Positions 1-64,000 of a stretch of 64,000 nt of DNA are shown piece by piece. Source of the stretch: Cloacibacterium caeni (lineage in GTDB: Bacteria > Bacteroidota > Bacteroidia > Flavobacteriales > Weeksellaceae). The stretch is taken from NCBI RefSeq assembly GCF_907163105.1, contig NZ_OU015321.1:2185001-2249000 (forward strand), in the 5' to 3' direction. How positions within the stretch are numbered: position 1 is the stretch's first letter; each line of letters opens with the position of its first letter. The translations under genes and the position numbers were made by a program. The notes beneath the pieces were generated by a model that worked only from the letters and a program-made list of their open reading frames with translations, searched no databases and was not told the origin of the DNA.

Positions 1-825
1 AATTCCGTTCATAAAAGAGTTGATATTTTCTCCATTATGAATGAAATCTAGATTGTTTCTCACCAATTTTCCACCGAAAGAAAATGTATTTACGGTTGCC
101 AAAGAATCTCTTTCTTGCTTCGCAAAAGTGTGGTCTACCAAATAAGATGTATCACTATCATTCTGTAATTTATGCCAATCTGCTTTTGCGTTTTTATCTG
201 CAAAAATTTCGGTTACAGAGTTGGTAAATACATAAGTTTCATCAAAATTATGATGAGATTCTATCACTTCTACTTTCGCACCTTCTTCTACTACCAATAA
301 ATTTCTGGTATTATAGAATGTGTTTTCATCTTGATTTTGAGAAATATAAAATACATGAATTGGCTTTTCTATCACCACATTTTTCGGAACGTGAAGGAAG
401 AAACCATTCTCATAAAGTGCTTCATTTAAATTGCAGAAAGCCAAATCTTGATTAGCAATCTTATTGAAATGATTTTTAATAATTTCTGAATAAGATTCGT
501 GAGAAAGTGCATAATTCAATGTTAAAAACTCAGCATTTTCTACAGATATATTAGACAATTCTCTGTGTAATTTTCCATTCACAAAAACAATTAAATCAAA
601 ATGTTCTTCGCCAAGGTGAAGCTCATCCAATTGTTTTTTTGTAATAGAATGATGCTCTGAAGCAGAAAAATTATAATCTTTTTCTGTAATTTCTTTCAGA
701 TGGGTATATTTATATTCTTCGTCTTTTTTGGTAGGGAAACCTTTGCTTAAGAAATCTTCTAAAGCAATTAATTTTTCACCGAAAAGTGAAGGTTTTTTTT
801 CTTCTATTTGTTGAAATAGTGACAT
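1..825 (-). CDS. sufD: Fe-S cluster assembly protein SufD (partial, C-terminus outside window)
   Basis: The first 275 residues of SufD are visible, starting MSLFQQIEEK; the gene runs off the left edge (the family is usually about 430 residues). SufD pairs with SufB in the SufBC2D scaffold on which cytosolic Fe-S clusters are built. The visible part has the N-terminal helical region followed by the start of the beta-helix core (NVVIEKPIHVFYIS, about residues 165-178). It is the last visible gene of sufA-sufB-sufC-sufD, separated from sufC by a 114-base gap that holds two kinds of small repeat. Identification rests on sequence character plus the operon order. Confidence 0.93.
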   Translation of the reverse strand, partial: MSLFQQIEEKKPSLFGEKLIALEDFLSKGFPTKKDEEYKYTHLKEITEKDYNFSASEHHSITKKQLDELHLGEEHFDLIVFVNGKLHRELSNISVENAEFLTLNYALSHESYSEIIKNHFNKIANQDLAFCNLNEALYENGFFLHVPKNVVIEKPIHVFYISQNQDENTFYNTRNLLVVEEGAKVEVIESHHNFDETYVFTNSVTEIFADKNAKADWHKLQNDSDTSYLVDHTFAKQERDSLATVNTFSFGGKLVRNNLDFIHNGENINSFMNGI

Positions 826-866
826 TTGAATTTTTTTATTTAAAATATCTCTACAAAATTTGTTTA

Positions 867-888
867 GATTCCTTCGGAATGACAAACG
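867..888. repeat. Small intergenic palindrome, ATTCC/GGAAT type
   Basis: GATTCCTTCGGAATGACAAA lies in the sufC-sufD gap; ATTCC and GGAAT form a short hairpin around TTC. Two related copies occur at 12221-12240 (opposite orientation) and 12269-12290. This looks like a dispersed intergenic repeat family; no function can be read from it. Confidence 0.6.
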
Positions 889-908
889 TTGTGTTTATTT
901 TCTTAATT

Positions 909-943
909 AACTTTGAATTTTGAACTCGGAACTTTGAAATCAA
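909..943. repeat. Degenerate heptamer tandem array
   Basis: Consecutive 7-base units AACTTTG, AATTTTG, AACTCGG, AACTTTG, AAATCAA abut the sufC stop codon. Read on the other strand the units are of the AGTTNNN type and match arrays at 10259-10286, 10871-10905 and 63124-63172. Confidence 0.55.
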
Positions 944-1680
944 AGAAGCCAATCGTATCCTTTTTCTTCTAACTCAAGAGCCAAAGATTTATCGCCAGTT
1001 TTGATGATTTTCCCGTCTGCTAAAACGTGTACAAAATCTGGTTGAATATAATTTAAAAGTCTTTGATAGTGAGTAATTAGAAGTACTGCATTTCCTTCAT
1101 TTTTAAAATGATTAACACCATCTGCAACGATTCTAAGAGCATCAATATCAAGTCCAGAATCGGTTTCATCTAGGATAGCCAATTTAGGATTAAGCATCAT
1201 CATTTGGAAAATCTCGTTACGTTTCTTTTCTCCTCCCGAAAATCCTTCATTAAGAGAACGCCCAAGAAAATCTTTCTTAATTCCCAAAAGTTCAGAATTT
1301 TGACGAACTAACGCCAACATATCTTTCGCAGAAAGTTCTTCTTTTCCGTTGGCTTTTCTGGTTTCGTTAAGTGCAGCTTTAATGAAATTAGTCACCGTAA
1401 CTCCCGGAATTTCAACAGGATACTGAAACGAAAGAAAAATTCCTTTGTGCGCTCTTTCTTCAGGAGCATCTTCAATAATATCTTCTCCTTCGAAAAGTAT
1501 TTCTCCATCGGTTACTTCGTAATCTTCTTTTCCTGCAATTACAGAAGAAAGGGTAGATTTTCCAGCACCATTTGGTCCCATAATTGCGTGAACCTCGCCT
1601 GGTTTTATTTCTAAATTAATTCCTTTCAGAATTTCTACGCCGTCTTCAATTTTGGCGTGTAAGTTATTTATTTTTAACAT
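940..1680 (-). CDS. sufC: Fe-S cluster assembly ATPase SufC
   Basis: ABC-type ATPase of the SufBCD scaffold; ATP binding drives the conformational change in SufB-SufD that allows cluster assembly. At 246 residues it has the normal family length. Walker [10 protein letters not shown] is at residues 35-43, the ABC signature FSGGEKKR at 147-154, and Walker [13 protein letters not shown] at about 168-179. The EKKR form of the signature is characteristic of SufC. It sits 24 bases downstream of sufB and should be co-transcribed with it; the heptamer array touches its stop codon. Confidence 0.97.
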
Positions 1681-1704
1681 TTTGTATATTTTCTTATTTA
1701 AAAA

Positions 1705-3153
1705 TTATCCTACAGAACCTTCTAATGAAATTTCTAATAATTTCTGTGCTTCAATCGCAAATTCCATTGGTAATTTGTTCAAAACTTCTTTACTGAAACC
1801 ATTTACAATTAGAGCAATTGCTTTTTCGGTATCAATTCCTCTTTGGTTACAGTAGAAAATTTGGTCTTCACCAATTTTAGAAGTCGTAGCTTCGTGTTCT
1901 AATTGAGCAGTTGGATCTTTGATTTCGATGTATGGAAAAGTGTGTGCTCCACATTCATTTCCCATCAGAAGAGAATCACATTGTGAAAAGTTTCTCGCTC
2001 CTTTTGCAGAAGGCATTACCTTAACCAAACCACGGTAAGAGTTGTTCGATTTCCCTGCCGAAATTCCTTTAGAAATAATAGTAGATTTGGTGTTTTTACC
2101 AATGTGAATCATCTTGGTTCCTGTATCTGCATACTGATGATTATTAGTCACTGCAATCGAATAAAATTCGCCCACAGAATTATCTCCTTTCAAAATACAA
2201 GAAGGATATTTCCACGTTACCGCAGAACCAGTTTCTACTTGAGTCCAAGAAATTTTAGCATTTTTCTCGCATAAACCTCTCTTGGTCACAAAGTTATACA
2301 CTCCACCTTTTCCGTTTTCGTCTCCTGGAAACCAGTTTTGTACGGTAGAATATTTAATTTCTGCATTGTCCATTGCGATCAATTCTACCACAGCAGCGTG
2401 CAATTGGTTTTCGTCTCTTGCAGGAGCAGTACAACCTTCCAAATAAGAAACGTAACTTCCTTCATCGGCAATCACCAAAGTTCTCTCGAACTGACCAGTT
2501 CCCGCCTGATTAATACGGAAATAAGTTGAAAGTTCCATCGGACATTTTACACCTTTTGGAATATAGCAGAAACTTCCGTCTGAAAATACAGCAGAGTTTA
2601 AAGCTGCATAGAAATTGTCACCTCTTGGAACAACTTTTCCAATATATTTTTGAACCAACTCAGGATGTTCTTTAATCGCTTCAGAAATAGAGCAGAAAAT
2701 AATTCCTTTTTCTTTCAAAGTCGCTTGGAAAGTGGTTTTCACAGAAACAGAATCCATTACAATATCTACTGCAACTCCAGCTAAACGCTTTTGTTCTTCG
2801 ATATTGATTCCTAACTTCGCAAAAGTTTTCAATAATTCTGGATCTACCTCATCTAAGCTTGCCAATTCTGGCTTTACTTTCGGAGCAGCGTAATATTTAA
2901 TCGCCTGAAAATCAGGTTTTTCATATTTAATATTTGCCCAATCTGGCTCTTCCATTTTTTGCCAAATTCTGAAAGATTCTAGACGCCAATTGGTCATCCA
3001 ACTTGGCTCATTTTTCTTTGCAGAAATCATGCGCACAATTTCTTCAGACAATCCCGTTGGAAAATCTTCATATTCAATATCTGTATAAAAACCAGCTTCG
3101 TATTCTTTGGTTTTGAGGTCTTCCCTCAAATCATCTTCTGTATATTTTGCCAT
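1705..3153 (-). CDS. sufB: Fe-S cluster assembly protein SufB
   Basis: Core scaffold subunit of the SUF system, 482 residues, normal length. The C-terminal half carries the conserved stretch NFSQCDSLL followed by [10 protein letters not shown] and [10 protein letters not shown], the region that in E. coli SufB holds the cysteine and acidic/histidine residues used in sulfur transfer and cluster building. It starts 2 bases after the stop of the upstream A-type carrier gene, so translation is probably coupled. The desulfurase SufS that should feed it lies about 12 kb away on the other strand. Confidence 0.97.
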
Positions 3154-3155
3154 AC

Positions 3156-3485
3156 TTATAAACTAAAACTTTCTCCACAACCACAAGTTCTTGCAGCATT
3201 TGGATTATTAAAAACGAAACCCTTTCCATTCAGACCACCAGAATATTCTAAAGTGGTTCCAACAAGGTATAAGAATGATTTTTTATCTACCACAATCTTT
3301 ACCTCATTGTCTTCAAAAACTTGGTCAGCTTCTGTTTTTTCATTGTCGAATTTTAAAACATACTCTAATCCAGAACAGCCTCCACTCTTTACCCCAACTC
3401 TTATATAGTCAGTTTCTGGGTTGAAGCCTTCTTCTTTCATCAATTGAGATGCTTTTTCTTTTGCTAAATCTGATACTTTAATCAT
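3156..3485 (-). CDS. sufA: A-type iron-sulfur carrier protein (HesB/IscA/SufA family)
   Basis: A 109-residue protein of the HesB/IscA family, which receives Fe-S clusters from the scaffold and passes them to target proteins. The three invariant cysteines are present: C37 in GGCSG and the C-terminal pair C101/C103 in TCGCGES. First gene of the minus-strand suf operon, with a good Bacteroidota promoter just upstream (3514-3544). Assignment to SufA rather than IscA or ErpA is from the operon context. Confidence 0.92.
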
Positions 3486-3513
3486 TATTTTTATTTAGAA
3501 TGATTTTAGATTG

Positions 3514-3544
3514 CAAAAATACTACATTTCAAATCAATATCAAA
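3514..3544 (-). promoter_or_regulatory. Promoter of the suf operon
   Basis: On the minus strand, TTTG (3544-3541) and TATTTTTG (3521-3514) are separated by 19 bases, an exact match to the Bacteroidota sigma-ABfr consensus TTTG-N19-21-TAnnTTTG. It lies 29 bases upstream of sufA. A TCTATG/CATAGA palindrome (3563-3579) sits between this promoter and the divergent gene. Confidence 0.7.
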
Positions 3545-3627
3545 TTTGTGGCGAAATATTTGTCTATGTATTTCATAGATAAATTTTAACTTTGGGAAAA
3601 TTTAATCATCAAAAAGAAAATTTATAC

Positions 3628-4449
3628 ATGAAAAAAATAGGAATATTATTTTTAGGACTCATTTCGGCATTCAGTTTTTCACAAAATACACGTTTTGTGT
3701 ATCAAGTTTCTATGAAAACAGATTCTACCGCAGCTCCTAAAATAGAAAATGCTTACTTAGACATCTCTACAGAAAAATCTATTTTCTATGGTGAAAAAAG
3801 AATGAAAAGAGATTCTACCATTCGTCAAGCGATGGAAACCAGAAATTTCAATTTTGACAGAAATTCTATGGAGCAATTCAGAACCGCAATTACTTATTCC
3901 ATCGAAAAAAATCACGCTACCAAAACCATTTCTTATAAAGACAGAATCGCAAGAGATCAATATTGGTACGATGAAGACAGAACTTTTACTTGGAAAATCT
4001 TACCAGAAACTGTAAAAATCGGTGAATACGAAACTCAAAAAGCAGAAACTACTTTTGCAGGTAGAAAATGGTTTGCTTGGTTTACTCAAGATCTTCCTTT
4101 TATAGATGGGCCTTATAAATTTTCTGGATTGCCAGGATTAATCGTAAAAGTGGAAGACGAAAAAGGAGATTATTCTTTTGACTTGAAAGAAACCAAAAAA
4201 ATTGCCGAACTTCCTAATTTCGAAAGCAGATTTGGTAATAATATTAAAGTGAAAAGAAGCGAATTCTTAAAACAGCAAGAAAAATTCAACAAAGACCCGA
4301 TGTCATTTTTCCAAAATCAAGGTGGCGGATTTGCAATGAGAATGGGAGGAAACCAAAACCCACAAAATGAAGCTGAGAGAAGAAAAATGATGGAAGAAAG
4401 GCTGAAAGAAGAAGCGAAAGCCAACAATAATCCACTGGAAAAGAATTAA
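3628..4449 (+). CDS. GLPGLI family secreted protein
   Basis: A 273-residue exported protein of the GLPGLI family, named for a conserved motif and found almost only in Bacteroidota; its function is unknown. The motif is at residues 167-172 within FSGLPGLIVKV. The first 18 residues form a signal peptide ending SFSFSQ. The C-terminus after about residue 225 is Gln/Asn/Glu/Lys-rich and probably disordered. ATG 3628 is preferred over the upstream TTG at 3592 because it places the signal peptide at the N-terminus. TAACTTTG at 3587-3594 could be its -7 box. Confidence 0.88.
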   Translation: MKKIGILFLGLISAFSFSQNTRFVYQVSMKTDSTAAPKIENAYLDISTEKSIFYGEKRMKRDSTIRQAMETRNFNFDRNSMEQFRTAITYSIEKNHATKTISYKDRIARDQYWYDEDRTFTWKILPETVKIGEYETQKAETTFAGRKWFAWFTQDLPFIDGPYKFSGLPGLIVKVEDEKGDYSFDLKETKKIAELPNFESRFGNNIKVKRSEFLKQQEKFNKDPMSFFQNQGGGFAMRMGGNQNPQNEAERRKMMEERLKEEAKANNNPLEKN

Positions 4450-4528
4450 TCACAAAAAAGTTAAACTTTGTCAAAAACTCAACAAATGCATTTTGGCAAA
4501 GTTTTTTTTTTATAATTTTGCTCCTGAA

Positions 4529-4900
4529 ATGGCAAAGCATTTAAAAATAATTGTAATGATTTTCGCATTGGGAATGTTCATCTTTCCTAATCAAATGCTT
4601 TTTGCTCAAAATACAGAAACAGCTTGTTGTACTACAGAAAAATCAGACAAAGATTGCTGTAGTTCATCGAAAAAATCTAGTCCTTGTCACGATACTTCCA
4701 AAAAATCACAATCTTGTAATAGCAATTGTGCAAAATGTACTTCTTGCTCATTAAGTGTAGTTTTCTTAGGCGAAGAAACGGACAAATCTTTGGGCGAAAT
4801 TTCTTCTCACGCTATTTCTAATAAAGTAGAAAATTTCTACTTAGCGCCTTATTTATCTCAACTTTCTATTGCAATTTGGCAACCGCCCAAAATAGGTTAA
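4529..4900 (+). CDS. Small Cys-rich exported protein, metal-linked by context
   Basis: A 123-residue protein with an N-terminal signal or anchor segment (about residues 5-26, ending FAQ) and at least nine cysteines between residues 33 and 73, in pairs and spaced singles (CC at 33-34 and 43-44, then C53, C63, C67, C70, C73). It ends WQPPKIG. It resembles the small proteins NCBI calls HYC_CC_PP, often next to metal-type TonB receptors, but the HYC motif is absent, so that link is tentative. The receptor starts 73 bases downstream. A periplasmic metal-binding role (Cu, Zn or Ni) is an inference. ATG 4529 is chosen over the upstream start because it begins the signal segment. Confidence 0.6.
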   Translation: MAKHLKIIVMIFALGMFIFPNQMLFAQNTETACCTTEKSDKDCCSSSKKSSPCHDTSKKSQSCNSNCAKCTSCSLSVVFLGEETDKSLGEISSHAISNKVENFYLAPYLSQLSIAIWQPPKIG

Positions 4901-4973
4901 TAAAATTTGTACAGCCATAACTGTGGCTTATTCTGAAAAATTATTTCAACAAAATTTATTTAACTTATTAAAA

Positions 4974-7343
4974 ATGAAAAACATACAGAAAAGTCTTCTG
5001 ACTTTACTCCTTTTATTCGTATTCCAGATTACCTTTTCACAAATCACTAAAGAAAAAGCTTTAGTAAAAGGCGAATGCGGAATGTGCAAAGACAGAATAG
5101 AAAAAACAGCTTTAAAATCAGGCGCCAAAACCGCAACTTGGACCGCAGAAACCCAAACCTTAGAATTGGAATTTGATATATCTAAAACTTCTTTGGATAA
5201 ACTTCTGAAAAATATTGCAGATGTAGGCCACGACAACGAAAAATATAAAACAGACGAAGACACTTACACCGCTTTACCAGAATGTTGTCATTATGATAGA
5301 GCCGCGAATTTCGAAGAGGCAATCGCTGCTAAAAATTCTGAACATACAGAATCTTCTGAAAGTCATTCTGAAGATCATTCTCAACACACCGAAAAAGAGA
5401 AAACCATAGAAGGTGTAAAACTTACCAAATATCAAGAAGCAACTGCTCTCAATAAAAAAGAAGCGGGGTTGGTTTTCAATATTAATTCAAAAGAATTATT
5501 GAAAGCAGCGTGTTGTAATCTTTCTGAAAGCTTCGAAACCAATGCAACAGTAGACGTTTCTTTTTCCAATGCTGTTACTGGAACTAAGCAACTGAAAATG
5601 CTTGGTTTAGACCAAAAATATACCGCTTTAACCAAAGAACTTTTGCCCGAAATCAGAGGATTGGCTTCTGCATATGGTTTAAACTTCATTCCCGGTCGTT
5701 GGATTTCAGGGATTCAATTAACAAAAGGAGGAAGCACCGTAGTAAATGGTTACGAAAGCATTACGGGACAAATCAATACAGAATTTGTAAAATTCAATAA
5801 AGAACCAGAAAACTCTGTGAATCTTTTTGCTGATTTTAATGGAAGATACGAAGCGAACATTGTTTCTACTTCTAAATTGAATGAAAAATGGGGACAATCT
5901 ATTTTACTGCATGGAAATGCAACCGTGGGCGAAATGGATGATAATAATGACACCTTTCTTGACAGACCGAAAGGAAACCAAATCAATGCAGCCTATTTAT
6001 TGGATTACAATGATTTAGAAAACTCTGGTTTTGGTTCACATTTTGGGATTCAATATTTAGTAGACAAAAGAATTGCAGGACAAGTTGGTTTTGATGACAA
6101 ACTTCCTCAAATTTCACAGAACAAATATGGAGTGAATATTGATATCAATCGTTTTCAGGTTTGGAACAAAACAGGTTACATTTTCAAAGGAAAACCTTAC
6201 CAAAGCATCGGTTTGATGAACCAATTTACTTATCATAAACAAAATAGTTTTTTTGGTCTTAGAAATTATTTCGGAGAACAGAAAACCTATTATTCTAACT
6301 TAATTTTTGAATCTATTTTTGGGAATACCAATCATAAATATAAAACAGGAGCAAGTTTCTTATATGATGACTATAACGAAGATTATTTAGCTCAAAATTT
6401 CCAAAGAACAGAAACCGTTCCGGGATTGTTTTTTGAATATACTTTAACAGGGCTTAAATACACTTTGGTAGCGGGTTCGCGTGTAGATTTTCACAATTTA
6501 GCGGGAACACAATTCACGCCGAGAATTAATTTCAAATATGACTTTTCGCCAAAAACCATTTTGAGACTTTCTGCCGGAAAAGGCTTTAGAACAGCAAATA
6601 TTTTTGCAGAAAACCAACAGTTTTTTGCATCAAACAGAAGTGTAGAAATTTCACAAAACGGAGGTAAAACATATGGTTTAAAACCAGAAATCGCTTGGAA
6701 TTATGGAGTAAGTCTACAACAAGATTTCAAACTTTTTGGCAAAAAGGCAAGTTGGATTACAGATTTCTTCAGAACAGACTTCCAAAATCAAGTTTTAGTA
6801 GATTTAGAAAATCCACAGAAAATCGTTTTCTATAATTTGGATGGAAAATCATTTGCCAATTCATTGCAAACACAATTAGACTTTAGCGTGGCAAAAAATC
6901 TAGATTTCAGAGTTGCGTACAAGTATTATGATGTACAAGCAGATTTCGCTAGCGGAAGAAAAGAAATTCCTTTCATGGCGAAAAACAGAGGTTTTTTCAA
7001 CGCCGCTTATAGCACTAAAAAAGAAGGAAAAGATGCTTTTTGGACCTTTGATACAACCGTTCAATACGTAGGGAAACAGAGAATCCCAAATACCGCTTCT
7101 AATCCAACTCATTTACAGTTGCCAGAATTTTCTGATGCTTACATGACTTGGAATGCACAGATTGCTCACAATTTCAATAAAAACATCAGAGCGTATTTCG
7201 GTGGAGAAAACCTGACTGGAACTCGACAAAAAAATCCGATTGTAGATGCACAAAATCCTTTCGGAAATTATTTTGACGGAGGAATGGTTTATGCACCTAT
7301 TATGCCTGCCAATTTTTATGTAGGATTTGATGTAAATTTTTAA
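4974..7343 (+). CDS. TonB-dependent receptor with N-terminal heavy-metal-associated domain
   Basis: A 789-residue outer-membrane receptor. Domains in order: signal peptide (1-22, ending TFSQ); an HMA-like domain (about 25-100) with the metal-binding CxxC in GECGMCKD (C35, C38); a CC pair at 104-105; a His-rich linker (about 124-140, six His); a plug domain including NGYESITGQINTEF; and a 22-strand-type barrel ending in aromatic VGFDVNF. It should import a metal complex with energy from TonB. The CxxC domain, His-rich linker and neighbouring Cys-rich protein point to copper or another soft metal, by inference. ATG 4974 begins the signal peptide. The gene ends at a bidirectional terminator. Confidence 0.87.
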   Translation: MKNIQKSLLTLLLLFVFQITFSQITKEKALVKGECGMCKDRIEKTALKSGAKTATWTAETQTLELEFDISKTSLDKLLKNIADVGHDNEKYKTDEDTYTALPECCHYDRAANFEEAIAAKNSEHTESSESHSEDHSQHTEKEKTIEGVKLTKYQEATALNKKEAGLVFNINSKELLKAACCNLSESFETNATVDVSFSNAVTGTKQLKMLGLDQKYTALTKELLPEIRGLASAYGLNFIPGRWISGIQLTKGGSTVVNGYESITGQINTEFVKFNKEPENSVNLFADFNGRYEANIVSTSKLNEKWGQSILLHGNATVGEMDDNNDTFLDRPKGNQINAAYLLDYNDLENSGFGSHFGIQYLVDKRIAGQVGFDDKLPQISQNKYGVNIDINRFQVWNKTGYIFKGKPYQSIGLMNQFTYHKQNSFFGLRNYFGEQKTYYSNLIFESIFGNTNHKYKTGASFLYDDYNEDYLAQNFQRTETVPGLFFEYTLTGLKYTLVAGSRVDFHNLAGTQFTPRINFKYDFSPKTILRLSAGKGFRTANIFAENQQFFASNRSVEISQNGGKTYGLKPEIAWNYGVSLQQDFKLFGKKASWITDFFRTDFQNQVLVDLENPQKIVFYNLDGKSFANSLQTQLDFSVAKNLDFRVAYKYYDVQADFASGRKEIPFMAKNRGFFNAAYSTKKEGKDAFWTFDTTVQYVGKQRIPNTASNPTHLQLPEFSDAYMTWNAQIAHNFNKNIRAYFGGENLTGTRQKNPIVDAQNPFGNYFDGGMVYAPIMPANFYVGFDVNF

Positions 7344-7350
7344 ACAAATA

Positions 7351-7386
7351 AAAAAGGATTTCAAAATTTTGAAATCCTTTTTCTTT
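7351..7386. terminator. Bidirectional intrinsic terminator
   Basis: AAAAAGGATTTCAAAA and TTTTGAAATCCTTTTT form a near-perfect hairpin with A and T tracts on both sides. It lies between the convergent receptor gene and the L,D-transpeptidase gene and can serve both. Confidence 0.85.
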
Positions 7387-7397
7387 TATATCAATTA

Positions 7398-8138
7398 CTA
7401 AGCATTTAGCCACACTGAAGAAGAAAGATAATTTTGGTCTGGATAATAAATAAATATTACGTTTTTATCTTTAATTGTATTGATAATTGGTTTTGCTAAC
7501 GCTGTAGGAACAGCTGGACAACCCCAACTTCTGCCAATTCTACGCTGAGATTTTATAAAATCTTCGCTCACGTAATCTGCTCCATGCATCACAATTGCAC
7601 GCTGTAAAGCTCGGTCATTAAAGCCTTTATCCATTCCGTGAAGCTTTAGTGAAAAACCATTACTTCCGTTATAAGTAGATTCTGTAATGTAAAAACCAAG
7701 GCTACTTTGAAGTGAACTTTCTGTATTTGAAAATTTTCTGGCAAATTCTTCACCTGTGTTTTTTCCGTGGGCTACCAAAGAGTTAAACAATATTTTTTTA
7801 TCATTTAAATCGATTACCCAAAGTCTTTTTTGAGTAGACGAAAGTGAAAAATCACAAACAGTTAAAAGATGACTGTTTTCGTCTATTTTCCCAGCTTTTT
7901 TTAAATTATTGAAACCTAAAATTGCTTTTTCAAAAACATCTAATTCTAGTTTATTGGAGTTATTGAATTCTATAGCATTGTATAAAGTTTCAGCTTCGCT
8001 AAGTTCTGTTGTTTTATCAGAATTCTTTTCAATTTTAGTTGATAAGGATTTTTTAGAACTAACTTCTAAGTTTGTTTTTTTATAAAATGACGTGGCTATC
8101 ATCAAAATTACCGTGAGTAATAATAGTAATTTCTTCAT
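7398..8138 (-). CDS. Murein L,D-transpeptidase catalytic domain family protein (YkuD-like)
   Basis: A 246-residue exported enzyme of the YkuD_2 type, expected to act on peptidoglycan stem peptides through a catalytic cysteine. An N-terminal hydrophobic segment (1-18) serves as signal or anchor. The catalytic region reads VMHGADYVSEDF (H185) and RSWGCPAVP (C207), the family's HG...S/R-G-C pattern. An earlier His is in LVAHGKNTG (H124). Start is set at ATG 8138 (MKKLLLLLTV) instead of 8183 because the upstream 15 residues do not look like a signal peptide start. Confidence 0.85.
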   Translation of the reverse strand: MKKLLLLLTVILMIATSFYKKTNLEVSSKKSLSTKIEKNSDKTTELSEAETLYNAIEFNNSNKLELDVFEKAILGFNNLKKAGKIDENSHLLTVCDFSLSSTQKRLWVIDLNDKKILFNSLVAHGKNTGEEFARKFSNTESSLQSSLGFYITESTYNGSNGFSLKLHGMDKGFNDRALQRAIVMHGADYVSEDFIKSQRRIGRSWGCPAVPTALAKPIINTIKDKNVIFIYYPDQNYLSSSVWLNA

Positions 8139-8269
8139 CGATTTTAGTTTTGGTATTTTTAGTCGGGCAAAAATACAAAACACTATAAACCAACAAATTA
8201 AATTAAAATTAATTAACTTTTATTTAACTCTATTTAACATAATATAAAGAAACTGAAATTATAGAAATG

Positions 8270-8791
8270 CTATTTTTTCTCAGAATCTCTCTGAAAATCT
8301 AGACTCACAGAGTTCATACAATAGCGCATTCCTGTAGGTTCTGGGCCGTCATTAAAAACATGACCAAGATGCGAATCACAACGCTTGCAAAGCACTTCTA
8401 TTCTTTCCATTCCGTGAGAAGAATCTCTCTTATAAGAAACGCCTTCTTTATCTGCTTCGAAGAAACTTGGCCATCCACAAGTTGATGCAAACTTAGAAGA
8501 ACTTCTGAATAAATGATTGCCACAAACCGCACAATAATACTCGCCTATTTCATCGAAATCATTGTATTTTCCTGTAAAAGGACGCTCTGTATCTGCTTCT
8601 CTCGCTACATAATATAAATCTGTAGGAAGAATTTTCTTCCATTCTGCATTAGAAACATTCAGTTTCGTTTTATCTGTTCTAGAATAATATGGGTTTTTAA
8701 CGCTTTGATTTTCCATTGATTTTGGTTTTTGAACTTGTGAGCAACTTTGCAGAAATAACAAGCAAAATAATATTTTTAAAATTTTATTCAT
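8270..8791 (-). CDS. msrB: Peptide-methionine (R)-S-oxide reductase, lipoprotein form
   Basis: MsrB reduces the R form of methionine sulfoxide in proteins. The 173-residue protein has a lipoprotein signal with lipobox LQSC (C17), so it should be membrane-anchored outside the cytosol. Zinc-binding CxxC pairs are at C87/C90 (YYCAVC) and C135/C138 (LCKRC); the catalytic cysteine is C158 in GMRYCMNS, and C105 in STCGWPSF is a likely resolving residue. Monocistronic as seen; an extracytoplasmic repair role follows from the lipobox. Confidence 0.95.
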   Translation of the reverse strand: MNKILKILFCLLFLQSCSQVQKPKSMENQSVKNPYYSRTDKTKLNVSNAEWKKILPTDLYYVAREADTERPFTGKYNDFDEIGEYYCAVCGNHLFRSSSKFASTCGWPSFFEADKEGVSYKRDSSHGMERIEVLCKRCDSHLGHVFNDGPEPTGMRYCMNSVSLDFQRDSEKK

Positions 8792-9012
8792 AAGAAAATC
8801 TTTGATTTTCGGAAAACTTAATTTCCTTAATACCTTAACGTATTCTTAATGTTAAAATTTTACCATTAAATTTTAATTAAGAAATTAAGTTCATTAAATT
8901 AAACTCTTGGTTTGTTGTTATTTTAATTTTATAATAAAGTTTGGTAAAAATAGAAAGAAAACAATTTTCAGGATTCGTATCTTTATAAAAAATTTCGATA
9001 ATCATTATTGAG

Positions 9013-10257
9013 ATGAATGAAGAAATAAAAAAACGCCACCTCAGAAATCATAAAATGCTCGCAACAGGACTTTTTGTTTTGATGACTTGTATTTTTTTGA
9101 CGATGACTTATCTTCAGAAATATCAAAATTTCGGACATTGGGTAGGTTATGTAAAAGCCTTTTCTGAAGCAGCGATGGTGGGAGCTTTGGCAGATTGGTT
9201 TGCCGTGACAGCACTTTTTCATCATCCACTTGGATTAAAAATTCCGCACACCAATTTAATTGAACAATCCAAGGAGAGAATCGGTGATAATCTGGGAAAT
9301 TTCGTGGTTACTAATTTTCTTTCGCCGCAAAATATAAGACCTTACATACAGAATTTGAAGGTTTCTCATTTCATTGGAGAATGGCTTCAGAAAGAGAAAA
9401 ATTCGAATATTTTGGTGAAAAATTTATCAGAAATTGTGCTAGATATTCTTCAAAAATTAGAAGATGACGCTGTGGTAAATTTCATCAGCAAAAAAGCCAA
9501 AGAAATGACTGGAGATATTAAAATCAACCAAATTTTAGGAAATGGAATGGAATATCTTCTCGAAAAAAATGACCATCAAAAACTCATTACCAGTCTTTCT
9601 GCACAAATCAAAAACTATATTCTGGAACACCACGAAATGGTGAGAGAACGTGTAAAAAAAGAGAGTTTCACGCTTATCCCAAGTTTTGTAGATGATAAAA
9701 TCGCAGAGAAAATCACTTCTGGACTTTCTAAATATTTTGAGGAAGTAGAGCAAGACCCAAACCATGCTTTGAGAAAAGAAATCACTCAAAAATTATTCGA
9801 TTTTTCATCTGAAATCAAAATCAATCCTCAATACGAACAAGAACTGAATGTGATAAGAGATGATTTTCTGCAACCAGAAAAAATTCATCAGTATTCCCAT
9901 GATATTTGGATTTCTTTGAAAAAAACATTGACGGAAGAATTGATACAAGAACATTCTTCGCTCAAAAATTATCTTCACAAAAACATTACGGAATTTTCTG
10001 AAAACCTAAGAACTGACGAAAAACTACAGCATAAAATTGACCATTGGGTAAGAGTTACTGCTTATAAATATATCTTGCGAAATACCAATAAATTTGGGGA
10101 TTTAATTGCTGATACCGTAGGAAACTGGCAAGGAAAAGAACTCTCCGAAAAACTAGAATTAGAAGTTGGGAAAGACTTACAATTTATTAGAATTAACGGG
10201 ACTTTGGTTGGTGGATTGGTTGGTTTGTTGATTTACAGTATTGCGCAGTTGATTTAG
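9013..10257 (+). CDS. DUF445 family membrane protein
   Basis: A 414-residue protein of the DUF445 family (YjiN type), function unknown. A membrane segment lies near the N-terminus (about residues 14-34), followed by the conserved family stretch GALADWFAVTALFHHPLGLKIPHT (described by its ends: GALADW at about 56, IPHT at about 79). A long helical middle region is followed by a C-terminal membrane segment LVGGLVGLLIYSIAQLI. A heptamer array starts right after the stop codon. Confidence 0.88.
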   Translation: MNEEIKKRHLRNHKMLATGLFVLMTCIFLTMTYLQKYQNFGHWVGYVKAFSEAAMVGALADWFAVTALFHHPLGLKIPHTNLIEQSKERIGDNLGNFVVTNFLSPQNIRPYIQNLKVSHFIGEWLQKEKNSNILVKNLSEIVLDILQKLEDDAVVNFISKKAKEMTGDIKINQILGNGMEYLLEKNDHQKLITSLSAQIKNYILEHHEMVRERVKKESFTLIPSFVDDKIAEKITSGLSKYFEEVEQDPNHALRKEITQKLFDFSSEIKINPQYEQELNVIRDDFLQPEKIHQYSHDIWISLKKTLTEELIQEHSSLKNYLHKNITEFSENLRTDEKLQHKIDHWVRVTAYKYILRNTNKFGDLIADTVGNWQGKELSEKLELEVGKDLQFIRINGTLVGGLVGLLIYSIAQLI

Positions 10258-10258
10258 A

Positions 10259-10286
10259 AGTTGGGAGACAGAAGTCCGAAGATTAA
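10259..10286. repeat. Heptamer array, left copy
   Basis: AGTTGGG, AGACAGA, AGTCCGA, AGATTAA begin 2 bases after the DUF445 stop codon. Its GAAGTCCGAAG (10271-10281) is the exact reverse complement of CTTCGGACTTC at 10871-10881, so the small ORF between is bracketed by inverted 11-mers. Confidence 0.55.
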
Positions 10287-10303
10287 ATGATTGTGAGAAA
10301 AAA

Positions 10304-10804
10304 TTAAATGTTATTGATTTTCAGGGTTTTCAAGAATAGCTTTTCAAAGTTTTTTTTCTTTAAATACAAATCTACATTTGCAAAGATTGAAAAAAACAAT
10401 GTAAATAAAATAAAAATAATTAATTGAGAATTTACAAAATCTTTATTGTTAATGTTTAGCAAAAACAAAAAAATAGAAATTAAAAGCACTGAAATTGGCA
10501 TAAATTTAATCCAATAATTTCCAAATTTAATGGGTTGGATTTCATAATCAACTTCTGTTTTATCTCCGTTTTTTTTATAATTTCCGCGAATTGTAAAAGG
10601 GACTAATTTAATATTTGAATTCTTGCTAATTGCAAATTCACTTTTAGAAACATATCCGTAAAAAGATTTGTTAGAAAAATTTATGGTGAAAAAAGCAAAA
10701 AAACTTCCTTTATAAGAAGGCGTTCCTTCAACAGTCATTTCATTTAACGTTATATGAAATTCATTAATGCTTAATTCTGAAATCATTTTTATAGTTTTTT
10801 TCAA
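10304..10804 (-). CDS. Hypothetical membrane protein
   Basis: I do not recognise this 166-residue protein. The N-terminal half (to about residue 95) looks soluble and beta-rich. Two adjacent hydrophobic stretches follow: WIKFMPISVLLISIFLFLL (about 97-115) and LIIFILFTLFFSIFANVDLYL (start about 128, described here by its ends). The second start M7 (10786) is equally possible. It has no operon partner and sits between two heptamer arrays in inverted orientation. Confidence 0.55.
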   Translation of the reverse strand: MKKTIKMISELSINEFHITLNEMTVEGTPSYKGSFFAFFTINFSNKSFYGYVSKSEFAISKNSNIKLVPFTIRGNYKKNGDKTEVDYEIQPIKFGNYWIKFMPISVLLISIFLFLLNINNKDFVNSQLIIFILFTLFFSIFANVDLYLKKKNFEKLFLKTLKINNI

Positions 10805-10870
10805 ATTTAAGAAAAAGATTGTTTCATCAGTTCGTTATACTTAATTACTCGCAAAGACGGCGCGAAAAAA

Positions 10871-10905
10871 CTTCGGACTTCGGACTTCAAACTTCGGACT
10901 CTAAA
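10871..10905. repeat. Heptamer array, right copy, overlapping the pyrD stop
   Basis: Five consecutive units CTTCGGA, CTTCGGA, CTTCAAA, CTTCGGA, CTCTAAA. The array extends into the pyrD reading frame and encodes its last residues (ESEV-stop), so the repeat has invaded or shaped the gene end. A CGCAAAGACGG fragment lies just outside it. Confidence 0.65.
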
Positions 10906-11912
10906 ATTTTGTTATTAATTTCATTAATCAATCCTGGACCTTCGTAAATAAATCCTGTGTAAATCTGCACCAAACTTGCGCCTGCTTCTAATTTTTCGAT
11001 GGCATCTTCTGCACTGTGAATTCCGCCAACTCCAATGATTGGGAAGGAACGGTTAGACTTTTCTGCCAAATATCTGATGACTTCTGTACTTTTTTCACGG
11101 ATTGGTTTCCCTGAAAGTCCGCCGTTTCCAATTTTTTCTAAAGTTTCTTTAGAGGCTTTAAGGTTTTCTCTTGAAACCGAAGTGTTGGTGGCAATAATTC
11201 CATCAATTTTGGTTTCGGCAACCAACTCTACGATTTCATCGAGTTGAATTTTATTGAGATCTGGAGCGATTTTCAGAAGAACAGGTTTTGGATGAGCATA
11301 TTCAGCATTCACTTTCTGAATTTCTGTAATCAGTTCCTTTAAATAATCTGCGTCTTCCAATTTGGCGTGACTAGAAACATTTGGGCAACTCACATTCAGT
11401 ACAAAATAATCTACAAAATCGTGCAAACCTCTGAAACATTCTACATAATCTGCGGTATAATTTTCGGGTAAAGTGTTTGTGTTTTTGCCAATATTTCCAC
11501 CAATGATTACTTTGTGTGGAGATTTTTTAAGATTTTCTACAATTTTTGCTAAACCTTCATTGTTAAAACCCATTCTGTTGATAATTCCTCCGTCTTCTAT
11601 TAGTCTGAAAAGACGTTTTTTCGGATTACCAGATTGTGCTTTTGGCGTTACGGTTCCTATTTCTACAAATCCGAATCCTATATCTGCTAATTCATTAAAC
11701 AACACTGCATTTTTGTCAAAACCCGCAGCTAAACCTACTGGATTTTTGAATTTCAAGCCGAATAATTCACGTTCGAGACGTTTATCTTCAATGGGCTTTG
11801 GGAAAAATAATTTGGTTAAAAAACCGAAGTTTTTAAGGATAAAAAAAGTGAAATGATGAACTTTTTCAGGATCAAATTTGAAAAAAATCGGACGAAGAAG
11901 TGATTTGTACAT
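10887..11912 (-). CDS. pyrD: Quinone-dependent dihydroorotate dehydrogenase (class 2)
   Basis: Oxidises dihydroorotate to orotate in pyrimidine synthesis, passing electrons to membrane quinone through FMN. The protein is 341 residues, typical of class 2. The N-terminal helical extension [17 protein letters not shown] is the membrane-associating segment; [11 protein letters not shown] (about 58-68) and the catalytic serine in LNVSCPNVS (S175) follow, and GVGGI near the C-terminus binds FMN phosphate. Start is set at ATG 11912 rather than 11972, which matches the family's N-terminus. Its last codons are within a heptamer repeat array. Confidence 0.94.
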
Positions 11913-11972
11913 TTTGAAAAAAGGTTTTACAAATGTACAGAATTTTTTAAACACGGAGACACAGAGTTTCAC

Positions 11973-12340
11973 ACGAAGTTCATAGAGTTTTTTCCTTAAT
12001 TGATTTTGGGAATATTTTCCCTCTGTAATCTCTGTGTAAACTCTGATTTCTCTGTGGTTAAATCTTTAATGCAATGAGCGCAAAGGTTTTTGAAAATTTA
12101 TGATGAAGAAAGTTCTCGCTGATTATACTGATTATTAGTGGAAGAAATATTTTAAAGTTTTTTTTCACGCAATGTCGCTAAGTGTTTCGCTAAGTACACG
12201 AAGATTTTTAACGGTTTTTTTGTAATTCCGTAGGAATCTAAACTCAAAATTTTCTGTAATTATTTGTAGAGATTCCTGCGGAATGACAAAGTGGATGTTA
12301 ATTTTTAATGCTGATTTTTCAGTGAAAGAGTAATTGAAAA
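11973..12340. repeat. Gene-free stretch made of degraded intergenic repeats
   Basis: No credible gene is seen. The stretch contains phrases that recur in altered form: ACACGGAGACACAGAG, CTCTGTGTAAACTCTG and CTCTGTGGTTAAATC; GCAATGAGCGCAAAGG and CGCAATGTCGCTAAG, which resemble CGCAAAGACGGCGCG at 10852-10866; and CGCTAAGTACACGAAG. They look like remnants of a dispersed repeat family. Two small palindromes (12221-12290) lie in it. Confidence 0.45.
12221..12290. repeat. Two ATTCC/GGAAT palindromes in opposite orientation
   Basis: TGTAATTCCGTAGGAATCTA (12221-12240) and GATTCCTGCGGAATGACAAA (12271-12290) are inverted copies of the element seen at 867-888. The loop differs between copies (TTC, GTA, TGC) while the stems and the flanking GACAAA are kept. 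Confidence 0.6.
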
Positions 12341-12346
12341 GTGTCT

Positions 12347-12430
12347 ATAGCCCTGATTGCAGTGGAAATCCCGCAGTAAGCGTTGGGTTTAGTTATGGAA
12401 CGAGGAATTGCAACGGAAAGCAGGACTGAG
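12347..12430 (+). ncRNA. Structured intergenic element, possible Flavo-1 RNA motif
   Basis: AGCCCTGATTGCAGTGGAAA (12349-12368) is followed about 30 bases later by GAATTGCAACGGAAAGCAGG (12404-12423). The outer ends AGCCCTG and CAGGACT can pair, and AAATCCC can pair with GGGTTT as an inner stem. A second copy with the same conserved halves is at 56011-56096. The layout, two conserved purine-rich strands around a variable hairpin, fits what I recall of the Flavo-1 RNA motif of Bacteroidota; identity and strand are not proven. Confidence 0.4.
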
Positions 12431-12517
12431 TTTCTATAAATTTACGAAACGTCTTGCTTCTTAAAAATGTAGAAAATTGCTATAAATTCCCTATTTTTGC
12501 AATTCAATTCAAAAGTT

Positions 12518-14059
12518 ATGGCAAAACAAGAAGACGTTTTCAAGAAGGTAGTTTCTCACGCAAAAGAATATGGTTTTATTTTCCCGAGTTCTGAAATTTA
12601 TGACGGACTTTCGGCGGTTTACGATTATGGACAAAATGGTGCAGAACTGAAAAATAACATCAAGCAATATTGGTGGAAAGCAATGGTGCAACTGAACGAG
12701 AATATTGTGGGGTTGGATTCTGCAATCCTGATGCACCCAACTACTTGGAAGGCTTCTGGACACGTAGATGCATTTAACGATCCTTTAATTGACAATAAAG
12801 ATTCTAAAAAACGTTTCCGTGCAGATGTTTTAATTGAAGATTACTGCGCAAAACTAGAAGATAAAGCGCAAAAAGAGATTGAAAAAGCAGCAAAAAGATT
12901 CGGTGATGCTTTTGATAAAGCACAGTTTGAAGCTACCAATCCTAGAGTTTTAGAATACAGAGAAAAACAAAAAACCATTCTTGCAAGAATGGCAAAATCT
13001 CTGGAAAACAATGATTTAGCTGATGTAAAAGCACTCATTGAAGAATTAGAAATTGCTGATCCTGACACTGGTTCTAAAAACTGGACGGATGTAAGACAAT
13101 TCAACCTTATGTTCGGGACTAAGTTAGGAGCTTCTGCGGAAAATGCGATGGATTTATATCTTCGTCCGGAAACTGCACAAGGTATTTTCGTGAATTTCTT
13201 AAACGTACAAAAAACTTCTCGTCATAAATTGCCTTTCGGGATTGCACAAATTGGTAAAGCATTTAGAAATGAGATTGTTGCGAGACAATTTATCTTCAGA
13301 ATGAGAGAATTTGAACAAATGGAAATGCAATTTTTCGTTCCACCAGGAACAGAATTGAAATTCTACGAAGAATGGAAACAAAAACGTCTGAATTGGCATC
13401 TTGCACTTGGTTTAGGACAAGAAAATTATAAATTCCACGATCACGAAAAACTGGCGCACTATGCAAATGCTGCTGCTGATATTGAGTTTAAATTCCCATT
13501 TGGTTTCAAAGAATTAGAAGGAATTCACTCTAGAACTGATTTCGATTTATCTGCACATGAAAAATTCTCTGGCAGAAAATTACAATATTTCGATCCAGAA
13601 AGAAATGAAAACTACGTTCCTTATGTAGTAGAAACTTCTATTGGTCTTGACAGAATGTTCTTGGCATTATTCTCAAATTGCTTGAAAGATGAAGTTTTAG
13701 AGGACGGTTCAGAGAGAACAGTTTTATCACTTCCGCCTGCTTTAGCACCTGTAAAAGCAGCGATTTTGCCATTGGTGAAAAAAGATGGTTTGCCAGAATT
13801 TGCAGAAAAAATATTCAATGATTTGAAATATGATTTCAATGTGATTTCTGAGGAAAAAGACAGTATCGGTAAACGTTACAGAAGACATGATGCGATCGGA
13901 ACACCTTTCTGTATTACTGTTGACCACGATTCTCTTGCAGACGGAACGGTAACTTTAAGAGAAAGAGACACCATGAAGCAAGAGCGTGTGAAAGTAGAAG
14001 ATTTAAGAAGAATTATTGATGAAAAAGTAAACTTTAGAACTTTGCTTTCTAAAATATAG
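12518..14059 (+). CDS. glyS: Glycyl-tRNA synthetase (alpha2, eukaryote-like type)
   Basis: Class II synthetase that charges tRNA-Gly; one such tRNA is encoded at 54561-54633. The 513-residue protein is the single-chain dimer type rather than the alpha2beta2 type. RPETAQGIF, RNEIVARQFIFRMREFEQ (motif 2) and GLDRMFLALF (motif 3) are visible, followed by a C-terminal anticodon-binding domain (about 415-513). ATG 12518 (MAKQEDVFKK) is the family start. TATTTTTG at 12492-12499 is a good -7 box, implying a short leader of roughly 12 bases. Confidence 0.95.
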   Translation: MAKQEDVFKKVVSHAKEYGFIFPSSEIYDGLSAVYDYGQNGAELKNNIKQYWWKAMVQLNENIVGLDSAILMHPTTWKASGHVDAFNDPLIDNKDSKKRFRADVLIEDYCAKLEDKAQKEIEKAAKRFGDAFDKAQFEATNPRVLEYREKQKTILARMAKSLENNDLADVKALIEELEIADPDTGSKNWTDVRQFNLMFGTKLGASAENAMDLYLRPETAQGIFVNFLNVQKTSRHKLPFGIAQIGKAFRNEIVARQFIFRMREFEQMEMQFFVPPGTELKFYEEWKQKRLNWHLALGLGQENYKFHDHEKLAHYANAAADIEFKFPFGFKELEGIHSRTDFDLSAHEKFSGRKLQYFDPERNENYVPYVVETSIGLDRMFLALFSNCLKDEVLEDGSERTVLSLPPALAPVKAAILPLVKKDGLPEFAEKIFNDLKYDFNVISEEKDSIGKRYRRHDAIGTPFCITVDHDSLADGTVTLRERDTMKQERVKVEDLRRIIDEKVNFRTLLSKI

Positions 14060-14080
14060 AAATTAATTCTACATATATAA

Positions 14081-14113
14081 GAATCCCAAGAAAATTTCTT
14101 GGGATTTTTTTTT
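14081..14113 (+). terminator. Intrinsic terminator after glyS
   Basis: AATCCCAAGAAA and TTTCTTGGGATT form a stem followed by nine T. It ends 21 bases before the next gene's start. Confidence 0.88.
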
Positions 14114-14134
14114 ACATTTGAGAAAATCATTTTT

Positions 14135-15289
14135 ATGAAAATTTTGAAGAAAATCGCTTTCGGCTTTTTCGCTTTTATTGCTTTACTCATCGCTTTAGCT
14201 TATGCTTTTAATTATCAACATCTTTTTAATGCAATTGCGCTTACATATCTCAAAGGAGAAACCAGTGCTACCATAGATGATGGTGTAGATTTCCCGTCTA
14301 GAAATATAGAAAAAGGAGTTGCACAACCTTGGCAAAAAGATTCTTTATACAATAAAACTTCTTTACCGAAAAACATCGTTGAGAATTTAAAATCTACCAA
14401 TTCAGCTTCATTTTTGGTCATAAAAGATGGAAAATTAGTTCATGAAGAATATTTCGGAGAGTACAAACCTACCACGCAAACCAATTCTTTTTCTATGGCA
14501 AAAGCCATCACCGTTTTATTAATGGGATTGGCAATTGAAGACCACAAAATACAATCAGAAAATCAAAAATTTGCAGATTTTTATCCTAATTTTAACGAAG
14601 TAGAACACGGTAACGAGTTAACCTTAAGAGATTTAGCCGCAATGGAAGCTGGTTATTACTGGGATGAAGATTACAGAAATCCGTTTTTACAAAATCCTAG
14701 AATTTATTACGGTAAAAACATGGCACAAGCACTCTTAAAATCTCCTCAATTTGAGGCAAAACCAGGAAGCAGATTCGAATATCAGTCTGGTGCTACGCAA
14801 TTATTGGGATTTGCGATTAGAAAGGCGGTAAATGTTCCACTTTCTGCGTATGCTTCTCAAAAACTTTGGAAACCTCTCGGAATGGAATCAGACGCTTACT
14901 GGAATGTGGATGAAGACAATAAAATGGAAAAAACGTTCTGCTGTATCAATGCTATTCCTCGTGATTATGCAAAATTAGGACAACTGATGCTTCAAAAAGG
15001 AAATTGGAACGGAAAACAACTGATTGATTCTAGCTACATTCAAAAAATGATTACGCCAACTCAACACTCTAATGGAATCTATGGCTTGGGAATTTGGATT
15101 AATAATGACGCTCCTTATAAATATTATCATTTCTGGGGATTTACCAGCCAATTAATCATCGTAATTCCTGAAAAAAATATGGTCGTGGTGAGAACTGGCA
15201 AGTTTAAAAATGAAGCCAAAGACGATAAAGGCCGTTCTGTACAAGCTGCGTTTTTAGCCGAAAATGCTATGAAAACGTTTGCCAATTAA
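14135..15289 (+). CDS. Serine hydrolase, class C beta-lactamase/DD-peptidase fold
   Basis: A 384-residue protein of the Beta-lactamase (PF00144) superfamily. An N-terminal membrane anchor (about 7-25) precedes the catalytic domain. The nucleophile motif SxxK is SMAK (S120-K123); the second motif is YQS at about 216-218 in place of YxN, and YHFWG near residue 330 takes the place of KTG/HxG. These match the family of esterase-like penicillin-binding protein relatives, so a beta-lactamase role cannot be assumed. Physiological substrate unknown. ATG 14135 starts the anchor segment. Confidence 0.8.
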   Translation: MKILKKIAFGFFAFIALLIALAYAFNYQHLFNAIALTYLKGETSATIDDGVDFPSRNIEKGVAQPWQKDSLYNKTSLPKNIVENLKSTNSASFLVIKDGKLVHEEYFGEYKPTTQTNSFSMAKAITVLLMGLAIEDHKIQSENQKFADFYPNFNEVEHGNELTLRDLAAMEAGYYWDEDYRNPFLQNPRIYYGKNMAQALLKSPQFEAKPGSRFEYQSGATQLLGFAIRKAVNVPLSAYASQKLWKPLGMESDAYWNVDEDNKMEKTFCCINAIPRDYAKLGQLMLQKGNWNGKQLIDSSYIQKMITPTQHSNGIYGLGIWINNDAPYKYYHFWGFTSQLIIVIPEKNMVVVRTGKFKNEAKDDKGRSVQAAFLAENAMKTFAN

Positions 15290-15340
15290 AGCAATAGAAG
15301 AAATTATTAGAAATTTTAATAATTAATTCCGTAATTTTGA

Positions 15341-15378
15341 ACCATTCTAAACAAGTTTTAGAGTGGTTTTATTTTTTT
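15341..15378 (+). terminator. Intrinsic terminator after the serine hydrolase gene
   Basis: ACCATTCTAAA and TTTTAGAGTGGT pair around CAAG, followed by TTTATTTTTTT. The rest of the gap to sufS (15379-15529) shows nothing else recognisable. Confidence 0.7.
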
Positions 15379-15529
15379 ACTTAAATGATTTACCACAAAA
15401 GAGACAAAAGAAAATATTGAAAACAAGCAATTCAAAAGTAAAAAAAGTGAAATTCAATTCGCTTTTTCTTCTTTTGTAAAACTTAAAAATAAAAAATTTG
15501 TTGCTTTTGCGGTTTAAAGAAAATTTACA

Positions 15530-16756
15530 ATGTTTAATATACAAGACATACGCAATCAGTTTCCTATTCTTCATCAACAAGTTAATGGTAAACCTTTGGT
15601 TTATTTAGACAATGCAGCTTCTTCTCAAAAACCAATTTCTGTACTTGAAACTTGGAAAAAATATTATGAAGAAATCAATGCTAATGTACACAGAGGAATT
15701 CACACTTTGTCTCAATTGGCGACAGAAGAAATGGAAAATTCCAGAAAAAAAGTACAACATTTCATCAATGCAAAGCATGATTATGAGGTGATTTTCACCA
15801 GAGGAACCACCGAAAGCATCAACTTGGTTGCTTATGCTTTGGGAAATTCTAATTTCTTAAAAAAAAATGACGAAATCATCATCGGTTATTTAGAACATCA
15901 CTCCAATATTGTTCCTTGGCAAATGCTTTGCGAAAGAACCGGCGCAAAATTGAAAGTAATTCCGATGGATGAAAACGGAATCCTTCAACTCGATTTTTTA
16001 GACAAAAACCTTTCAGAAAAAACCAAAATTGTATCTGTAAATCATGTTTCTAACGCATTAGGAATCATTAATCATATTGAAGAAATCATCGCAAAAGTGA
16101 GAAAAAATTCTTCTGCACTCATGATGATTGACGGAGCGCAATCTGTACCACATTTCGAGATTGATGTTCAGAAATTAGACTGTGACTTTTTTGCATTTTC
16201 TGGTCACAAAATGTACGCACCAATGGGAGTTGGTATTCTCTACGGAAAGGAAGAAATTTTAGAAAAATTAGCGCCTTTTCATGGTGGTGGTGAGATGATT
16301 GCTACTTGTAGTTTTGAGAAAACCACTTATGCTGCACTTCCCTTTAAATTCGAAGCGGGAACACCTAATGTTGGCGGAAATATTGCAATAGGAGCAGCCA
16401 TAGATTTCATGAAAAAAGTAGGCGTAGAAAATATCAGAAATCATGAAAACGAACTGCTAAATTATGCCCAAAAAAGACTTCTAGAAATAGATAGACTTAA
16501 AATTTATGGTGAAAAAGCGAATAGAACCAGTGTAGTTTCTTTTAATTTAGAAGGAATAGGAATTGCTTCTGATGTAGGAATGATTCTGGATAAACTGGGA
16601 ATTGCTGTAAGAACGGGGCATCACTGTACACAACCTATTATGGAGTTTTTCAAAATTGCTGGAACGGTGAGAGCTAGTTTTGCGGTGTATAACACTTTAG
16701 AAGAGGTAGATGCTTTAGTAGAAGGCGTGAAAAAGGCTCAAAGAATGCTGATGTAA
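15530..16756 (+). CDS. sufS: Cysteine desulfurase SufS
   Basis: PLP enzyme that takes sulfur from cysteine and supplies it as persulfide for Fe-S assembly. The 408-residue protein has the type II (SufS/CsdA) features: the PLP lysine in AFSGHKMYAP and the catalytic cysteine C366 in RTGHHCTQPIM; DGAQSVPH precedes the lysine. In many Flavobacteriia sufS is in the sufBCD operon. Here it stands alone on the plus strand about 12 kb from sufA, and no sufE or sufU is visible nearby. It ends at a strong bidirectional terminator. Confidence 0.95.
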   Translation: MFNIQDIRNQFPILHQQVNGKPLVYLDNAASSQKPISVLETWKKYYEEINANVHRGIHTLSQLATEEMENSRKKVQHFINAKHDYEVIFTRGTTESINLVAYALGNSNFLKKNDEIIIGYLEHHSNIVPWQMLCERTGAKLKVIPMDENGILQLDFLDKNLSEKTKIVSVNHVSNALGIINHIEEIIAKVRKNSSALMMIDGAQSVPHFEIDVQKLDCDFFAFSGHKMYAPMGVGILYGKEEILEKLAPFHGGGEMIATCSFEKTTYAALPFKFEAGTPNVGGNIAIGAAIDFMKKVGVENIRNHENELLNYAQKRLLEIDRLKIYGEKANRTSVVSFNLEGIGIASDVGMILDKLGIAVRTGHHCTQPIMEFFKIAGTVRASFAVYNTLEEVDALVEGVKKAQRMLM

Positions 16757-16780
16757 ATTTCAAATAAATTTGATAAAAAT

Positions 16781-16815
16781 AAAAACTCCCGAAATTTAGA
16801 TTTCGGGAGTTTTTA
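16781..16815. terminator. Bidirectional intrinsic terminator
   Basis: AAAAACTCCCGAAATT pairs with ATTTCGGGAGTTTTT. It separates convergent sufS and the AraC-type regulator gene. Confidence 0.88.
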
Positions 16816-16830
16816 TTGCTTCTAAAAGTT

Positions 16831-17703
16831 TTATTCAATAATATTTTTAAACTCTTTTCGGTATTGAGAAGGACTTTTCTGCGTATATTCTTTAAAAGTT
16901 TTATTGAAATAACTGAAATTATTAAATCCGCTTTCGTAACATATCTCGTTAATGCTCAATGGTTTCTCTGCCAACAATTTCATAGAGTGAATGATGCGAT
17001 ATTCATTCACGAATTGTGTAAACGTTTTATTGGTAATTTTTTTAAAATATCTGCAAAAAGAAGGCTCCGTCATATTGGCGAGATTTGCCACTTCTTCTAA
17101 AGTAATTTGCTCTTTGAATTTATTTTTTACATGATTGAAAATGAGGTTAATTCTCTCATTATCTTCCACTTGAGTTTGAATATAGAAATTTCCAGCATTT
17201 AGAATTTTGAAATCTTCGGTATTGGCAAGAACATTTAAAATGTCTAAAAATTTAATCAACTTGTCCAGTGAAGTTGCCTCATACATTTCTAAAATTTTAC
17301 TTTCTAAAGATTTTTTAACGGATTCACCAAACACAATTCCACCTTTTGAAGCATCTAATAAATTCGTGATTTTCTTCATTTCAGGAGTTTTCCAAATGTA
17401 AGGTCCTAAAAAATCAGGCAAAAACTGAACTACGATTTCGTATTCATTTCTGGTATTTTCATTGGTTAAACCACAATGTGGCAAATTACTGCCTATTAAA
17501 ACCAAATCTCCTTTAGTAAAATAAGAAATGGTGCTTCCAATTTGTCTTTTCCCAGAACCTCCACCTACAAAAACCAGTTCTATTTCTGGGTGGTAGTGCC
17601 AAAAATTAGATTTTAAATTTTCATTTTGAAGGAATTTGAAACATGAAAAACTACTGCCAATATTGGGGTTAACTGCTTCATATGTAGGACTTGTCTGCTT
17701 CAT
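16831..17703 (-). CDS. AraC family transcriptional regulator with N-terminal cupin domain
   Basis: A 290-residue regulator. The N-terminal part is a cupin-like sensor, with FWHYHPEIELVFVGGGSG (about 35-52) as the metal- or ligand-binding core. The C-terminal part (about 185-285) is a double helix-turn-helix of the AraC/XylS type, including LANMTEPSFCRYFKKIT and the signature ICYESGFNNFSYFNKTFKE. The ligand is unknown. A divergent exported protein gene starts 170 bases away and is one possible target. Confidence 0.9.
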   Translation of the reverse strand: MKQTSPTYEAVNPNIGSSFSCFKFLQNENLKSNFWHYHPEIELVFVGGGSGKRQIGSTISYFTKGDLVLIGSNLPHCGLTNENTRNEYEIVVQFLPDFLGPYIWKTPEMKKITNLLDASKGGIVFGESVKKSLESKILEMYEATSLDKLIKFLDILNVLANTEDFKILNAGNFYIQTQVEDNERINLIFNHVKNKFKEQITLEEVANLANMTEPSFCRYFKKITNKTFTQFVNEYRIIHSMKLLAEKPLSINEICYESGFNNFSYFNKTFKEYTQKSPSQYRKEFKNIIE

Positions 17704-17872
17704 TTTGTTCTATTTCAATATACAAATATACTATTTTATCTTTAAGCTAATGTTAATTTTGTATTAATGTTAAAATAGAACACATATAAGAAAATTATCT
17801 TGTAAAATAACCCAAAATTCAAGTCTAGATTTGCAGTGTACTTAATTGACTAACACACTAACAATTATAATT

Positions 17873-18466
17873 ATGAAAAATTTATTAAAATTCAGCTTCC
17901 TTATAGGATTTCTATTTATTTCGGCAAATGTAATGGCCAATGACAAAGATTTCTCTATTTCTATTGACAACATCAATGCTAAAAAACTAAGCTTTCAGAT
18001 GACGAATGCAAAAAATGTAGCGCTATATGTTTACAATGACAAGCAAGGAGAACTTTTTGCTGAAAAAGTGAGAAAACAAGATGAGGTTTCTAGAACGTAT
18101 GACTTGAAAAACTTTCCTGCTGGAACGTATTATTTAGTAGCGGAATCTGATTCTAAAATCGAAAAATATAAAATTACTATTGACGAAACTAATGCTTCAA
18201 TTGAGAAGACACCAGTTTCTGAAATTTTCAAACCAGAATACACGATTGAAGGCAATCATGTAAAATTAGTGATGCCTAAACTAACTGATGGAGTAACAGT
18301 TTCTGTTGAAGATTTCACGAATACGGTTTATTATAACCAAACTTTAACTCCAAATAATGGCGAATTGGTTGTACAATTTGATTTAAACCCAGAAAATGCT
18401 GATGCGTATGTAATCAGTGTAGAAAAAGGCGAAAACACCTTCAACAAAATCATATATCTAAAATAA
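17873..18466 (+). CDS. Hypothetical exported protein (beta-sandwich, DUF3244-like)
   Basis: A 197-residue protein with a signal peptide (MKNLLKFSFLIGFLFISANVMA). The mature part reads as two beta-sandwich repeats; the motif DLKNFPAGTYYLVAESD resembles the C-terminal-type beta domains common in exported Bacteroidota proteins. No catalytic motif is visible. ATG 17873 is chosen because it begins the signal peptide. TAGATTTG at 17826-17833 is an exact -7 box. It is divergent from the AraC-type regulator. Confidence 0.6.
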   Translation: MKNLLKFSFLIGFLFISANVMANDKDFSISIDNINAKKLSFQMTNAKNVALYVYNDKQGELFAEKVRKQDEVSRTYDLKNFPAGTYYLVAESDSKIEKYKITIDETNASIEKTPVSEIFKPEYTIEGNHVKLVMPKLTDGVTVSVEDFTNTVYYNQTLTPNNGELVVQFDLNPENADAYVISVEKGENTFNKIIYLK

Positions 18467-18494
18467 ATTTTAGGGTTAATTTTCACATCACATC

Positions 18495-18531
18495 AAAAAA
18501 AGTCTCATGAAATTGAGACTTTTTGTTTTTT
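18495..18531. terminator. Bidirectional intrinsic terminator
   Basis: AAAAAAAGTCTCA pairs with TGAGACTTTTT around TGAAAT, with A and T tracts on both sides, between convergent genes. Confidence 0.85.
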
Positions 18532-18564
18532 TAAAGAACTTAAAATTTTAGAGAATTACTATTC

Positions 18565-18933
18565 TTATTCTGAAGTAACTAATTCATTTACTTTTTTTTC
18601 TTGCTGAGCTTTTTCTTTTTCTGCATTTTCAGCAGCGTTTTGTTCAGCCAATTTTTTCTCTAGCTCTGATTTCTTTTTTTGTTCTATTTTTTTCTTTTCC
18701 ACTGCCAATTTCTGTTCGGGACTTTTAGTGGTATCTTGTTTTAAAACAGGCGCTTTTTTAGCATCTTCAATAGCAGAATTAATTGCAGAAAAAGAAGTTT
18801 TTCCCACTACAGAATCTACCAAAGTAGTATCAATAGGAGCATTATCTTCTGCGTAATATTGTTCTCCTTCTTTGTTGTTTTTCCAACAAGAAAGTAACAT
18901 AAAACTGGTTAATAAAAAGGCTATTTTCTTCAT
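18565..18933 (-). CDS. Hypothetical lipoprotein, Lys/Glu-rich
   Basis: A 122-residue protein with lipobox MLLSC (C16). After an acidic linker, residues from about 60 to 115 are dominated by Lys, Glu, Gln and Ala and are probably a long charged helix or coiled coil. No known domain. Its start lies 4 bases from the stop of the EEP-family gene upstream, so the two are probably one transcript with the rhomboid and mutL genes. Confidence 0.6.
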   Translation of the reverse strand: MKKIAFLLTSFMLLSCWKNNKEGEQYYAEDNAPIDTTLVDSVVGKTSFSAINSAIEDAKKAPVLKQDTTKSPEQKLAVEKKKIEQKKKSELEKKLAEQNAAENAEKEKAQQEKKVNELVTSE

Positions 18934-18937
18934 TTTT

Positions 18938-19927
18938 TTAATCCTTTAAACTAAATTTCACTAAAATGGGATAATGGTCTGACAGTTTTTGACTTCGGTC
19001 TACTTGGTAATAGGTAGATTTCAAATTCTCCGAAGAAAATACATAATCTATTCTGATAGGAATTTTATAGTCATGAAAACTTGTAGCAAGACCAGTTCCT
19101 GATTCTAAAAAACAGTCTTTCAAAACTCCTGAAATAGTGTAATACTCATACGAATTAGGAACCGAGTTAAAATCACCAGCCAAAATAACAGGATAAGGAG
19201 ATTTCTCTATAAAATTTTTCAAAATTTGTACTTGCTCTTCGTGTTTTTTGAAAACTGGCATAAATCTACGCACTAGACTTTTGGCTTTTGCTCCGTTTTC
19301 GTCTAAATCGCTTGTAGGTTTTACCATAGATTTATGCAACTGAAATGGCTCTAAATAAACATTTACAAAGCGTATTCTTTTCCCTTTCACCATAACGTCT
19401 GCATACATCGCATCTCCATTACTCACAAAAGGAATTGAACCTTTTTCTATAATTTCATATTTTGAATAAAAACTGATGATAGGATTATGAAACGAATATT
19501 TCATTTGTTCTAAAATAGGGTTTCCCAAGCTAGAATAACCCGCCTCTTGTAAGAAAACAAAATCTGCGTCGAAGGAATTGATATAATTCTCTACATGCTC
19601 TTTACCAAATTCATTGACTTTATTATTAAAGCTAAGCACTTTAAAATCTGCCTTCTCACTCTTTGGCTCAGAATAATTAATCCATCTTCTTACAGGTGTT
19701 AAAAATAATGTGGAAATCAGCAGAAAAACAAAGGCTCTTTTACGCCAAGAAAATATCCAAAAAACACAGAGTAACAGATTGGCAATCATCAAAAAAGGAA
19801 ATGCCAATGATAATAAATTGAGTAAAGGAAATACTTTTGGTGGAATGTAAGCATTAAGCATGGTTGCTCCTAAAAGCAACACAATTACTACATGAGCAAC
19901 GGTAAAAATACTTCTAAAAATCCCCAC
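18938..19927 (-). CDS. Membrane-anchored endonuclease/exonuclease/phosphatase family protein
   Basis: A 329-residue protein with two or three N-terminal membrane segments (about 5-25, 33-55, 63-80) and a C-terminal EEP domain. The metal and catalytic motifs are visible: LQEAG, AGDFNSVP and SDHYPI. The substrate may be nucleic acid, a phospholipid or an inositol phosphate; the sequence does not decide. It sits 3 bases after the rhomboid gene in a tight minus-strand cluster with mutL. Confidence 0.8.
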   Translation of the reverse strand: MGIFRSIFTVAHVVIVLLLGATMLNAYIPPKVFPLLNLLSLAFPFLMIANLLLCVFWIFSWRKRAFVFLLISTLFLTPVRRWINYSEPKSEKADFKVLSFNNKVNEFGKEHVENYINSFDADFVFLQEAGYSSLGNPILEQMKYSFHNPIISFYSKYEIIEKGSIPFVSNGDAMYADVMVKGKRIRFVNVYLEPFQLHKSMVKPTSDLDENGAKAKSLVRRFMPVFKKHEEQVQILKNFIEKSPYPVILAGDFNSVPNSYEYYTISGVLKDCFLESGTGLATSFHDYKIPIRIDYVFSSENLKSTYYQVDRSQKLSDHYPILVKFSLKD

Positions 19928-19930
19928 TGA

Positions 19931-20638
19931 TTAATTAATTCTATATCTGTTTCTACCCCAAACTTTCACTAAAATATAGCCTACTAAAGCGCCACCGATA
20001 TGTGCGAAATGGGCAATATTTCCTCCACTTCCAGAAAAACCTAGATATAGAGAAACTATAATAGTAATAGGAAATAAAACCTTTGCTTTAATCGGAAACG
20101 GAATAAACATAATGAACATTTCCGCATTAGGATAAAGCAAAGAAAACGCCGCAATTACTCCGAAAATAGCTCCAGAAGCTCCAACCATCGGTGTAGAAAG
20201 TATGTTTACTATATTCTGTGCATTTCCTTCTAATCTTACTGGAAATTTTTCAAAATCACCCTTTAAAATATCCGAAAATTGTAAACCTTCTACAATAAGT
20301 GGTTGAGCATCTTGGTATAACTGATAATATTCCCAAAGATTAAACAAGACGAAAGCGCCTAACCCAGAAAGAAAATATAAAATAACAAATTTCTTTTCTC
20401 CTAAAAACCGCTCTAAAACAGGCCCAAAACTTGCAAAAGTGAGCATATTAAAAGCAATATGCATAAAACCTCCATGCATAAACATGTGTGTGATGATTTG
20501 CCAAGATTTAAAATAAGGAGATGTAGGAAAAAAAGCCGCTAAATATTGATAGGATTGCGGAATAAGCATCGCTAGAATGAAAATAATGACATTCAGGATG
20601 ATAATATTTTTGGTGATGGGTGTTATATTTTGAAACAT
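19931..20638 (-). CDS. Rhomboid family intramembrane serine protease
   Basis: A 235-residue protein with six or so membrane segments that cleaves membrane proteins within the bilayer. The catalytic dyad is seen as S155 in GASGAIFG and H213 in AHIGGALVG; the HMFMHGGFMHIAFNM segment (about 51-65) is the conserved second-helix region with the oxyanion Asn/His. It lies between mutL (14 bases upstream) and the EEP gene. The substrate is unknown. Confidence 0.93.
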   Translation of the reverse strand: MFQNITPITKNIIILNVIIFILAMLIPQSYQYLAAFFPTSPYFKSWQIITHMFMHGGFMHIAFNMLTFASFGPVLERFLGEKKFVILYFLSGLGAFVLFNLWEYYQLYQDAQPLIVEGLQFSDILKGDFEKFPVRLEGNAQNIVNILSTPMVGASGAIFGVIAAFSLLYPNAEMFIMFIPFPIKAKVLFPITIIVSLYLGFSGSGGNIAHFAHIGGALVGYILVKVWGRNRYRIN

Positions 20639-20652
20639 ATTGTTTTGGTGTA

Positions 20653-22431
20653 TTAAAATTTATTTTTTAATTCTTCTGTAGGAACTTCTACAAAGGTTCT
20701 GTTTCCGTTTGGTGTAAACTCTGGGAAACCTAACTTAATAAAATCCTTCAAAATTTGTTCCACTTCAGCTTTATACAGAAAATCAAACTTAGATTTCGCA
20801 TTGGTTCTAATCCACTGATTGTTATAATTTTCTAAAAATTCTTCTTCGGTTTTGTATTCTAAAATTTCGAAGAGATTTTCTAAAAATTTAATCACTTGAG
20901 ATTCTTTCACATCTTCAGGCACTGCATTTATTCTCAGCACATTATCTTGTGCCAAAACAATGTCAAAACCTAAATCTGGCAAGTATTTTTTAATCGAACG
21001 AAACTTATTTTTTTCGATTTCATTTAAATGATATTCTAAAGAGAACAGCAAACTTTGGCTTTTCTTACTTTTAGAAACATTTTTACGATTTTCGGCTAAG
21101 ACAATTTGGTGAATTCTTCCCAAATCGAGCATCAAAGTTCTGTGGTCTTTATTAAAAAGCCAATAACCATTTGGCAATCTGAGTAAATCTTCTTCTAAAT
21201 CCTCATCTTCTTCATCAAAAAGGTTAATTTTAGATGGCAAAGCTGATGATTCTTGTTGATACATTTCGGTAAGATTTACCATCGCTGTATCATTGATTTT
21301 AGAAGGAATTTGGTCTTTAAACGGATTAAAATTTCTGTCGATATGAATTCCTGGAGCGTGATAACTTTTCGCAGCATCTACTTTTGGCGGAAAAAATGAA
21401 TCCATTTGTTCATTTCGCTCAAAATCTAGACTTGGCGCTACATTATAAATTCCCAAAGATTTCTTAATCGTAGAACGAATCAATGCAAAAATGAGGTTCT
21501 CATCTTCGAATTTCACCTCCGTTTTTTGCGGATGTATGTTGACATCTATTTTTTCTGGGTCAAGTTCCAAATACAAGAAAAAACTCGGGCTGTAATTGCT
21601 TTGCAATAGTCCTTCAAAAGCTTCCTGAACCGCTCTGTTTAAGTACGGACTTCTAAAATATCTTCCATTGACAAAGAAAAACTGTTCGCCTCTAGATTTT
21701 TTAGCTGCTTCTGGTTTTCCCACGAAACCATTGAGTTTTACCCAACCTAAATCTTCTTTGATAGGAACCAAAAGTGGATGCAATTTTCTACCGAAAATAT
21801 CTACAATTCTCTGCATTTGGCTTCCTTTTCTGAGGTTAAAAATCACCTCATCATTATGATAGAGCGAAAACTCTAAATTTTCGTGAGCCAATGCTACTCT
21901 TTGGAATTCATCTATAATATGTCTGAATTCTATATTGTTGGATTTCAGAAATTTTCTACGCGCTGGAACATTAAAAAACAAATTTTTCACCGAAAACACA
22001 GCACCTTCTGTGGCTTGTGCAGGCTCCTGAAATTGTAGTTCACCACCTTCTATGTAGATTACGGTTCCTATTTCTGAGTCTTGTTTTTTGGTTTTGAGTT
22101 CTACCTGAGCTACCGCAGCAATAGAAGCCAATGCTTCACCACGAAAACCTTTGGTAGCGATATGAAAAATATCTTCAGTAGTTCTAATTTTAGAAGTAGC
22201 GTGTCTTTCGAACGCCATTCTCGCATCGGTTTCAGACATTCCGCTTCCGTTATCTGCTACTTTTATGAGATTTCTCCCTGCTTCTTCTACAATCAATTCT
22301 ATTTTAGTAGCACCAGCATCTATGGCGTTTTCTAGCAATTCCTTAACAATAGAAGCAGGTCTCTGCACTACTTCTCCTGCAGCAATCTGATTGGCAACAT
22401 GATCTGGTAAAAGTTGAATAATATCTGACAT
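20653..22431 (-). CDS. mutL: DNA mismatch repair protein MutL
   Basis: MutL couples mismatch recognition by MutS to downstream repair. The N-terminal GHKL ATPase domain is complete (ELLENAIDAGAT near residue 31, DNGSGM, and the lid region TKGFRGEALAS). The 592-residue length is normal. The C-terminal dimerisation domain lacks the expected endonuclease motifs: the DQHAxxE site reads LDLGRIHQIV, and the CPHGRP site reads TPNGNR. If correct, this MutL would not nick DNA, like that of E. coli. Start at 22431 is the family start (MSDIIQLLPDHVANQIAAGE, described by its ends). Confidence 0.94.
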   Translation of the reverse strand: MSDIIQLLPDHVANQIAAGEVVQRPASIVKELLENAIDAGATKIELIVEEAGRNLIKVADNGSGMSETDARMAFERHATSKIRTTEDIFHIATKGFRGEALASIAAVAQVELKTKKQDSEIGTVIYIEGGELQFQEPAQATEGAVFSVKNLFFNVPARRKFLKSNNIEFRHIIDEFQRVALAHENLEFSLYHNDEVIFNLRKGSQMQRIVDIFGRKLHPLLVPIKEDLGWVKLNGFVGKPEAAKKSRGEQFFFVNGRYFRSPYLNRAVQEAFEGLLQSNYSPSFFLYLELDPEKIDVNIHPQKTEVKFEDENLIFALIRSTIKKSLGIYNVAPSLDFERNEQMDSFFPPKVDAAKSYHAPGIHIDRNFNPFKDQIPSKINDTAMVNLTEMYQQESSALPSKINLFDEEDEDLEEDLLRLPNGYWLFNKDHRTLMLDLGRIHQIVLAENRKNVSKSKKSQSLLFSLEYHLNEIEKNKFRSIKKYLPDLGFDIVLAQDNVLRINAVPEDVKESQVIKFLENLFEILEYKTEEEFLENYNNQWIRTNAKSKFDFLYKAEVEQILKDFIKLGFPEFTPNGNRTFVEVPTEELKNKF

Positions 22432-22510
22432 TCTAAAATTGAAACTCCAAAAATAGTGTTTAATTTCTAAAAAATAAAGCTTATTGGGAAAGGTTATGAT
22501 TAATTTTAAA

Positions 22511-22541
22511 ACAAAAAAGCCTTCTCGTTTTGAGAAGGCTG
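22511..22541 (-). terminator. Intrinsic terminator at the end of the polysaccharide locus
   Basis: AGCCTTCTC and GAGAAGGCT form a 9-bp stem around GTTTT; on the minus strand it is followed by TTTTTTGTTTT. It ends the long minus-strand transcript that includes SusC to the EEP protein. Confidence 0.82.
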
Positions 22542-22560
22542 AATTATATTTTTTTCCAGA

Positions 22561-23400
22561 TTATTTCAATTGTATTCTTGCTACAATAGGAAAATGATCA
22601 GACGGATATTTATAGTCATAAAAGTCTTTAATCGTTCTGTATTTTAATACTTTCGTATTGTTTTTTGAGCTAAAAATAAAATCTATTTGTTCGCTAGGTT
22701 TTTCATTGAATTTAAATCCATTCCAAGTTGCTTTTTCGGCGTAAGGTTTTGTAACGCTATTGTTTCTGGCTTCTTGTAAATTTTCAAAAAGCGGTTTCAT
22801 CCATGAATCATTTTCTACAGAATTAAAATCACCTGTAAGAACTACAGGAACATTTCTTTTCTTCTGCAAGGTTTTAATTTTTTCTAGGATAATTTCTGCA
22901 GACTTCTGTCTCGCAATTACACCTACATGGTCAAAATGCGTATTCAGTACCCAAACTTTCTTTTTGGTTTTTATATTTTCAAAAAGAGCATACGTAACGA
23001 TTCTAGGATATGCTGCGTCCCAAGATTTTCCTGATTTTTCAGGATTTTCTGAAAGCCAAAATGTATTTTGTTCTAGAACTTTATACTTATTTTTCAGATA
23101 AAAAATACATGAAAATTCTGCATTCGCTTCATCTGTTCTCGGTCTTCCTAAAAAACCATAAGCAGAGTTGTTATCTAATAAATAATCAATCTGAGGTTTC
23201 TGCGCTTCTTGTAGTCCTACAAAATCTGCTTCGTAATAAGAAATAAGGTCTTTTACTTTATCTTTTCTGATGTTCCAGTGATTTTCCCCATCATCTACGC
23301 TTGCCAATCTGATGTTAAAACTCATTACATCAATGGTTTGGGAGAATAAAAACGATGCAAAAAGTATAAACAAAATGGTAGAAATGTTTTTTGTTTTCAT
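22561..23400 (-). CDS. Secreted endonuclease/exonuclease/phosphatase family protein
   Basis: A 279-residue exported protein with a signal peptide (to about residue 20, FLFSQ) and an EEP domain: MSFNIRLAS, FVGLQEAQ, LTGDFNSVEND and YPSDHFPIVAR hold the metal-binding and catalytic residues. Proteins of this kind are common next to SusC/SusD loci, where they may act as phosphodiesterases on decorated glycans; this is an inference. Last gene of the locus, 21 bases after the esterase gene. Confidence 0.82.
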   Translation of the reverse strand: MKTKNISTILFILFASFLFSQTIDVMSFNIRLASVDDGENHWNIRKDKVKDLISYYEADFVGLQEAQKPQIDYLLDNNSAYGFLGRPRTDEANAEFSCIFYLKNKYKVLEQNTFWLSENPEKSGKSWDAAYPRIVTYALFENIKTKKKVWVLNTHFDHVGVIARQKSAEIILEKIKTLQKKRNVPVVLTGDFNSVENDSWMKPLFENLQEARNNSVTKPYAEKATWNGFKFNEKPSEQIDFIFSSKNNTKVLKYRTIKDFYDYKYPSDHFPIVARIQLK

Positions 23401-23421
23401 ATTTTTAATTCTTGATGAAAA

Positions 23422-25344
23422 TTATTTTAACTCGAACTGATATTTTTTGTTTTCTGTAGAAAGTTTAAAAGAATCTGTTCTAAATGGCGCTATAGGCAAT
23501 CCTTTTTCGGTGAAAAGATTAATTTCTGAATCATCTCCTTTCCAACCATATCTTACAGCAACGGGATTACTAACCTTTTCGGATGTAACTACAATTTTAT
23601 TTTTCTTAATTTCTGCTTTTGCAGGATAGAATTTTTGGTCATTTCCTGCAATTTCAAAACCTTTTAAGATTTCATTATTTTTAGAAACTAATTTTTCCTT
23701 CGTATTAAAGCTGATGGTAATTTTATTTCCTTTTACCGTTGATTTTTGATAAATTGAGCTTTTCAGACCATTATTTAAGGCTAAATTAGCCAATCTTTCT
23801 CCTACTGTTTTTTTATTTTTTGGGTGAATATCATTCGGATTTCCAACATCGGTAGTTACTACCATTCCAGTGTTTTTCATTTTGGTAGTATTCAGTTGAG
23901 CATCTCGCACTTCACACCAATCGCAACCTTCATTACTGTCTCCTTTAGTGTTAAAAGTGGCTAATTGAACGAAATAAAAAGGTAAGTTTTCTCCAAATTT
24001 CTGTCTCCAACTGTTAATCAATAGTGGGAAACTTTGGTTATATTCATATGCTCTCTCTGCATTTGATTCTCCTTGATACCAAAGCATTCCAGAAATTCTA
24101 AAATCTTCAATCGGGTGAATCATGGTATTGTAAATCAAAGAAGGAAATTCATTTTGATTGATGGCTGCATAAATTTTTTCTACAGCAAATTTCCAATTTC
24201 CTGCCAATGGAATACTTTTTTGAGCGGTGACTAGTTTCACCTCATCATCATTATTCCACAAACCACCGCCACCACCAGTATCATTAACCTTTACTGCAAT
24301 GATATTCTCTCCTTTTTTTAAAATTTCTTTCGGAATGGTATAAATTCTATCATCTGACCATTGCTTCATTTGTCCCACTAATTTTCCATTAAAATAAGTA
24401 AGGTCTTCGTCATCAATTTTTCCTAAATACAGCACCGCATTTCCTGCAAGATCTTCGTCTGAAAGAACAATGGTTTTTCTAACCCAAGCAACTCCGTCTA
24501 AACCTTCGAAACCTTGTTGTTCCCAAGCTTTTGGAACATATAAATCTTTTAAAGCAGAAGCGTTATAATCTGCACTCAAGAATTGTTCTTGATTAAAATC
24601 TGCAATTTTAGCATTCAGTTTTTTCTCAAAAAAAGCAGTTTTAGCCTCGAAATTTTTCTGTTGAAGACTTTCTATGTCTATTTGTGGCATATTGGCAATC
24701 ATTTCTTTAAAATAAGGCGATTGCTCGAATGCGTTTTTAGGAATCCACGCTTCGATTACAGTTCCGCCCCAAGAAGAATTAATGATTCCGATAGGAACTT
24801 GTCTTTCGTGATACATTTTTTTAGCAAAAAAATAGGCTACTGCAGAAAAATCTCCAATATTGGAAGCATTCGCAACATTCCATTCTGTTTTCGCAAGGTT
24901 ATTTTGAGGTAAAGAATTTATTTTTCTTTCAACTTTAATATGTCTAATGAGCGGAAATTCTTTTTGATTAAGCTCTTCTTTATAACCTTCAGAAGACGAA
25001 AGCGCCCACTCCATATTGCTTTGTCCGCTGCATAACCAAACATCTCCTACCAAAACATTTTTGAAAATAATTTCATTATTTCCTTTAATCGTCAATGTAA
25101 AAGGACCACCTTCTTTTTCTTGGTCTAAATCTACTTTCCAATTGCCATTTTGGTCAGCAACAGTGGATTTGGTTTGATTTTTAAAACTTACCAACACTTT
25201 TTCATGAGGTGATGCAAAACCCCAAACTGGAATTTTAGAATTTCTCTGCAACACCAAATTGTCTGAGAAAATATATGGTAAAGAAACATTTGCCATCAAT
25301 AATTGAATGGTCAATAATAAGAATACGCTGATTGATTTTTTCAT
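23422..25344 (-). CDS. Sialate O-acetylesterase family protein (SASA/CE20-like)
   Basis: A 640-residue exported carbohydrate esterase. After a signal peptide (about 1-20), the catalytic serine is in LCSGQSNMEWAL (about residue 108) and the Asp/His pair in PNDIHPKNK. A jelly-roll galactose-binding-type insert (about 275-390, with YLGKIDDEDLTYFNGKLVG) splits the catalytic domain, as in other long members. It should remove acetyl groups from a glycan and free it for the GH3 and GH30 enzymes encoded upstream. The acetylated substrate is not determined by the sequence. Confidence 0.85.
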   Translation of the reverse strand: MKKSISVFLLLTIQLLMANVSLPYIFSDNLVLQRNSKIPVWGFASPHEKVLVSFKNQTKSTVADQNGNWKVDLDQEKEGGPFTLTIKGNNEIIFKNVLVGDVWLCSGQSNMEWALSSSEGYKEELNQKEFPLIRHIKVERKINSLPQNNLAKTEWNVANASNIGDFSAVAYFFAKKMYHERQVPIGIINSSWGGTVIEAWIPKNAFEQSPYFKEMIANMPQIDIESLQQKNFEAKTAFFEKKLNAKIADFNQEQFLSADYNASALKDLYVPKAWEQQGFEGLDGVAWVRKTIVLSDEDLAGNAVLYLGKIDDEDLTYFNGKLVGQMKQWSDDRIYTIPKEILKKGENIIAVKVNDTGGGGGLWNNDDEVKLVTAQKSIPLAGNWKFAVEKIYAAINQNEFPSLIYNTMIHPIEDFRISGMLWYQGESNAERAYEYNQSFPLLINSWRQKFGENLPFYFVQLATFNTKGDSNEGCDWCEVRDAQLNTTKMKNTGMVVTTDVGNPNDIHPKNKKTVGERLANLALNNGLKSSIYQKSTVKGNKITISFNTKEKLVSKNNEILKGFEIAGNDQKFYPAKAEIKKNKIVVTSEKVSNPVAVRYGWKGDDSEINLFTEKGLPIAPFRTDSFKLSTENKKYQFELK

Positions 25345-25394
25345 TTTAATTCCCTTTAAGATTTATTTCTTATAAGGTTAATTTTTTAAGGATG

Positions 25395-27614
25395 TTATTT
25401 TTCCCAATTTACTCTTTTGGTTTTTACCTGAGCAGAATTGGTGCCTATCATGATGTCAAATTCTCCTGATTCCCAATCGAAAGTGAGTTCATCATCATAG
25501 AATTTTAAATCTTCTGGTGTAATGTTAAAAGAAACGGTTTTGCTTTCTCCTTTTTTCAAGAATATTTTTTGAAAACCTTTCAGTTCTTTTACAGGACGAA
25601 CAACTTTTCCTACTAAATCTCTGATGTACAACTGAACCACCTCTTCTCCGTCATAATTTCCTGAATTGGTAAGCGTAACTGAAGCCGTCAAAGTTTGATT
25701 ACCTTTCAGTTGAGTAGCACTTACGTTTACGTCAGAATATTGAAATGTAGTGTAACTCAAACCAAATCCAAATGGATAAGCTGGATCATTATCTAAGTCA
25801 ATATACGCTGAAACATAGTTTCTGTCTGTATTATTTTTAGCAGGTCTTCCTGTATTGTAATGATTGTAATAGATAGGAATTTGACCTTCAGTTCTAGGAA
25901 AAGTCATCGGCAATTTACCGCCAGGATTTATTTTCCCGAAAAGTACATCTGCAATAGAATTTCCAGCTTCTGTACCTAACCACCAAGTGTAAACAATGGT
26001 AGGAATGTTTTCTGAAGCCCAATCAAAAACCAAAGGACGACCGGCATTAATCATTAAAATAATTGGTTTTCCTGTTTTGGCAATTTCTTTCAATAAATCT
26101 TCCTGAACTCCAGAAAAATGGATATTGCTTCTGCTTTTTGCTTCGCCGCTCATTGCATGGCCTTCGCCTAAAGTCATAATCACTACGTCTGCTTTCTTGG
26201 CTGTTTCTACCGCTTCTGCAAATAGAGATTTATCATTGTCATTTGCGTTACATCCTTTCGCATAAAGCAATTCTGAATTTTTATCCAATTGAGCTTTAAT
26301 TCCATCAAACTGAGTTACAATTCTTTGGCTATCATCTGGAAAAGCAATAGACCAAAAACCGTGATTTTCTACTGTAGCTTTCGCAAATGGACCAATAATG
26401 GCCACTTTTTTTGTGGTAGGAGAAAGTGGTAATAATTGATTTTCATTTTTTAATAAAACGATACTTTTCGCACCAATTTCTCTTGCAAATTTTCTGTGTT
26501 CTGGATTATTGGCTTGTTCTTTTTCTCTCTTTTCATTGATGAAACGATAAGGGTCATCAAAAAGTCCAAGTTCATATTTTTTAGTCAAAATTCTGCGAAC
26601 CGCATCATCTACTAACTGAATATCTACTTTTCCTTCTTTTACCAATTCTGCTAAATGATTAGTATAAGAACGGCTTTCCATATCCATATCACTTCCCGCG
26701 ATAATTGCTTTCAGAGCAGCATCTTTATTGTCTTTAGCAAAACCGTGAGGAATCATTTCGCCAATACTTCCCCAGTCAGAAACTACAAACCCTTGGAAAT
26801 TCCAAGCGCCTTTTAGCAAATCTCTTTGTAAATATTTATTACCAGTGGCAGGAATTCCATTGATATCATTAAAAGAATTCATAAAAGTAGCTACTCCTAT
26901 ATCAGACACCGCTTTGAAAGGTGGCAAATACGTTTCGTGCAATTGTCTAAGGCTCATATCTACAGAATTGTAATCTCTTCCGCCAACTGCAGCTCCATAA
27001 GCTGCAAAATGTTTAGCACAAGCCATTACTGCATCTTTATTTCCTAAGCCATTTCCTTGGAAACCTTTTACTCTAGCTTTTCCTACTAATGTTCCTAAAT
27101 AGGTGTCTTCACCTGCTCCTTCCATTACGCGTCCCCATCTTGGATCTCTTCCTATATCTACCATTGGTGCAAAAGTCCAGTGAATTCCATAAGCTGAAGC
27201 TTCCGTGGCTGCAATTCTAGCAGATTTTTCAATTAAATTCATATCCCAAGTAGCGGTTTCGCCTAACGGAATAGGAAAAGTAGTTCTAAAACCATGAATA
27301 ACATCTTGCCCAAAAAGTAAAGGAATTTTAAGACGAGACTGCATGGCTTGGTCTTGCCAGTTCTTCGTATTTTTAACACCGATAGCGTTTAGAATAGAGC
27401 CTAGTTTCCCTGCACGAACTTGACCAGCTTTGTCTGCATCTTTCGTAATAGGACCAGTTGCTGTAATATCATCATTGTATTGATTGAGCTGTCCTATTTT
27501 TTCTTCCAAAGTCATTTTCGCCATCAGCTCTGTAACTTTTTGGTCGATTGATTTCTGTGCCGAAATATTTATTCCCAATCCTGCTAAAACTAATGAAAGA
27601 AGTATTTTTTTCAT
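25395..27614 (-). CDS. bglX: Glycoside hydrolase family 3 beta-glucosidase (BglX type)
   Basis: A 739-residue periplasmic or secreted enzyme with a signal peptide ending NISAQ. It has the GH3 N-terminal barrel, with the nucleophile aspartate in GFVVSDWGS (about 280) and substrate-contact motif KHFAAYGAAVGGRDYN; the C-terminal alpha/beta domain with LLKNENQLLPL; and a fibronectin III-like tail with PVKELKGF. It should trim glucosyl residues from beta-gluco-oligosaccharides released by the GH30 enzyme next to it. The gap to the GH30 gene is 12 bases. Confidence 0.92.
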   Translation of the reverse strand: MKKILLSLVLAGLGINISAQKSIDQKVTELMAKMTLEEKIGQLNQYNDDITATGPITKDADKAGQVRAGKLGSILNAIGVKNTKNWQDQAMQSRLKIPLLFGQDVIHGFRTTFPIPLGETATWDMNLIEKSARIAATEASAYGIHWTFAPMVDIGRDPRWGRVMEGAGEDTYLGTLVGKARVKGFQGNGLGNKDAVMACAKHFAAYGAAVGGRDYNSVDMSLRQLHETYLPPFKAVSDIGVATFMNSFNDINGIPATGNKYLQRDLLKGAWNFQGFVVSDWGSIGEMIPHGFAKDNKDAALKAIIAGSDMDMESRSYTNHLAELVKEGKVDIQLVDDAVRRILTKKYELGLFDDPYRFINEKREKEQANNPEHRKFAREIGAKSIVLLKNENQLLPLSPTTKKVAIIGPFAKATVENHGFWSIAFPDDSQRIVTQFDGIKAQLDKNSELLYAKGCNANDNDKSLFAEAVETAKKADVVIMTLGEGHAMSGEAKSRSNIHFSGVQEDLLKEIAKTGKPIILMINAGRPLVFDWASENIPTIVYTWWLGTEAGNSIADVLFGKINPGGKLPMTFPRTEGQIPIYYNHYNTGRPAKNNTDRNYVSAYIDLDNDPAYPFGFGLSYTTFQYSDVNVSATQLKGNQTLTASVTLTNSGNYDGEEVVQLYIRDLVGKVVRPVKELKGFQKIFLKKGESKTVSFNITPEDLKFYDDELTFDWESGEFDIMIGTNSAQVKTKRVNWEK

Positions 27615-27626
27615 AAATTTTATTTT

Positions 27627-29030
27627 TTAAAAGGTGTAGGTAGCCACTGAATTAGATGGTAATGAAGTGGCTACAGATTTACCATCAAAGGTAATATTAA
27701 AATTTTCAACTTCTGCTCCTTCGTTTAAAACGATTAAAGCTATTTTGCCTTCTGGCGTTTTAAAAGCTACTGTACTTAAATTTCCTACTTGTGTAGAACC
27801 TATTCTTTGTGAATTTTGAGGTACAAATTTAGAAGCGTGAGCAATAATATAATACGCTACATTTTTAGTGTAAGAATCAGAGGAATTGATAGTGATTGCT
27901 CCTTTACATTGAGTACAACCTCCTGGAGTAAATGGCTGGAATTGTGCATCATTTGCTAAATTCCATTCTAATGCAATTTTGCTCCAATTTCTCATGGTTC
28001 CAATAATTACATTTTTGGTATGCCAAATGAAGTCTCCCGCAAAAGTTCCTGTAGAACCCGTCCATTGTTCTGTGAAATACAGATTTTTATTTGGAAAAGC
28101 GTTCTTTACAACACCAAGAGCAGAAACATCTCCCGCATAAAGGTGAAACGCTGATCCGTCTACATATTGTGCAGCTTCAGGGTCTTGGAGAATGGTAATA
28201 GGATATTCTGGTTTATCGCAATTATGGTCGTACAATACTATTTTTGTAGCAATATTGGCTGCTCTAAAAGCAGGACCTAAATTGTTTTTTATGAAATCTC
28301 TTTGTTGTTCTGCAGTCATATACATACTTGGGTTATTCCCAGGATGCAATGGTTCGTTTTGAGGAGTAATGGCATGAATGGTGATTCCGTTTTTCTTCAT
28401 TTCCTTAATATATTTCACAAAATATTCTGCATAAACTTGGTAGAATTCTGGTTTTAGACTTCCGCCAATACTACTCCCATTATCTTTCATCCAAACTGGT
28501 GGTGACCAAGGTGCGCCAATAATTTTAATATCTGGATTAATGGCTAAAATTTCTTTTAACATATCAATCACTGGTTGGTCTTTTGCTAAGCTGAATTCGC
28601 TCAGGTCTTCGTCTGTTTGACCTGCGGGAACATCATCATAAGAAAAGACAGAACTGTTAAGATCTGATGCGCCAATGCTTAATCTAAGATAACTTACGCC
28701 TATGGATTTTCCGAAAATATCTTGAAGAAGTTCTTTTTTCTTCGCTGGAGATAATTGATTGATTACCTCTACGCTTCCTCCGGTAAGAGTATACCCAAAA
28801 CCATCTACGGTTTGGAATTTTTCTGAAGGATTGATGAGAATATTTTGGAAATTATTTTGTGGATTATCAAAAACAAGATTGTTTTGTTTTTGAAGTTTTA
28901 AAGTTTCATCAGCATTCGTTTGCCAATATTCTATTGTTTTTGGAGCTTCTATTTTTGTAAAAGAATTACATGAGATAAGAGAAGCTATAGAGCCTAAAAC
29001 TAAGGCGGATATGATTTTTTTTAGAACCAT
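27627..29030 (-). CDS. Glycoside hydrolase family 30 enzyme, lipoprotein
   Basis: A 467-residue GH30 enzyme with a lipoprotein signal (lipobox LISC, C21), probably on the cell surface. The acid/base glutamate is in AITPQNEPLHPG and the nucleophile in LYFTEQWTG; APWSPPVWMK is another family hallmark. The whole resembles subfamily 3, whose known members cleave beta-1,6-glucan, so fungal or algal beta-1,6-glucan is a reasonable guess for the locus. Separated from susD by a terminator-like hairpin, so its expression may be lower than that of SusC/SusD. Confidence 0.88.
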   Translation of the reverse strand: MVLKKIISALVLGSIASLISCNSFTKIEAPKTIEYWQTNADETLKLQKQNNLVFDNPQNNFQNILINPSEKFQTVDGFGYTLTGGSVEVINQLSPAKKKELLQDIFGKSIGVSYLRLSIGASDLNSSVFSYDDVPAGQTDEDLSEFSLAKDQPVIDMLKEILAINPDIKIIGAPWSPPVWMKDNGSSIGGSLKPEFYQVYAEYFVKYIKEMKKNGITIHAITPQNEPLHPGNNPSMYMTAEQQRDFIKNNLGPAFRAANIATKIVLYDHNCDKPEYPITILQDPEAAQYVDGSAFHLYAGDVSALGVVKNAFPNKNLYFTEQWTGSTGTFAGDFIWHTKNVIIGTMRNWSKIALEWNLANDAQFQPFTPGGCTQCKGAITINSSDSYTKNVAYYIIAHASKFVPQNSQRIGSTQVGNLSTVAFKTPEGKIALIVLNEGAEVENFNITFDGKSVATSLPSNSVATYTF

Positions 29031-29050
29031 AACATTTATTTTTAATATTC

Positions 29051-29090
29051 AAAAAAACTGCTGCACGATAATATGCGCAGCAATTTTTTT
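29051..29090 (-). terminator. Terminator-like hairpin between susD and GH30 genes
   Basis: On the minus strand GCTGCGC and GTGCAGC pair around ATATTATC and are followed by seven T. It could attenuate transcription from the SusC/SusD genes into the enzyme genes. Confidence 0.65.
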
Positions 29091-29126
29091 AGAATGAGGT
29101 TATAAAAATTCTAATTTGATATAAGA

Positions 29127-30578
29127 TTAATAACCAGCGTTTTGAGTTAAATTAGGATTATTATCAATCTGAGATTGAGGAATAGGCCAAAGTAATTTTT
29201 GTTCTGTAATGTTAGCAGCATAACTTAGAGGGTTTCCGCTAGCATCTTTTCTGTTTTTAATAATTTCAACAGCTTTTCCTGTTCTCTTAAGGTCAAACCA
29301 ACGTTGTCCTTCGAATGCTAATTCTAGTTTTCTTTCTTCTAGCACTTTGTTGATACCATCAGTTGCACCAGTAATTGTGATAGGAGCTAAATTAACTCTT
29401 GCTCTTACTTGGTTTACTAAAGCTGCAGCACCTGTGTAATCTCCTAATCTTACTTTAGCCTCAGCTCTTAGAAGAAGTAAATCTGCATATCTAAAGATGT
29501 AAACATTTTGGTTTCCGCTTTGCTCTCTTTGTTTCCAAGCAAATGGATAGCTAGAGCTGCTCCAATATTTATCTGACCAACCTACTGGTTCAAACTTAAC
29601 TGTAGAAGCTTTTCTGATTGCATCTCCTTGAGCATCAAAAGATTTAATTAAATCATTAGATGGAGTATTGAATTTTTTCCAGTCTGTTCCGATGAACATG
29701 AAAGTTCCCCACCACCAAACACTGCTTCCATTTCCATTGATTTCGAAAATAGATTCTGCGTTTGCTTCGTGTTCAGAATCAAACAAATGGTCATAAGTTT
29801 GTAAAAGACTGTATCCTTCAGTCATTAATTGATCTGTATAAGTAACTACTTTAGTAAAATCAGGGCTTGGTTTAGTTGCATACACTTGAGCTAAAAGAGA
29901 TAAAGCAGCACCTTTAGAAGCTCTATATTTATTAGAACTTGCGGGTACATTAGCTAAAGCACCTTCTAAATCAGAAATGATAAGAGCATATACTTCGTTC
30001 ACTGGTTTTCTTGCTGGATAAACTTGTGCATACACTTCTTCAAAGTTTTCTGCAGTTACTCCGATTACAGCTTGTGTAACTAATGGTACGTCTCCCCAAA
30101 GTTGTACAGCGTGGAAATAATACATTGCTCTCATTACAGAAGCTTCCGCGATCATTTCTTTTCTTCTTTGTGCAGAAAGAGATGTATCAGGGATTTTATC
30201 TACATAATTGATTACTTTATTACAGTTGTTAATACGCCCGTAAATGTAGTTCCAGTCTCTGCTTACATTACTATTGGTAGCAATGATTCTGTACTCGGAT
30301 TGTTGTGCGTTTTGAGGGTTGTCTCCACCTTGATAAGCAACATCAGTTTGTGCATCACCATTAAAGAAGTAATCTAATTGCCAATATTCATTACCTAAAT
30401 CATTATAGATAGTATTCATTAAATCTTCTGCGTCAGTAGCAGTTTTGTAAGGAGCCTCTGTTAGCTCTCTTGGCTTCTCTGTAATGGGATTGGTGTCTAA
30501 ATAGTCTGAACAAGAAACCGCTCCAAAAGACATACCTACGCCTAAAATTAAATAATTTATGGTTTTATTAAGTTTCAT
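29127..30578 (-). CDS. RagB/SusD family nutrient uptake outer membrane lipoprotein
   Basis: Surface glycan-binding lid that works with SusC. The 483-residue protein has lipobox AVSC (about C23) followed by SDYLDTNPITEKP, the usual SusD N-terminus, then TPR-like helices (EASVMRAMYYFHAVQLWGDVPL, described by its ends) and the C-terminal family motif ELAFEGQRWFDLKRTG and LWPIPQSQIDNNPNLTQN. It follows susC by 21 bases on the minus strand. Confidence 0.95.
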   Translation of the reverse strand: MKLNKTINYLILGVGMSFGAVSCSDYLDTNPITEKPRELTEAPYKTATDAEDLMNTIYNDLGNEYWQLDYFFNGDAQTDVAYQGGDNPQNAQQSEYRIIATNSNVSRDWNYIYGRINNCNKVINYVDKIPDTSLSAQRRKEMIAEASVMRAMYYFHAVQLWGDVPLVTQAVIGVTAENFEEVYAQVYPARKPVNEVYALIISDLEGALANVPASSNKYRASKGAALSLLAQVYATKPSPDFTKVVTYTDQLMTEGYSLLQTYDHLFDSEHEANAESIFEINGNGSSVWWWGTFMFIGTDWKKFNTPSNDLIKSFDAQGDAIRKASTVKFEPVGWSDKYWSSSSYPFAWKQREQSGNQNVYIFRYADLLLLRAEAKVRLGDYTGAAALVNQVRARVNLAPITITGATDGINKVLEERKLELAFEGQRWFDLKRTGKAVEIIKNRKDASGNPLSYAANITEQKLLWPIPQSQIDNNPNLTQNAGY

Positions 30579-30599
30579 AATATTTTATATTAATAATGA

Positions 30600-33380
30600 T
30601 TAAAAATTAGCTTTTAGACCAACTACAACTGTTCTCACTTGTGGATAAGTACCATAGTCAATACCTAAGATTCCGTTAGAACTTGCGAAAGCATTTACCT
30701 CTGGATCAAATCCTGAATAGTCTGTAATGGTATATAGGTTTTGACCTGTTACATAAACATTTAGCTTGCTAACTCCTTTAAAAGGATTTTTGAAATTGTA
30801 CCCTAAAGTTACATTTTTAAGTTTTACGTAAGATCCATCTTCTACGAATCTATCAGAAATTACCATCGCAGAAAGAGAGTTTGCTCTTGGTACATTAGTT
30901 ACTTGTCCTACTGTGGTCCATCTATCAAGTACTGCTGTAGATTGATTTTTGAAATCATTCATTAATTCTAGTTCGAATCTAGAAGCGTTATAGATATCAT
31001 TTCCTACAGAACCTGTAATTAATGTATCTAAGTACCAGTTTTTGTAAGTAAAATTATTAGAGAAACCGAATGTATAATCAGGATTTGGATTTCCTATGAA
31101 AGTACGGTCACCTGTATCAAAGTTTCCATTTCCATTAAGGTCATTATAAACAATGTCCCCTGTTTGTGGATCTACTCCTTGCATTTGATAACCATAGAAA
31201 GAACCTAAAGGCTGACCCGCAGTAAATCTTACTAAATTATCCATACCTTCAATAAATACTTTGTTTATAACAGGCATGTATTTTAACTCATTGACTTTAT
31301 TTTTATTGAATGAAATGTTAAAATTAGTATTCCAAGTGAAGTTTTCATTCTTAATATTAGCAGTATTAAGGGTGAATTCCATCCCTTTATTTTCCATAGA
31401 ACCTACGTTTCTTAGGATGTTACCAACTGTAGGACCCATTTCGATTGGCATAATTAAATCATCAGTAATTCTTTTATAGAAATCTGCAGAGAATTTAATT
31501 TTATTGTTCAAAAAGGCTAAATCTACCCCAAAGTTGGTATCTGTTGTAACTTCCCAACCTATATCTGTACCCCATTGAGCAGTTTCCCAAACACCTCCAT
31601 CTCTGTTTAATCTGTCTAGATTATAAGAAGCATAGAAAGGAATACCAGATGCGTTACCTGTTTTACCCCAACCTCCTCTTAATTTAAGTTCAGAAATAGA
31701 GTTGTTATCTTTTAAGAAATTTTCGTTAGACACTAACCAAGAACCAGAAACACCTGGGAAGAATCCCCATTTTTTTCCTGGTTGTAATGCAGAACTACCA
31801 TTTTGACGGAATACTCCCATTAAGGTATATTTATTATCATAAGTGTATACCATTCTTCCGAAGAAAGATAATTCTCTAAGGGTTTCTTCTCTGTATACTT
31901 TATTACCGTTTTGAGATTTTTCAAACTCAAATGTAGTTACATCAGAAGGGAATTGATTACCCCAATAATATTGCACCTTATTGTTACGCTCATGCAATTG
32001 ATGACCTCCAATAAGGTTGAAATCATGAGCTCCTGTTTTAAAAGTATACGTTAAAGTGTTTTCAACATTGAAATCTTTGTATGTAGAATTAGTTCTACTT
32101 CCTGTTCCTTTTTCTTGTCTTCCATAAACTGATTTAAAAGGATCAATGAACGTTTCGTTTTCTACATCTACATAATCTAATGAAACGCTTGGTTTATACA
32201 CTAAATTTTTAAGAATATTTACTTCCAAACCAATATTCGATAAGAATCTCTGAGTGTTGGTATCATCATATCCTCTATATTGGAATGCTACTGGGTTTTC
32301 CCAACCTGCTGTGAATGGGTTCATTGCAAACTGACCATCTTTATAACCATCAATATAGTTACCAGAAGCATCTACATCTCTTACCATAAGCTGGTTAGCG
32401 TAAGCTGGCATAAATGTAGGAGTAGTAAGAGTACTTAAAATAACCCCTGCTCTAGCACCTGCAGCATTATCGTTGGTATTTTTGAATTTTGTGTTAAAGT
32501 AGTTTAACGTAGAGTTTACTTTTAACCAGTTCGTTACTTTTGCATCTAGGTTAATTTTTGCAGAAACTCTATCAAATCTAGAAGGAGCAACTGTACCATC
32601 AATTCCTTGATAACCTAAAGCTGAATACCCTTTTATAGCTTCATTACCAAAAGAATAATTCACATTATAGTTTTGGTCAAAACCTGTTTTGAAAACTTCT
32701 TTTTCCCAATCTGTACTAATTCCTGCATATCTAGGATTATTAATCGTTGGCAAATAATCATTTCCTCCATTTGCATTAATGTCTGCCATTAATGCTTTAT
32801 ATTGGTCAATATTCAATACATCTACATTATTAGAAATTTTAGAGAATCCCCAATATGCATTAAAGTTAAGTTGAGATTTATTTGTTTTTCCTCTTTTAGT
32901 CGTAACAATTACTACACCAGCAGAACCATTAATACCATAGATTGCAGTAGAAGTTGCGTCTTTAAGAACGGTAATATCTACAATGTCATCTGGGTTAATT
33001 CCACTAATATCTTTGGTCTGAATTCCATCTACTACATAAAGTGGATCTACACCAGAAGAAATAGAGTTATTCCCTCTGATTTTAATGTTTAAAGCCTGCC
33101 CTGGTTTACCCGAGTTTTGTACTACACTTACACCCGCTGCTGTTCCTTGCAAAGCTTGCGTCACGTTATAAATTGGTCTGTCTTCAAAAACATCTGCTTT
33201 AATGTTTTCAATTGCACTGGTTGCATTTTTCTTTTTTACAGAACCATAACCAATCAGAACCACCTCATCTATTTTCTTCTCTTTTATAGCTGAAGAATCG
33301 CTTTTAATTTGAGCCTGAAAACTTGAGGTAAAATAAAGAACTGCTATCAGTCCTAACCCTTTTTTAATATTCATGTTCAT
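30600..33380 (-). CDS. SusC/RagA family TonB-linked outer membrane protein
   Basis: Outer-membrane importer of the glycan fragments bound by SusD, energised by TonB. The 926-residue protein has a signal peptide (to SSFQAQ), no carboxypeptidase-like N-terminal domain, and a TonB-box-like start (VVLIGYGSVKKKNATSAI). The plug carries the SusC signature IRGNNSISSGVDPLYVVDG; the barrel ends with VVGLKANF. ATG 33380 or 33374 begins the signal peptide, in preference to 33410. First gene of the locus; the divergent MFS gene starts 192 bases away. Confidence 0.95.
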   Translation of the reverse strand: MNMNIKKGLGLIAVLYFTSSFQAQIKSDSSAIKEKKIDEVVLIGYGSVKKKNATSAIENIKADVFEDRPIYNVTQALQGTAAGVSVVQNSGKPGQALNIKIRGNNSISSGVDPLYVVDGIQTKDISGINPDDIVDITVLKDATSTAIYGINGSAGVVIVTTKRGKTNKSQLNFNAYWGFSKISNNVDVLNIDQYKALMADINANGGNDYLPTINNPRYAGISTDWEKEVFKTGFDQNYNVNYSFGNEAIKGYSALGYQGIDGTVAPSRFDRVSAKINLDAKVTNWLKVNSTLNYFNTKFKNTNDNAAGARAGVILSTLTTPTFMPAYANQLMVRDVDASGNYIDGYKDGQFAMNPFTAGWENPVAFQYRGYDDTNTQRFLSNIGLEVNILKNLVYKPSVSLDYVDVENETFIDPFKSVYGRQEKGTGSRTNSTYKDFNVENTLTYTFKTGAHDFNLIGGHQLHERNNKVQYYWGNQFPSDVTTFEFEKSQNGNKVYREETLRELSFFGRMVYTYDNKYTLMGVFRQNGSSALQPGKKWGFFPGVSGSWLVSNENFLKDNNSISELKLRGGWGKTGNASGIPFYASYNLDRLNRDGGVWETAQWGTDIGWEVTTDTNFGVDLAFLNNKIKFSADFYKRITDDLIMPIEMGPTVGNILRNVGSMENKGMEFTLNTANIKNENFTWNTNFNISFNKNKVNELKYMPVINKVFIEGMDNLVRFTAGQPLGSFYGYQMQGVDPQTGDIVYNDLNGNGNFDTGDRTFIGNPNPDYTFGFSNNFTYKNWYLDTLITGSVGNDIYNASRFELELMNDFKNQSTAVLDRWTTVGQVTNVPRANSLSAMVISDRFVEDGSYVKLKNVTLGYNFKNPFKGVSKLNVYVTGQNLYTITDYSGFDPEVNAFASSNGILGIDYGTYPQVRTVVVGLKANF

Positions 33381-33572
33381 AATATATTTTTTTATCTCAT
33401 TTTGAGACAATAAATTTAAATGAATTTAGTTAAGAAAAAAATAATTTCTTAATAATTTTAATTTTTCGTTTATTTGAGATACTTTTGGAGTGGTCAAAAT
33501 CCATTTTTAGGAGTAAAACCTCTTATTTTTTCAAAAATATTTTAACTAAAAATAGCGTCAACTTTTAACATT

Positions 33573-34796
33573 ATGTTAATAAACAAGAAAAACAAATCGC
33601 TTAATGTTAACTTAATGTTAAGTTTCATAGTCTTTTCTATGCTCCTTAATTCAATGAGCATTATCATATTACAGCTCTCTCAAAACGCTCTGCATACTTA
33701 TACAGGATTAGGAATTTTAGAATTTTTCAAGGATATTCCCATAGCTTTAGTTTCTATTTTTTTGGTAGATTATATTAAAAAAAAGAGTTACTACCTTTCA
33801 TTAGCATTTGCATTATTTATTTGTACCGTCTGCAGTTTTAGTATTCCCTTTTTAACTGAATTTTGGTTTTTAAAAATATGGTTCATTCTTATCGGAATTT
33901 CATTTTCTATTGGCAAAATCTGTGTTTTTAGCATCATCAAAAACACAACAGAAACTGAAAAAGAATTCTCTATCACCATGAGCCGAACCGAAGCTGCTTT
34001 TATGCTCGGAATTTTCATTGTGAACATGGAATTTGCACTTATTCTAAGTAGTGATTATCAAGAATTTTGGAGATTTGGATTTTGGCTGGTAGGATTTATT
34101 TCGTTGTGGACAGCTATACAAATTATAAGACATCACCATACTCATAAAAACATTGAACCAGTCCCTGTAAAAAAATCAAAAATCGACTTTACAATTTTAC
34201 TGAACAAAAGCTCACTATTGTTTTTGGCTATTATATCACTCATTATTTTTGCTGAACAAATATTCAACTCGTGGCTTCCCACTTTTTATAAAAAATCCCT
34301 CAATTCTTCTTCTTTTTTTGCGCTACAATCTTCTGCATTACTGGCGTTCTTCTCATTTTTAGGGAGAATAATCGCTTCAAAACTCATTCATAGGTTTAGC
34401 CCCATGAAAATCTTTTACACCAGCTTAATTTCTGGGATTATTCTCATCAGTTCAGCATTTTTTATAGGGCAAGAAAGCGATTTAAAAATAAAGATATTAA
34501 TGTTTATTTTTCCACTGATTGGCTTTTTTATTGCGCCACTTTATCCTATGCTAAACTCTAAGTTCCTAGGCAACTACCCCGAGAAAAAAATAAGCAGAAT
34601 GGTTTCCTTCATCATTTTGTTCACTTCTTTAGGGGGTTCTATAGGCTCAATAAGCACTGCATATATTTTTCAAAAAAATTTAGCAAATTATTACTTGTTA
34701 TTTGCTTCAATTCCCTTAATTTTGATACTCATACTTTCTTCTTTCTTTACCATCAAAGAAAGAATGTCTATAAATAAAAATGATCATGAAACTTGA
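33573..34796 (+). CDS. MFS transporter, probable sugar permease
   Basis: A 407-residue inner-membrane protein with about 12 hydrophobic segments in two blocks, split by a basic cytoplasmic loop (HHHTHKNIEPVPVKKSK, about 188-204). It is a member of the major facilitator superfamily, but no substrate-specific motif was recognised. Its position, divergent to the SusC operon and overlapping the Nudix-type regulator gene, suggests uptake of the sugar released by the locus. It overlaps the next gene by 11 to 17 bases, so the two should be translationally coupled. Confidence 0.82.
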   Translation: MLINKKNKSLNVNLMLSFIVFSMLLNSMSIIILQLSQNALHTYTGLGILEFFKDIPIALVSIFLVDYIKKKSYYLSLAFALFICTVCSFSIPFLTEFWFLKIWFILIGISFSIGKICVFSIIKNTTETEKEFSITMSRTEAAFMLGIFIVNMEFALILSSDYQEFWRFGFWLVGFISLWTAIQIIRHHHTHKNIEPVPVKKSKIDFTILLNKSSLLFLAIISLIIFAEQIFNSWLPTFYKKSLNSSSFFALQSSALLAFFSFLGRIIASKLIHRFSPMKIFYTSLISGIILISSAFFIGQESDLKIKILMFIFPLIGFFIAPLYPMLNSKFLGNYPEKKISRMVSFIILFTSLGGSIGSISTAYIFQKNLANYYLLFASIPLILILILSSFFTIKERMSINKNDHET

Positions 34797-35529
34797 CGAC
34801 TCTAAAAATAAGATGACCCTACAAGAATTGATTGATACCAAAAACTTTATTAATCAATTATCTGTAGACTGTGCAATCTTTGGCTTTCACGACAATTCTT
34901 TAAAAATTTTATTGCTTAAATATCACGAACTCAATCTTTGGGCGATTCCTGGAGGTTTCATCTTCGAAGATGAACATCTAGACGATGCTGCACACAGAAT
35001 TTTATATGAAAGAACTCATTTAGAAGACGTTTATTTGCAACAGTTCTACGCATTCGGTGGAATAGACAGAACCGAAAAAAACAATCCGCACCGTCAATTA
35101 TTAGCTAACAAAGGAATAGAAACAGATAAAGACCACTGGATTAATAAGCGATTTGTAACTGTAGGCTATTATGCGTTGATAGATTATACCTTATCTCATA
35201 CCTTCCCAGATGCGTTCAATGAAACTTGCGCTTGGTTTGATGTACATGATTTACCAGAGATGGCTTTTGACCATAAAGAAATCATTGAACAAGGCTTAGA
35301 ACATCTTAGAAAAACCCTAGACTATGACATAGTAGGAAGCAACCTACTGCCAGAAAAATTCACCATGAAAGATTTGCAAAATCTGTATGAAGCCATCTTG
35401 GGAGAAAAATTCAGAAGAAACAACTTTCAGCGTAAAATGCTCAGCTTAAATATTTTAGACAGACACGAAAAACTTTTTAGCGGTTCTGCAAATAAGGCAC
35501 CTTATCTTTATTCTTTTAAGAAAAAATAA
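34786..35529 (+). CDS. Nudix-domain transcriptional regulator (NrtR/AraR-like)
   Basis: The product is 247 residues from ATG 34786 (249 from 34780). A Nudix-fold domain (about 20-155) is followed by a winged helix (about 165-245, with FTMKDLQNLYEAILGEKFRRNNFQRKM, described by its ends). The Nudix box GGFIFEDEHLDDAAHRILYE keeps the fold but loses catalytic positions: RE is RI, EE is ER and the Gly is His. This fits a sensor that binds a sugar or nucleotide rather than hydrolysing it, as in NrtR-type regulators such as AraR of Bacteroides. It probably controls the neighbouring transporter and glycan locus. Confidence 0.85.
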   Translation: MKLDDSKNKMTLQELIDTKNFINQLSVDCAIFGFHDNSLKILLLKYHELNLWAIPGGFIFEDEHLDDAAHRILYERTHLEDVYLQQFYAFGGIDRTEKNNPHRQLLANKGIETDKDHWINKRFVTVGYYALIDYTLSHTFPDAFNETCAWFDVHDLPEMAFDHKEIIEQGLEHLRKTLDYDIVGSNLLPEKFTMKDLQNLYEAILGEKFRRNNFQRKMLSLNILDRHEKLFSGSANKAPYLYSFKKK

Positions 35530-35551
35530 ATTTTCTAAAATATAAAAAAAC

Positions 35552-35583
35552 AAAAAAGCCTTCTCAAAAGAGAAGGCTTCTTA
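35552..35583. terminator. Terminator, probably the original one for the tRNA cluster
   Basis: AAGCCTTCTC and GAGAAGGCTT form a 10-bp stem around AAAA. The T tract is on the minus strand (TTTTTTGTTTTTTT), so it is oriented to stop transcription arriving from the tRNA side. It directly adjoins the left attachment repeat: before the element inserted, it would have followed tRNA-Leu. It may also end the Nudix regulator transcript. Confidence 0.75.
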
Positions 35584-35584
35584 A

Positions 35585-35602
35585 TGTACCCCAGACGGGA
35601 CT
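35585..35602. other. attL, left attachment repeat
   Basis: TGTACCCCAGACGGGACT is a displaced copy of the tRNA-Leu 3' end (T-arm and acceptor strand). The flanking bases differ on both sides from the right copy, giving an 18-bp core. Confidence 0.9.
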
Positions 35603-35722
35603 ACCATAATACTTTTCTCAATTTTTCTTGTTTTTAATCCACTTATATTCAGTACATTTGATTAATAAAGGGAAACGGAACTATGCTATTTTTTTAATTT
35701 TAGTTAATTTAATTTCAAATTT

Positions 35723-35744
35723 AGCCACCCTTTTAGCCACCCTT
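35723..35744. repeat. Left copy of the sub-terminal 22-bp repeat
   Basis: Two AGCCACCCTT units separated by TT, identical to 54401-54422 and in the same orientation. It lies 29 bases upstream of the integrase gene. Probably arm-type binding sites for the integrase or its directionality factor (inference). Confidence 0.75.
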
Positions 35745-35773
35745 TACTATTTTTTATTAAATTAAATTTCACA

Positions 35774-36997
35774 ATGAAGATAGTTTTTGAATTAAGAAAA
35801 GAAAAAATAGCTCAAAATGGTTTAATTCCAATTCAACTCGTTCTAAGACACGATGGAAAAAGAATCAGAAAAAACACTGGATTTTCTGTTTTAGAAAGCC
35901 ATTGGAATGGACATAGAGTTAAACCCAACCTTAAAAAAGAACCTAACAACAATTATGAAATAACAAATAATGAGTTACAATTAATTGAAGAAAAAGTAAA
36001 CAAGTTATTTCTTTTTTTAAAGGGTAATGATATTCCTTTTTCAGTCGAAAAATTCAATGAAATATTTGAAAAAAAAGAAGAACCTTCGGATAATAAATTT
36101 GATTTCTTTTCTTGCTTTAAAGAATACATTGAAAAAGGAAAACTAACAAAAACACCAAATACAATAAAGGGACAAATGACTGTAAAAAATTATTTGGACT
36201 ACTTTTGTAAAGAAAATGAATATTCGATTTCATTTGAAAATATTGACGATGCTTTTTTTGAACATTTGAGAGACTATTCTTACGAAACCAAAAAAATGAA
36301 ACAAAATTATTTTGCTAAAGTAATTAAGGTTTTAAAGTCATTTTTAAATTGGGCAACTGAAAAAGGATATAACACGAATCGAGAGTTTGAAAAATTCAGA
36401 GCAGCTGAACACGACATTGATATTGTTTATCTATCATTTGATGAGCTTATGAAACTTTATGAAAAAGACTTTGATAATGATAGACTATCCCATGTCCGAG
36501 ACTTCTATTGTATGGGTTGTTTTACAGGATTAAGATTTTCCGATTTGTCGAAATTACACTTAGCAAATATTTCTGAAGATCATATTGTACTTTCTATTCA
36601 GAAAACGAAAACCCAAAACCACGCCATTAAACTCAATAAATATGCAAAAGCTATTTTGGAAAAATACAAAGGGACAATCTATGAACCGTTACCTATAATT
36701 TCATCACAAAAATTCAACGAATACATCAAGGAATGTTGTGAATTGGCAGAAATCACACAATCATTTACCATTCATTGGTTTGTTGGGAATAAGAAAAAAT
36801 CTTTAACACAACCAAAATGTAAATTCATTACAAGCCACACCGCAAGAAAAACATTCATAACCAATTCTCTACTTTTAGGAATGGAACCGAAAGCCATTAA
36901 AAAAATTGCAAACATCAAAAAAGATGCAGTTTTGGACAAATATATGAAAGTAACAGAGGCTTTTACAGACGAACAAATGGATAAAGCCTGGGGATAA
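35774..36997 (+). CDS. int: Tyrosine recombinase/integrase of the element
   Basis: A 407-residue site-specific recombinase of the Bacteroidota type, with an N-terminal Arm DNA-binding domain (about 1-100), a SAM-like core-binding domain (about 108-205) and a catalytic domain. Catalytic residues: R254 in TGLRFSDL, H355 and R358 in TSHTARKTF, and the nucleophile Y390 in LDKYMKV. It starts 171 bases inside attL and should integrate and excise the element at tRNA-Leu. Confidence 0.93.
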   Translation: MKIVFELRKEKIAQNGLIPIQLVLRHDGKRIRKNTGFSVLESHWNGHRVKPNLKKEPNNNYEITNNELQLIEEKVNKLFLFLKGNDIPFSVEKFNEIFEKKEEPSDNKFDFFSCFKEYIEKGKLTKTPNTIKGQMTVKNYLDYFCKENEYSISFENIDDAFFEHLRDYSYETKKMKQNYFAKVIKVLKSFLNWATEKGYNTNREFEKFRAAEHDIDIVYLSFDELMKLYEKDFDNDRLSHVRDFYCMGCFTGLRFSDLSKLHLANISEDHIVLSIQKTKTQNHAIKLNKYAKAILEKYKGTIYEPLPIISSQKFNEYIKECCELAEITQSFTIHWFVGNKKKSLTQPKCKFITSHTARKTFITNSLLLGMEPKAIKKIANIKKDAVLDKYMKVTEAFTDEQMDKAWG

Positions 36998-37000
36998 AGT

Positions 37001-37080
37001 TATTGCATATTGCAATATGCAATAACGCTAATTTGTAATTCAAAATTTTTTATTAATATTGCATATCGCAATATGCAATA
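37001..37080. promoter_or_regulatory. Two 24-bp palindromic operators around a promoter
   Basis: A perfect 24-bp palindrome with half-site TATTGCATATTG lies at 37001-37024, and a second copy, one base different, lies at 37057-37080, 56 bp away start to start. Between and into the second copy are TTTG (37032-37035) and TAATATTG (37054-37061), a promoter with 18-base spacing. The second copy ends just before ATG 37082. The arrangement is typical of autorepression by the antitoxin. Confidence 0.8.
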
Positions 37081-37081
37081 T

Positions 37082-37603
37082 ATGAAAAATTCAAAACAAA
37101 ATATGAAACCACAGGACATCGTTTTGTTACTAAAAATTATTAGCCTCGATAATGATTCGTGGAATCAATCTTCCGTTGCGGCAGACTTAGGAATAAGCCA
37201 AGCTGAAATAAGCGAATCGGTTGCAAGGTCAAAAAACTCAGGCTTATTAGACCCAAAAGGAAAAGTAGTAATGAAGTATGCTCTTGCCGAGTTTCTACAA
37301 TATGGGATAAGATATGCTTTTCCTCAGAAGCCAGGAGCAATAGTCAGAGGAATTCCAACCGCTCATAGTGCTTTACCGCTCAATAATGAAATTCAAAGTA
37401 ATGAAAAGTATGTTTGGGCTTATGCAAAAGGAAATACAAGAGGTCAAAGTATAGAACCACTTTATCCATCGGTTCCAGAAGCAGTATTGAAAGATGAAAA
37501 ACTATATGAATTACTTGCAATCACAGATGCTATTCGTGTTGGGCGAACAAGAGAAAAAGAATTAGCAGTAGAATACCTAAAAAAATATTTAAAAATTGTA
37601 TAA
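37082..37603 (+). CDS. HTH antitoxin-like protein (partner of a nucleotidyltransferase)
   Basis: A 173-residue protein with a winged helix-turn-helix (about residues 8-65: DNDSWNQSSVAADLGISQAE, then ISESVARSKNSGLL) and an uncharacterised C-terminal region. It precedes and overlaps by 8 bases a nucleotidyltransferase gene, and two palindromes flank its promoter, so it is probably the antitoxin and autoregulator of an AbiE-like pair. The start is uncertain: ATG 37073, 37082 or 37103 are in frame; the upstream extension to 37010 would run through the operators and is unlikely. Confidence 0.65.
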   Translation: MKNSKQNMKPQDIVLLLKIISLDNDSWNQSSVAADLGISQAEISESVARSKNSGLLDPKGKVVMKYALAEFLQYGIRYAFPQKPGAIVRGIPTAHSALPLNNEIQSNEKYVWAYAKGNTRGQSIEPLYPSVPEAVLKDEKLYELLAITDAIRVGRTREKELAVEYLKKYLKIV

Positions 37604-38282
37604 TAAGGCTATAAATATAGGAGTTGTTGCGGAAGTAGCGGAAGGTTTACAACAATATAGGGAGCAAGTAGTGTTCGTCGGTGGAGCTGTTATCAGTCTT
37701 TATACAGATGACCCAGCAGCTGACGAAATACGTCCCACGAAAGACATTGATTTTACAATTAATATCGTTAATGTAGGAGAATTTCACAAAACAATCGAGG
37801 AATTGGGAAAATTAGGTTTTCATCCAGACCCTTATGGAACATCTATTTGCAGTTACACATACAAAAAATATCCAGTAGATATAATTCCTGCCGAAGACAA
37901 CGCCTTTGGTTCAACCAATCGCTGGTATAAAATAGGTTTTGAAGACTTATGGAAAGTGAAAGCAAAAAATCAGGAAATTTACATCTTATCAGCACCTTGT
38001 TTTCTTGCAACAAAGTTTGAAGCATTCAATAGTAGGGGAAAAGATTACAGAACCAGCCATGATATTGAGGACATTATCTACATCATTGATAACAGAATCA
38101 GCATTGTAGATGAAATAGCAAAGTGCGATGAGAGAATTTTAGAATTTATTAAATCTGAATTGCAAAAAATCATTGATAAAGGTCTTTTAGAAGAACTCTT
38201 GCAAACACATATACACCCATTGATTATTGATGAAAGGATTGAAATTGTAAAAGAAAAAATCAACAGCATTATGAATGCCTGA
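37596..38282 (+). CDS. Nucleotidyltransferase, AbiEii-like toxin candidate
   Basis: A 228-residue protein with a minimal nucleotidyltransferase core: VVFVGGAVISLY (GG at 29-30), acidic pair D50 and D52 in TKDIDFTI, and a third acidic position in YPVDIIPAED. This is the pattern of PF08843-type (AbiEii/AbiGii) toxins. The only usable start is TTG 37596, which overlaps the antitoxin gene by 8 bases and implies translational coupling. A role in element maintenance or phage defence is an inference from family and position. Confidence 0.7.
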   Translation: MYNKAINIGVVAEVAEGLQQYREQVVFVGGAVISLYTDDPAADEIRPTKDIDFTINIVNVGEFHKTIEELGKLGFHPDPYGTSICSYTYKKYPVDIIPAEDNAFGSTNRWYKIGFEDLWKVKAKNQEIYILSAPCFLATKFEAFNSRGKDYRTSHDIEDIIYIIDNRISIVDEIAKCDERILEFIKSELQKIIDKGLLEELLQTHIHPLIIDERIEIVKEKINSIMNA

Positions 38283-38357
38283 AAATATTGACGATGGATA
38301 GTTCTTGTATTTTAATCAAAAAACAACACTCTTTATTTTTGAATCAAGTAAAAAAAC

Positions 38358-38404
38358 GTTAAACTTTGTTAAAGTAGAAGTATTTTAGTTAAAATTTGTT
38401 AAAA
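38358..38404. repeat. Two 17-bp direct repeats 30 bp apart
   Basis: GTTAAACTTTGTTAAAG (38358-38374) and GTTAAAATTTGTTAAAA (38388-38404). They lie in the gene-free 38283-38583 stretch, ahead of the decamer array. Confidence 0.6.
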
Positions 38405-38425
38405 CATAAGATTTATTGAAAAGAC

Positions 38426-38506
38426 TAATCTGGATTAATTTAGATTAATCTGGATTGCAAAAAAATTATTCTGGACTAATTTGGATTAATTTAGACTGTT
38501 CTGGAC
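38426..38506. repeat. Seven decamer repeats in near-helical phase (iteron-like)
   Basis: Units TAATCTGGAT, TAATTTAGAT, TAATCTGGAT start at 38426, 38436, 38446; after an 11-base gap, TATTCTGGAC, TAATTTGGAT, TAATTTAGAC, TGTTCTGGAC start at 38467, 38477, 38487, 38497. Each unit presents the same face of the helix. The array lies 77 bases upstream of the HTH gene and the replication genes, so origin iterons or Xis-type binding sites are both possible. Confidence 0.75.
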
Positions 38507-38583
38507 GAATCACAACTATTTGATTTTCAATAATTAAGTTGATATTATTGCATTTGAATTTAAAATAATTAAAATACAATCAA

Positions 38584-38862
38584 ATGTCAGTACAACTTTA
38601 TTCCCACACCAAAGCAGATTTGGAAAAAGCGGTTGAAATTATTCTAAAAAAAGCAACCGACTTCACATTACCCGTTAAAAAAGCAGAAGAACAACCCGAA
38701 GATTTAATTTCTCAAATCGAAGCCACAAAATTTCTGCACATTTCTGTTCCGACCATTATTGACTGGCGGAAAAATAAGAGTCTGCCTCATTACAATTTTA
38801 ATGGGCGATACTACTATTCTAAAAAGGAACTTTTGGAATACGGAAAAAACCGAAGAATGTAA
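38584..38862 (+). CDS. Helix-turn-helix protein, excisionase-like
   Basis: A 92-residue protein. The first 45 residues are helical; residues about 46-90 form a MerR/Xis-type winged helix (ISQIEATKFLHISVPTIIDW and NFNGRYYYSKKELLEYG). Small proteins of this kind lie between the integrase and replication genes in many Bacteroidota elements, acting as excision factors or regulators. The decamer array just upstream is a plausible binding site. Confidence 0.72.
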   Translation: MSVQLYSHTKADLEKAVEIILKKATDFTLPVKKAEEQPEDLISQIEATKFLHISVPTIIDWRKNKSLPHYNFNGRYYYSKKELLEYGKNRRM

Positions 38863-38923
38863 CCTCTGTTCGAGCATTACAATTTCTATTGTTTAACAAT
38901 TTCGTATTAAAATCATTCTTAAA

Positions 38924-40162
38924 ATGAACAAAAAAATTCCCTATTTACGAGTAGGCACAACATACTACAAAACCATAGAAAAACCATTAATTTCAGGTGA
39001 TAAAATTTCCATTTTGTTTCGATGGAATCGGGAAACCATTATCAGCGACTGTGGAAAAAATTATCTTTCACAAATTCCAAAATACGATGGCTTTTGTTGT
39101 ATTCCAAGTCATCTGAATTATGAAAAAATAATCGAAGGGTTTTACAATATGTACAATGAAATCCCGCATCAACCGATTGGAGAAAGTCTAAATTCCGATG
39201 CTCTCAAAGAAAAAATTCAGTTTTCGCTGAACTTTATGGAACATATTTTCGGAGAACAGCTTGAGTTGGGTTTAGATTACATCAAAATCTTACTTGAAAA
39301 ACCTACCCAAATGCTTCCGATTTTATGTTTGGTAAGTAAAGAACGTTCTACAGGAAAGTCTACCTTTATTAAATGGCTCAAATCCATTTTCGGGTTGAAT
39401 ATGACTTACATTAAAGGAGATTCTTTCAGCAGTCAATTCAATTCGGATTGGGCTTCAATGCTCATTGTAGCTATTGATGAAGTATTCTTTGACAAGAAAG
39501 AAATTACAGAAAGATTAAAATACCTTTCCACAACCGATAAAGATAAGAAAGAAGCGAAAGGAAAAGATCGTGAGGAAGTTGAATTTTTTGGAAAATTCAT
39601 TCTTTGTTCCAACAATGAAGACAATTTTATTCAGATTGATGAAGAAGAAATTCGGTTCTGGATTATCAAAGTTAAATCTATAAAAACAGAGAATACTGAA
39701 TTCCTTCAAAACCTAATTAAAGAAATTCCCTATTTCCTTCGCTATCTGATTCAAAGATCGTTCTGTAGCCAGAAACAAACCCGAATGTGGTTTACTGATT
39801 CTGAGATAAGAACAAAGGCGTTACAAAAATTGGTTTGGAAAAACAATAACAAACTTGAATCAAAAATTATTGAGCTCTTGTATGAGTTTTTTGAGAGTAC
39901 CGAAGAAAATGAAATCCAAGTCATTCCGCAGGATATTTTGAATATGCTCAACCGAATGTTTAAAAATCAATATTGGACAATCAATGATGTGAGGAAAATC
40001 CTAAAAGAAATATGGAAACTTGAACCACAGAACAATTCTTTGGCTTATATCAAATACGATATTGATTACAGTGGAAATTTTTATCTAAATAATAAAACTG
40101 GTCGCTATTTCACGATAAAAAGAGATTTTATTCTTCAAAAATTTGATGAAATGATGAATTAA
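38924..40162 (+). CDS. SF3-like helicase/primase-helicase family protein
   Basis: A 412-residue putative replicative helicase. P-loop SKERSTGKST is at about 137-146, Walker B LIVAIDEV at 180-187, a sensor-1-like FILCSNN at 225-231 and a possible arginine finger in EEIRFW (R244), an arrangement of superfamily 3 helicases. The N-terminal 100 residues are unassigned, and the C-terminal part has a winged-helix look. With the Toprim primase downstream it probably replicates the element after excision. Confidence 0.78.
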   Translation: MNKKIPYLRVGTTYYKTIEKPLISGDKISILFRWNRETIISDCGKNYLSQIPKYDGFCCIPSHLNYEKIIEGFYNMYNEIPHQPIGESLNSDALKEKIQFSLNFMEHIFGEQLELGLDYIKILLEKPTQMLPILCLVSKERSTGKSTFIKWLKSIFGLNMTYIKGDSFSSQFNSDWASMLIVAIDEVFFDKKEITERLKYLSTTDKDKKEAKGKDREEVEFFGKFILCSNNEDNFIQIDEEEIRFWIIKVKSIKTENTEFLQNLIKEIPYFLRYLIQRSFCSQKQTRMWFTDSEIRTKALQKLVWKNNNKLESKIIELLYEFFESTEENEIQVIPQDILNMLNRMFKNQYWTINDVRKILKEIWKLEPQNNSLAYIKYDIDYSGNFYLNNKTGRYFTIKRDFILQKFDEMMN

Positions 40163-40350
40163 TTGATAATGAAAAGAAAATCAATAACTTACTATTCATC
40201 AAAAGCCTCATCAAATTTTAAAACCTTCATTTTTGATGAAAGACTGATGAACATAAATTTTAATGTTTGATGAAATGATGATACTTTGATGAAAGCGTAA
40301 TATTTTAAATTACAGCAACTTAAAAATATTCCTCATCAATTCATCAAAAT
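40142..40350. repeat. Cluster of TGATGAA/TTCATCA motifs between helicase and primase genes
   Basis: TTTGATGAA (or its complement TTCATCAAA) and close variants occur about eight times in 210 bases in both orientations, starting near 40142, 40195, 40208, 40229, 40265, 40284 and 40332. The first copy overlaps the end of the helicase gene. Candidate replication-origin or operator region; no gene is seen in 40163-40384. Confidence 0.6.
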
Positions 40351-40384
40351 ATTTCCAAAAAATAAACCATAATATTTTACAACT

Positions 40385-41329
40385 ATGAACTGCAACCAAT
40401 TCAACTCTATAAAGTTGGAAGAAGTCCTCGTTTCAGTCGGACACCATCCAACAAAACAAAATGAAAAAGAAGCTTGGTATCTCAATCCTTTTTCCACAGA
40501 AACCCAAGCCTCTTTTAAAATTAATAAAAATCTGAATTATTGGTATTTACACTCCGAAGGAATTGGCGGAAACAATGTCGATTTTATGAAAAAATATCTA
40601 AACGCATCAGTAAAAGAAGTTTTAGAATGGGCAGAAAAGCAAAATTTTTCTTCTTTTCAACAGCAGAATGTTATTCATTCAATAAATTCAAAACCAAATT
40701 ATCAAATCACCGAAATCAAAAAACTCCAAAACGAACATCTTAAAAGCTATCTTCATCAAAGAGGACTTTCAAAAGTAGTATATCCGTTAGTTAAAGAAAT
40801 TCATTTTGCCATTGGAGAGAAAAAACTTTATGCTATAGGTTTTGAAAATTTTTCTGGAGGTTGGGAACTTAGAAATTCATTTTACAAAGGTTCATTACAG
40901 AAGAAAGATATTTCAATTGTAAATCTCAATAATGAAAATCAAAATGAAACAGGGAAAAGAATTGTCGTTTTTGAAGGATTTATGGATGCTTTGTCTTTTG
41001 TGGAGATGAAACCATTCTTCATTGGCGATTTGTTGGTAATGAATTCTATTTCATTGTTGAATAGAACCAAAGAACATTTAAAAATTTATTCCGAAATCCA
41101 TTTGTTTTTAGACAATGACAAAGCAGGAGAAACTTGTAAAAATTCAATTCTGAAATCATTTCCCGAAGCCAAAAATCATTCTGAAATTTATGCTCTTCAT
41201 AAAGATTTGAACGACTATTTACAATTCAAAAACAACACTGAAATCGAAAAAAAACAGCAGATAGACTTGAAATCAAAACAAGAACAAGAGGAAAGTGAAA
41301 TATATCAAACTTACAAAAGAAAACGCTGA
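40385..41329 (+). CDS. Toprim domain DNA primase
   Basis: A 314-residue primase-like protein. The N-terminus (about 1-90) resembles a CHC2-type DNA-binding region (PFSTETQASFKINKNLNYW, YLHSEGIGGNNVDFM) although the zinc ligands are not obvious. The Toprim domain follows, with E197 in VVFEGFMDALS and the DxD pair D243/D245 in LFLDNDKAG. The C-terminus is a charged Lys/Gln/Glu tail. It should prime replication with the helicase encoded upstream. Confidence 0.85.
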   Translation: MNCNQFNSIKLEEVLVSVGHHPTKQNEKEAWYLNPFSTETQASFKINKNLNYWYLHSEGIGGNNVDFMKKYLNASVKEVLEWAEKQNFSSFQQQNVIHSINSKPNYQITEIKKLQNEHLKSYLHQRGLSKVVYPLVKEIHFAIGEKKLYAIGFENFSGGWELRNSFYKGSLQKKDISIVNLNNENQNETGKRIVVFEGFMDALSFVEMKPFFIGDLLVMNSISLLNRTKEHLKIYSEIHLFLDNDKAGETCKNSILKSFPEAKNHSEIYALHKDLNDYLQFKNNTEIEKKQQIDLKSKQEQEESEIYQTYKRKR

Positions 41330-41440
41330 TTATGTGGGTTACCTATTTTTATCAACTATCGGCGAAAGTTAGGAGCTCATTCGCAACTTTGAAGGTCGAT
41401 ACTCTCCCAACAAAGTTTCTTCTTCGCTCTGCGAGGCTTT

Positions 41441-41555
41441 AACCTGCGTAAAATAGTACAAGGTTCAAGCTTGTTAACCTGTAAAGGTCACTTTACAACC
41501 TGTATGAAATAGATACAGGTTATTAGGTAACCTGAGTAAAAAAGACACAGGTTAC
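41441..41555. other. Hairpin cluster upstream of the relaxase gene, candidate oriT
   Basis: Four inverted repeats built on AACCTG/CAGGTT lie in 115 bases. They are AACCT...AGGTT (41441-41465); TGTAAAG-GTCA-CTTTACA (41480-41497); AACCTGTAT-N7-ATACAGGTT (41497-41521, perfect 9-bp stem); and GTAACCTG-N13-CAGGTTAC (41527-41555). The relaxase gene begins 23 bases later. The region 41330-41440 before it has no gene but holds ACTTTG/CAAAGT arms. Position and structure fit an origin of transfer. Confidence 0.65.
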
Positions 41556-41577
41556 ATCATTATCAAATTTAATAAAA

Positions 41578-42720
41578 ATGAAGACATCAATCAATTTCAA
41601 AGCGTCAAAATCTGATTCCGAAATTCATAATTTCAGAAAGAAATCTTTTGACTACATCCGCAAAGATTTAACTCATAAAAATGAATATTGGATGGAACAA
41701 AAAATTGCAGACCAAATCCAAAAAATAGAATCCTACTGCAAAGAAAAATCAGGCAGAAAATTACAGAAAAATGCAATGCCAGTTCGGGAAGCCGTTGTGG
41801 TAATTAAAGAAAATACAACGATGCAAGACTTGCATAACCTATCAAAAAGATTGGAAGAAGAATTAAAGATTCGAATTTTTCAAATTGCAATTCATAAAGA
41901 TGAAGGACATTTTGACAAAGAAACCAAAGAATGGAAGCCAAATTATCATGCTCATTTGGTGGCAGATTGGCAGGATCTGGAAACGGGAAAAACACTTAAG
42001 CATCAATCGTTTCATTATTCCAAAATGCAGGATTTGGCGGCGGAATGTTTGGAAATGGAGAGAGGTATTTCGGGTTCGTTAACAAGATTAGAAGCAGTTG
42101 AATTTAAAATCAAGAAAAAAGAAGAAGATTTGAAAATTTTGGAAGAACGATACAGCCAAATGCAACAAGAGATGGAATCTAAAAATTCAGAGGAGTTTAT
42201 CGTAAAAGAATCTGACTTTCTAGGTTTTCAGAAAATAAAAACAGATAAAACCATTGAAAACTACGAAAAGGCAATCAAAACGAATAATATTCAACTTCTC
42301 AAAAACAAAACAGAACTGGAATCCAAAGAAAAACAAATTGTAGAATTAAAAACCAACATTGAAAGTCTTAAAAAAGAGGTTTCCTTCTTCAAAAGCAAAA
42401 ACTCCGCTCTGTTAACCAATAAAACTGTTTTTGCTGTTGAAAAGAAAAAATACTTGGATTCGGTAGAAAACACACTTAAAAAAGGGATTCTACAGGAAAG
42501 TATAAAAATTCCGAATCTGCAAAATCTAAATGATGCTGAACGAAAAGATAAAATGATTGAGCTATTGGAAAAAACATCAAAGGAAAATAACATTCCTTTT
42601 TCTGCTTTTGAGGAGGTTTTTAAGGATTCAAATAAAACAGCTTCCTTTTTGAATTTGTTGGGCGGTAGAAAAAATCATGAGCAACTTGAAGAAAAACAAA
42701 TTGTGAAATTTCGCCGTTAA
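41578..42720 (+). CDS. MobV-like (Pre/Mob) relaxase
   Basis: A 380-residue mobilisation protein. The N-terminus has the Pre/Mob motif I element EIHNFR (residues 16-20), and the metal-binding motif HKDEGH...NYHAHLV (H106, E109, H124, H126) matches the HxDE...HxH pattern of MobV relaxases, with an insertion between the two halves. The C-terminal half (about 175-290) is a long coiled coil. It should nick the element at oriT for transfer by a helper conjugation system. No coupling protein or mating-pair genes are in the element. Confidence 0.8.
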   Translation: MKTSINFKASKSDSEIHNFRKKSFDYIRKDLTHKNEYWMEQKIADQIQKIESYCKEKSGRKLQKNAMPVREAVVVIKENTTMQDLHNLSKRLEEELKIRIFQIAIHKDEGHFDKETKEWKPNYHAHLVADWQDLETGKTLKHQSFHYSKMQDLAAECLEMERGISGSLTRLEAVEFKIKKKEEDLKILEERYSQMQQEMESKNSEEFIVKESDFLGFQKIKTDKTIENYEKAIKTNNIQLLKNKTELESKEKQIVELKTNIESLKKEVSFFKSKNSALLTNKTVFAVEKKKYLDSVENTLKKGILQESIKIPNLQNLNDAERKDKMIELLEKTSKENNIPFSAFEEVFKDSNKTASFLNLLGGRKNHEQLEEKQIVKFRR

Positions 42721-42837
42721 GTATTAAAGGACTATCATCATTTTTATTGCTCTATATTTCCCGTAAATTTATTTCACTGATAATCAGAAAATTAAAAAGC
42801 GCTTTCGTATTTAGTACAAAATTTACTGTGATTCTTT

Positions 42838-42885
42838 ATTGTTTATTAAAAGATATATTTTACATTTGTACAGTAATAGTACAAA
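42838..42885 (+). promoter_or_regulatory. Promoter with overlapping GTAC operator for the R-M genes
   Basis: ATTG (42838-42841) and an exact TACATTTG (42861-42868) are 19 bases apart. The palindrome TTTGTAC-N7-GTACAAA (42865-42885) covers the end of the -7 box and the expected start of transcription, so a bound protein would block it. TAGTACAAAA also occurs at 42812-42821. Confidence 0.65.
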
Positions 42886-42892
42886 AAATATT

Positions 42893-43480
42893 ATGCAAAA
42901 AATTTACAAAATAAATGATGTCGCTAAAATCCGTTCTGGTATGGTAGTTACCAAAACCACCAACAGAAACGAAGAAAAGTTAACCAATACCTTTGTAAGA
43001 TTATTGACAACTTCCGATTTTGATGACGATGGAAACCTGCACAGAGAAATTCAACCCAATGCAATGTACAAACCTATCTTTGAAAAGAACTATCTAAAAG
43101 CTGGTGAAATTCTCTTCAACGCAAAAGGAAGAAGGTTTTTTGCCATGGAATTCAAAGAAGAATTTCCACATTGTATTGCTGGTTCTACTTTTTTGGTTTT
43201 AACCATTACTTCAGATGAGATTCTCCCCAATTATTTACTTTGGTATCTCAATCATGAGGAGACTTTAAAAGTATTTAATGCTAAAATTTACACCCAAACT
43301 TTACCCTCTATTTCCATAAAAGAGTTAGCAGATTTAGAAATCGCAATTCCCGATTTGGAAACCCAAAATAACATAGTACATTTAGACCAATTAAAAAATA
43401 AAAAACTAAAAATCAGAAAACAATTAATAGAATTAGAAAACCAATACATCAATACTTTAACCTATAAAAAAATAAAATAA
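42893..43480 (+). CDS. Half-size type I specificity subunit (single-TRD HsdS-like)
   Basis: A 195-residue protein with one target-recognition domain (about 1-150) and one C-terminal helical conserved region (LETQNNIVHLDQLKNKKLK and on to IELENQYIN). Normal HsdS has two of each and about 400 residues. It precedes hsdM with a one-base overlap (TAATG), so it is made together with the methylase. It could act as a homodimer, compete with the full HsdS encoded at 46829, or be a regulator. Start ATG 42893 follows the promoter and operator. Confidence 0.72.
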   Translation: MQKIYKINDVAKIRSGMVVTKTTNRNEEKLTNTFVRLLTTSDFDDDGNLHREIQPNAMYKPIFEKNYLKAGEILFNAKGRRFFAMEFKEEFPHCIAGSTFLVLTITSDEILPNYLLWYLNHEETLKVFNAKIYTQTLPSISIKELADLEIAIPDLETQNNIVHLDQLKNKKLKIRKQLIELENQYINTLTYKKIK

Positions 43481-44997
43481 TGAGCCATAAAATCACTCAA
43501 AAAGACGTAAACAACATTGTTTGGAAAGCGTGTGATACTTTCCGTGGAATTATAGACCCTTCGCAATACAAAGACTACATTCTTACCATGCTTTTCTTAA
43601 AATATGTAACTGATGTTTACAACGAGAAAAAAGCAGAATACGAAGAAAAATACGCAGGAAACCAAGAACGTGTACAGCGTGCTTTGGAGCGTGAACGTTT
43701 TGTAGTTCCCCAAGTTTCTAGCTTCGATTATCTCTACGAAAACAGGAACAGCCCGAAAATTGGTGAAATGATTAACCATGCATTGGCAGAATTAGAAGAA
43801 GCCAACCGTGAAAAATTAGGTGGGCATGATGGTTCTAATATTTTTAGAAATATAGATTTCAATTCTTCTAATTTAGGCGATGCCAAAGACAAAAGCACCA
43901 GATTAAGAAACTTACTAAATGATTTCAAATCTTTAGACCTTTCTCAATCTCATTTAGAGAACAACGATGTGATTGGCGGAGCTTACGAGTTTTTGATTGC
44001 CAACTTTGCTTCGGATTCTGGTAAAAAAGCTGGGGAATTTTTTACTCCAGCCGAAGTTTCTACGCTTTTAGCAAAACTCACCAAATCTGCTCCAGGTTCT
44101 AGAATCTACGACCCAACTTGTGGCTCTGGTTCTTTGCTCATAAAAGCAGGTAGAGAAGTTGGAAACAATAATTTTTCACTTTTTGGACAAGAAGCTAACG
44201 GTAGCACTTGGGCTTTATCTGTAATGAATATGTATTTGCATGGGTACGACAATGCTATTATTAGATGGGGAGATACTTTGCGAAATCCAAAACACAAAGA
44301 AGGAGATAAACTGATGCTGTTTGACACGGTAGTTGCCAATCCTCCATTTTCTTTAGACAAATGGGGAGCCGAAGAATTAGAAAACGACAGTTACAACCGT
44401 TTTTGGAGAGGAATGCCCCCAAAATCCAAAGGAGATTGGGCGTTTATTTCTCACATGATAGAATCATTAAATGCTCACGGAAAAGCGGGCGTAGTAGTTC
44501 CTCATGGAGTTCTGTTTCGGGGTGCTGCGGAAGGCAGAATACGCACCGAAATTTTGAACGAAGATATTTTGGAAGCGGTAGTAGGCTTACCATCAAACCT
44601 CTTTTTCGGAACAGGAATTCCTGCGGCGATTATCATCTTTAACCGTGAGAAAAAAAATAAAGAAAAAGTATTGTTTATAGATGCCAGCAAAGATTTCGTA
44701 GCGGGTAAAAACCAAAATTCTTTAGGCGAAAACCATATCAACCATATTGTAGATGTTTTTACCGATTTTCATGACAACCAGAAAGATGCAGGCGTTATAG
44801 AAGACAAGTTTGCCTATATTGCTACGTTAGAAGAGATAAAAGAAAACGATTACAACTTGAATATCCCAAGATATGTAGATACTTACGAAGAAGAAGCCGA
44901 AATAGACCTTACAGAAGTACAGCAAAAAATTGAGCAACTGCAAAGCGAATTGGCAGAAGTACAAAAACAAATGGACGAATATCTAAAATTGTTTTAA
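43480..44997 (+). CDS. hsdM: Type I R-M DNA methyltransferase subunit HsdM
   Basis: A 505-residue N6-adenine methylase subunit. The N-terminal HsdM_N domain (about 1-150) is followed by SDSGKKAGEFFTPAEVSTLL, the SAM-binding motif I YDPTCGSGSLL (about 209-219) and the catalytic NPPF in VVANPPFSLDKW; the C-terminus is a coiled coil (LTEVQQKIEQLQSELAEVQK) that should contact HsdS. The gene is intact. With either HsdS it can modify the host DNA at the recognition site. Confidence 0.96.
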   Translation: MSHKITQKDVNNIVWKACDTFRGIIDPSQYKDYILTMLFLKYVTDVYNEKKAEYEEKYAGNQERVQRALERERFVVPQVSSFDYLYENRNSPKIGEMINHALAELEEANREKLGGHDGSNIFRNIDFNSSNLGDAKDKSTRLRNLLNDFKSLDLSQSHLENNDVIGGAYEFLIANFASDSGKKAGEFFTPAEVSTLLAKLTKSAPGSRIYDPTCGSGSLLIKAGREVGNNNFSLFGQEANGSTWALSVMNMYLHGYDNAIIRWGDTLRNPKHKEGDKLMLFDTVVANPPFSLDKWGAEELENDSYNRFWRGMPPKSKGDWAFISHMIESLNAHGKAGVVVPHGVLFRGAAEGRIRTEILNEDILEAVVGLPSNLFFGTGIPAAIIIFNREKKNKEKVLFIDASKDFVAGKNQNSLGENHINHIVDVFTDFHDNQKDAGVIEDKFAYIATLEEIKENDYNLNIPRYVDTYEEEAEIDLTEVQQKIEQLQSELAEVQKQMDEYLKLF

Positions 44998-45010
44998 AAT
45001 TAAAAACTCT

Positions 45011-45080
45011 ATGTACACAAAACGAAAATTCATGTACAGAGCAAACAAACAATGTAAACAAAAACGCAATTTTGTGTACT
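45011..45080. promoter_or_regulatory. GTACACAAAA inverted repeat and related copies
   Basis: GTACACAAAA (45013-45022) and TTTTGTGTAC (45070-45079) form a perfect 10-bp inverted repeat. Between them are ATGTACAGAG (45032-45041) and ATGTAAACAAAAACG (45052-45066). The motif is related to the GTAC operator upstream of the half-HsdS gene. It lies between hsdM and the first AlbA_2 gene. Confidence 0.55.
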
Positions 45081-45117
45081 TTTAAAAATTAACTCAAAAA
45101 ATTAAACCTTTTTACAA

Positions 45118-46583
45118 ATGAATGAGACGGATTTAAAAAAGCTTCTTGAAGAATTAGTGCAACAACCTCAAGAATCTGAGTGGATAGAGTTTAAGCATAA
45201 TTTTCATTCTCCAGAAGAAATTGGCGAGCGAATTTCTGCATTGTCAAATAGTGCTTGCATCCTAAATAAAGAATTTGGTTATTTAGTTTTCGGTATAGAA
45301 AATAATACTCACAAAATTTTAGGCACTACTTTCAAGGCAAAATCCCACAAAGCAAAGGGAAATGAAGAGCTTGAAATGTGGTTGGCTACAAGGCTTAATC
45401 CTCGAATTGATTTTCAGATTTATGAGTTTGATTACGATAATAAACATATTTCTTTTTTTGTAATACCTGCCGCCAAAACACAACCTGTAGAGTTTTTACA
45501 TCAAGCGTACATAAGAGTAGGCAGTTTTACTAAAAAATTAAATGAGTTTGCTGATAAACAAGCAAAAATTTGGAGAAATACTGGCAAACCATACGAGTTA
45601 GAAATTGCACAAGACGGATTAAGCATTTCAGATGTTATTAAATTATTAAGCACGGAAACCTATTTCGATCTTTTAAAAATTCCTTATCCATCAGACCAAA
45701 AAGGCGTAATTGAAAAGTTGATGGATGACAATATAATTGTTAAAATTCACTCGAAGTATGCTATTACTAATTTAGGAGCTTTATTATTTGCGAAAGAATT
45801 AAAAGATTTCGAATCTGTTGAGCGAAAGTCTGTAAGAGTTATTGTTTACAAAGGAACCAATAAAGTAGAAACCGAAAGAGAGCAAATAGGCGCTAAAGGA
45901 TATGCACTCGGCTTTGAAGGTTTGGTAACTTGGATTAATGGACAATTGCCTGCAAATGAAGAAATTGGAAAAGCACTTAGAACCGAATCCAGAATGTATC
46001 CAGAAATAGCCATTCGTGAATTAGTCGGAAACTTATTAATCCATCAAGATCTTAATAGCAAAGGCTTTCCAATGATTGAAATATTTAAAGACCGTATCGA
46101 ATTTACAAACCCAGGAGAACCCATTGTAAATCCAGACCGTTTTATTGATGCGTATAATTCTAGAAACGATAAATTAGCAGACTTAATGCGAAGAATGGGT
46201 TTCTGCGAAGAATGGGTTTCTGCGAAGAAAAAGGCTCTGGTATGGATAAAGTTTTTTTCTACAACGAATTGTATCAATTGCCACCTATTAGCGTATTGGT
46301 GGTAGAACACAAAACACGCGTAACTATTTATTCCTACAAAGCTCTAAATGATTTGGACAAGAAAGAAAAAATAAGAGCTTGTTATCAGCACGCTTGTTTA
46401 AAATACGTTTCTAACGACAAAATGACCAATCAATCTTTGCGTGATCGTTTCAAAATAGAAGATCAAAATGCAGCTATTGCATCCCGAATCATTAAAGATG
46501 CTTTAGAAGAAGGCGTGGTAAAACTAGAAGACCCTGAAAGCAAATCACGGAAGTATGCCAAATACATACCTTATTGGGCATAA
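45118..46583 (+). pseudogene. Schlafen AlbA_2-domain ATP-binding protein, frameshifted by a 17-bp tandem duplication
   Basis: The first frame (45118-46305) gives an AlbA_2 domain (about 1-150, with SEWIEFKHNF and FGYLVFGIEN), then an HATPase_c_4-type region (RELVGNLLIHQD, RIEFTNPGEP), and then goes out of frame after MRRMGFCEE. The proper continuation EKGSGMDKVFFYNELYQLPP and a C-terminal winged helix lie in another frame (46212-46583). The cause is a 17-bp direct duplication at 46188-46221. Removing one copy restores a 482-residue protein. The G-box GSG is lost in the frameshifted product. The second AlbA_2 gene at 48740 is intact. Confidence 0.88.
46188..46227. repeat. 17-bp tandem duplication with a 6-bp third part-copy
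   Basis: GCGAAGAATGGGTTTCT at 46188-46204 and 46205-46221, followed by GCGAAG at 46222-46227. The ancestral sequence had GCGAAG on both sides of 11 bases, so slippage between these 6-mers can create or remove the extra copy. Confidence 0.92.
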
Positions 46584-46584
46584 T

Positions 46585-46780
46585 CTTATTTGATGGTTAT
46601 TTGATAAATAGCGATTACAAAAACATAAATCACTGATAATGAACCGTTTTTTATTTGATGCTTATTTGATTTTTCTGCTGGTTCTGATGGATTCTTATTT
46701 GATGACTAATTGATGAAAAGACATATCAAAAATATAAACACCTGAAAACTAAATACATTTTATTTGATGCTTATTTGATA
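46585..46780. repeat. Four paired TTATTTGAT repeats
   Basis: The nonamer TTATTTGAT occurs as pairs, usually 11 bp apart, starting at about 46586, 46651, 46694 (second half TAATTGAT) and 46760. The set begins immediately after the first AlbA_2 gene stop and ends 48 bases before hsdS. No gene is seen in 46584-46828. Confidence 0.75.
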
Positions 46781-46828
46781 AACACTCAACTATTCTAATT
46801 TTTAGAAAAGTTCAAAACCTAAAAAACA

Positions 46829-48037
46829 ATGAAACAAAACACTACATACAAACAAACAGAACTCGGACTTATCCCAGAAGATTGGGAAGTGAAGAAGTTG
46901 GGGAAAGTAGGAGAAATTGATAAAAAAAGTTTAAACTCTAATACTGATAAAGAATATGAATTTGATTATATTTCATTGTCGGATGTTGATTCTGACCAAT
47001 TTTCAATAAAAACAAGTAAGCAGAAATTTAAAAATGCACCATCAAGAGCAAGAAGAATTGTAAAAAAAGGAGATGTACTTTTATCTACTGTTAGACCAAA
47101 CCTAGAAGGCTTTACAATCATTAGAGATGAAGTAAAAGATTTAATTGCTTCTACTGGTTTTGCAGTAATTACATCCAAAAATGAACTTCATAATGAATAT
47201 TTATTTAATTTTTTATTTAGTAATATTATTAAAAGACAATTTCATAAATTATTAGTTGGTTCTAATTACCCAGCAATCAATTCAAGTGATGTTAAAAACC
47301 TCAAAATCCCACTTCCACCATTATTAGAGCAAAAGAAAATAGCAGATTGCCTTTCTACTTGGGACTGTGCCATAGAAAAACAAAGCCAATTAATAAACGC
47401 ACTTACCCAACGTAAAAAAGCCCTTATGCAACAACTCCTTACTGGCAAAAAACGTTTGCCTCGGTTTGAAGGAAAATGGAATCTAAATTCTATTAATGAT
47501 TTGTTTATTTTTAAAAATGGTAAAGCACATGAAAATGATATTGATGAAAATGGAAAATACATTTTGGTAAATTCAAAGTTTATATCAACCGACGGAGAAA
47601 TTTCAAAAAAAACCAATAGTAATTTAGCTCCATTGGAAGTTAATGATTTGGTTTTTGTAATGAGCGATGTTCCTAATGGAAAAGCTTTGGCAAAGTTTTG
47701 TTTAATTAAAGAAGATAATTTATATACATTAAATCAAAGGATTGGTTTATTAAAAATAAAAAAAGGAAATCCTATTTTTATGTATTATCTTCTCAATAGA
47801 AATTCGTATTTTTTAATGTTTGATAATGGAGTTGGACAGACAAATTTAAGAAAAGATGATATACTAGACTGCCCTTTAAATATCCCTTCCCTTTCAGAAC
47901 AAACCGCCATTGCAGAAATATTAGCTACCGCAGATAGAGAACTGCAACTGCAAAAAGAAAAACTTGCCCAATTGCAACAACAGAAAAAAGGCTTAATGCA
48001 GGTTTTGCTTACTGGAAAGAAGAGATTAATCAATTAA
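46829..48037 (+). CDS. hsdS: Type I R-M specificity subunit HsdS
   Basis: A 402-residue two-TRD specificity subunit that sets the bipartite recognition site. It starts with the typical ELGLIPEDWEVKKLG. TRD1 (about 15-165) is followed by conserved region 1 (LLEQKKIADCLSTWDCAIEK... to LLTGKKRL), TRD2 (about 215-350) and a matching C-terminal conserved region (LSEQTAIAEILATADRELQL... to LLTGKKRLIN). The repeated LLTGKKRL ends mark the pseudo-symmetry. The gene is intact. Confidence 0.93.
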   Translation: MKQNTTYKQTELGLIPEDWEVKKLGKVGEIDKKSLNSNTDKEYEFDYISLSDVDSDQFSIKTSKQKFKNAPSRARRIVKKGDVLLSTVRPNLEGFTIIRDEVKDLIASTGFAVITSKNELHNEYLFNFLFSNIIKRQFHKLLVGSNYPAINSSDVKNLKIPLPPLLEQKKIADCLSTWDCAIEKQSQLINALTQRKKALMQQLLTGKKRLPRFEGKWNLNSINDLFIFKNGKAHENDIDENGKYILVNSKFISTDGEISKKTNSNLAPLEVNDLVFVMSDVPNGKALAKFCLIKEDNLYTLNQRIGLLKIKKGNPIFMYYLLNRNSYFLMFDNGVGQTNLRKDDILDCPLNIPSLSEQTAIAEILATADRELQLQKEKLAQLQQQKKGLMQVLLTGKKRLIN

Positions 48038-48057
48038 CAACAAAAACACAAAATAGT

Positions 48058-48678
48058 ATGGGAAAAGAATTAATTAAAATTTCGTTAACAGAATTTATGA
48101 ACTTCGTAAATAAATCTGGTAGTGCAAAATCTACCGTGGTTTAAAATTCTAAAAACAAAAGAGACGAAGAATATGAGCATTACAAAGATTATTGGCTGAA
48201 ATTAAGAGAAAAATTAAAATCTGTACATAAAAAAGCTCAAACTCATGATGATTTAAGAGCATTATTAGATGATATTCATTCTGATAAAAAAGTAAATTAT
48301 AAAGCTGCAATAGAAGGATATATAAAATTTTGGAAAAAAAGAAAAATAGAATGGGTAAATCCTCCAAGAAAAACTTGGACAGTTGGAGATGTAAAAATAG
48401 AACTAAACCCAGAGCTTGGACTTGTAGTTAGAGATAAGATATATATAATAAAGCTTTTTACTACTGCAAATACCGATATTAACAAAATGCACGCAGATTT
48501 AATCCTTAACCTAATGGAAAAAGAACTTCGTGAAAAAGTTTCGGGAGATGAAGTTGTTTTTGGTGTATTAGATGTAAAAAGAGGTAAATTATTTGAAAAT
48601 AAAAATCAAGACACCTCTTTATATCCTCTCTTAAATGGAGAAGCAAAAAGCTTTGAAACGATTTGGAAAGCTATTTAA
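48058..48678 (+). pseudogene. Unknown protein interrupted by one in-frame TAA
   Basis: One frame stays open for 207 codons from ATG 48058 to TAA 48676-48678 except for a TAA at codon 29 (48142-48144), between STVV and NSKNKRDEEYEHYKDYW. TAA is one base from AAA, CAA or GAA. I do not recognise the protein. The N-terminal 28 residues (ELIKISLTEFMNFVNKSGSA) look like a small helical lead; the rest has a basic helical middle and an alpha/beta C-terminus. It lies between hsdS and the second AlbA_2 gene, so it is probably an accessory part of the R-M island. Reinitiation downstream is possible. Confidence 0.72.
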
Positions 48679-48690
48679 AGCCATCTCAAA

Positions 48691-48719
48691 CGGACTTACA
48701 ACGGACTTGGTTCGGAGTT
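48691..48719. repeat. Three CGGACTT repeats at 11-bp spacing
   Basis: CGGACTT at 48691-48697 and 48702-48708, CGGAGTT at 48713-48719, one helical turn apart, 21 bases upstream of the second AlbA_2 gene. Confidence 0.6.
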
Positions 48720-48739
48720 AATTAGAAAAATAATAAAAT

Positions 48740-50398
48740 ATGACAACACAAGAATTAAACGACATATTAAATAGACTTTGTGGCTTAGAAGCAGAAAATG
48801 AAATTGTTGAATTTAAAGAGGCGAAATCTAATTACGATTTTACCAAATTAGGCAAATATTTTTCTGCTCTTAGTAATGAGGCCAATCTAAAAGGTAAACC
48901 TTTTGGGTGGCTTGTTTTTGGCATAGAAGATAAAAAACATAACATAGTTGGTTCTATTTACAGAAGCAAGAGGAAAGATTTAGACAGCCTAAAAGGTGAA
49001 ATGGCCAATAAAACCACTAACCGAATTTCTTTTATAGACATTCACGAAGTAAATTTACCAGAAGGACGTGTAGTTATGTTTCAAATTCCCGCTGCTCCAA
49101 AAGGAATTCCAACTGCATTTGACGGGCATTACTACTCACGTGATGGCGAAGAGCTAGTTCCTTTAAATATTGAAAAAATCGAACGGATAAGAGCGCAAGC
49201 AACAAAAGAAGATTGGAGTGCTGCAATTGTCCCAGCTGCAACATTAGAGGATTTAGATGAAGATGCAATTGCTTTGGCTAGAAAAAATTTTAAAAACAAA
49301 TTCCCAGATAAAGCAGATGAAGTAGATCTTTGGGATAACATTACTTTTTTAAATAAAGCTAAAGTTACTAGCAAGGGAAAAATTACGAGAACCGCTTTAA
49401 TTCTTTTGGGGAAAGATGAATCAGAGCATTTGCTTAATCCAGCAGATGCAAAAATTCGATGGAAATTAATGGATGAATTAAATAATGACATCGACTATGA
49501 AATTTTTGGTATTCCTCTTATTTTATCCGTAGAGAAAGTATTTGCAAAAATTAGAAATATCAAGTATCGATATATGCAAGAGGGAACAATTTTTCCAACT
49601 GAAGTTGCAAAATATGAACCTTTCTCTATTCGAGAAGCCATCAACAATTGCATTGCTCACCAGGACTATACAAAAAATGCGAGAATAAATGTTATTGAAA
49701 TGCCAGATCAATTGATTTTTACCAATCAAGGTTCTTTTATTCCAGGAAATGTAGAAAAAGTTGTTATTGAAGATTCCCCAGAAGAATTTTATCGAAATCG
49801 CTTTTTAGCTACAGCAATGTTTAATCTCAAAATGGTTGATACCGCTGGTGGCGGAATCAAGAAAATTTATAATTTTCAAAGAGCTAGATTTTTTCCTCTC
49901 CCTGATTACGATTTAGCAAATGATAAAGTAAAAATGGTACTTTCTGGAAAAATCCTCGATTTGGAATATGCTCGTTTATTAGCGCAGAACAAGGATTTAA
50001 CATTGGAAGAAATTATGATGTTGGATAAAGTGCAAAAAAAACTACCACTTACTGATTTTGAAGAGAAACATTTGAAAAGTAAAAAACTAATAGAGGGCAG
50101 AAAACCAAATTTCTTCATTAGTTTAAAAGTAGCACAAAAAACTGGACAAAAGGCAGATTACACTAAAAATAAAGGTTTTGACAAACAGTATTATTTAGAT
50201 TTAATAATAAAAGCAATTAAAGAACATAAAGATCTAACGAGAAAAGATGTAGATGATTTATTATGGACAAAGCTACCTGATTGGATGACTGAAAAACAAA
50301 AGAAAATAAAAATAAATCATCTATTGTCAGAATTACGTAGAAGTGAAGTAATAGAAAACAAAGGAACTTTTGGCAAACCAAAATGGGAGCTAAAATAA
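48740..50398 (+). CDS. Schlafen AlbA_2-domain ATP-binding protein with winged helix
   Basis: A 552-residue protein. Domains in order: AlbA_2 (about 1-140; ENEIVEFKEAKSNYDF, FGWLVFGIED), a linker, an HATPase_c_4-type ATP-binding region (about 300-385; FSIREAINNCIAHQDY, VDTAGGGIKKIYNF with the GGG loop intact), and C-terminal DNA-binding helices (to 552; LTRKDVDDLLW, INHLLSELRRSEVIENKG). Proteins of this type often accompany type I R-M genes; their job is unknown, with transcription control or defence both possible. It is a distant relative of the broken gene at 45118 and is bracketed by two sets of short repeats. Confidence 0.85.
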   Translation: MTTQELNDILNRLCGLEAENEIVEFKEAKSNYDFTKLGKYFSALSNEANLKGKPFGWLVFGIEDKKHNIVGSIYRSKRKDLDSLKGEMANKTTNRISFIDIHEVNLPEGRVVMFQIPAAPKGIPTAFDGHYYSRDGEELVPLNIEKIERIRAQATKEDWSAAIVPAATLEDLDEDAIALARKNFKNKFPDKADEVDLWDNITFLNKAKVTSKGKITRTALILLGKDESEHLLNPADAKIRWKLMDELNNDIDYEIFGIPLILSVEKVFAKIRNIKYRYMQEGTIFPTEVAKYEPFSIREAINNCIAHQDYTKNARINVIEMPDQLIFTNQGSFIPGNVEKVVIEDSPEEFYRNRFLATAMFNLKMVDTAGGGIKKIYNFQRARFFPLPDYDLANDKVKMVLSGKILDLEYARLLAQNKDLTLEEIMMLDKVQKKLPLTDFEEKHLKSKKLIEGRKPNFFISLKVAQKTGQKADYTKNKGFDKQYYLDLIIKAIKEHKDLTRKDVDDLLWTKLPDWMTEKQKKIKINHLLSELRRSEVIENKGTFGKPKWELK

Positions 50399-50406
50399 TA
50401 CAATTT

Positions 50407-50448
50407 GTTAGAGTAACTGTTAGAGGTTTTGTTAGAGAACTGTTAGAG
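50407..50448. repeat. Four GTTAGAG repeats at 11-12-bp spacing
   Basis: GTTAGAG starts at 50407, 50419, 50431 and 50442, directly after the second AlbA_2 gene and 76 bases before hsdR. Spacing of about one helical turn suggests protein binding on one face. Confidence 0.75.
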
Positions 50449-50523
50449 ATTGCTTTTTATTAAATTGATTATCAAATGTTTATCTCTAATAAATTTAATA
50501 AATATTAAATAAAAATAATACAA

Positions 50524-53500
50524 ATGAGCCATTTCACCGAAGACAATACCGCACAAATCCCCGCCCTTAAATTGCTCATCAATTTAGGCTACCAATACCT
50601 TACGCCTTCCGAAGCATTGCAAATGCGTGAAGACAGAGAAAGCAATGTTTTGCTTACTTCTATTTTAAGGGAACAGCTAAAGAAAATAAATACCATAAAA
50701 ATTGGCTCTAAACAAGCAGACTTTTCCGATGCTAATATAGAACGTGCCATTCATTCGCTGAAAGACATTCCTTTAGCCGAAGGTTTGGTAAATGCAAGTA
50801 ACCGTGCGTATAACCTTTTGCGTTTTGGCAATGCTTTGGAACAATCTATTGATGGCGACAAAAAAAGCCATACCATTCAATACATTGATTGGGAAAAACC
50901 CGAAAATAATGTATTTCACATTACCGAAGAATTTTCCGTAATGCGTACTGGTAGAAAAGACACGTATCGCCCGGATTTGGTATTGTTTATCAACGGAATC
51001 CCTTTGTCTGTAATAGAATCTAAAAGTCCAACAATAAAAATACCGCTCAAAGAAGCCATTTCGCAACATACCCGCAACCAAATGGAAGACGGCATACAAA
51101 ATCTGTATGTCTATAGTCAGATTTTAGGTGCAATATCACTTACCGAAGCCAAATATGCTACCACCAATACCAAAGAAGAATTTTGGGCAGTTTGGAAAGA
51201 GAAAGACCAAAATTTTATAGACCAATTGCCAGAAATTATAAATGTCGATTTAACGAAAGAAACGGAAAGTAAAATTTTTTTTCAAAACGATTTTCGAGGA
51301 AATTTCGATTTTTTAAATTACAAAGAAAAATACGAAGTAGAAATTACCCCTACTTTACAAGATGTAATGCTTTATGGCTTATTTAGCAAAGAGCGTTTTT
51401 TAGAAATCATCAAAGATTTTATTTTGTTTGAGGGCGGCATTGTAAAAAAAGTAGCCCGCTTTCAACAGTATTTCTCCATCAATAAAATCATTAATAGAAT
51501 AAAACCCATACGAAACGGAAAACGTTTAGGCGGTGTAATTTGGCACACACAAGGAAGCGGTAAATCTTTAACTATGGCTATGTTAGCTAGAAAAGTAAAA
51601 GATACTGTGAAAAATCCACAAATTATTTTAGTAACCGACAGAGTAGATTTGGACAGGCAAATAACCACAACGCTTCAAAAAGTAGAAATAGAGGTAATAA
51701 ATGCCACATCTGGTAAACAATTAATACAATTATTAAAAGGAAATGGCGATTTTGTAACGACTAGCATTATCAATAAATTTCAGGCAGCGGTAAACGAATT
51801 GGCAAACAATCCGCTAGAAAGTCCCAATATTTTTGTTTTAATAGACGAAGCACACCGCACACAATATGGTGTTTTCAATGTAAATATGGAAAGAGTGTTA
51901 CCTAATGCTTGTTTTATTGTATTTACAGGAACTCCACTTATGAAATCTCAAAAAAGTACAGCCCAAAAATTTGGTGGAATTATTGATACTTATACCATCA
52001 ATGAAGCCGTTGCCGACAAAGCAATTGTTCCTATTTTATACGAAGGCAGATTTGCGGTACAAGATGTGAATCAAAATGCTTTGGATAGAGGTTTTGATAT
52101 CGTTGCAGAAGATTTAACCGAGTACAATAAGACAGAACTAAAAAAGAAAATGAACAATGCTGGTTTGATAAGTAAAACCGACCAAAATATTTATCAAACT
52201 GCTATGGATATAAGTCGCCATTTTGCTGGCAATTGGGGAAAAGACAACACAGGCGTTCATTCTGGCTTTAGAGGAATGGTGGTTTGTCCAGATAAATTAA
52301 CCGCTGTAAAATACAAGAAAGCTTTTGATTTAATTGGCAAAGTTTCTACAGAAGTGGTTATGTCCTCACCAGACCCTCGTGAAGGAAATAATGATGTTCA
52401 TAGCAGTGAAGCGAGTGAAGTGGTACAATATTACAATTTATTAAAAACAAAATACGGAAATGATATTGACAAATCTATTATTCAGCAATATGAAAATGGA
52501 GAAAGTATAGAATTACTCATTGTTATTGATAAACTATTAACAGGTTTTGATGTGCCACAAACCATCGTGATGTATTTGTGTAGAAAATTAAGAGAGCACT
52601 CATTATTACAAGCAATTGCAAGGGTAAATAGAGTTTATGCGGGTAAAGATTACGGTTTTATTATAGATTATGCTGGAATTATGCACGAACTAGAAGAAGC
52701 TATGGAAACCTATACTACAGACGAAGACCAAACAGAATTGATGGATTTGCAAAATACTTTAACCGATATATCACAAGAAATTGCAAAACTTCCACAAACG
52801 TATTCCGACTTAATAAATCTTTTTAAAACTTTAAAAAATAAAAATAATATTGATGAATACATCAATTATTTATCAGATATCGCATTGAGAGAAGAGTTTT
52901 ATGCAAAATTTAATCTATTTGCAAAAATTCTTAAAATGGCACTTTCTACGGTAACTTTTTATGATTATACGCCTACAGAAAGAATTGATTTATACAAAAA
53001 TGATTTAAAGAAATTTGCAGGAATTAGAGTTGCTGTGAACAATATATATGTGGACAATGTAAGTTTTGCACAGTACGAAAAACAACTTCAGAAATTACTA
53101 GACCAACACGTAATTACAGAAGAAATCATCAGACTTACCGAGCAAATAGATATACTGGACACCGAAACATTCAACGAAGAATTAGAAAAAGTAGTTGGCA
53201 ACAGAGCAAAAGCAGAAAAAATAGCTTCGGCAACCTCAAAGTATATCAACGAAAAAAGAGATACCGACCCTGTTTTGTTCAAAAAAACTATCCGAACTCA
53301 TTAAGCAAACCATTGCAGATATGAGAGCTGATAGACTTTCGGATTTAGAAGCTTTACAAAAACTAAAGGACATCAGAAATGAAGCTATCGGCACAAAAGC
53401 GAGTGATGTTCCTGAAACTCTGAACCAAAAAAAAAGAAACATTCCTATATTCAGATTTTTGCAAAATGAACAAGTAGAAAAATCCGAAGAAAGCACCTTG

Positions 53501-53677
53501 TTTTTAGATGAATTAATTGCTCAAAATGAAATTGTTGATTGGCACAAAAACACCGATATCCTCAATAGAATAGAACTTGATTTTGGAGATTATTTGATGG
53601 ATATCCAAGGATTTACTCTAGAAAAAGCAGATGAAATTACAAAAAAATGTATTGAAATTGCAATTGCAAATAAATAG
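50524..53677 (+). CDS. hsdR: Type I R-M restriction subunit HsdR, frameshifted at an A7 tract
   Basis: The restriction and translocation subunit. The first frame (50524-53304, 926 residues) has the N-terminal nuclease region (RPDLVLFINGIPLSVIESKS, with the PD...ExK pattern), Walker A WHTQGSGKSLTM, DEAH box VLIDEAHRTQYG and the helicase motif LLQAIARVNRVY. It stops at KKTIRTH. Dropping one A from the seven at 53281-53287 reads on as KKLSELIKQTIADMRADRLS into the frame that ends at 53677, giving 1050 residues, the normal length. The lost C-terminus is the part that binds the M/S core. This may be a mutation, a phase switch, transcriptional slippage, or a sequencing error. Confidence 0.9.
53281..53287 (+). 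other. A7 tract at the hsdR frame break
   Basis: Seven A in TTCAAAAAAACTATCC; six A would keep hsdR in frame. The tract is a natural site for replication or RNA polymerase slippage. Confidence 0.8.
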
Positions 53678-53681
53678 GAAT

Positions 53682-54389
53682 ATGCTACATTTTATAGAAT
53701 TTGGTTCAAAGAAAATAGAGTTTATCATAAAATACTCTACTAGAAAAACACTCGGAATTAAGGTTTCACCAGACAAAACTGTCCAAGTCTCTGTGCCTTT
53801 AGAAACCAACATGGAAGAAATAGAAAAATGGGTTTACAAAAAAACAAGATGGATTTTCAAGCAACAAAATTATTTTGATACGCTTGATTTATATGATACT
53901 AATTATGAAATGAAATCTGGTTATAGTGTATTTTATTTAGGAAGACAATATAAAATTAATATAAAAATCTCTAAAAAAGAAGAAGTTTCTTATTTAGGAA
54001 ATCAATTCCTAATTTTGGTAAAAAAGAAAGAAAACGCTTCTGTAATTTTTGAAAAATGGTGGAAAGAACGTGCGATACTTAAGATTTCAGAAATAGCACT
54101 TCCCATGATGAAAAAATTTGAAAAAAATCATCACATCCCTTCTAAAATTAATTTTCAAGAAATGCCGACACGCTGGGGAAGCTGCACCGTGAAAAATAAA
54201 TTAATTTTCAACCCTAGATTAATTCACGTTCCGAAACGCTGCATAGAATATGTTATCATGCACGAGCTTTGTCATCTAATTCACAAACATCATAATAAAG
54301 ATTTTTTTGAATTACTAACACTAAAAATGCCAGATTGGGAAAAGAGAAAAGAAAAATTGGATAAATACCGACAATCAAAAGAAATATAA
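53682..54389 (+). CDS. YgjP-like metallopeptidase domain protein (DUF45)
   Basis: A 235-residue protein of the M48-related YgjP/WLM family. The zinc site is HELCHLIHKHHNKDF (HExxH plus a third His), preceded by the family motif MPTRWGSCTVKNKLIFNPRL. Genes of this type often follow hsdR in type I systems; the role is unknown and might be processing or control of the nuclease. It starts 4 bases after the hsdR C-terminal frame ends. ATG 53682 is preferred to the earlier one at 53631, which overlaps hsdR. Confidence 0.88.
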   Translation: MLHFIEFGSKKIEFIIKYSTRKTLGIKVSPDKTVQVSVPLETNMEEIEKWVYKKTRWIFKQQNYFDTLDLYDTNYEMKSGYSVFYLGRQYKINIKISKKEEVSYLGNQFLILVKKKENASVIFEKWWKERAILKISEIALPMMKKFEKNHHIPSKINFQEMPTRWGSCTVKNKLIFNPRLIHVPKRCIEYVIMHELCHLIHKHHNKDFFELLTLKMPDWEKRKEKLDKYRQSKEI

Positions 54390-54400
54390 AACCACAAATA

Positions 54401-54422
54401 AGCCACCCTTTTAGCCACCCTT
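54401..54422. repeat. Right copy of the sub-terminal 22-bp repeat
   Basis: Two AGCCACCCTT units separated by TT, identical to 35723-35744 and in the same orientation, 43 bases inside attR. Confidence 0.75.
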
Positions 54423-54430
54423 AAAAAACA

Positions 54431-54466
54431 AAAACGCTGAAAATCAAATGATTAACAGCGTTTTTT
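54431..54466. terminator. Terminator supplied by the element for the tRNA cluster
   Basis: AAAACGCTG and CAGCGTTTT pair; on the minus strand the hairpin is followed by TTTTTGTTTTTT. It is immediately downstream of tRNA-Leu on the minus strand and stands in for the original terminator now at 35552-35583. Confidence 0.8.
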
Positions 54467-54483
54467 GTACCCCAGACGGGACT
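54466..54483. other. attR, right attachment repeat inside tRNA-Leu
   Basis: TGTACCCCAGACGGGACT, identical to attL, forms the 3' end of the intact tRNA-Leu(TAA) gene, so integration leaves the tRNA functional. Confidence 0.9.
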
Positions 54484-54551
54484 TGAACCCGTACGTCCTT
54501 GCGGACACAGGATTTTAAGTCCTGCGTGTCTACCAGTTCCACCACCAGGGC
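54468..54551 (-). tRNA. tRNA-Leu(TAA)
   Basis: 84 nt on the minus strand. The anticodon stem CAGGA/TCCTG encloses CTTAAAA with anticodon TAA; the T arm GGGTTCAAGTCCC is clear, and the long variable arm is typical of tRNA-Leu. CCA is not encoded. Its 3' end is the integration site. Confidence 0.95.
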
Positions 54552-54560
54552 AAAATGGAG

Positions 54561-54633
54561 AGCGAAAAACGGGATTCGAACCCGCGACCCCAACCTTGGC
54601 AAGGTTGTGCTCTACCAGCTGAGCTATTTTCGC
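54561..54633 (-). tRNA. tRNA-Gly(GCC)
   Basis: 73 nt on the minus strand. Acceptor GCGAAAA pairs with TTTTCGC; the anticodon stem CAACC/GGTTG encloses TTGCCAA with anticodon GCC; the T arm is CGGGTTCGAATCCCG. It is 9 bases from tRNA-Leu(TAA). Confidence 0.96.
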
Positions 54634-54647
54634 ATTTCTATTTCGTG

Positions 54648-54729
54648 TGCGGATGAAGGGACTCGAACCCCCACGCCTCACGGCACCAGATCCTAAGTCT
54701 GGCGTGGCTACCAATTACACCACATCCGC
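54648..54729 (-). tRNA. tRNA-Leu(TAG)
   Basis: 82 nt on the minus strand. Acceptor GCGGATG pairs with CATCCGC; anticodon stem CCAGA/TCTGG encloses CTTAGGA with anticodon TAG; the variable arm is long. First gene of the three-tRNA transcript. Confidence 0.96.
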
Positions 54730-54765
54730 TAGTATTTAAAGAACTTTGTTCGTTTTTTGTGAGTG

Positions 54766-54798
54766 CAAATATAGAAACTTTTTCCTAATGTTCACAAC
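54766..54798 (-). promoter_or_regulatory. Promoter of the tRNA cluster
   Basis: On the minus strand an exact -7 box TATATTTG (54773-54766) follows GTTG (54798-54795) by 21 bases. It lies 36 bases upstream of the first tRNA. Confidence 0.7.
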
Positions 54799-54893
54799 TT
54801 TTTTTTGAAAAATTTTATTTTTTGAAAAAAAAACTTAGAAATTAGATTTTTGTTTCTCTTTTTATTACTTTTACAACTTTAAGATTAATAGAT

Positions 54894-55274
54894 ATGGAAT
54901 TACAAGGAACGGTTAAGAAAATATTTGATACCCAGACTTTTGCAAGTGGTTTTCAAAAAAGAGAAATGGTTTTATTGACTCAAGAACAATATCCTCAGCC
55001 TATTTCAATAGAATTTTTATCAGATAAAATTAATTTATTAGATAATGTTTCTGAAGGCGAAACTGTAAAATTAGGAATCAATATTAGAGGTAGAGAGTGG
55101 ACTAACCCACAAGGTGAAGTAAAATATTTCAACTCTATTACAGCTTGGAGATTAGAAAAAGTAGCAGATAACGGTGCACAACCTACTTATGCTGCTCCAT
55201 CTGCAGTGGCTACTCCAGCTACTACTAATGAAAATCCTTTCGCAGACGAAGGTGATGACGATTTACCTTTCTAA
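54894..55274 (+). CDS. DUF3127 domain protein (OB-fold-like, ssDNA-binding-type)
   Basis: A 126-residue protein of the DUF3127 family, common in Bacteroidota. The beta-rich domain (about 1-92; MELQGTVKKIFDTQTFASGF, IRGREWTNPQGEVKYFN) resembles an OB fold, followed by an Ala/Pro/Thr linker and an acidic tip DDDLPF like that of single-strand DNA-binding proteins. The similarity of the tail to SSB suggests contact with DNA-repair or replication proteins, by inference. Confidence 0.85.
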   Translation: MELQGTVKKIFDTQTFASGFQKREMVLLTQEQYPQPISIEFLSDKINLLDNVSEGETVKLGINIRGREWTNPQGEVKYFNSITAWRLEKVADNGAQPTYAAPSAVATPATTNENPFADEGDDDLPF

Positions 55275-55341
55275 AATAATAGAAATTTTATACATTTGAA
55301 ATCCTACTTTAATAAGTGGGATTTCATTTTTAAAATAAGAT

Positions 55342-56004
55342 ATGTTTCTACTAGATTCCGAAGAAATTGCTTTTCCAGACCCTGCTTTGTATGATTTTGA
55401 AGGAGGATTATTGGCAATGGGCGGAGATTTATCTCCAGAAAGAATCTGGTTTGCTTATCAGAACGGGATTTTCCCGTGGTTTAATCCTGAAGATGATATT
55501 TTGTGGTGGTGTCCTGATCCTAGATTCGTATTGTTTCCAGAAGATTTGAAAATTTCTAAATCCATGAAGAAAATTCTGCGAGAGGGGAAATTTACTTTTA
55601 CCGAAAATAAATGTTTCGAAGAAGTGATGAAAAATTGCCAAGCCGCAGAAAGAAAAGGACAAGACGGAACATGGATTACCGATGAGATGATAAAAGCTTA
55701 CAGCACTCTTCACCGATTTGGAAAAGCCAAAAGCTTAGAAGTTTGGGAAAATGATGAATTGGTAGGAGGTTTATATGGTGTAGATTTAGGTCATATCTTC
55801 TGCGGAGAAAGCATGTTTGCCAAAGTGAGCAATGCAAGCAAAGCGGGTTTTATTTATTTTGTAGAAAAATATAAAAGTCAGTATCAATTGATTGATTGCC
55901 AAGTTTACACTGAGCATTTAGCCTCTTTAGGAGCTAAAGAAATTCCTAAAAGGGAGTTTCTGAAAATTTTAAAACAAAATTTCTCAGACGAGAACGTAAA
56001 ATGA
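55342..56004 (+). CDS. aat: Leucyl/phenylalanyl-tRNA-protein transferase
   Basis: Transfers Leu or Phe from tRNA to proteins with N-terminal Lys or Arg and marks them for ClpAP degradation (N-degron pathway). The 220-residue protein has the family hallmarks FPDPALYDFEGGLLAMGGDL, YQNGIFPWFN, WWCPDPR and CGESMFAKVSNASKAGF. Normal length. A structured element follows directly after the stop codon. Confidence 0.95.
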   Translation: MFLLDSEEIAFPDPALYDFEGGLLAMGGDLSPERIWFAYQNGIFPWFNPEDDILWWCPDPRFVLFPEDLKISKSMKKILREGKFTFTENKCFEEVMKNCQAAERKGQDGTWITDEMIKAYSTLHRFGKAKSLEVWENDELVGGLYGVDLGHIFCGESMFAKVSNASKAGFIYFVEKYKSQYQLIDCQVYTEHLASLGAKEIPKREFLKILKQNFSDENVK

Positions 56005-56010
56005 TAAAAA

Positions 56011-56096
56011 AATTGCGCCCCGAGTTGAGCGGAGCTCTTTTTAAAATTAACAAATTTTAAAAAAGCGAGAGCGGAACGAGGAAATTGGCGCCCAAA
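56011..56096 (+). ncRNA. Structured intergenic element, second copy; possible Flavo-1 RNA motif
   Basis: Outer arms GCGCC (56015-56019) and GGCGC (56087-56091) pair. Inside are CCGAGTTGAGCGGA and AGCGAGAGCGGAACGAGG, each keeping the GCGGA core, around a long hairpin TTTTTAAAATT-AAC-AAATTTTAAAAA. The conserved halves match the copy at 12347-12430. It ends 12 bases before the EamA gene start, so it would form most of that gene's leader if transcribed. Confidence 0.5.
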
Positions 56097-56108
56097 AAAT
56101 TAAAAAAT

Positions 56109-56984
56109 ATGAACCCTGAAAAAGAAAAATGGATTTTATTAATATTGCTCTCTCTGATTTGGGGCTCTTCTTTTATTTTGATAAAAAAATCGCTGGAACA
56201 TTTTAATCCTTATCAAGTAGGAGCGCTAAGAGTTCTTATTTCTGGGGTTTTACTCTCACCGATTGCTTTATTGAACATCAAAAAGTTTCCTAAATCACAT
56301 CTAAAATGGCTCATTATTGCAGCACTTTGTGGAAATTTTATTCCCATGTTCTTATTTCCTATTGCGGAAACCAAAGTCAGCAGCAGTATTGCAGGAATTA
56401 TCAATTCTACGATGCCGCTTTTTGTTATTTTGGTAGGTGCAGCATTTTGGAAAACCAAAACTACCCCTCGACAAATTTTGGGAATTGTCATCAGTTTTTT
56501 TGGAGTGATTTTATTGATGAATTCGGGACATGATAATAATACAGAACACTTATTTTACATAGGATTATTACTTTTTGCAGCTTTCTTGTACGCTGTAAGC
56601 GTGACTACAGTTGGCGCAAAACTCACGCATATTCCTGCAAAACTCTTGTCCTCATTTGTATTTTTCTACGTCTTGTTTTTACCGTCTTTACTGGCTTTAT
56701 ATTTCTCAAATTTCTTTCACGAGTTTTCTTTTACAAGAGAAAACATGATAGGATTGGGATTTGTAGCGACTTTATCCATCTTCGGAACTGGACTAGCCAT
56801 GATGTTACAATATAGATTAATGAGCGTTTCTAATCCGCTATTTGCGTCTACCGTAACTTTATTAATGCCAATTGTAGCGGTAGCTTGGGGAATAATCGAC
56901 GGAGAAAGTTTTACTTTTTTACAAGGAATAGGCGGTGCAATTATTCTGGGAGGATTAATTTTTCTGAGAAAGAAAAAAAGCTAG
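56109..56984 (+). CDS. EamA family (DMT superfamily) transporter
   Basis: A 291-residue inner-membrane protein with ten hydrophobic segments in two EamA repeats (LLSLIWGSSFILIKKSLEHF near the start of the first, VATLSIFGTGLAMMLQYRLM in the second). It probably exports a metabolite such as an amino acid; the substrate is unknown. Start at ATG 56109 (MNPEKEKW); a start at 56085 would lie within the structured element. Confidence 0.88.
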   Translation: MNPEKEKWILLILLSLIWGSSFILIKKSLEHFNPYQVGALRVLISGVLLSPIALLNIKKFPKSHLKWLIIAALCGNFIPMFLFPIAETKVSSSIAGIINSTMPLFVILVGAAFWKTKTTPRQILGIVISFFGVILLMNSGHDNNTEHLFYIGLLLFAAFLYAVSVTTVGAKLTHIPAKLLSSFVFFYVLFLPSLLALYFSNFFHEFSFTRENMIGLGFVATLSIFGTGLAMMLQYRLMSVSNPLFASTVTLLMPIVAVAWGIIDGESFTFLQGIGGAIILGGLIFLRKKKS

Positions 56985-56999
56985 CATTTTTACATAAAA

Positions 57000-57033
57000 A
57001 AACTGCATAACCCCTTAAGAAGCAATGCAGTTT
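57000..57033 (+). terminator. Hairpin downstream of the EamA gene
   Basis: AAACTGCAT and ATGCAGTTT form a 9-bp stem with a 16-base loop. No good T tract follows, so it may be a weak terminator or only an mRNA end structure. Confidence 0.45.
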
Positions 57034-57135
57034 GAAATAAATCTAATAAAAAGTAAAAATGAAAGGTGACAAAGATAAAATTTTTTTTCAATAAAATTCA
57101 AAAATGTTTGAAAATTTTTTTTATGATTTCCGTCA

Positions 57136-57167
57136 TTTAGCTGATTGATAAGAATTAATTACCTTTG
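57136..57167 (+). promoter_or_regulatory. Promoter of the CBS-domain gene, possibly leaderless
   Basis: TTTAG (57136-57140) and an exact -7 box TACCTTTG (57160-57167) are 19 bases apart. The ATG at 57172 is only 4 bases after the box, closer than the usual start of transcription. Confidence 0.6.
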
Positions 57168-57171
57168 CAAC

Positions 57172-57825
57172 ATGTTAATTTCTGAATACATATCCAAAGA
57201 TTTTCCCGCTTTTGAAGTTGATTCATCTGCAGAAGAAGCACTAGAAATAGCCTCGGAATTTGGTTTCACCCATGTTTTTGTGCAAAAAAACAATCTTTTT
57301 TTGGGAGGAATCTGCAAGGAATTTTTGGAAGAAAATCCTGATAAAAATTTAGAAGAACTCCTTATTCATATAGAGCGATTTGCTATTTTAGAAGGCGGAA
57401 CCGTATTAGACACTGTAAAATTATTCTATACTTTTAACGCTAATATTATTCCCATTATCAATAAAAATGAAGAATATCTAGGATACATTGCTTACGATGA
57501 TGTTTTTAATGAACTGTCGAAATATCCTTTATTTTCTGAAAACGGAGCGGTTTTAACGGTAGAAACCAACTTAAAATCGTTTTCGATGACCGAAATTGCC
57601 AAAATTGTAGAAAGCAACAATTCTAAATTTTACGGAGCGTTCATCAGTCATGTAAATGATGATGTAATACAAGTTACCATGAAAATTAATCATGATAATT
57701 TAAGTTCTATAGACGAAACCTTCGACCGATTTGGTTATCACGTAGTTCATAAATTTTATAACGACGAAAAAGAAGAACTCATCAAAGACCGATATCAATA
57801 TTTTCAAAAATATTTAGAATTTTAA
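57172..57825 (+). CDS. CBS domain-containing protein
   Basis: A 217-residue protein with a CBS pair in the N-terminal part (about 1-125), known as an adenine-nucleotide sensor module. The C-terminal part (about 135-217) resembles an ACT-like regulatory domain (SMTEIAKIVESNNSKFYGAF). No catalytic domain. It precedes nadK by 30 bases and could share its transcript, so a link to NAD(P) or energy charge is possible but unproven. Confidence 0.8.
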   Translation: MLISEYISKDFPAFEVDSSAEEALEIASEFGFTHVFVQKNNLFLGGICKEFLEENPDKNLEELLIHIERFAILEGGTVLDTVKLFYTFNANIIPIINKNEEYLGYIAYDDVFNELSKYPLFSENGAVLTVETNLKSFSMTEIAKIVESNNSKFYGAFISHVNDDVIQVTMKINHDNLSSIDETFDRFGYHVVHKFYNDEKEELIKDRYQYFQKYLEF

Positions 57826-57855
57826 TGTATTTTTGAGTTTATAAAAAGATTTATT

Positions 57856-58722
57856 TTGAAAGCTGCCATTTATTCACAGAAAAAAGACTTAGATACATTT
57901 TTATACTTAAGTAAGTTTATATCAGAACTTAACAAAAGAGGTGTAAAAGCTATTATATATGAACAGCTCTTCAAAGATTTAGAATTTTCTAAAGAGTTTT
58001 CCACTTTTTCTAACTACGAAGATGTAAAACAAGAAAAAATAGATTTTTTCTTCAGTTTTGGGGGAGACGGAACTATTTTAAATGCCTTGAACTTTATCAA
58101 AGAATTAGAAATTCCCGTCATCGGAGTAAACACGGGTAGATTAGGGTTTTTGGCAAGTTTTTCTAAGGATGAAATCTTCAGTCACATAGACGAAATCATC
58201 ACCAAAGAAATGAATTTGAGCAAAAGAAGCGTTTTGCACGTTACTTCTTCTGGTACTCCTATTGATTTTCCGTATGCACTAAATGATTTGAGCGTTTCTA
58301 GAAACGAAACCACTTCTATGATTACCATAGAAACGCATATTAATGAGCAATTTCTTACGTATTATTGGGGAGATGGTTTAATTATTTCTACACCTACTGG
58401 TTCTACCGCATACTCACTGAGTTGTGGTGGCCCTATTATTTCGCCAGGAAACGGAATTCTTTCGCTTACGCCAATTGCGCCTCACAACCTTAACGTGAGA
58501 CCTATTGTTTTAAGAGACGATATAGAAATTACCTTAAAAGTAGAAAGCAGAGTGCCACAATATTCTCTTTCTCTAGATTCTAGACTCTATCACATGAAAA
58601 ATGATGATGTGATTACGGTAAAAAAAGCCGACTTCCAACTGATCTTAATGCACCCAAAAGACTTGAGCTTTTTCAAAACTTTAAGGCAGAAATTGCTGTG
58701 GGGCAAAGACAAAAGAAATTAG
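57856..58722 (+). CDS. nadK: NAD kinase
   Basis: Phosphorylates NAD to NADP. The 288-residue protein has the motif FGGDGTILNAL (GGDG at about 70-73), the NTGRLGFLA region and the second signature TPTGSTAYSLSCGGPI. The reading frame has no ATG near the right place; the start is TTG 57856, giving MKAAIYSQKKDLD, which matches the family N-terminus. Confidence 0.95.
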   Translation: MKAAIYSQKKDLDTFLYLSKFISELNKRGVKAIIYEQLFKDLEFSKEFSTFSNYEDVKQEKIDFFFSFGGDGTILNALNFIKELEIPVIGVNTGRLGFLASFSKDEIFSHIDEIITKEMNLSKRSVLHVTSSGTPIDFPYALNDLSVSRNETTSMITIETHINEQFLTYYWGDGLIISTPTGSTAYSLSCGGPIISPGNGILSLTPIAPHNLNVRPIVLRDDIEITLKVESRVPQYSLSLDSRLYHMKNDDVITVKKADFQLILMHPKDLSFFKTLRQKLLWGKDKRN

Positions 58723-58797
58723 TATTAATAGCATAAAATTCACTAAATTTACATTTCGAAATTTACATTTAACAATCAATAATAAAACAAAAGAAAA

Positions 58798-59868
58798 ATG
58801 AGCAGAAAATTTCCGGCAGGTGTTGCCACAGGTTCATTAGTATCAGAAATTTTTGCACACGCAAAAGAAAATAATTACGCACTTCCTGCAGTAAACGTAG
58901 TAGGTTCTAGTAACATAAACGCTACTATGGAAACAGCAGTTAAATTAAACGCTCCAGTAATTATTCAGTTTTCAAACGGAGGAGCTGCATTTAACGCAGG
59001 AAAAAGCCTTAGTACTGAAAATCAAAAATCTGCAATCCTAGGAGGAATTGCAGGCGCTAGACATATTCATACCCTTGCAGAAGCTTATGGAGCTACCGTA
59101 ATTCTTCACACAGACCACTGTGCTAAAAAATTACTTCCTTGGATTGATGGATTATTAGACGCAAGCGAAGAGCATTACAAAGCATTTGGTAAGTCATTGT
59201 TCTCTTCTCACATGCTAGATTTATCAGAAGAACCTATCGAAGAAAATTTAGACATTTCTACTAAATATTTCGAAAGAATGGCTAAAATGGGCATGACTCT
59301 AGAAATAGAATTAGGAGTAACTGGTGGCGAAGAAGATGGTGTAGACAACTCTGATGTAGATTCTTCTAAATTGTACACTCAGCCAGACGAAGTAGCATAC
59401 GCTTACGAAACATTGAAAGCTATTTCTCCAGAATTTACAATCGCTGCAGCTTTTGGTAATGTTCACGGTGTTTACAAACCAGGAAACGTGAAATTAACTC
59501 CGAAAATCTTAGACAATTCTCAAAAATATGTACAAGAAAAATTCGGAACTTCTGAAAAACCAGTAAACTTTGTATTCCACGGTGGTTCTGGTTCTACATT
59601 AGAAGAAATTAGAGAAGCAATTTCTTATGGTGTGATTAAAATGAACATCGATACAGACCTTCAGTTTGCTTACACAGAAGGAATTAGAGATTATATGAAT
59701 TCTAATATCGAGTATTTAAGAACTCAAATTGGTAATCCAGAAGGTGAAGAAAAACCAAACAAAAAATTCTATGACCCAAGAGTTTGGATTAGAAAAGGTG
59801 AAGAAACTTTCGTTAATAGATTAGTAAAAGCCTTTGAAGATTTAAATAACGTAAATACATTAGGCTAA
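58798..59868 (+). CDS. fbaA: Class II fructose-bisphosphate aldolase
   Basis: Zinc-dependent aldolase of glycolysis and gluconeogenesis, 356 residues, of the E. coli FbaA type. Metal and catalytic residues are in VILHTDHCAKK, LEIELGVTGGEEDGVDN, FGNVHGVY and FHGGSGS. Monocistronic as seen, with a gap of 55 bases to accD. Confidence 0.96.
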   Translation: MSRKFPAGVATGSLVSEIFAHAKENNYALPAVNVVGSSNINATMETAVKLNAPVIIQFSNGGAAFNAGKSLSTENQKSAILGGIAGARHIHTLAEAYGATVILHTDHCAKKLLPWIDGLLDASEEHYKAFGKSLFSSHMLDLSEEPIEENLDISTKYFERMAKMGMTLEIELGVTGGEEDGVDNSDVDSSKLYTQPDEVAYAYETLKAISPEFTIAAAFGNVHGVYKPGNVKLTPKILDNSQKYVQEKFGTSEKPVNFVFHGGSGSTLEEIREAISYGVIKMNIDTDLQFAYTEGIRDYMNSNIEYLRTQIGNPEGEEKPNKKFYDPRVWIRKGEETFVNRLVKAFEDLNNVNTLG

Positions 59869-59923
59869 AATCAAAGATTTCACTAAATTCGAAACCTCAA
59901 TTTTAACCTTAAATTAGATAACT

Positions 59924-60775
59924 ATGGCTTTTGATTGGTTTAAAAGAAAGAAAAAAAATATTACCACAGGAACCGAAGAGAAAAAAGACGTTCCAAAAGG
60001 TCTTTGGCATCAAACTCCTTCTGGTAAGATTGTAGAACATGACGAGCTTAAGAGAAATAATTACGTTTCTCCAGAAGACGGTTTCCACGTGAGAATAGGA
60101 AGCGCAGAGTTCTACGATATACTTTTTGACGAAGGGAAATTCACAGAATTACATCCCGATGTAGAAAGTATAGATATGCTTAAATTTAAAGATACAAAAG
60201 CATATACAGACCGATTAAAAGAAGTAAAATCTAAAACAAAACTTAAAGATTCCATCAGAAATGCAAGAGGAAGCGTAAATGGTGTAGACATGGTGATTTC
60301 TTGTATGGATTTTGCGTTTATCGGGGGTTCTTTAGGTTCTGTAATGGGCGAAAAAATCAGAAGAGCTGTAGATTATTGTATAGAACATCAACTTCCTTAC
60401 ATGATTATCTGCCAATCTGGTGGTGCTAGAATGCAAGAAGCGGCTTACTCTCTGATGCAATTAGCAAAAGTACAGTCTAAGTTGGCTCAACTTTCTGATA
60501 AAAAATTGCCTTACATTGCTTATTTATGCGACCCTACTTTTGGTGGAATTACCGCATCTTTTGCAATGACTGCAGATGTAATCATGGCAGAACCTGGCGC
60601 TTTAATTGGTTTTGCAGGTCCTAGAGTAATTAGAGAAACCATCGGTAGAGATTTACCAGAAGGTTTCCAAACGTCTGAATTTATTCAGGAAAAAGGATTT
60701 GTAGATTTTATTGTAAAAAGAACTGAAATTAAAGAAACGGTTTCTAAAACAGTGAAACTATTGATGAATAAATAG
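59924..60775 (+). CDS. accD: Acetyl-CoA carboxylase carboxyltransferase subunit beta, zinc ribbon without cysteines
   Basis: Part of the carboxyltransferase that makes malonyl-CoA for fatty acid synthesis. The 283-residue protein has the normal core: GGSLGSVMGEKI, IICQSGGARMQE, DPTFGGITASFAM and AGPRVIRETIG. In E. coli a four-cysteine zinc ribbon sits at the N-terminus. Here the equivalent segment (KGLWHQTPSGKIVEHDELKR to VSPEDGFHVRI, about residues 25-58) has no cysteine at all, so zinc cannot bind in that way. I believe related Flavobacteriia share this but could not check. Confidence 0.95.
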   Translation: MAFDWFKRKKKNITTGTEEKKDVPKGLWHQTPSGKIVEHDELKRNNYVSPEDGFHVRIGSAEFYDILFDEGKFTELHPDVESIDMLKFKDTKAYTDRLKEVKSKTKLKDSIRNARGSVNGVDMVISCMDFAFIGGSLGSVMGEKIRRAVDYCIEHQLPYMIICQSGGARMQEAAYSLMQLAKVQSKLAQLSDKKLPYIAYLCDPTFGGITASFAMTADVIMAEPGALIGFAGPRVIRETIGRDLPEGFQTSEFIQEKGFVDFIVKRTEIKETVSKTVKLLMNK

Positions 60776-60800
60776 AATATTTATTCTCTGAGATAATTTT

Positions 60801-60833
60801 AAATCGTAAAACTTAATTGTTTTACGATTTTTA
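60801..60833 (+). terminator. Intrinsic terminator after accD
   Basis: AAATCGTAAAAC and GTTTTACGATTT pair around TTAATT, followed by TTATTT. Confidence 0.82.
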
Positions 60834-60883
60834 TTTGAAACATTTTCAAAAAAACACTTACTAATCTTAGAAAAACCCTTAGA

Positions 60884-61408
60884 ATGACGCCTAAACTTGT
60901 TTTTAATGTCTTAAAAAGCTTAAGTTTAAATAACCTTTTGAAATTATTTTTAACAGGGTTTAGTCATCCTATTTTTTCTGTTCTCACTTTTTTTGCAACC
61001 TATAAAACGTACAAAATTTCTGAAAAATTATTTCCAAAAACACATGGTTTACACGGTGCAGGAAATGCTTTCAGACATGCCCTTTGGAACAGTTTGATTA
61101 TGATGTATTGCTGCAAGGTTTCTTCCCCGAAAAAAGCGCTCATTTGGACTGAAAAAATCACGCAAATGCACGAAGATTTATTTCCCAATGAGCCTCTGCA
61201 ACGCAAAATGGATTTGCATAATAATAAAGTGGGGCGTGATTATTTTATGCAATTATTACCTACGATTCACAGACAGTTTTTTGAAACCAGCTTTTTTGTA
61301 GATCAACTGTTGGCATTAACTCAGCAGATTAAAACCGTAAAAAACACAGACGAAACGTTCGGGTTTGAACTGATTATGATAGACGAAAAAAGAGAAACTT
61401 TAGCATAA
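60884..61408 (+). CDS. DUF6973-like protein, possible metal-dependent enzyme
   Basis: A 174-residue protein. The conserved polar motifs GAGNAFRHALWNSLIM (about 58-73), TEKITQMHEDLFP and KMDLHNNKVGRDYF look like a set of His, Asn, Glu and Asp ligands, matching what I recall of DUF6973. The function is unknown. No signal peptide; the N-terminus is basic and hydrophobic. Its stop codon lies in the loop of a terminator hairpin. Confidence 0.65.
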   Translation: MTPKLVFNVLKSLSLNNLLKLFLTGFSHPIFSVLTFFATYKTYKISEKLFPKTHGLHGAGNAFRHALWNSLIMMYCCKVSSPKKALIWTEKITQMHEDLFPNEPLQRKMDLHNNKVGRDYFMQLLPTIHRQFFETSFFVDQLLALTQQIKTVKNTDETFGFELIMIDEKRETLA

Positions 61409-61426
61409 GTTTCTCTTTTAGTTTTT
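61387..61426. terminator. Bidirectional terminator overlapping the DUF6973-like gene end
   Basis: AAAAGAGAAACTT and AAGTTTCTCTTTT form a 13-bp stem around TAGCAT, which holds part of the stop region. It separates convergent genes. Confidence 0.78.
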
Positions 61427-61445
61427 ATCGTGTTTAAGAATAAAA

Positions 61446-62525
61446 TTACATGAATTTTTCTCCTTTTTTAAAGTTTTTCAAGTCTAAAACGTAGTCTTTA
61501 ATCAATTGGTCATTGCTAATTGGACAAATCAACAAAGCTTTCTCTGTATCTACCACGATATAGTTTTCTAAACCGTCTATAATTGCTGCTTTATTGTTGT
61601 TTCTTAGTCTTATGATGTTTCCTTTAGAATTATAGGTAAGAACGTGCTTAGATTTTACTGCATTATTGTTCTCATCTTTTTCGGCGTTTTCGTAGACAGA
61701 AGTCCAAGTTCCTAAATCACTCCATCCTAAATCCGCGGGAATCACGTAAACGTTTTTCGCTTTTTCTAAAATTCCATTGTCTATAGAAATCTTTTCTACT
61801 TTTGGATAAATGGTTTCTATGCAAACAGATTCTTTATCATTATTATATTCGCAAGTATCAAATTCATGCGTCATTTCTGGCAAAAATTCGTGGAAAGCCT
61901 TGTGAATAGATTTTACATTCCAAACAAATATTCCTGCATTCCAAAGGAAATCTCCACTTTCTAGGAAAGCTTTGGCAATTTCTAAACTAGGTTTTTCGGT
62001 AAAAGTTTTTACTTTGAAAAATTCTTCCTCTTTTTTCTCGATAAACTGTATATAACCATATCCAGTATCAGGACGAGTGGGTGTAATTCCTAGCGTAATA
62101 AGATAGTCATGCTTGCTCGCTAAATCAAAGGCTAATTCTACTTTTTCTAAAAAAACTTTTTCTTTTATAATTAAATGATCTGCTGGTAAAACAATTACGT
62201 TTGCATCTGGATCTCTATCTGCAATTTTATTAACCATGTAGATATTACACGCTGCTGTGTTTTTCATTACAGGTTCGCCTACAATATTTTCCAGAGGAAT
62301 CTCTGGCAACTGATGATGAGACAATTCTACGTACTCTTGATTGGTGATTACGTATATATTCTCGGAAGGAACGATTTGCTTTATTCGGTCAAAAGTTTGC
62401 TGAATCATGGTTCTTCCCGTTCCTAAAATATCTTGAAACTGCTTCGGAAATTTCTGAGTAGACATTGGCCAAAATCTGCTGCCAATTCCACCTGCCATGA
62501 TTACGCAATATTTAGTTTTACTCAT
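61446..62525 (-). CDS. manC: Mannose-1-phosphate guanylyltransferase
   Basis: Makes GDP-mannose from mannose-1-phosphate and GTP for surface polysaccharides. The 359-residue protein has the nucleotidyltransferase signature MAGGIGSRFWPMSTQKFPKQ (11-30) and a FTEKP motif (FTEKPSLEIAKAFL); DLGWSDLGTW is the sugar-binding region. It lacks the C-terminal isomerase domain found in bifunctional ManC. It overlaps the upstream SprT-like gene by 8 bases, so the two are coupled. Confidence 0.92.
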   Translation of the reverse strand: MSKTKYCVIMAGGIGSRFWPMSTQKFPKQFQDILGTGRTMIQQTFDRIKQIVPSENIYVITNQEYVELSHHQLPEIPLENIVGEPVMKNTAACNIYMVNKIADRDPDANVIVLPADHLIIKEKVFLEKVELAFDLASKHDYLITLGITPTRPDTGYGYIQFIEKKEEEFFKVKTFTEKPSLEIAKAFLESGDFLWNAGIFVWNVKSIHKAFHEFLPEMTHEFDTCEYNNDKESVCIETIYPKVEKISIDNGILEKAKNVYVIPADLGWSDLGTWTSVYENAEKDENNNAVKSKHVLTYNSKGNIIRLRNNNKAAIIDGLENYIVVDTEKALLICPISNDQLIKDYVLDLKNFKKGEKFM

Positions 62526-63120
62526 CTTCAGACTTCAATTTTTTAACTTGAGCAAGATTTCTAAAATAATATTTCCTGCTGCTTTTAATATTTTTGCAAA
62601 GATAACGCTTTTTTGTTGTTTCTTCTATTACGAAAATCTCCTTCTTGTACTCGAACAACTCTCCTTTTTTTAGATTTTCTATAAAAGTTTGTTCATCATC
62701 TTCTTTTGGCACATGAAAATACTTCACTAAGTCTGGAGAAGCCATAAAATTGGCTTTCGGAGATTTTGAAAATTTCAGAATTATGGGACGTAAATCTTCT
62801 GCATAAACGGTCAAACTTTCTAGTAACATTTCTCTAAAAGTCTGCTTCCATTCTGCACCATGAGGCGAAATTCTTCTGCCATATTTTTCAAAAGCAATCA
62901 AATGCGCCAATTCATGCGTAAGTACAAAGAAAAACAATTGTGGCTCTAGTGTTCCATTGACGGTAATTTGGTGAGATTTATCGGGCAATTTTCGGTAATC
63001 TCCTAGTTTACTGTTTCTGTTTTTAGTAATTTTAAGATGACAAGGATAACTCCCAAACCAAATTTTGAGATAAGGAAGAGCATTCTCTGGCAAAAATTTT
63101 TCTAAAACGGAAACAGACAT
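62518..63120 (-). CDS. SprT-like zinc metalloprotein
   Basis: A 200-residue protein with the zinc motif LTHELAHLIAFEKYG (HExxH, about residues 68-72) and a third ligand in SPHGAEWKQTF, the SprT/Spartan-type arrangement. Bacterial SprT-like proteins have no settled role; the eukaryotic relative cleaves DNA-protein crosslinks. The C-terminus is basic (YLCKNIKSSRKYYFRNLAQV). Its upstream region consists of heptamer repeats. Confidence 0.82.
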   Translation of the reverse strand: MSVSVLEKFLPENALPYLKIWFGSYPCHLKITKNRNSKLGDYRKLPDKSHQITVNGTLEPQLFFFVLTHELAHLIAFEKYGRRISPHGAEWKQTFREMLLESLTVYAEDLRPIILKFSKSPKANFMASPDLVKYFHVPKEDDEQTFIENLKKGELFEYKKEIFVIEETTKKRYLCKNIKSSRKYYFRNLAQVKKLKSEDE

Positions 63121-63123
63121 TTT

Positions 63124-63172
63124 AGTTACGAGTTACGAGATTCGAGTTCTGAGTTCTGAGTTCTGAGTTACA
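63124..63172. repeat. Seven-unit heptamer array (plus an inverted partner at 63208-63235)
   Basis: AGTTACG, AGTTACG, AGATTCG, AGTTCTG three times, then AGTTACA. A second set with the opposite sense (CTCGTAT, CTCACAA, CACGTAA, AACGGAA) lies at 63208-63235 and meets the end of the TolC-type gene. The two face each other across 35 bases. Confidence 0.7.
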
Positions 63173-63235
63173 GACTGCAAAAATACTAATTTTACAAACA
63201 TTCAAACCTCGTATCTCACAACACGTAAAACGGAA

Positions 63236-64000
63236 TTACAACGAAAGCGGAATTCCTGCATAGAAATTCAACAGTTTCGTGCTGAAAATAAAATTGTATT
63301 TCGCTTGAGAAACAGAACCTTGCGCATTGATGTAATTATTTCTTGCATTGTTCAAGTCATAAATGGTAGCTCTACCTGCTTCATAACTTTTCTCTGCAAA
63401 CTCTAATGCTAACTTGGTCGATTTTTCGGCTTCTAAAGCAGCTAAATAGTTTTCATAATTAGCATTGGCATCAAAATAAGCGCGCTGAACATTTTGCTGA
63501 ACTTCTACTTTTTGTTGTTCCAAAGTGTTTTTAGCAATGCTTTCAGAAATTTTAGCTTGTTCTACTTGTAATTTGGTAATCCCTTTGTTAAAGATGGGAA
63601 TGTTTGCAGAAACGCCTAATTGTTGACCAAAATTATCTCCATATTGTTTAAAAAAACCATCATTACTTCTACTTAAAGAATCAAAATAATTGGTTCCAAT
63701 TCCAGCAGAAGCAGAAACAGAAGGATAAAAAGCAGTTTTTGCAATTTCGGTTTGTTTTTGAGCAGAAAGAATTCTGGTTTCAGCAGCTTTTACTTGCGGT
63801 TGATTTTCGAAGGCTTTTTCTACAATATTATCAGTAGAATTAAGCGGTGCGTCTAATAAACTTGGCAAAGGAACTTCTTGCACATCAAAATTCTGATAAT
63901 CTTTTAGTTGCAACAACATCGCTAATGAAAAAAGTGAACGCTGAATGTCTATTTCAGAAGATTTTTGGCGTTGTTTTTCTCTTGCTAAACCTGCAGTTGC
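63236..64000 (-). CDS. TolC family outer-membrane efflux protein (partial, N-terminus outside window)
   Basis: The C-terminal 254 residues of an outer membrane efflux protein; the frame is open to the right edge, so the gene is cut by the window and ATG 63919 is internal. The OEP repeat pattern is visible: long helices with NQPQVKAAETRILSAQKQTE, AFYPSVSASAGIGTNYF, and LEFAEKSYEAGRATIYDLNN as the second helical hairpin. It forms the outer channel of a tripartite pump whose partners are likely upstream, outside the window. Confidence 0.9.
   Translation of the reverse strand, partial: ATAGLAREKQRQKSSEIDIQRSLFSLAMLLQLKDYQNFDVQEVPLPSLLDAPLNSTDNIVEKAFENQPQVKAAETRILSAQKQTEIAKTAFYPSVSASAGIGTNYFDSLSRSNDGFFKQYGDNFGQQLGVSANIPIFNKGITKLQVEQAKISESIAKNTLEQQKVEVQQNVQRAYFDANANYENYLAALEAEKSTKLALEFAEKSYEAGRATIYDLNNARNNYINAQGSVSQAKYNFIFSTKLLNFYAGIPLSL

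What the first reader, a model, noticed from the sequence alone, without database searches (positions are those of the whole stretch)
46188..46227. 17-bp tandem duplication acts as a possible on/off switch in an AlbA_2 gene
GCGAAGAATGGGTTTCT is present twice plus GCGAAG. One copy gives an intact 482-residue protein with the ATP-binding GSG loop and winged helix; two copies truncate it. The 6-bp microhomology makes loss or gain of one copy easy, so the state could be reversible.
Basis: seen in the sequence. Interest (0 to 1): 0.65.

Follow-up and report, generated by a model that had tools for sequence, protein, structure and literature searches.

The report
Broken Schlafen-type gene beside phased operators
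A 17-base stutter really has split a defence-linked gene in two, most likely an ordinary recent knock-out rather than a built-in switch, but the gene family proves to carry its own addressed DNA-binding sites, set one helix turn apart, right behind each gene, and the stutter separates the protein from the part that should read them.

Summary
Observation confirmed: an exact 17-bp tandem duplication (46187-46229, 2.53 copies, 9-bp seed TGCGAAGAA) shifts the frame of an AlbA_2/Schlafen-GHKL-winged-helix gene inside a type I restriction-modification operon. Homologues show no insertion there; Flavobacterium sp. UMI-01 has an intact 482-aa protein at the same operon position. An evolved switch is not supported: the seed is absent from 37 homologues; near relatives are broken by unrelated lesions; HsdM shows 0/66 broken hits; a neighbouring gene also has an in-frame stop. 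Most likely a recent slippage knock-out of a costly gene, revertible in principle; reversion was not testable.

Unexpected: immediately after the stop codon, homologues carry tandem 9-mers with 11-bp period (58/87; 1.9% of control windows; no other period comparable), in the window four TTATTTGATGGTTATTTGAT-like pairs before hsdS, spaced in multiples of 11 bp. The 9-mer follows one recognition-helix residue (A: TT 10/10; Y: TG 16/16; K: AT 7/7; R: CT 5/5; S: TT or CT). The family most likely reads its own phased operators through its winged helix, which the duplication cuts off. This code was not found in the papers searched.

The parts
46187..46229 (+). 17-bp exact tandem duplication, 2.53 copies, with 9-bp seed TGCGAAGAA three times; frameshift
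45118..46305 (+). 5' part of the AlbA_2 gene: AlbA_2/Schlafen domain and most of the GHKL domain; last ~30 residues out of frame
   Evidence: (PF04326 E=6.5e-20; PF13749 only positions 4-59 of 89)
46212..46583 (+). 3' part of the AlbA_2 gene in another frame: invariant EExGxGxDK loop and winged helix; 91% identical to Flavobacterium UMI-01
46586..46605 (+). operator pair 1 TTATTTGATGGTTATTTGAT, 2 nt after the stop codon
46651..46670 (+). operator pair 2 TTATTTGATGCTTATTTGAT, 65 bp from pair 1
46695..46714 (+). operator pair 3, degenerate (TTATTTGATGACTAATTGAT), 44 bp from pair 2
46760..46779 (+). operator pair 4 TTATTTGATGCTTATTTGAT, 65 bp from pair 3 and 49 nt before the hsdS start
42839..43480 (+). 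half-size specificity-subunit-like gene (Methylase_S)
43480..44997 (+). hsdM
   Evidence: TIGR00497
46829..48037 (+). hsdS, next gene after the operator array
48061..48678 (+). operon gene with one in-frame TAA after codon 28 (second broken gene); intact 38%-identical relative in G115
48740..50398 (+). second, intact AlbA_2-GHKL gene (552 aa)
50406..50449 (+). tandem array of TGTTAGAG (11-12 bp period) directly behind the second AlbA_2 gene
50524..53304 (+). hsdR

Best explanation
The array is a recent slipped-strand duplication seeded by a chance 9-bp repeat that arose from codon choice for RR and CEE. It knocks out a Schlafen(AlbA_2)-GHKL-winged-helix gene embedded between hsdM and hsdS. In intact relatives the protein most likely binds, through its C-terminal winged helix, helically phased tandem operators directly behind its own gene, and so controls the following gene(s) and perhaps itself. 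The duplication removes the conserved GSG loop and the winged helix from the Schlafen half, so the operators before hsdS should no longer be occupied by a full-length protein. Loss is probably favoured or tolerated because the intact protein is costly. Shown here: duplication, frameshift, uninterrupted homologues, the operator arrays, their phasing and their covariation with the recognition helix. Inferred: DNA binding, control of hsdS, cost, low-rate reversion.
For: No homologue examined has an insertion at this codon; the syntenic Flavobacterium operon holds the intact gene. The seed exists only here. Other independent breaks: G124 one T fewer in a T run, G064 without its first 147 codons, G515 frameshift, L022 and L035 nonsense; HsdM none broken among 66 hits; second AlbA_2 gene none with stops among 13. 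The downstream frame holds no further stop and low pN, so the lesion is recent. Operators: 58/87 against 1.9% control, period 11 only; residue-base covariation on 47 loci, concordant at every counted independent switch for Y/TG; spacing in multiples of 11 bp; in the 2.72-Mb genome the motif lies only here. TrlG of Photorhabdus, same Pfam domains, arrests growth and gives spontaneous nulls (PMC7554251).
Against: Only one genome of the species is held, so copy-number variation in a population is untested and a slow reversible state is not excluded. Some near-relative lesions are in homopolymers of draft genomes and could be sequencing errors. A third of homologues show no clear tandem within 150 nt. 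Binding was never measured, and the tree test has only 4-6 independent switches.
Confidence: 0.75

Rival explanations
1. Phase-variable on/off switch: gain and loss of one 17-bp copy toggles the full-length protein and so the control of hsdS.
For: Exact repeats with 26 bp of total homology, frame-changing unit, recent and otherwise unspoilt downstream frame; spontaneous reversible sequence duplications are a known phase-variation mechanism in pneumococcal capsule genes (PMC4243769).
Against: Seed not conserved in homologues; only two copies; other relatives broken by unrelated lesions; second broken gene in the operon.
Confidence: 0.1
2. Functional split gene: the 395-aa Schlafen/GHKL part and a 123-aa winged-helix part started at ATG 46212 inside the repeat are both made and act separately.
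For: The second ORF starts with an ATG inside the second copy and retains a conserved winged helix.
Against: The arrangement is unique to this genome; the start lies 94 nt inside the first ORF with no known initiation signal; the GHKL domain is cut in the middle.
Confidence: 0.06
3. Assembly or sequencing error; the genome really has one copy.
For: No reads available; everything else in the frame is intact.
Against: One-contig genome; an exact 17-bp insertion with seed homology is typical of real slippage and not of usual read errors.
Confidence: 0.06
4. The phased repeats are not operators but part of a mobile cassette or an RNA element that merely travels with the gene.
For: They keep position and strand relative to the gene while neighbouring genes change.
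Against: Their bases track one recognition-helix residue through repeated independent switches, some copies lie upstream of the gene, and spacing is in helical turns.
Confidence: 0.15

Closest known systems
Pneumococcal capsule genes switched by spontaneous sequence duplication (Waite et al. 2001, 2003, cited in PMC4243769)
   Same: Spontaneous tandem duplication inside an ORF causes an off state.
   Different: Reversion and phase variation shown there; here neither is shown, and the gene belongs to a restriction-modification operon.
TrlG of Photorhabdus, Temperature Restricting Locus (PMC7554251)
   Same: Same two Pfam domains in the same order and near the same positions; loss-of-function mutants arise spontaneously; part of a small operon.
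   Different: Proteobacterial, heat-induced growth arrest; the passages read report no operator array, and its flanks were not examined here.
RptR, regulator of type I restriction-modification islands (PMC12255303)
   Same: Repressor next to a type I system acting on direct repeats.
   Different: A small 9-kDa protein reading TAGCTA repeats upstream of its own gene; unrelated architecture and motif.
Schlafen-GHKL-wHTH RNases listed as accessory effectors of BREX-type systems (PMC12839542)
   Same: Same described architecture (Schlafen RNase, minimal histidine kinase, wHTH) tied to defence loci.
   Different: Cited as suicidal RNase effectors; the passages read mention no operators. The RNase activity of this member is untested.
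DIP2311 of Corynebacterium diphtheriae (PDB 3lmm)
   Same: Best structural match of the intact homologue's model over most of its length (E 2.3e-19).
   Different: 13% identity, uncharacterised.

Membership tests
Schlafen/AlbA_2-GHKL-wHTH family | AlbA_2 domain above Pfam cut-off | tested here: met
   PF04326 72.3 bits, cut-off 25.3; Foldseek to SLFN13/SLFN14 N-domains
Schlafen/AlbA_2-GHKL-wHTH family | complete HATPase_c_4/GHKL domain and C-terminal winged helix in one chain | tested here: not met
   window gene is split; GHKL cut at profile position 59 of 89, winged helix in another frame; met by the intact homologue L013
Schlafen/AlbA_2-GHKL-wHTH family | nucleic-acid cleavage | not testable with these tools
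   no assay
Simple-sequence contingency (phase-variable) locus | many repeat units of a frame-changing length | tested here: not met
   only 2.53 copies of a 17-bp unit; the unit length does change the frame
Simple-sequence contingency (phase-variable) locus | repeat tract kept in homologues | tested here: not met
   no repeat in homologues; offset-17 run <=7 bp in 37 of them
Simple-sequence contingency (phase-variable) locus | mixed copy numbers in a population | not testable with these tools
   one genome, no reads; no other copy of this stretch in viral contigs
Type I restriction-modification operon | hsdM, hsdS and hsdR together | tested here: met
   same gene order in L013 apart from the extra second AlbA_2 gene and short gene
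RptR-type regulation | small RptR protein and TAGCTA repeats | tested here: not met
   different protein architecture and different repeat

The most novel reading that the evidence does not exclude
AlbA_2/Schlafen-GHKL-winged-helix genes across several phyla and phages carry their own helically phased operator arrays directly behind the stop codon, read by a recognition-helix code in which one residue sets the bases; the Schlafen effector is held on these arrays as an ordered assembly that controls the defence genes behind it, and frameshifts such as this one release the Schlafen half from its DNA address.
Probability: 0.3. Interest if true: 0.75.

Novelty: new variant of a known kind. Interest (0 to 1): 0.5.

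Why it matters
The duplication itself is an ordinary way to lose a gene. The arrays matter more: they give a large, poorly understood family of defence-linked Schlafen-type proteins a directly testable DNA target, with a prediction of which bases each member should read, and a way to ask how these proteins are tied to restriction-modification and other defence operons.

Tried and rejected
Frame restoration by slippage in the T7 run downstream was considered and dropped: it would rejoin the frame but without the EEKGSGMDK loop. Dating by dN/dS failed because synonymous sites are saturated; one comparison there (G124 upstream part) was misaligned by a codon and is not used. The idea that the repeats are a promoter element was dropped because the TG class lacks TTTG. 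Loss of the N-terminal half (G064, perhaps G803, G890, G958, G853) was noted, but contig ends and alternative architectures were not separated.

Full report
1. The observation. The sequence at 46187-46229 is an exact 17-bp tandem repeat, 2.53 copies, the highest-scoring tandem array in the window. The array breaks one gene into ORF 45118-46305 (395 aa) and ORF 46212-46583 (123 aa) in another frame. In 464 kb of the same genome there is no other exact tandem duplication with a unit of 13 bp or more that splits one gene in this way.

2. What the gene is. The first part carries AlbA_2/Schlafen (PF04326) and a GHKL domain (PF13749) that stops at profile position 59 of 89. The second part carries the invariant CEExGxGxDK stretch and the C-terminal winged helix. 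It lies in a type I restriction-modification operon: half-size specificity gene, hsdM, this gene, hsdS, a short gene, a second AlbA_2 gene, hsdR. Flavobacterium sp. UMI-01 has the same order, without the short gene and the second AlbA_2 gene, around an intact 482-aa copy. A model of that protein (mean pLDDT 87.9) matches DIP2311 (3lmm), the N-domains of human Schlafens and histidine-kinase catalytic domains.

3. Is it a switch? None of the homologues aligned at this codon has an insertion there. The duplication needs a direct repeat at offset 17; the window allele has 9 bp, the other 37 homologues 2-7 bp. The seed is therefore a by-product of codon choice and is not kept. Near relatives are broken by other lesions: G124 (86% identical) has one T fewer in a T run some 50 bp downstream of the duplicated site, G064 has lost the first 147 codons, G515 has a frameshift near residue 79, L022 and L035 have nonsense codons. 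As a control, HsdM gave 66 hits in the same taxonomic family with no internal stop, and the second AlbA_2 gene 13 hits with none. Some of these lesions lie in homopolymers of draft genomes and may be errors. In the window itself the gene at 48061-48678 has an in-frame TAA, while a relative in G115 is open at that place. The 3' frame of the AlbA_2 gene holds no further stop and is as conserved as the 5' part, so the event is recent. Together this favours a recent loss. Photorhabdus TrlG, with the same two domains, arrests growth at 36 C and is lost by spontaneous mutation (PMC7554251), which gives a reason for such losses. Reversion by loss of one copy remains possible; the pneumococcal capsule genes show that such duplications can act as switches (PMC4243769).

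4. Operators behind the gene. Two bases after the stop codon of the split gene begins TTATTTGATGGTTATTTGAT: two 9-mers with an 11-bp period. Four such pairs lie at 46586, 46651, 46695 and 46760, all before hsdS at 46829. The whole 2.72-Mb genome has no other good match. Among 87 homologues from genomes, viral contigs, plasmids and phages, 58 have a tandem 9-mer of period 11 within 150 nt of the stop; control windows have it in 1.9%, and no other period from 8 to 19 comes near. The homologues are related, so these are not 58 independent events. In a few the sites lie upstream instead (L049, L051) or on both sides (L050). Distances between successive pairs cluster on multiples of 11 bp: 56 of 64 within one base (some distances within longer arrays depend on how pairs were merged).

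5. A recognition code. The bases at positions 4-5 of the 9-mer follow residue 446 (L013 numbering), near the start of the predicted recognition helix 443-458: A with TT in 10 of 10, Y with TG in 16 of 16, K with AT in 7 of 7, R with CT in 5 of 5, S with TT in 5 and CT in 3, Q with CT in 1; loci without a scorable pair were left out. On a tree built without the winged helix, all 4 independent switches to or from Y on well-supported branches go with TG; those for R/Q and CT agree or do not differ, none opposes. The numbers of switches are too small for a formal p below 0.05. Eight plasmid and phage loci were then fetched: seven show the 11-bp tandem, wholly or in part, and the class agrees in five (L134, L135, L136, L137, L139; L136 is identical in protein to L032), is mixed in L140 and unpredicted for Q in L138; L141 has none. 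L134-L138 also entered the table of 47 where they had a scorable pair.

6. The second AlbA_2 gene and its relatives have arrays of their own with another motif (GTTAGA-like, 11-12 bp period) directly behind the stop. Arrays behind the gene thus look like a general habit of these proteins.

7. Reading. The most economical account is that the winged helix binds the array behind its own gene and governs what follows, here hsdS; the Schlafen half may be the effector, as proposed for BREX-linked relatives (PMC12839542). The 17-bp duplication cuts the winged helix off. Binding and regulation are inferred, not shown.

8. Known or new. Reversible duplications, Schlafen-GHKL-wHTH proteins in defence loci and repressors of type I systems acting on direct repeats (RptR, PMC12255303) are all known. 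The phased arrays behind the gene and the one-residue code were not found in the open-access papers searched; preprints, among them one on bacterial Schlafens in phage defence, could not be read, so novelty is not certain.

Noticed in passing
window 35718-54422: Mobile island with integrase (35774), relaxase (41578) and matching ends AGCCACCCTTTTAGCCACCCTT near 35723 and 54401, next to a Leu-Gly-Leu tRNA cluster; the left and right flanks adjoin in G002 and G006, which lack it, and G005 carries the same end sequence at that place.
   Followed up: partly
window 48061-48678: Operon gene of unknown family with a single in-frame TAA after codon 28; open relative in G115.
   Followed up: partly
window 50406-50449: TGTTAGAG array with 11-12 bp period directly behind the second AlbA_2 gene; relatives have similar arrays.
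   Followed up: partly
window 37010-38282: Gene pair matching PADLOC candidate defence families PDC-M21A and PDC-M21B.
   Followed up: no
L129, L130, L132, L133: AlbA_2 homologues that seem to lack the N-terminal Schlafen half but keep GHKL and winged helix.
   Followed up: no
window 42839-43480: Half-size specificity-like gene before hsdM, also in Flavobacterium UMI-01.
   Followed up: no
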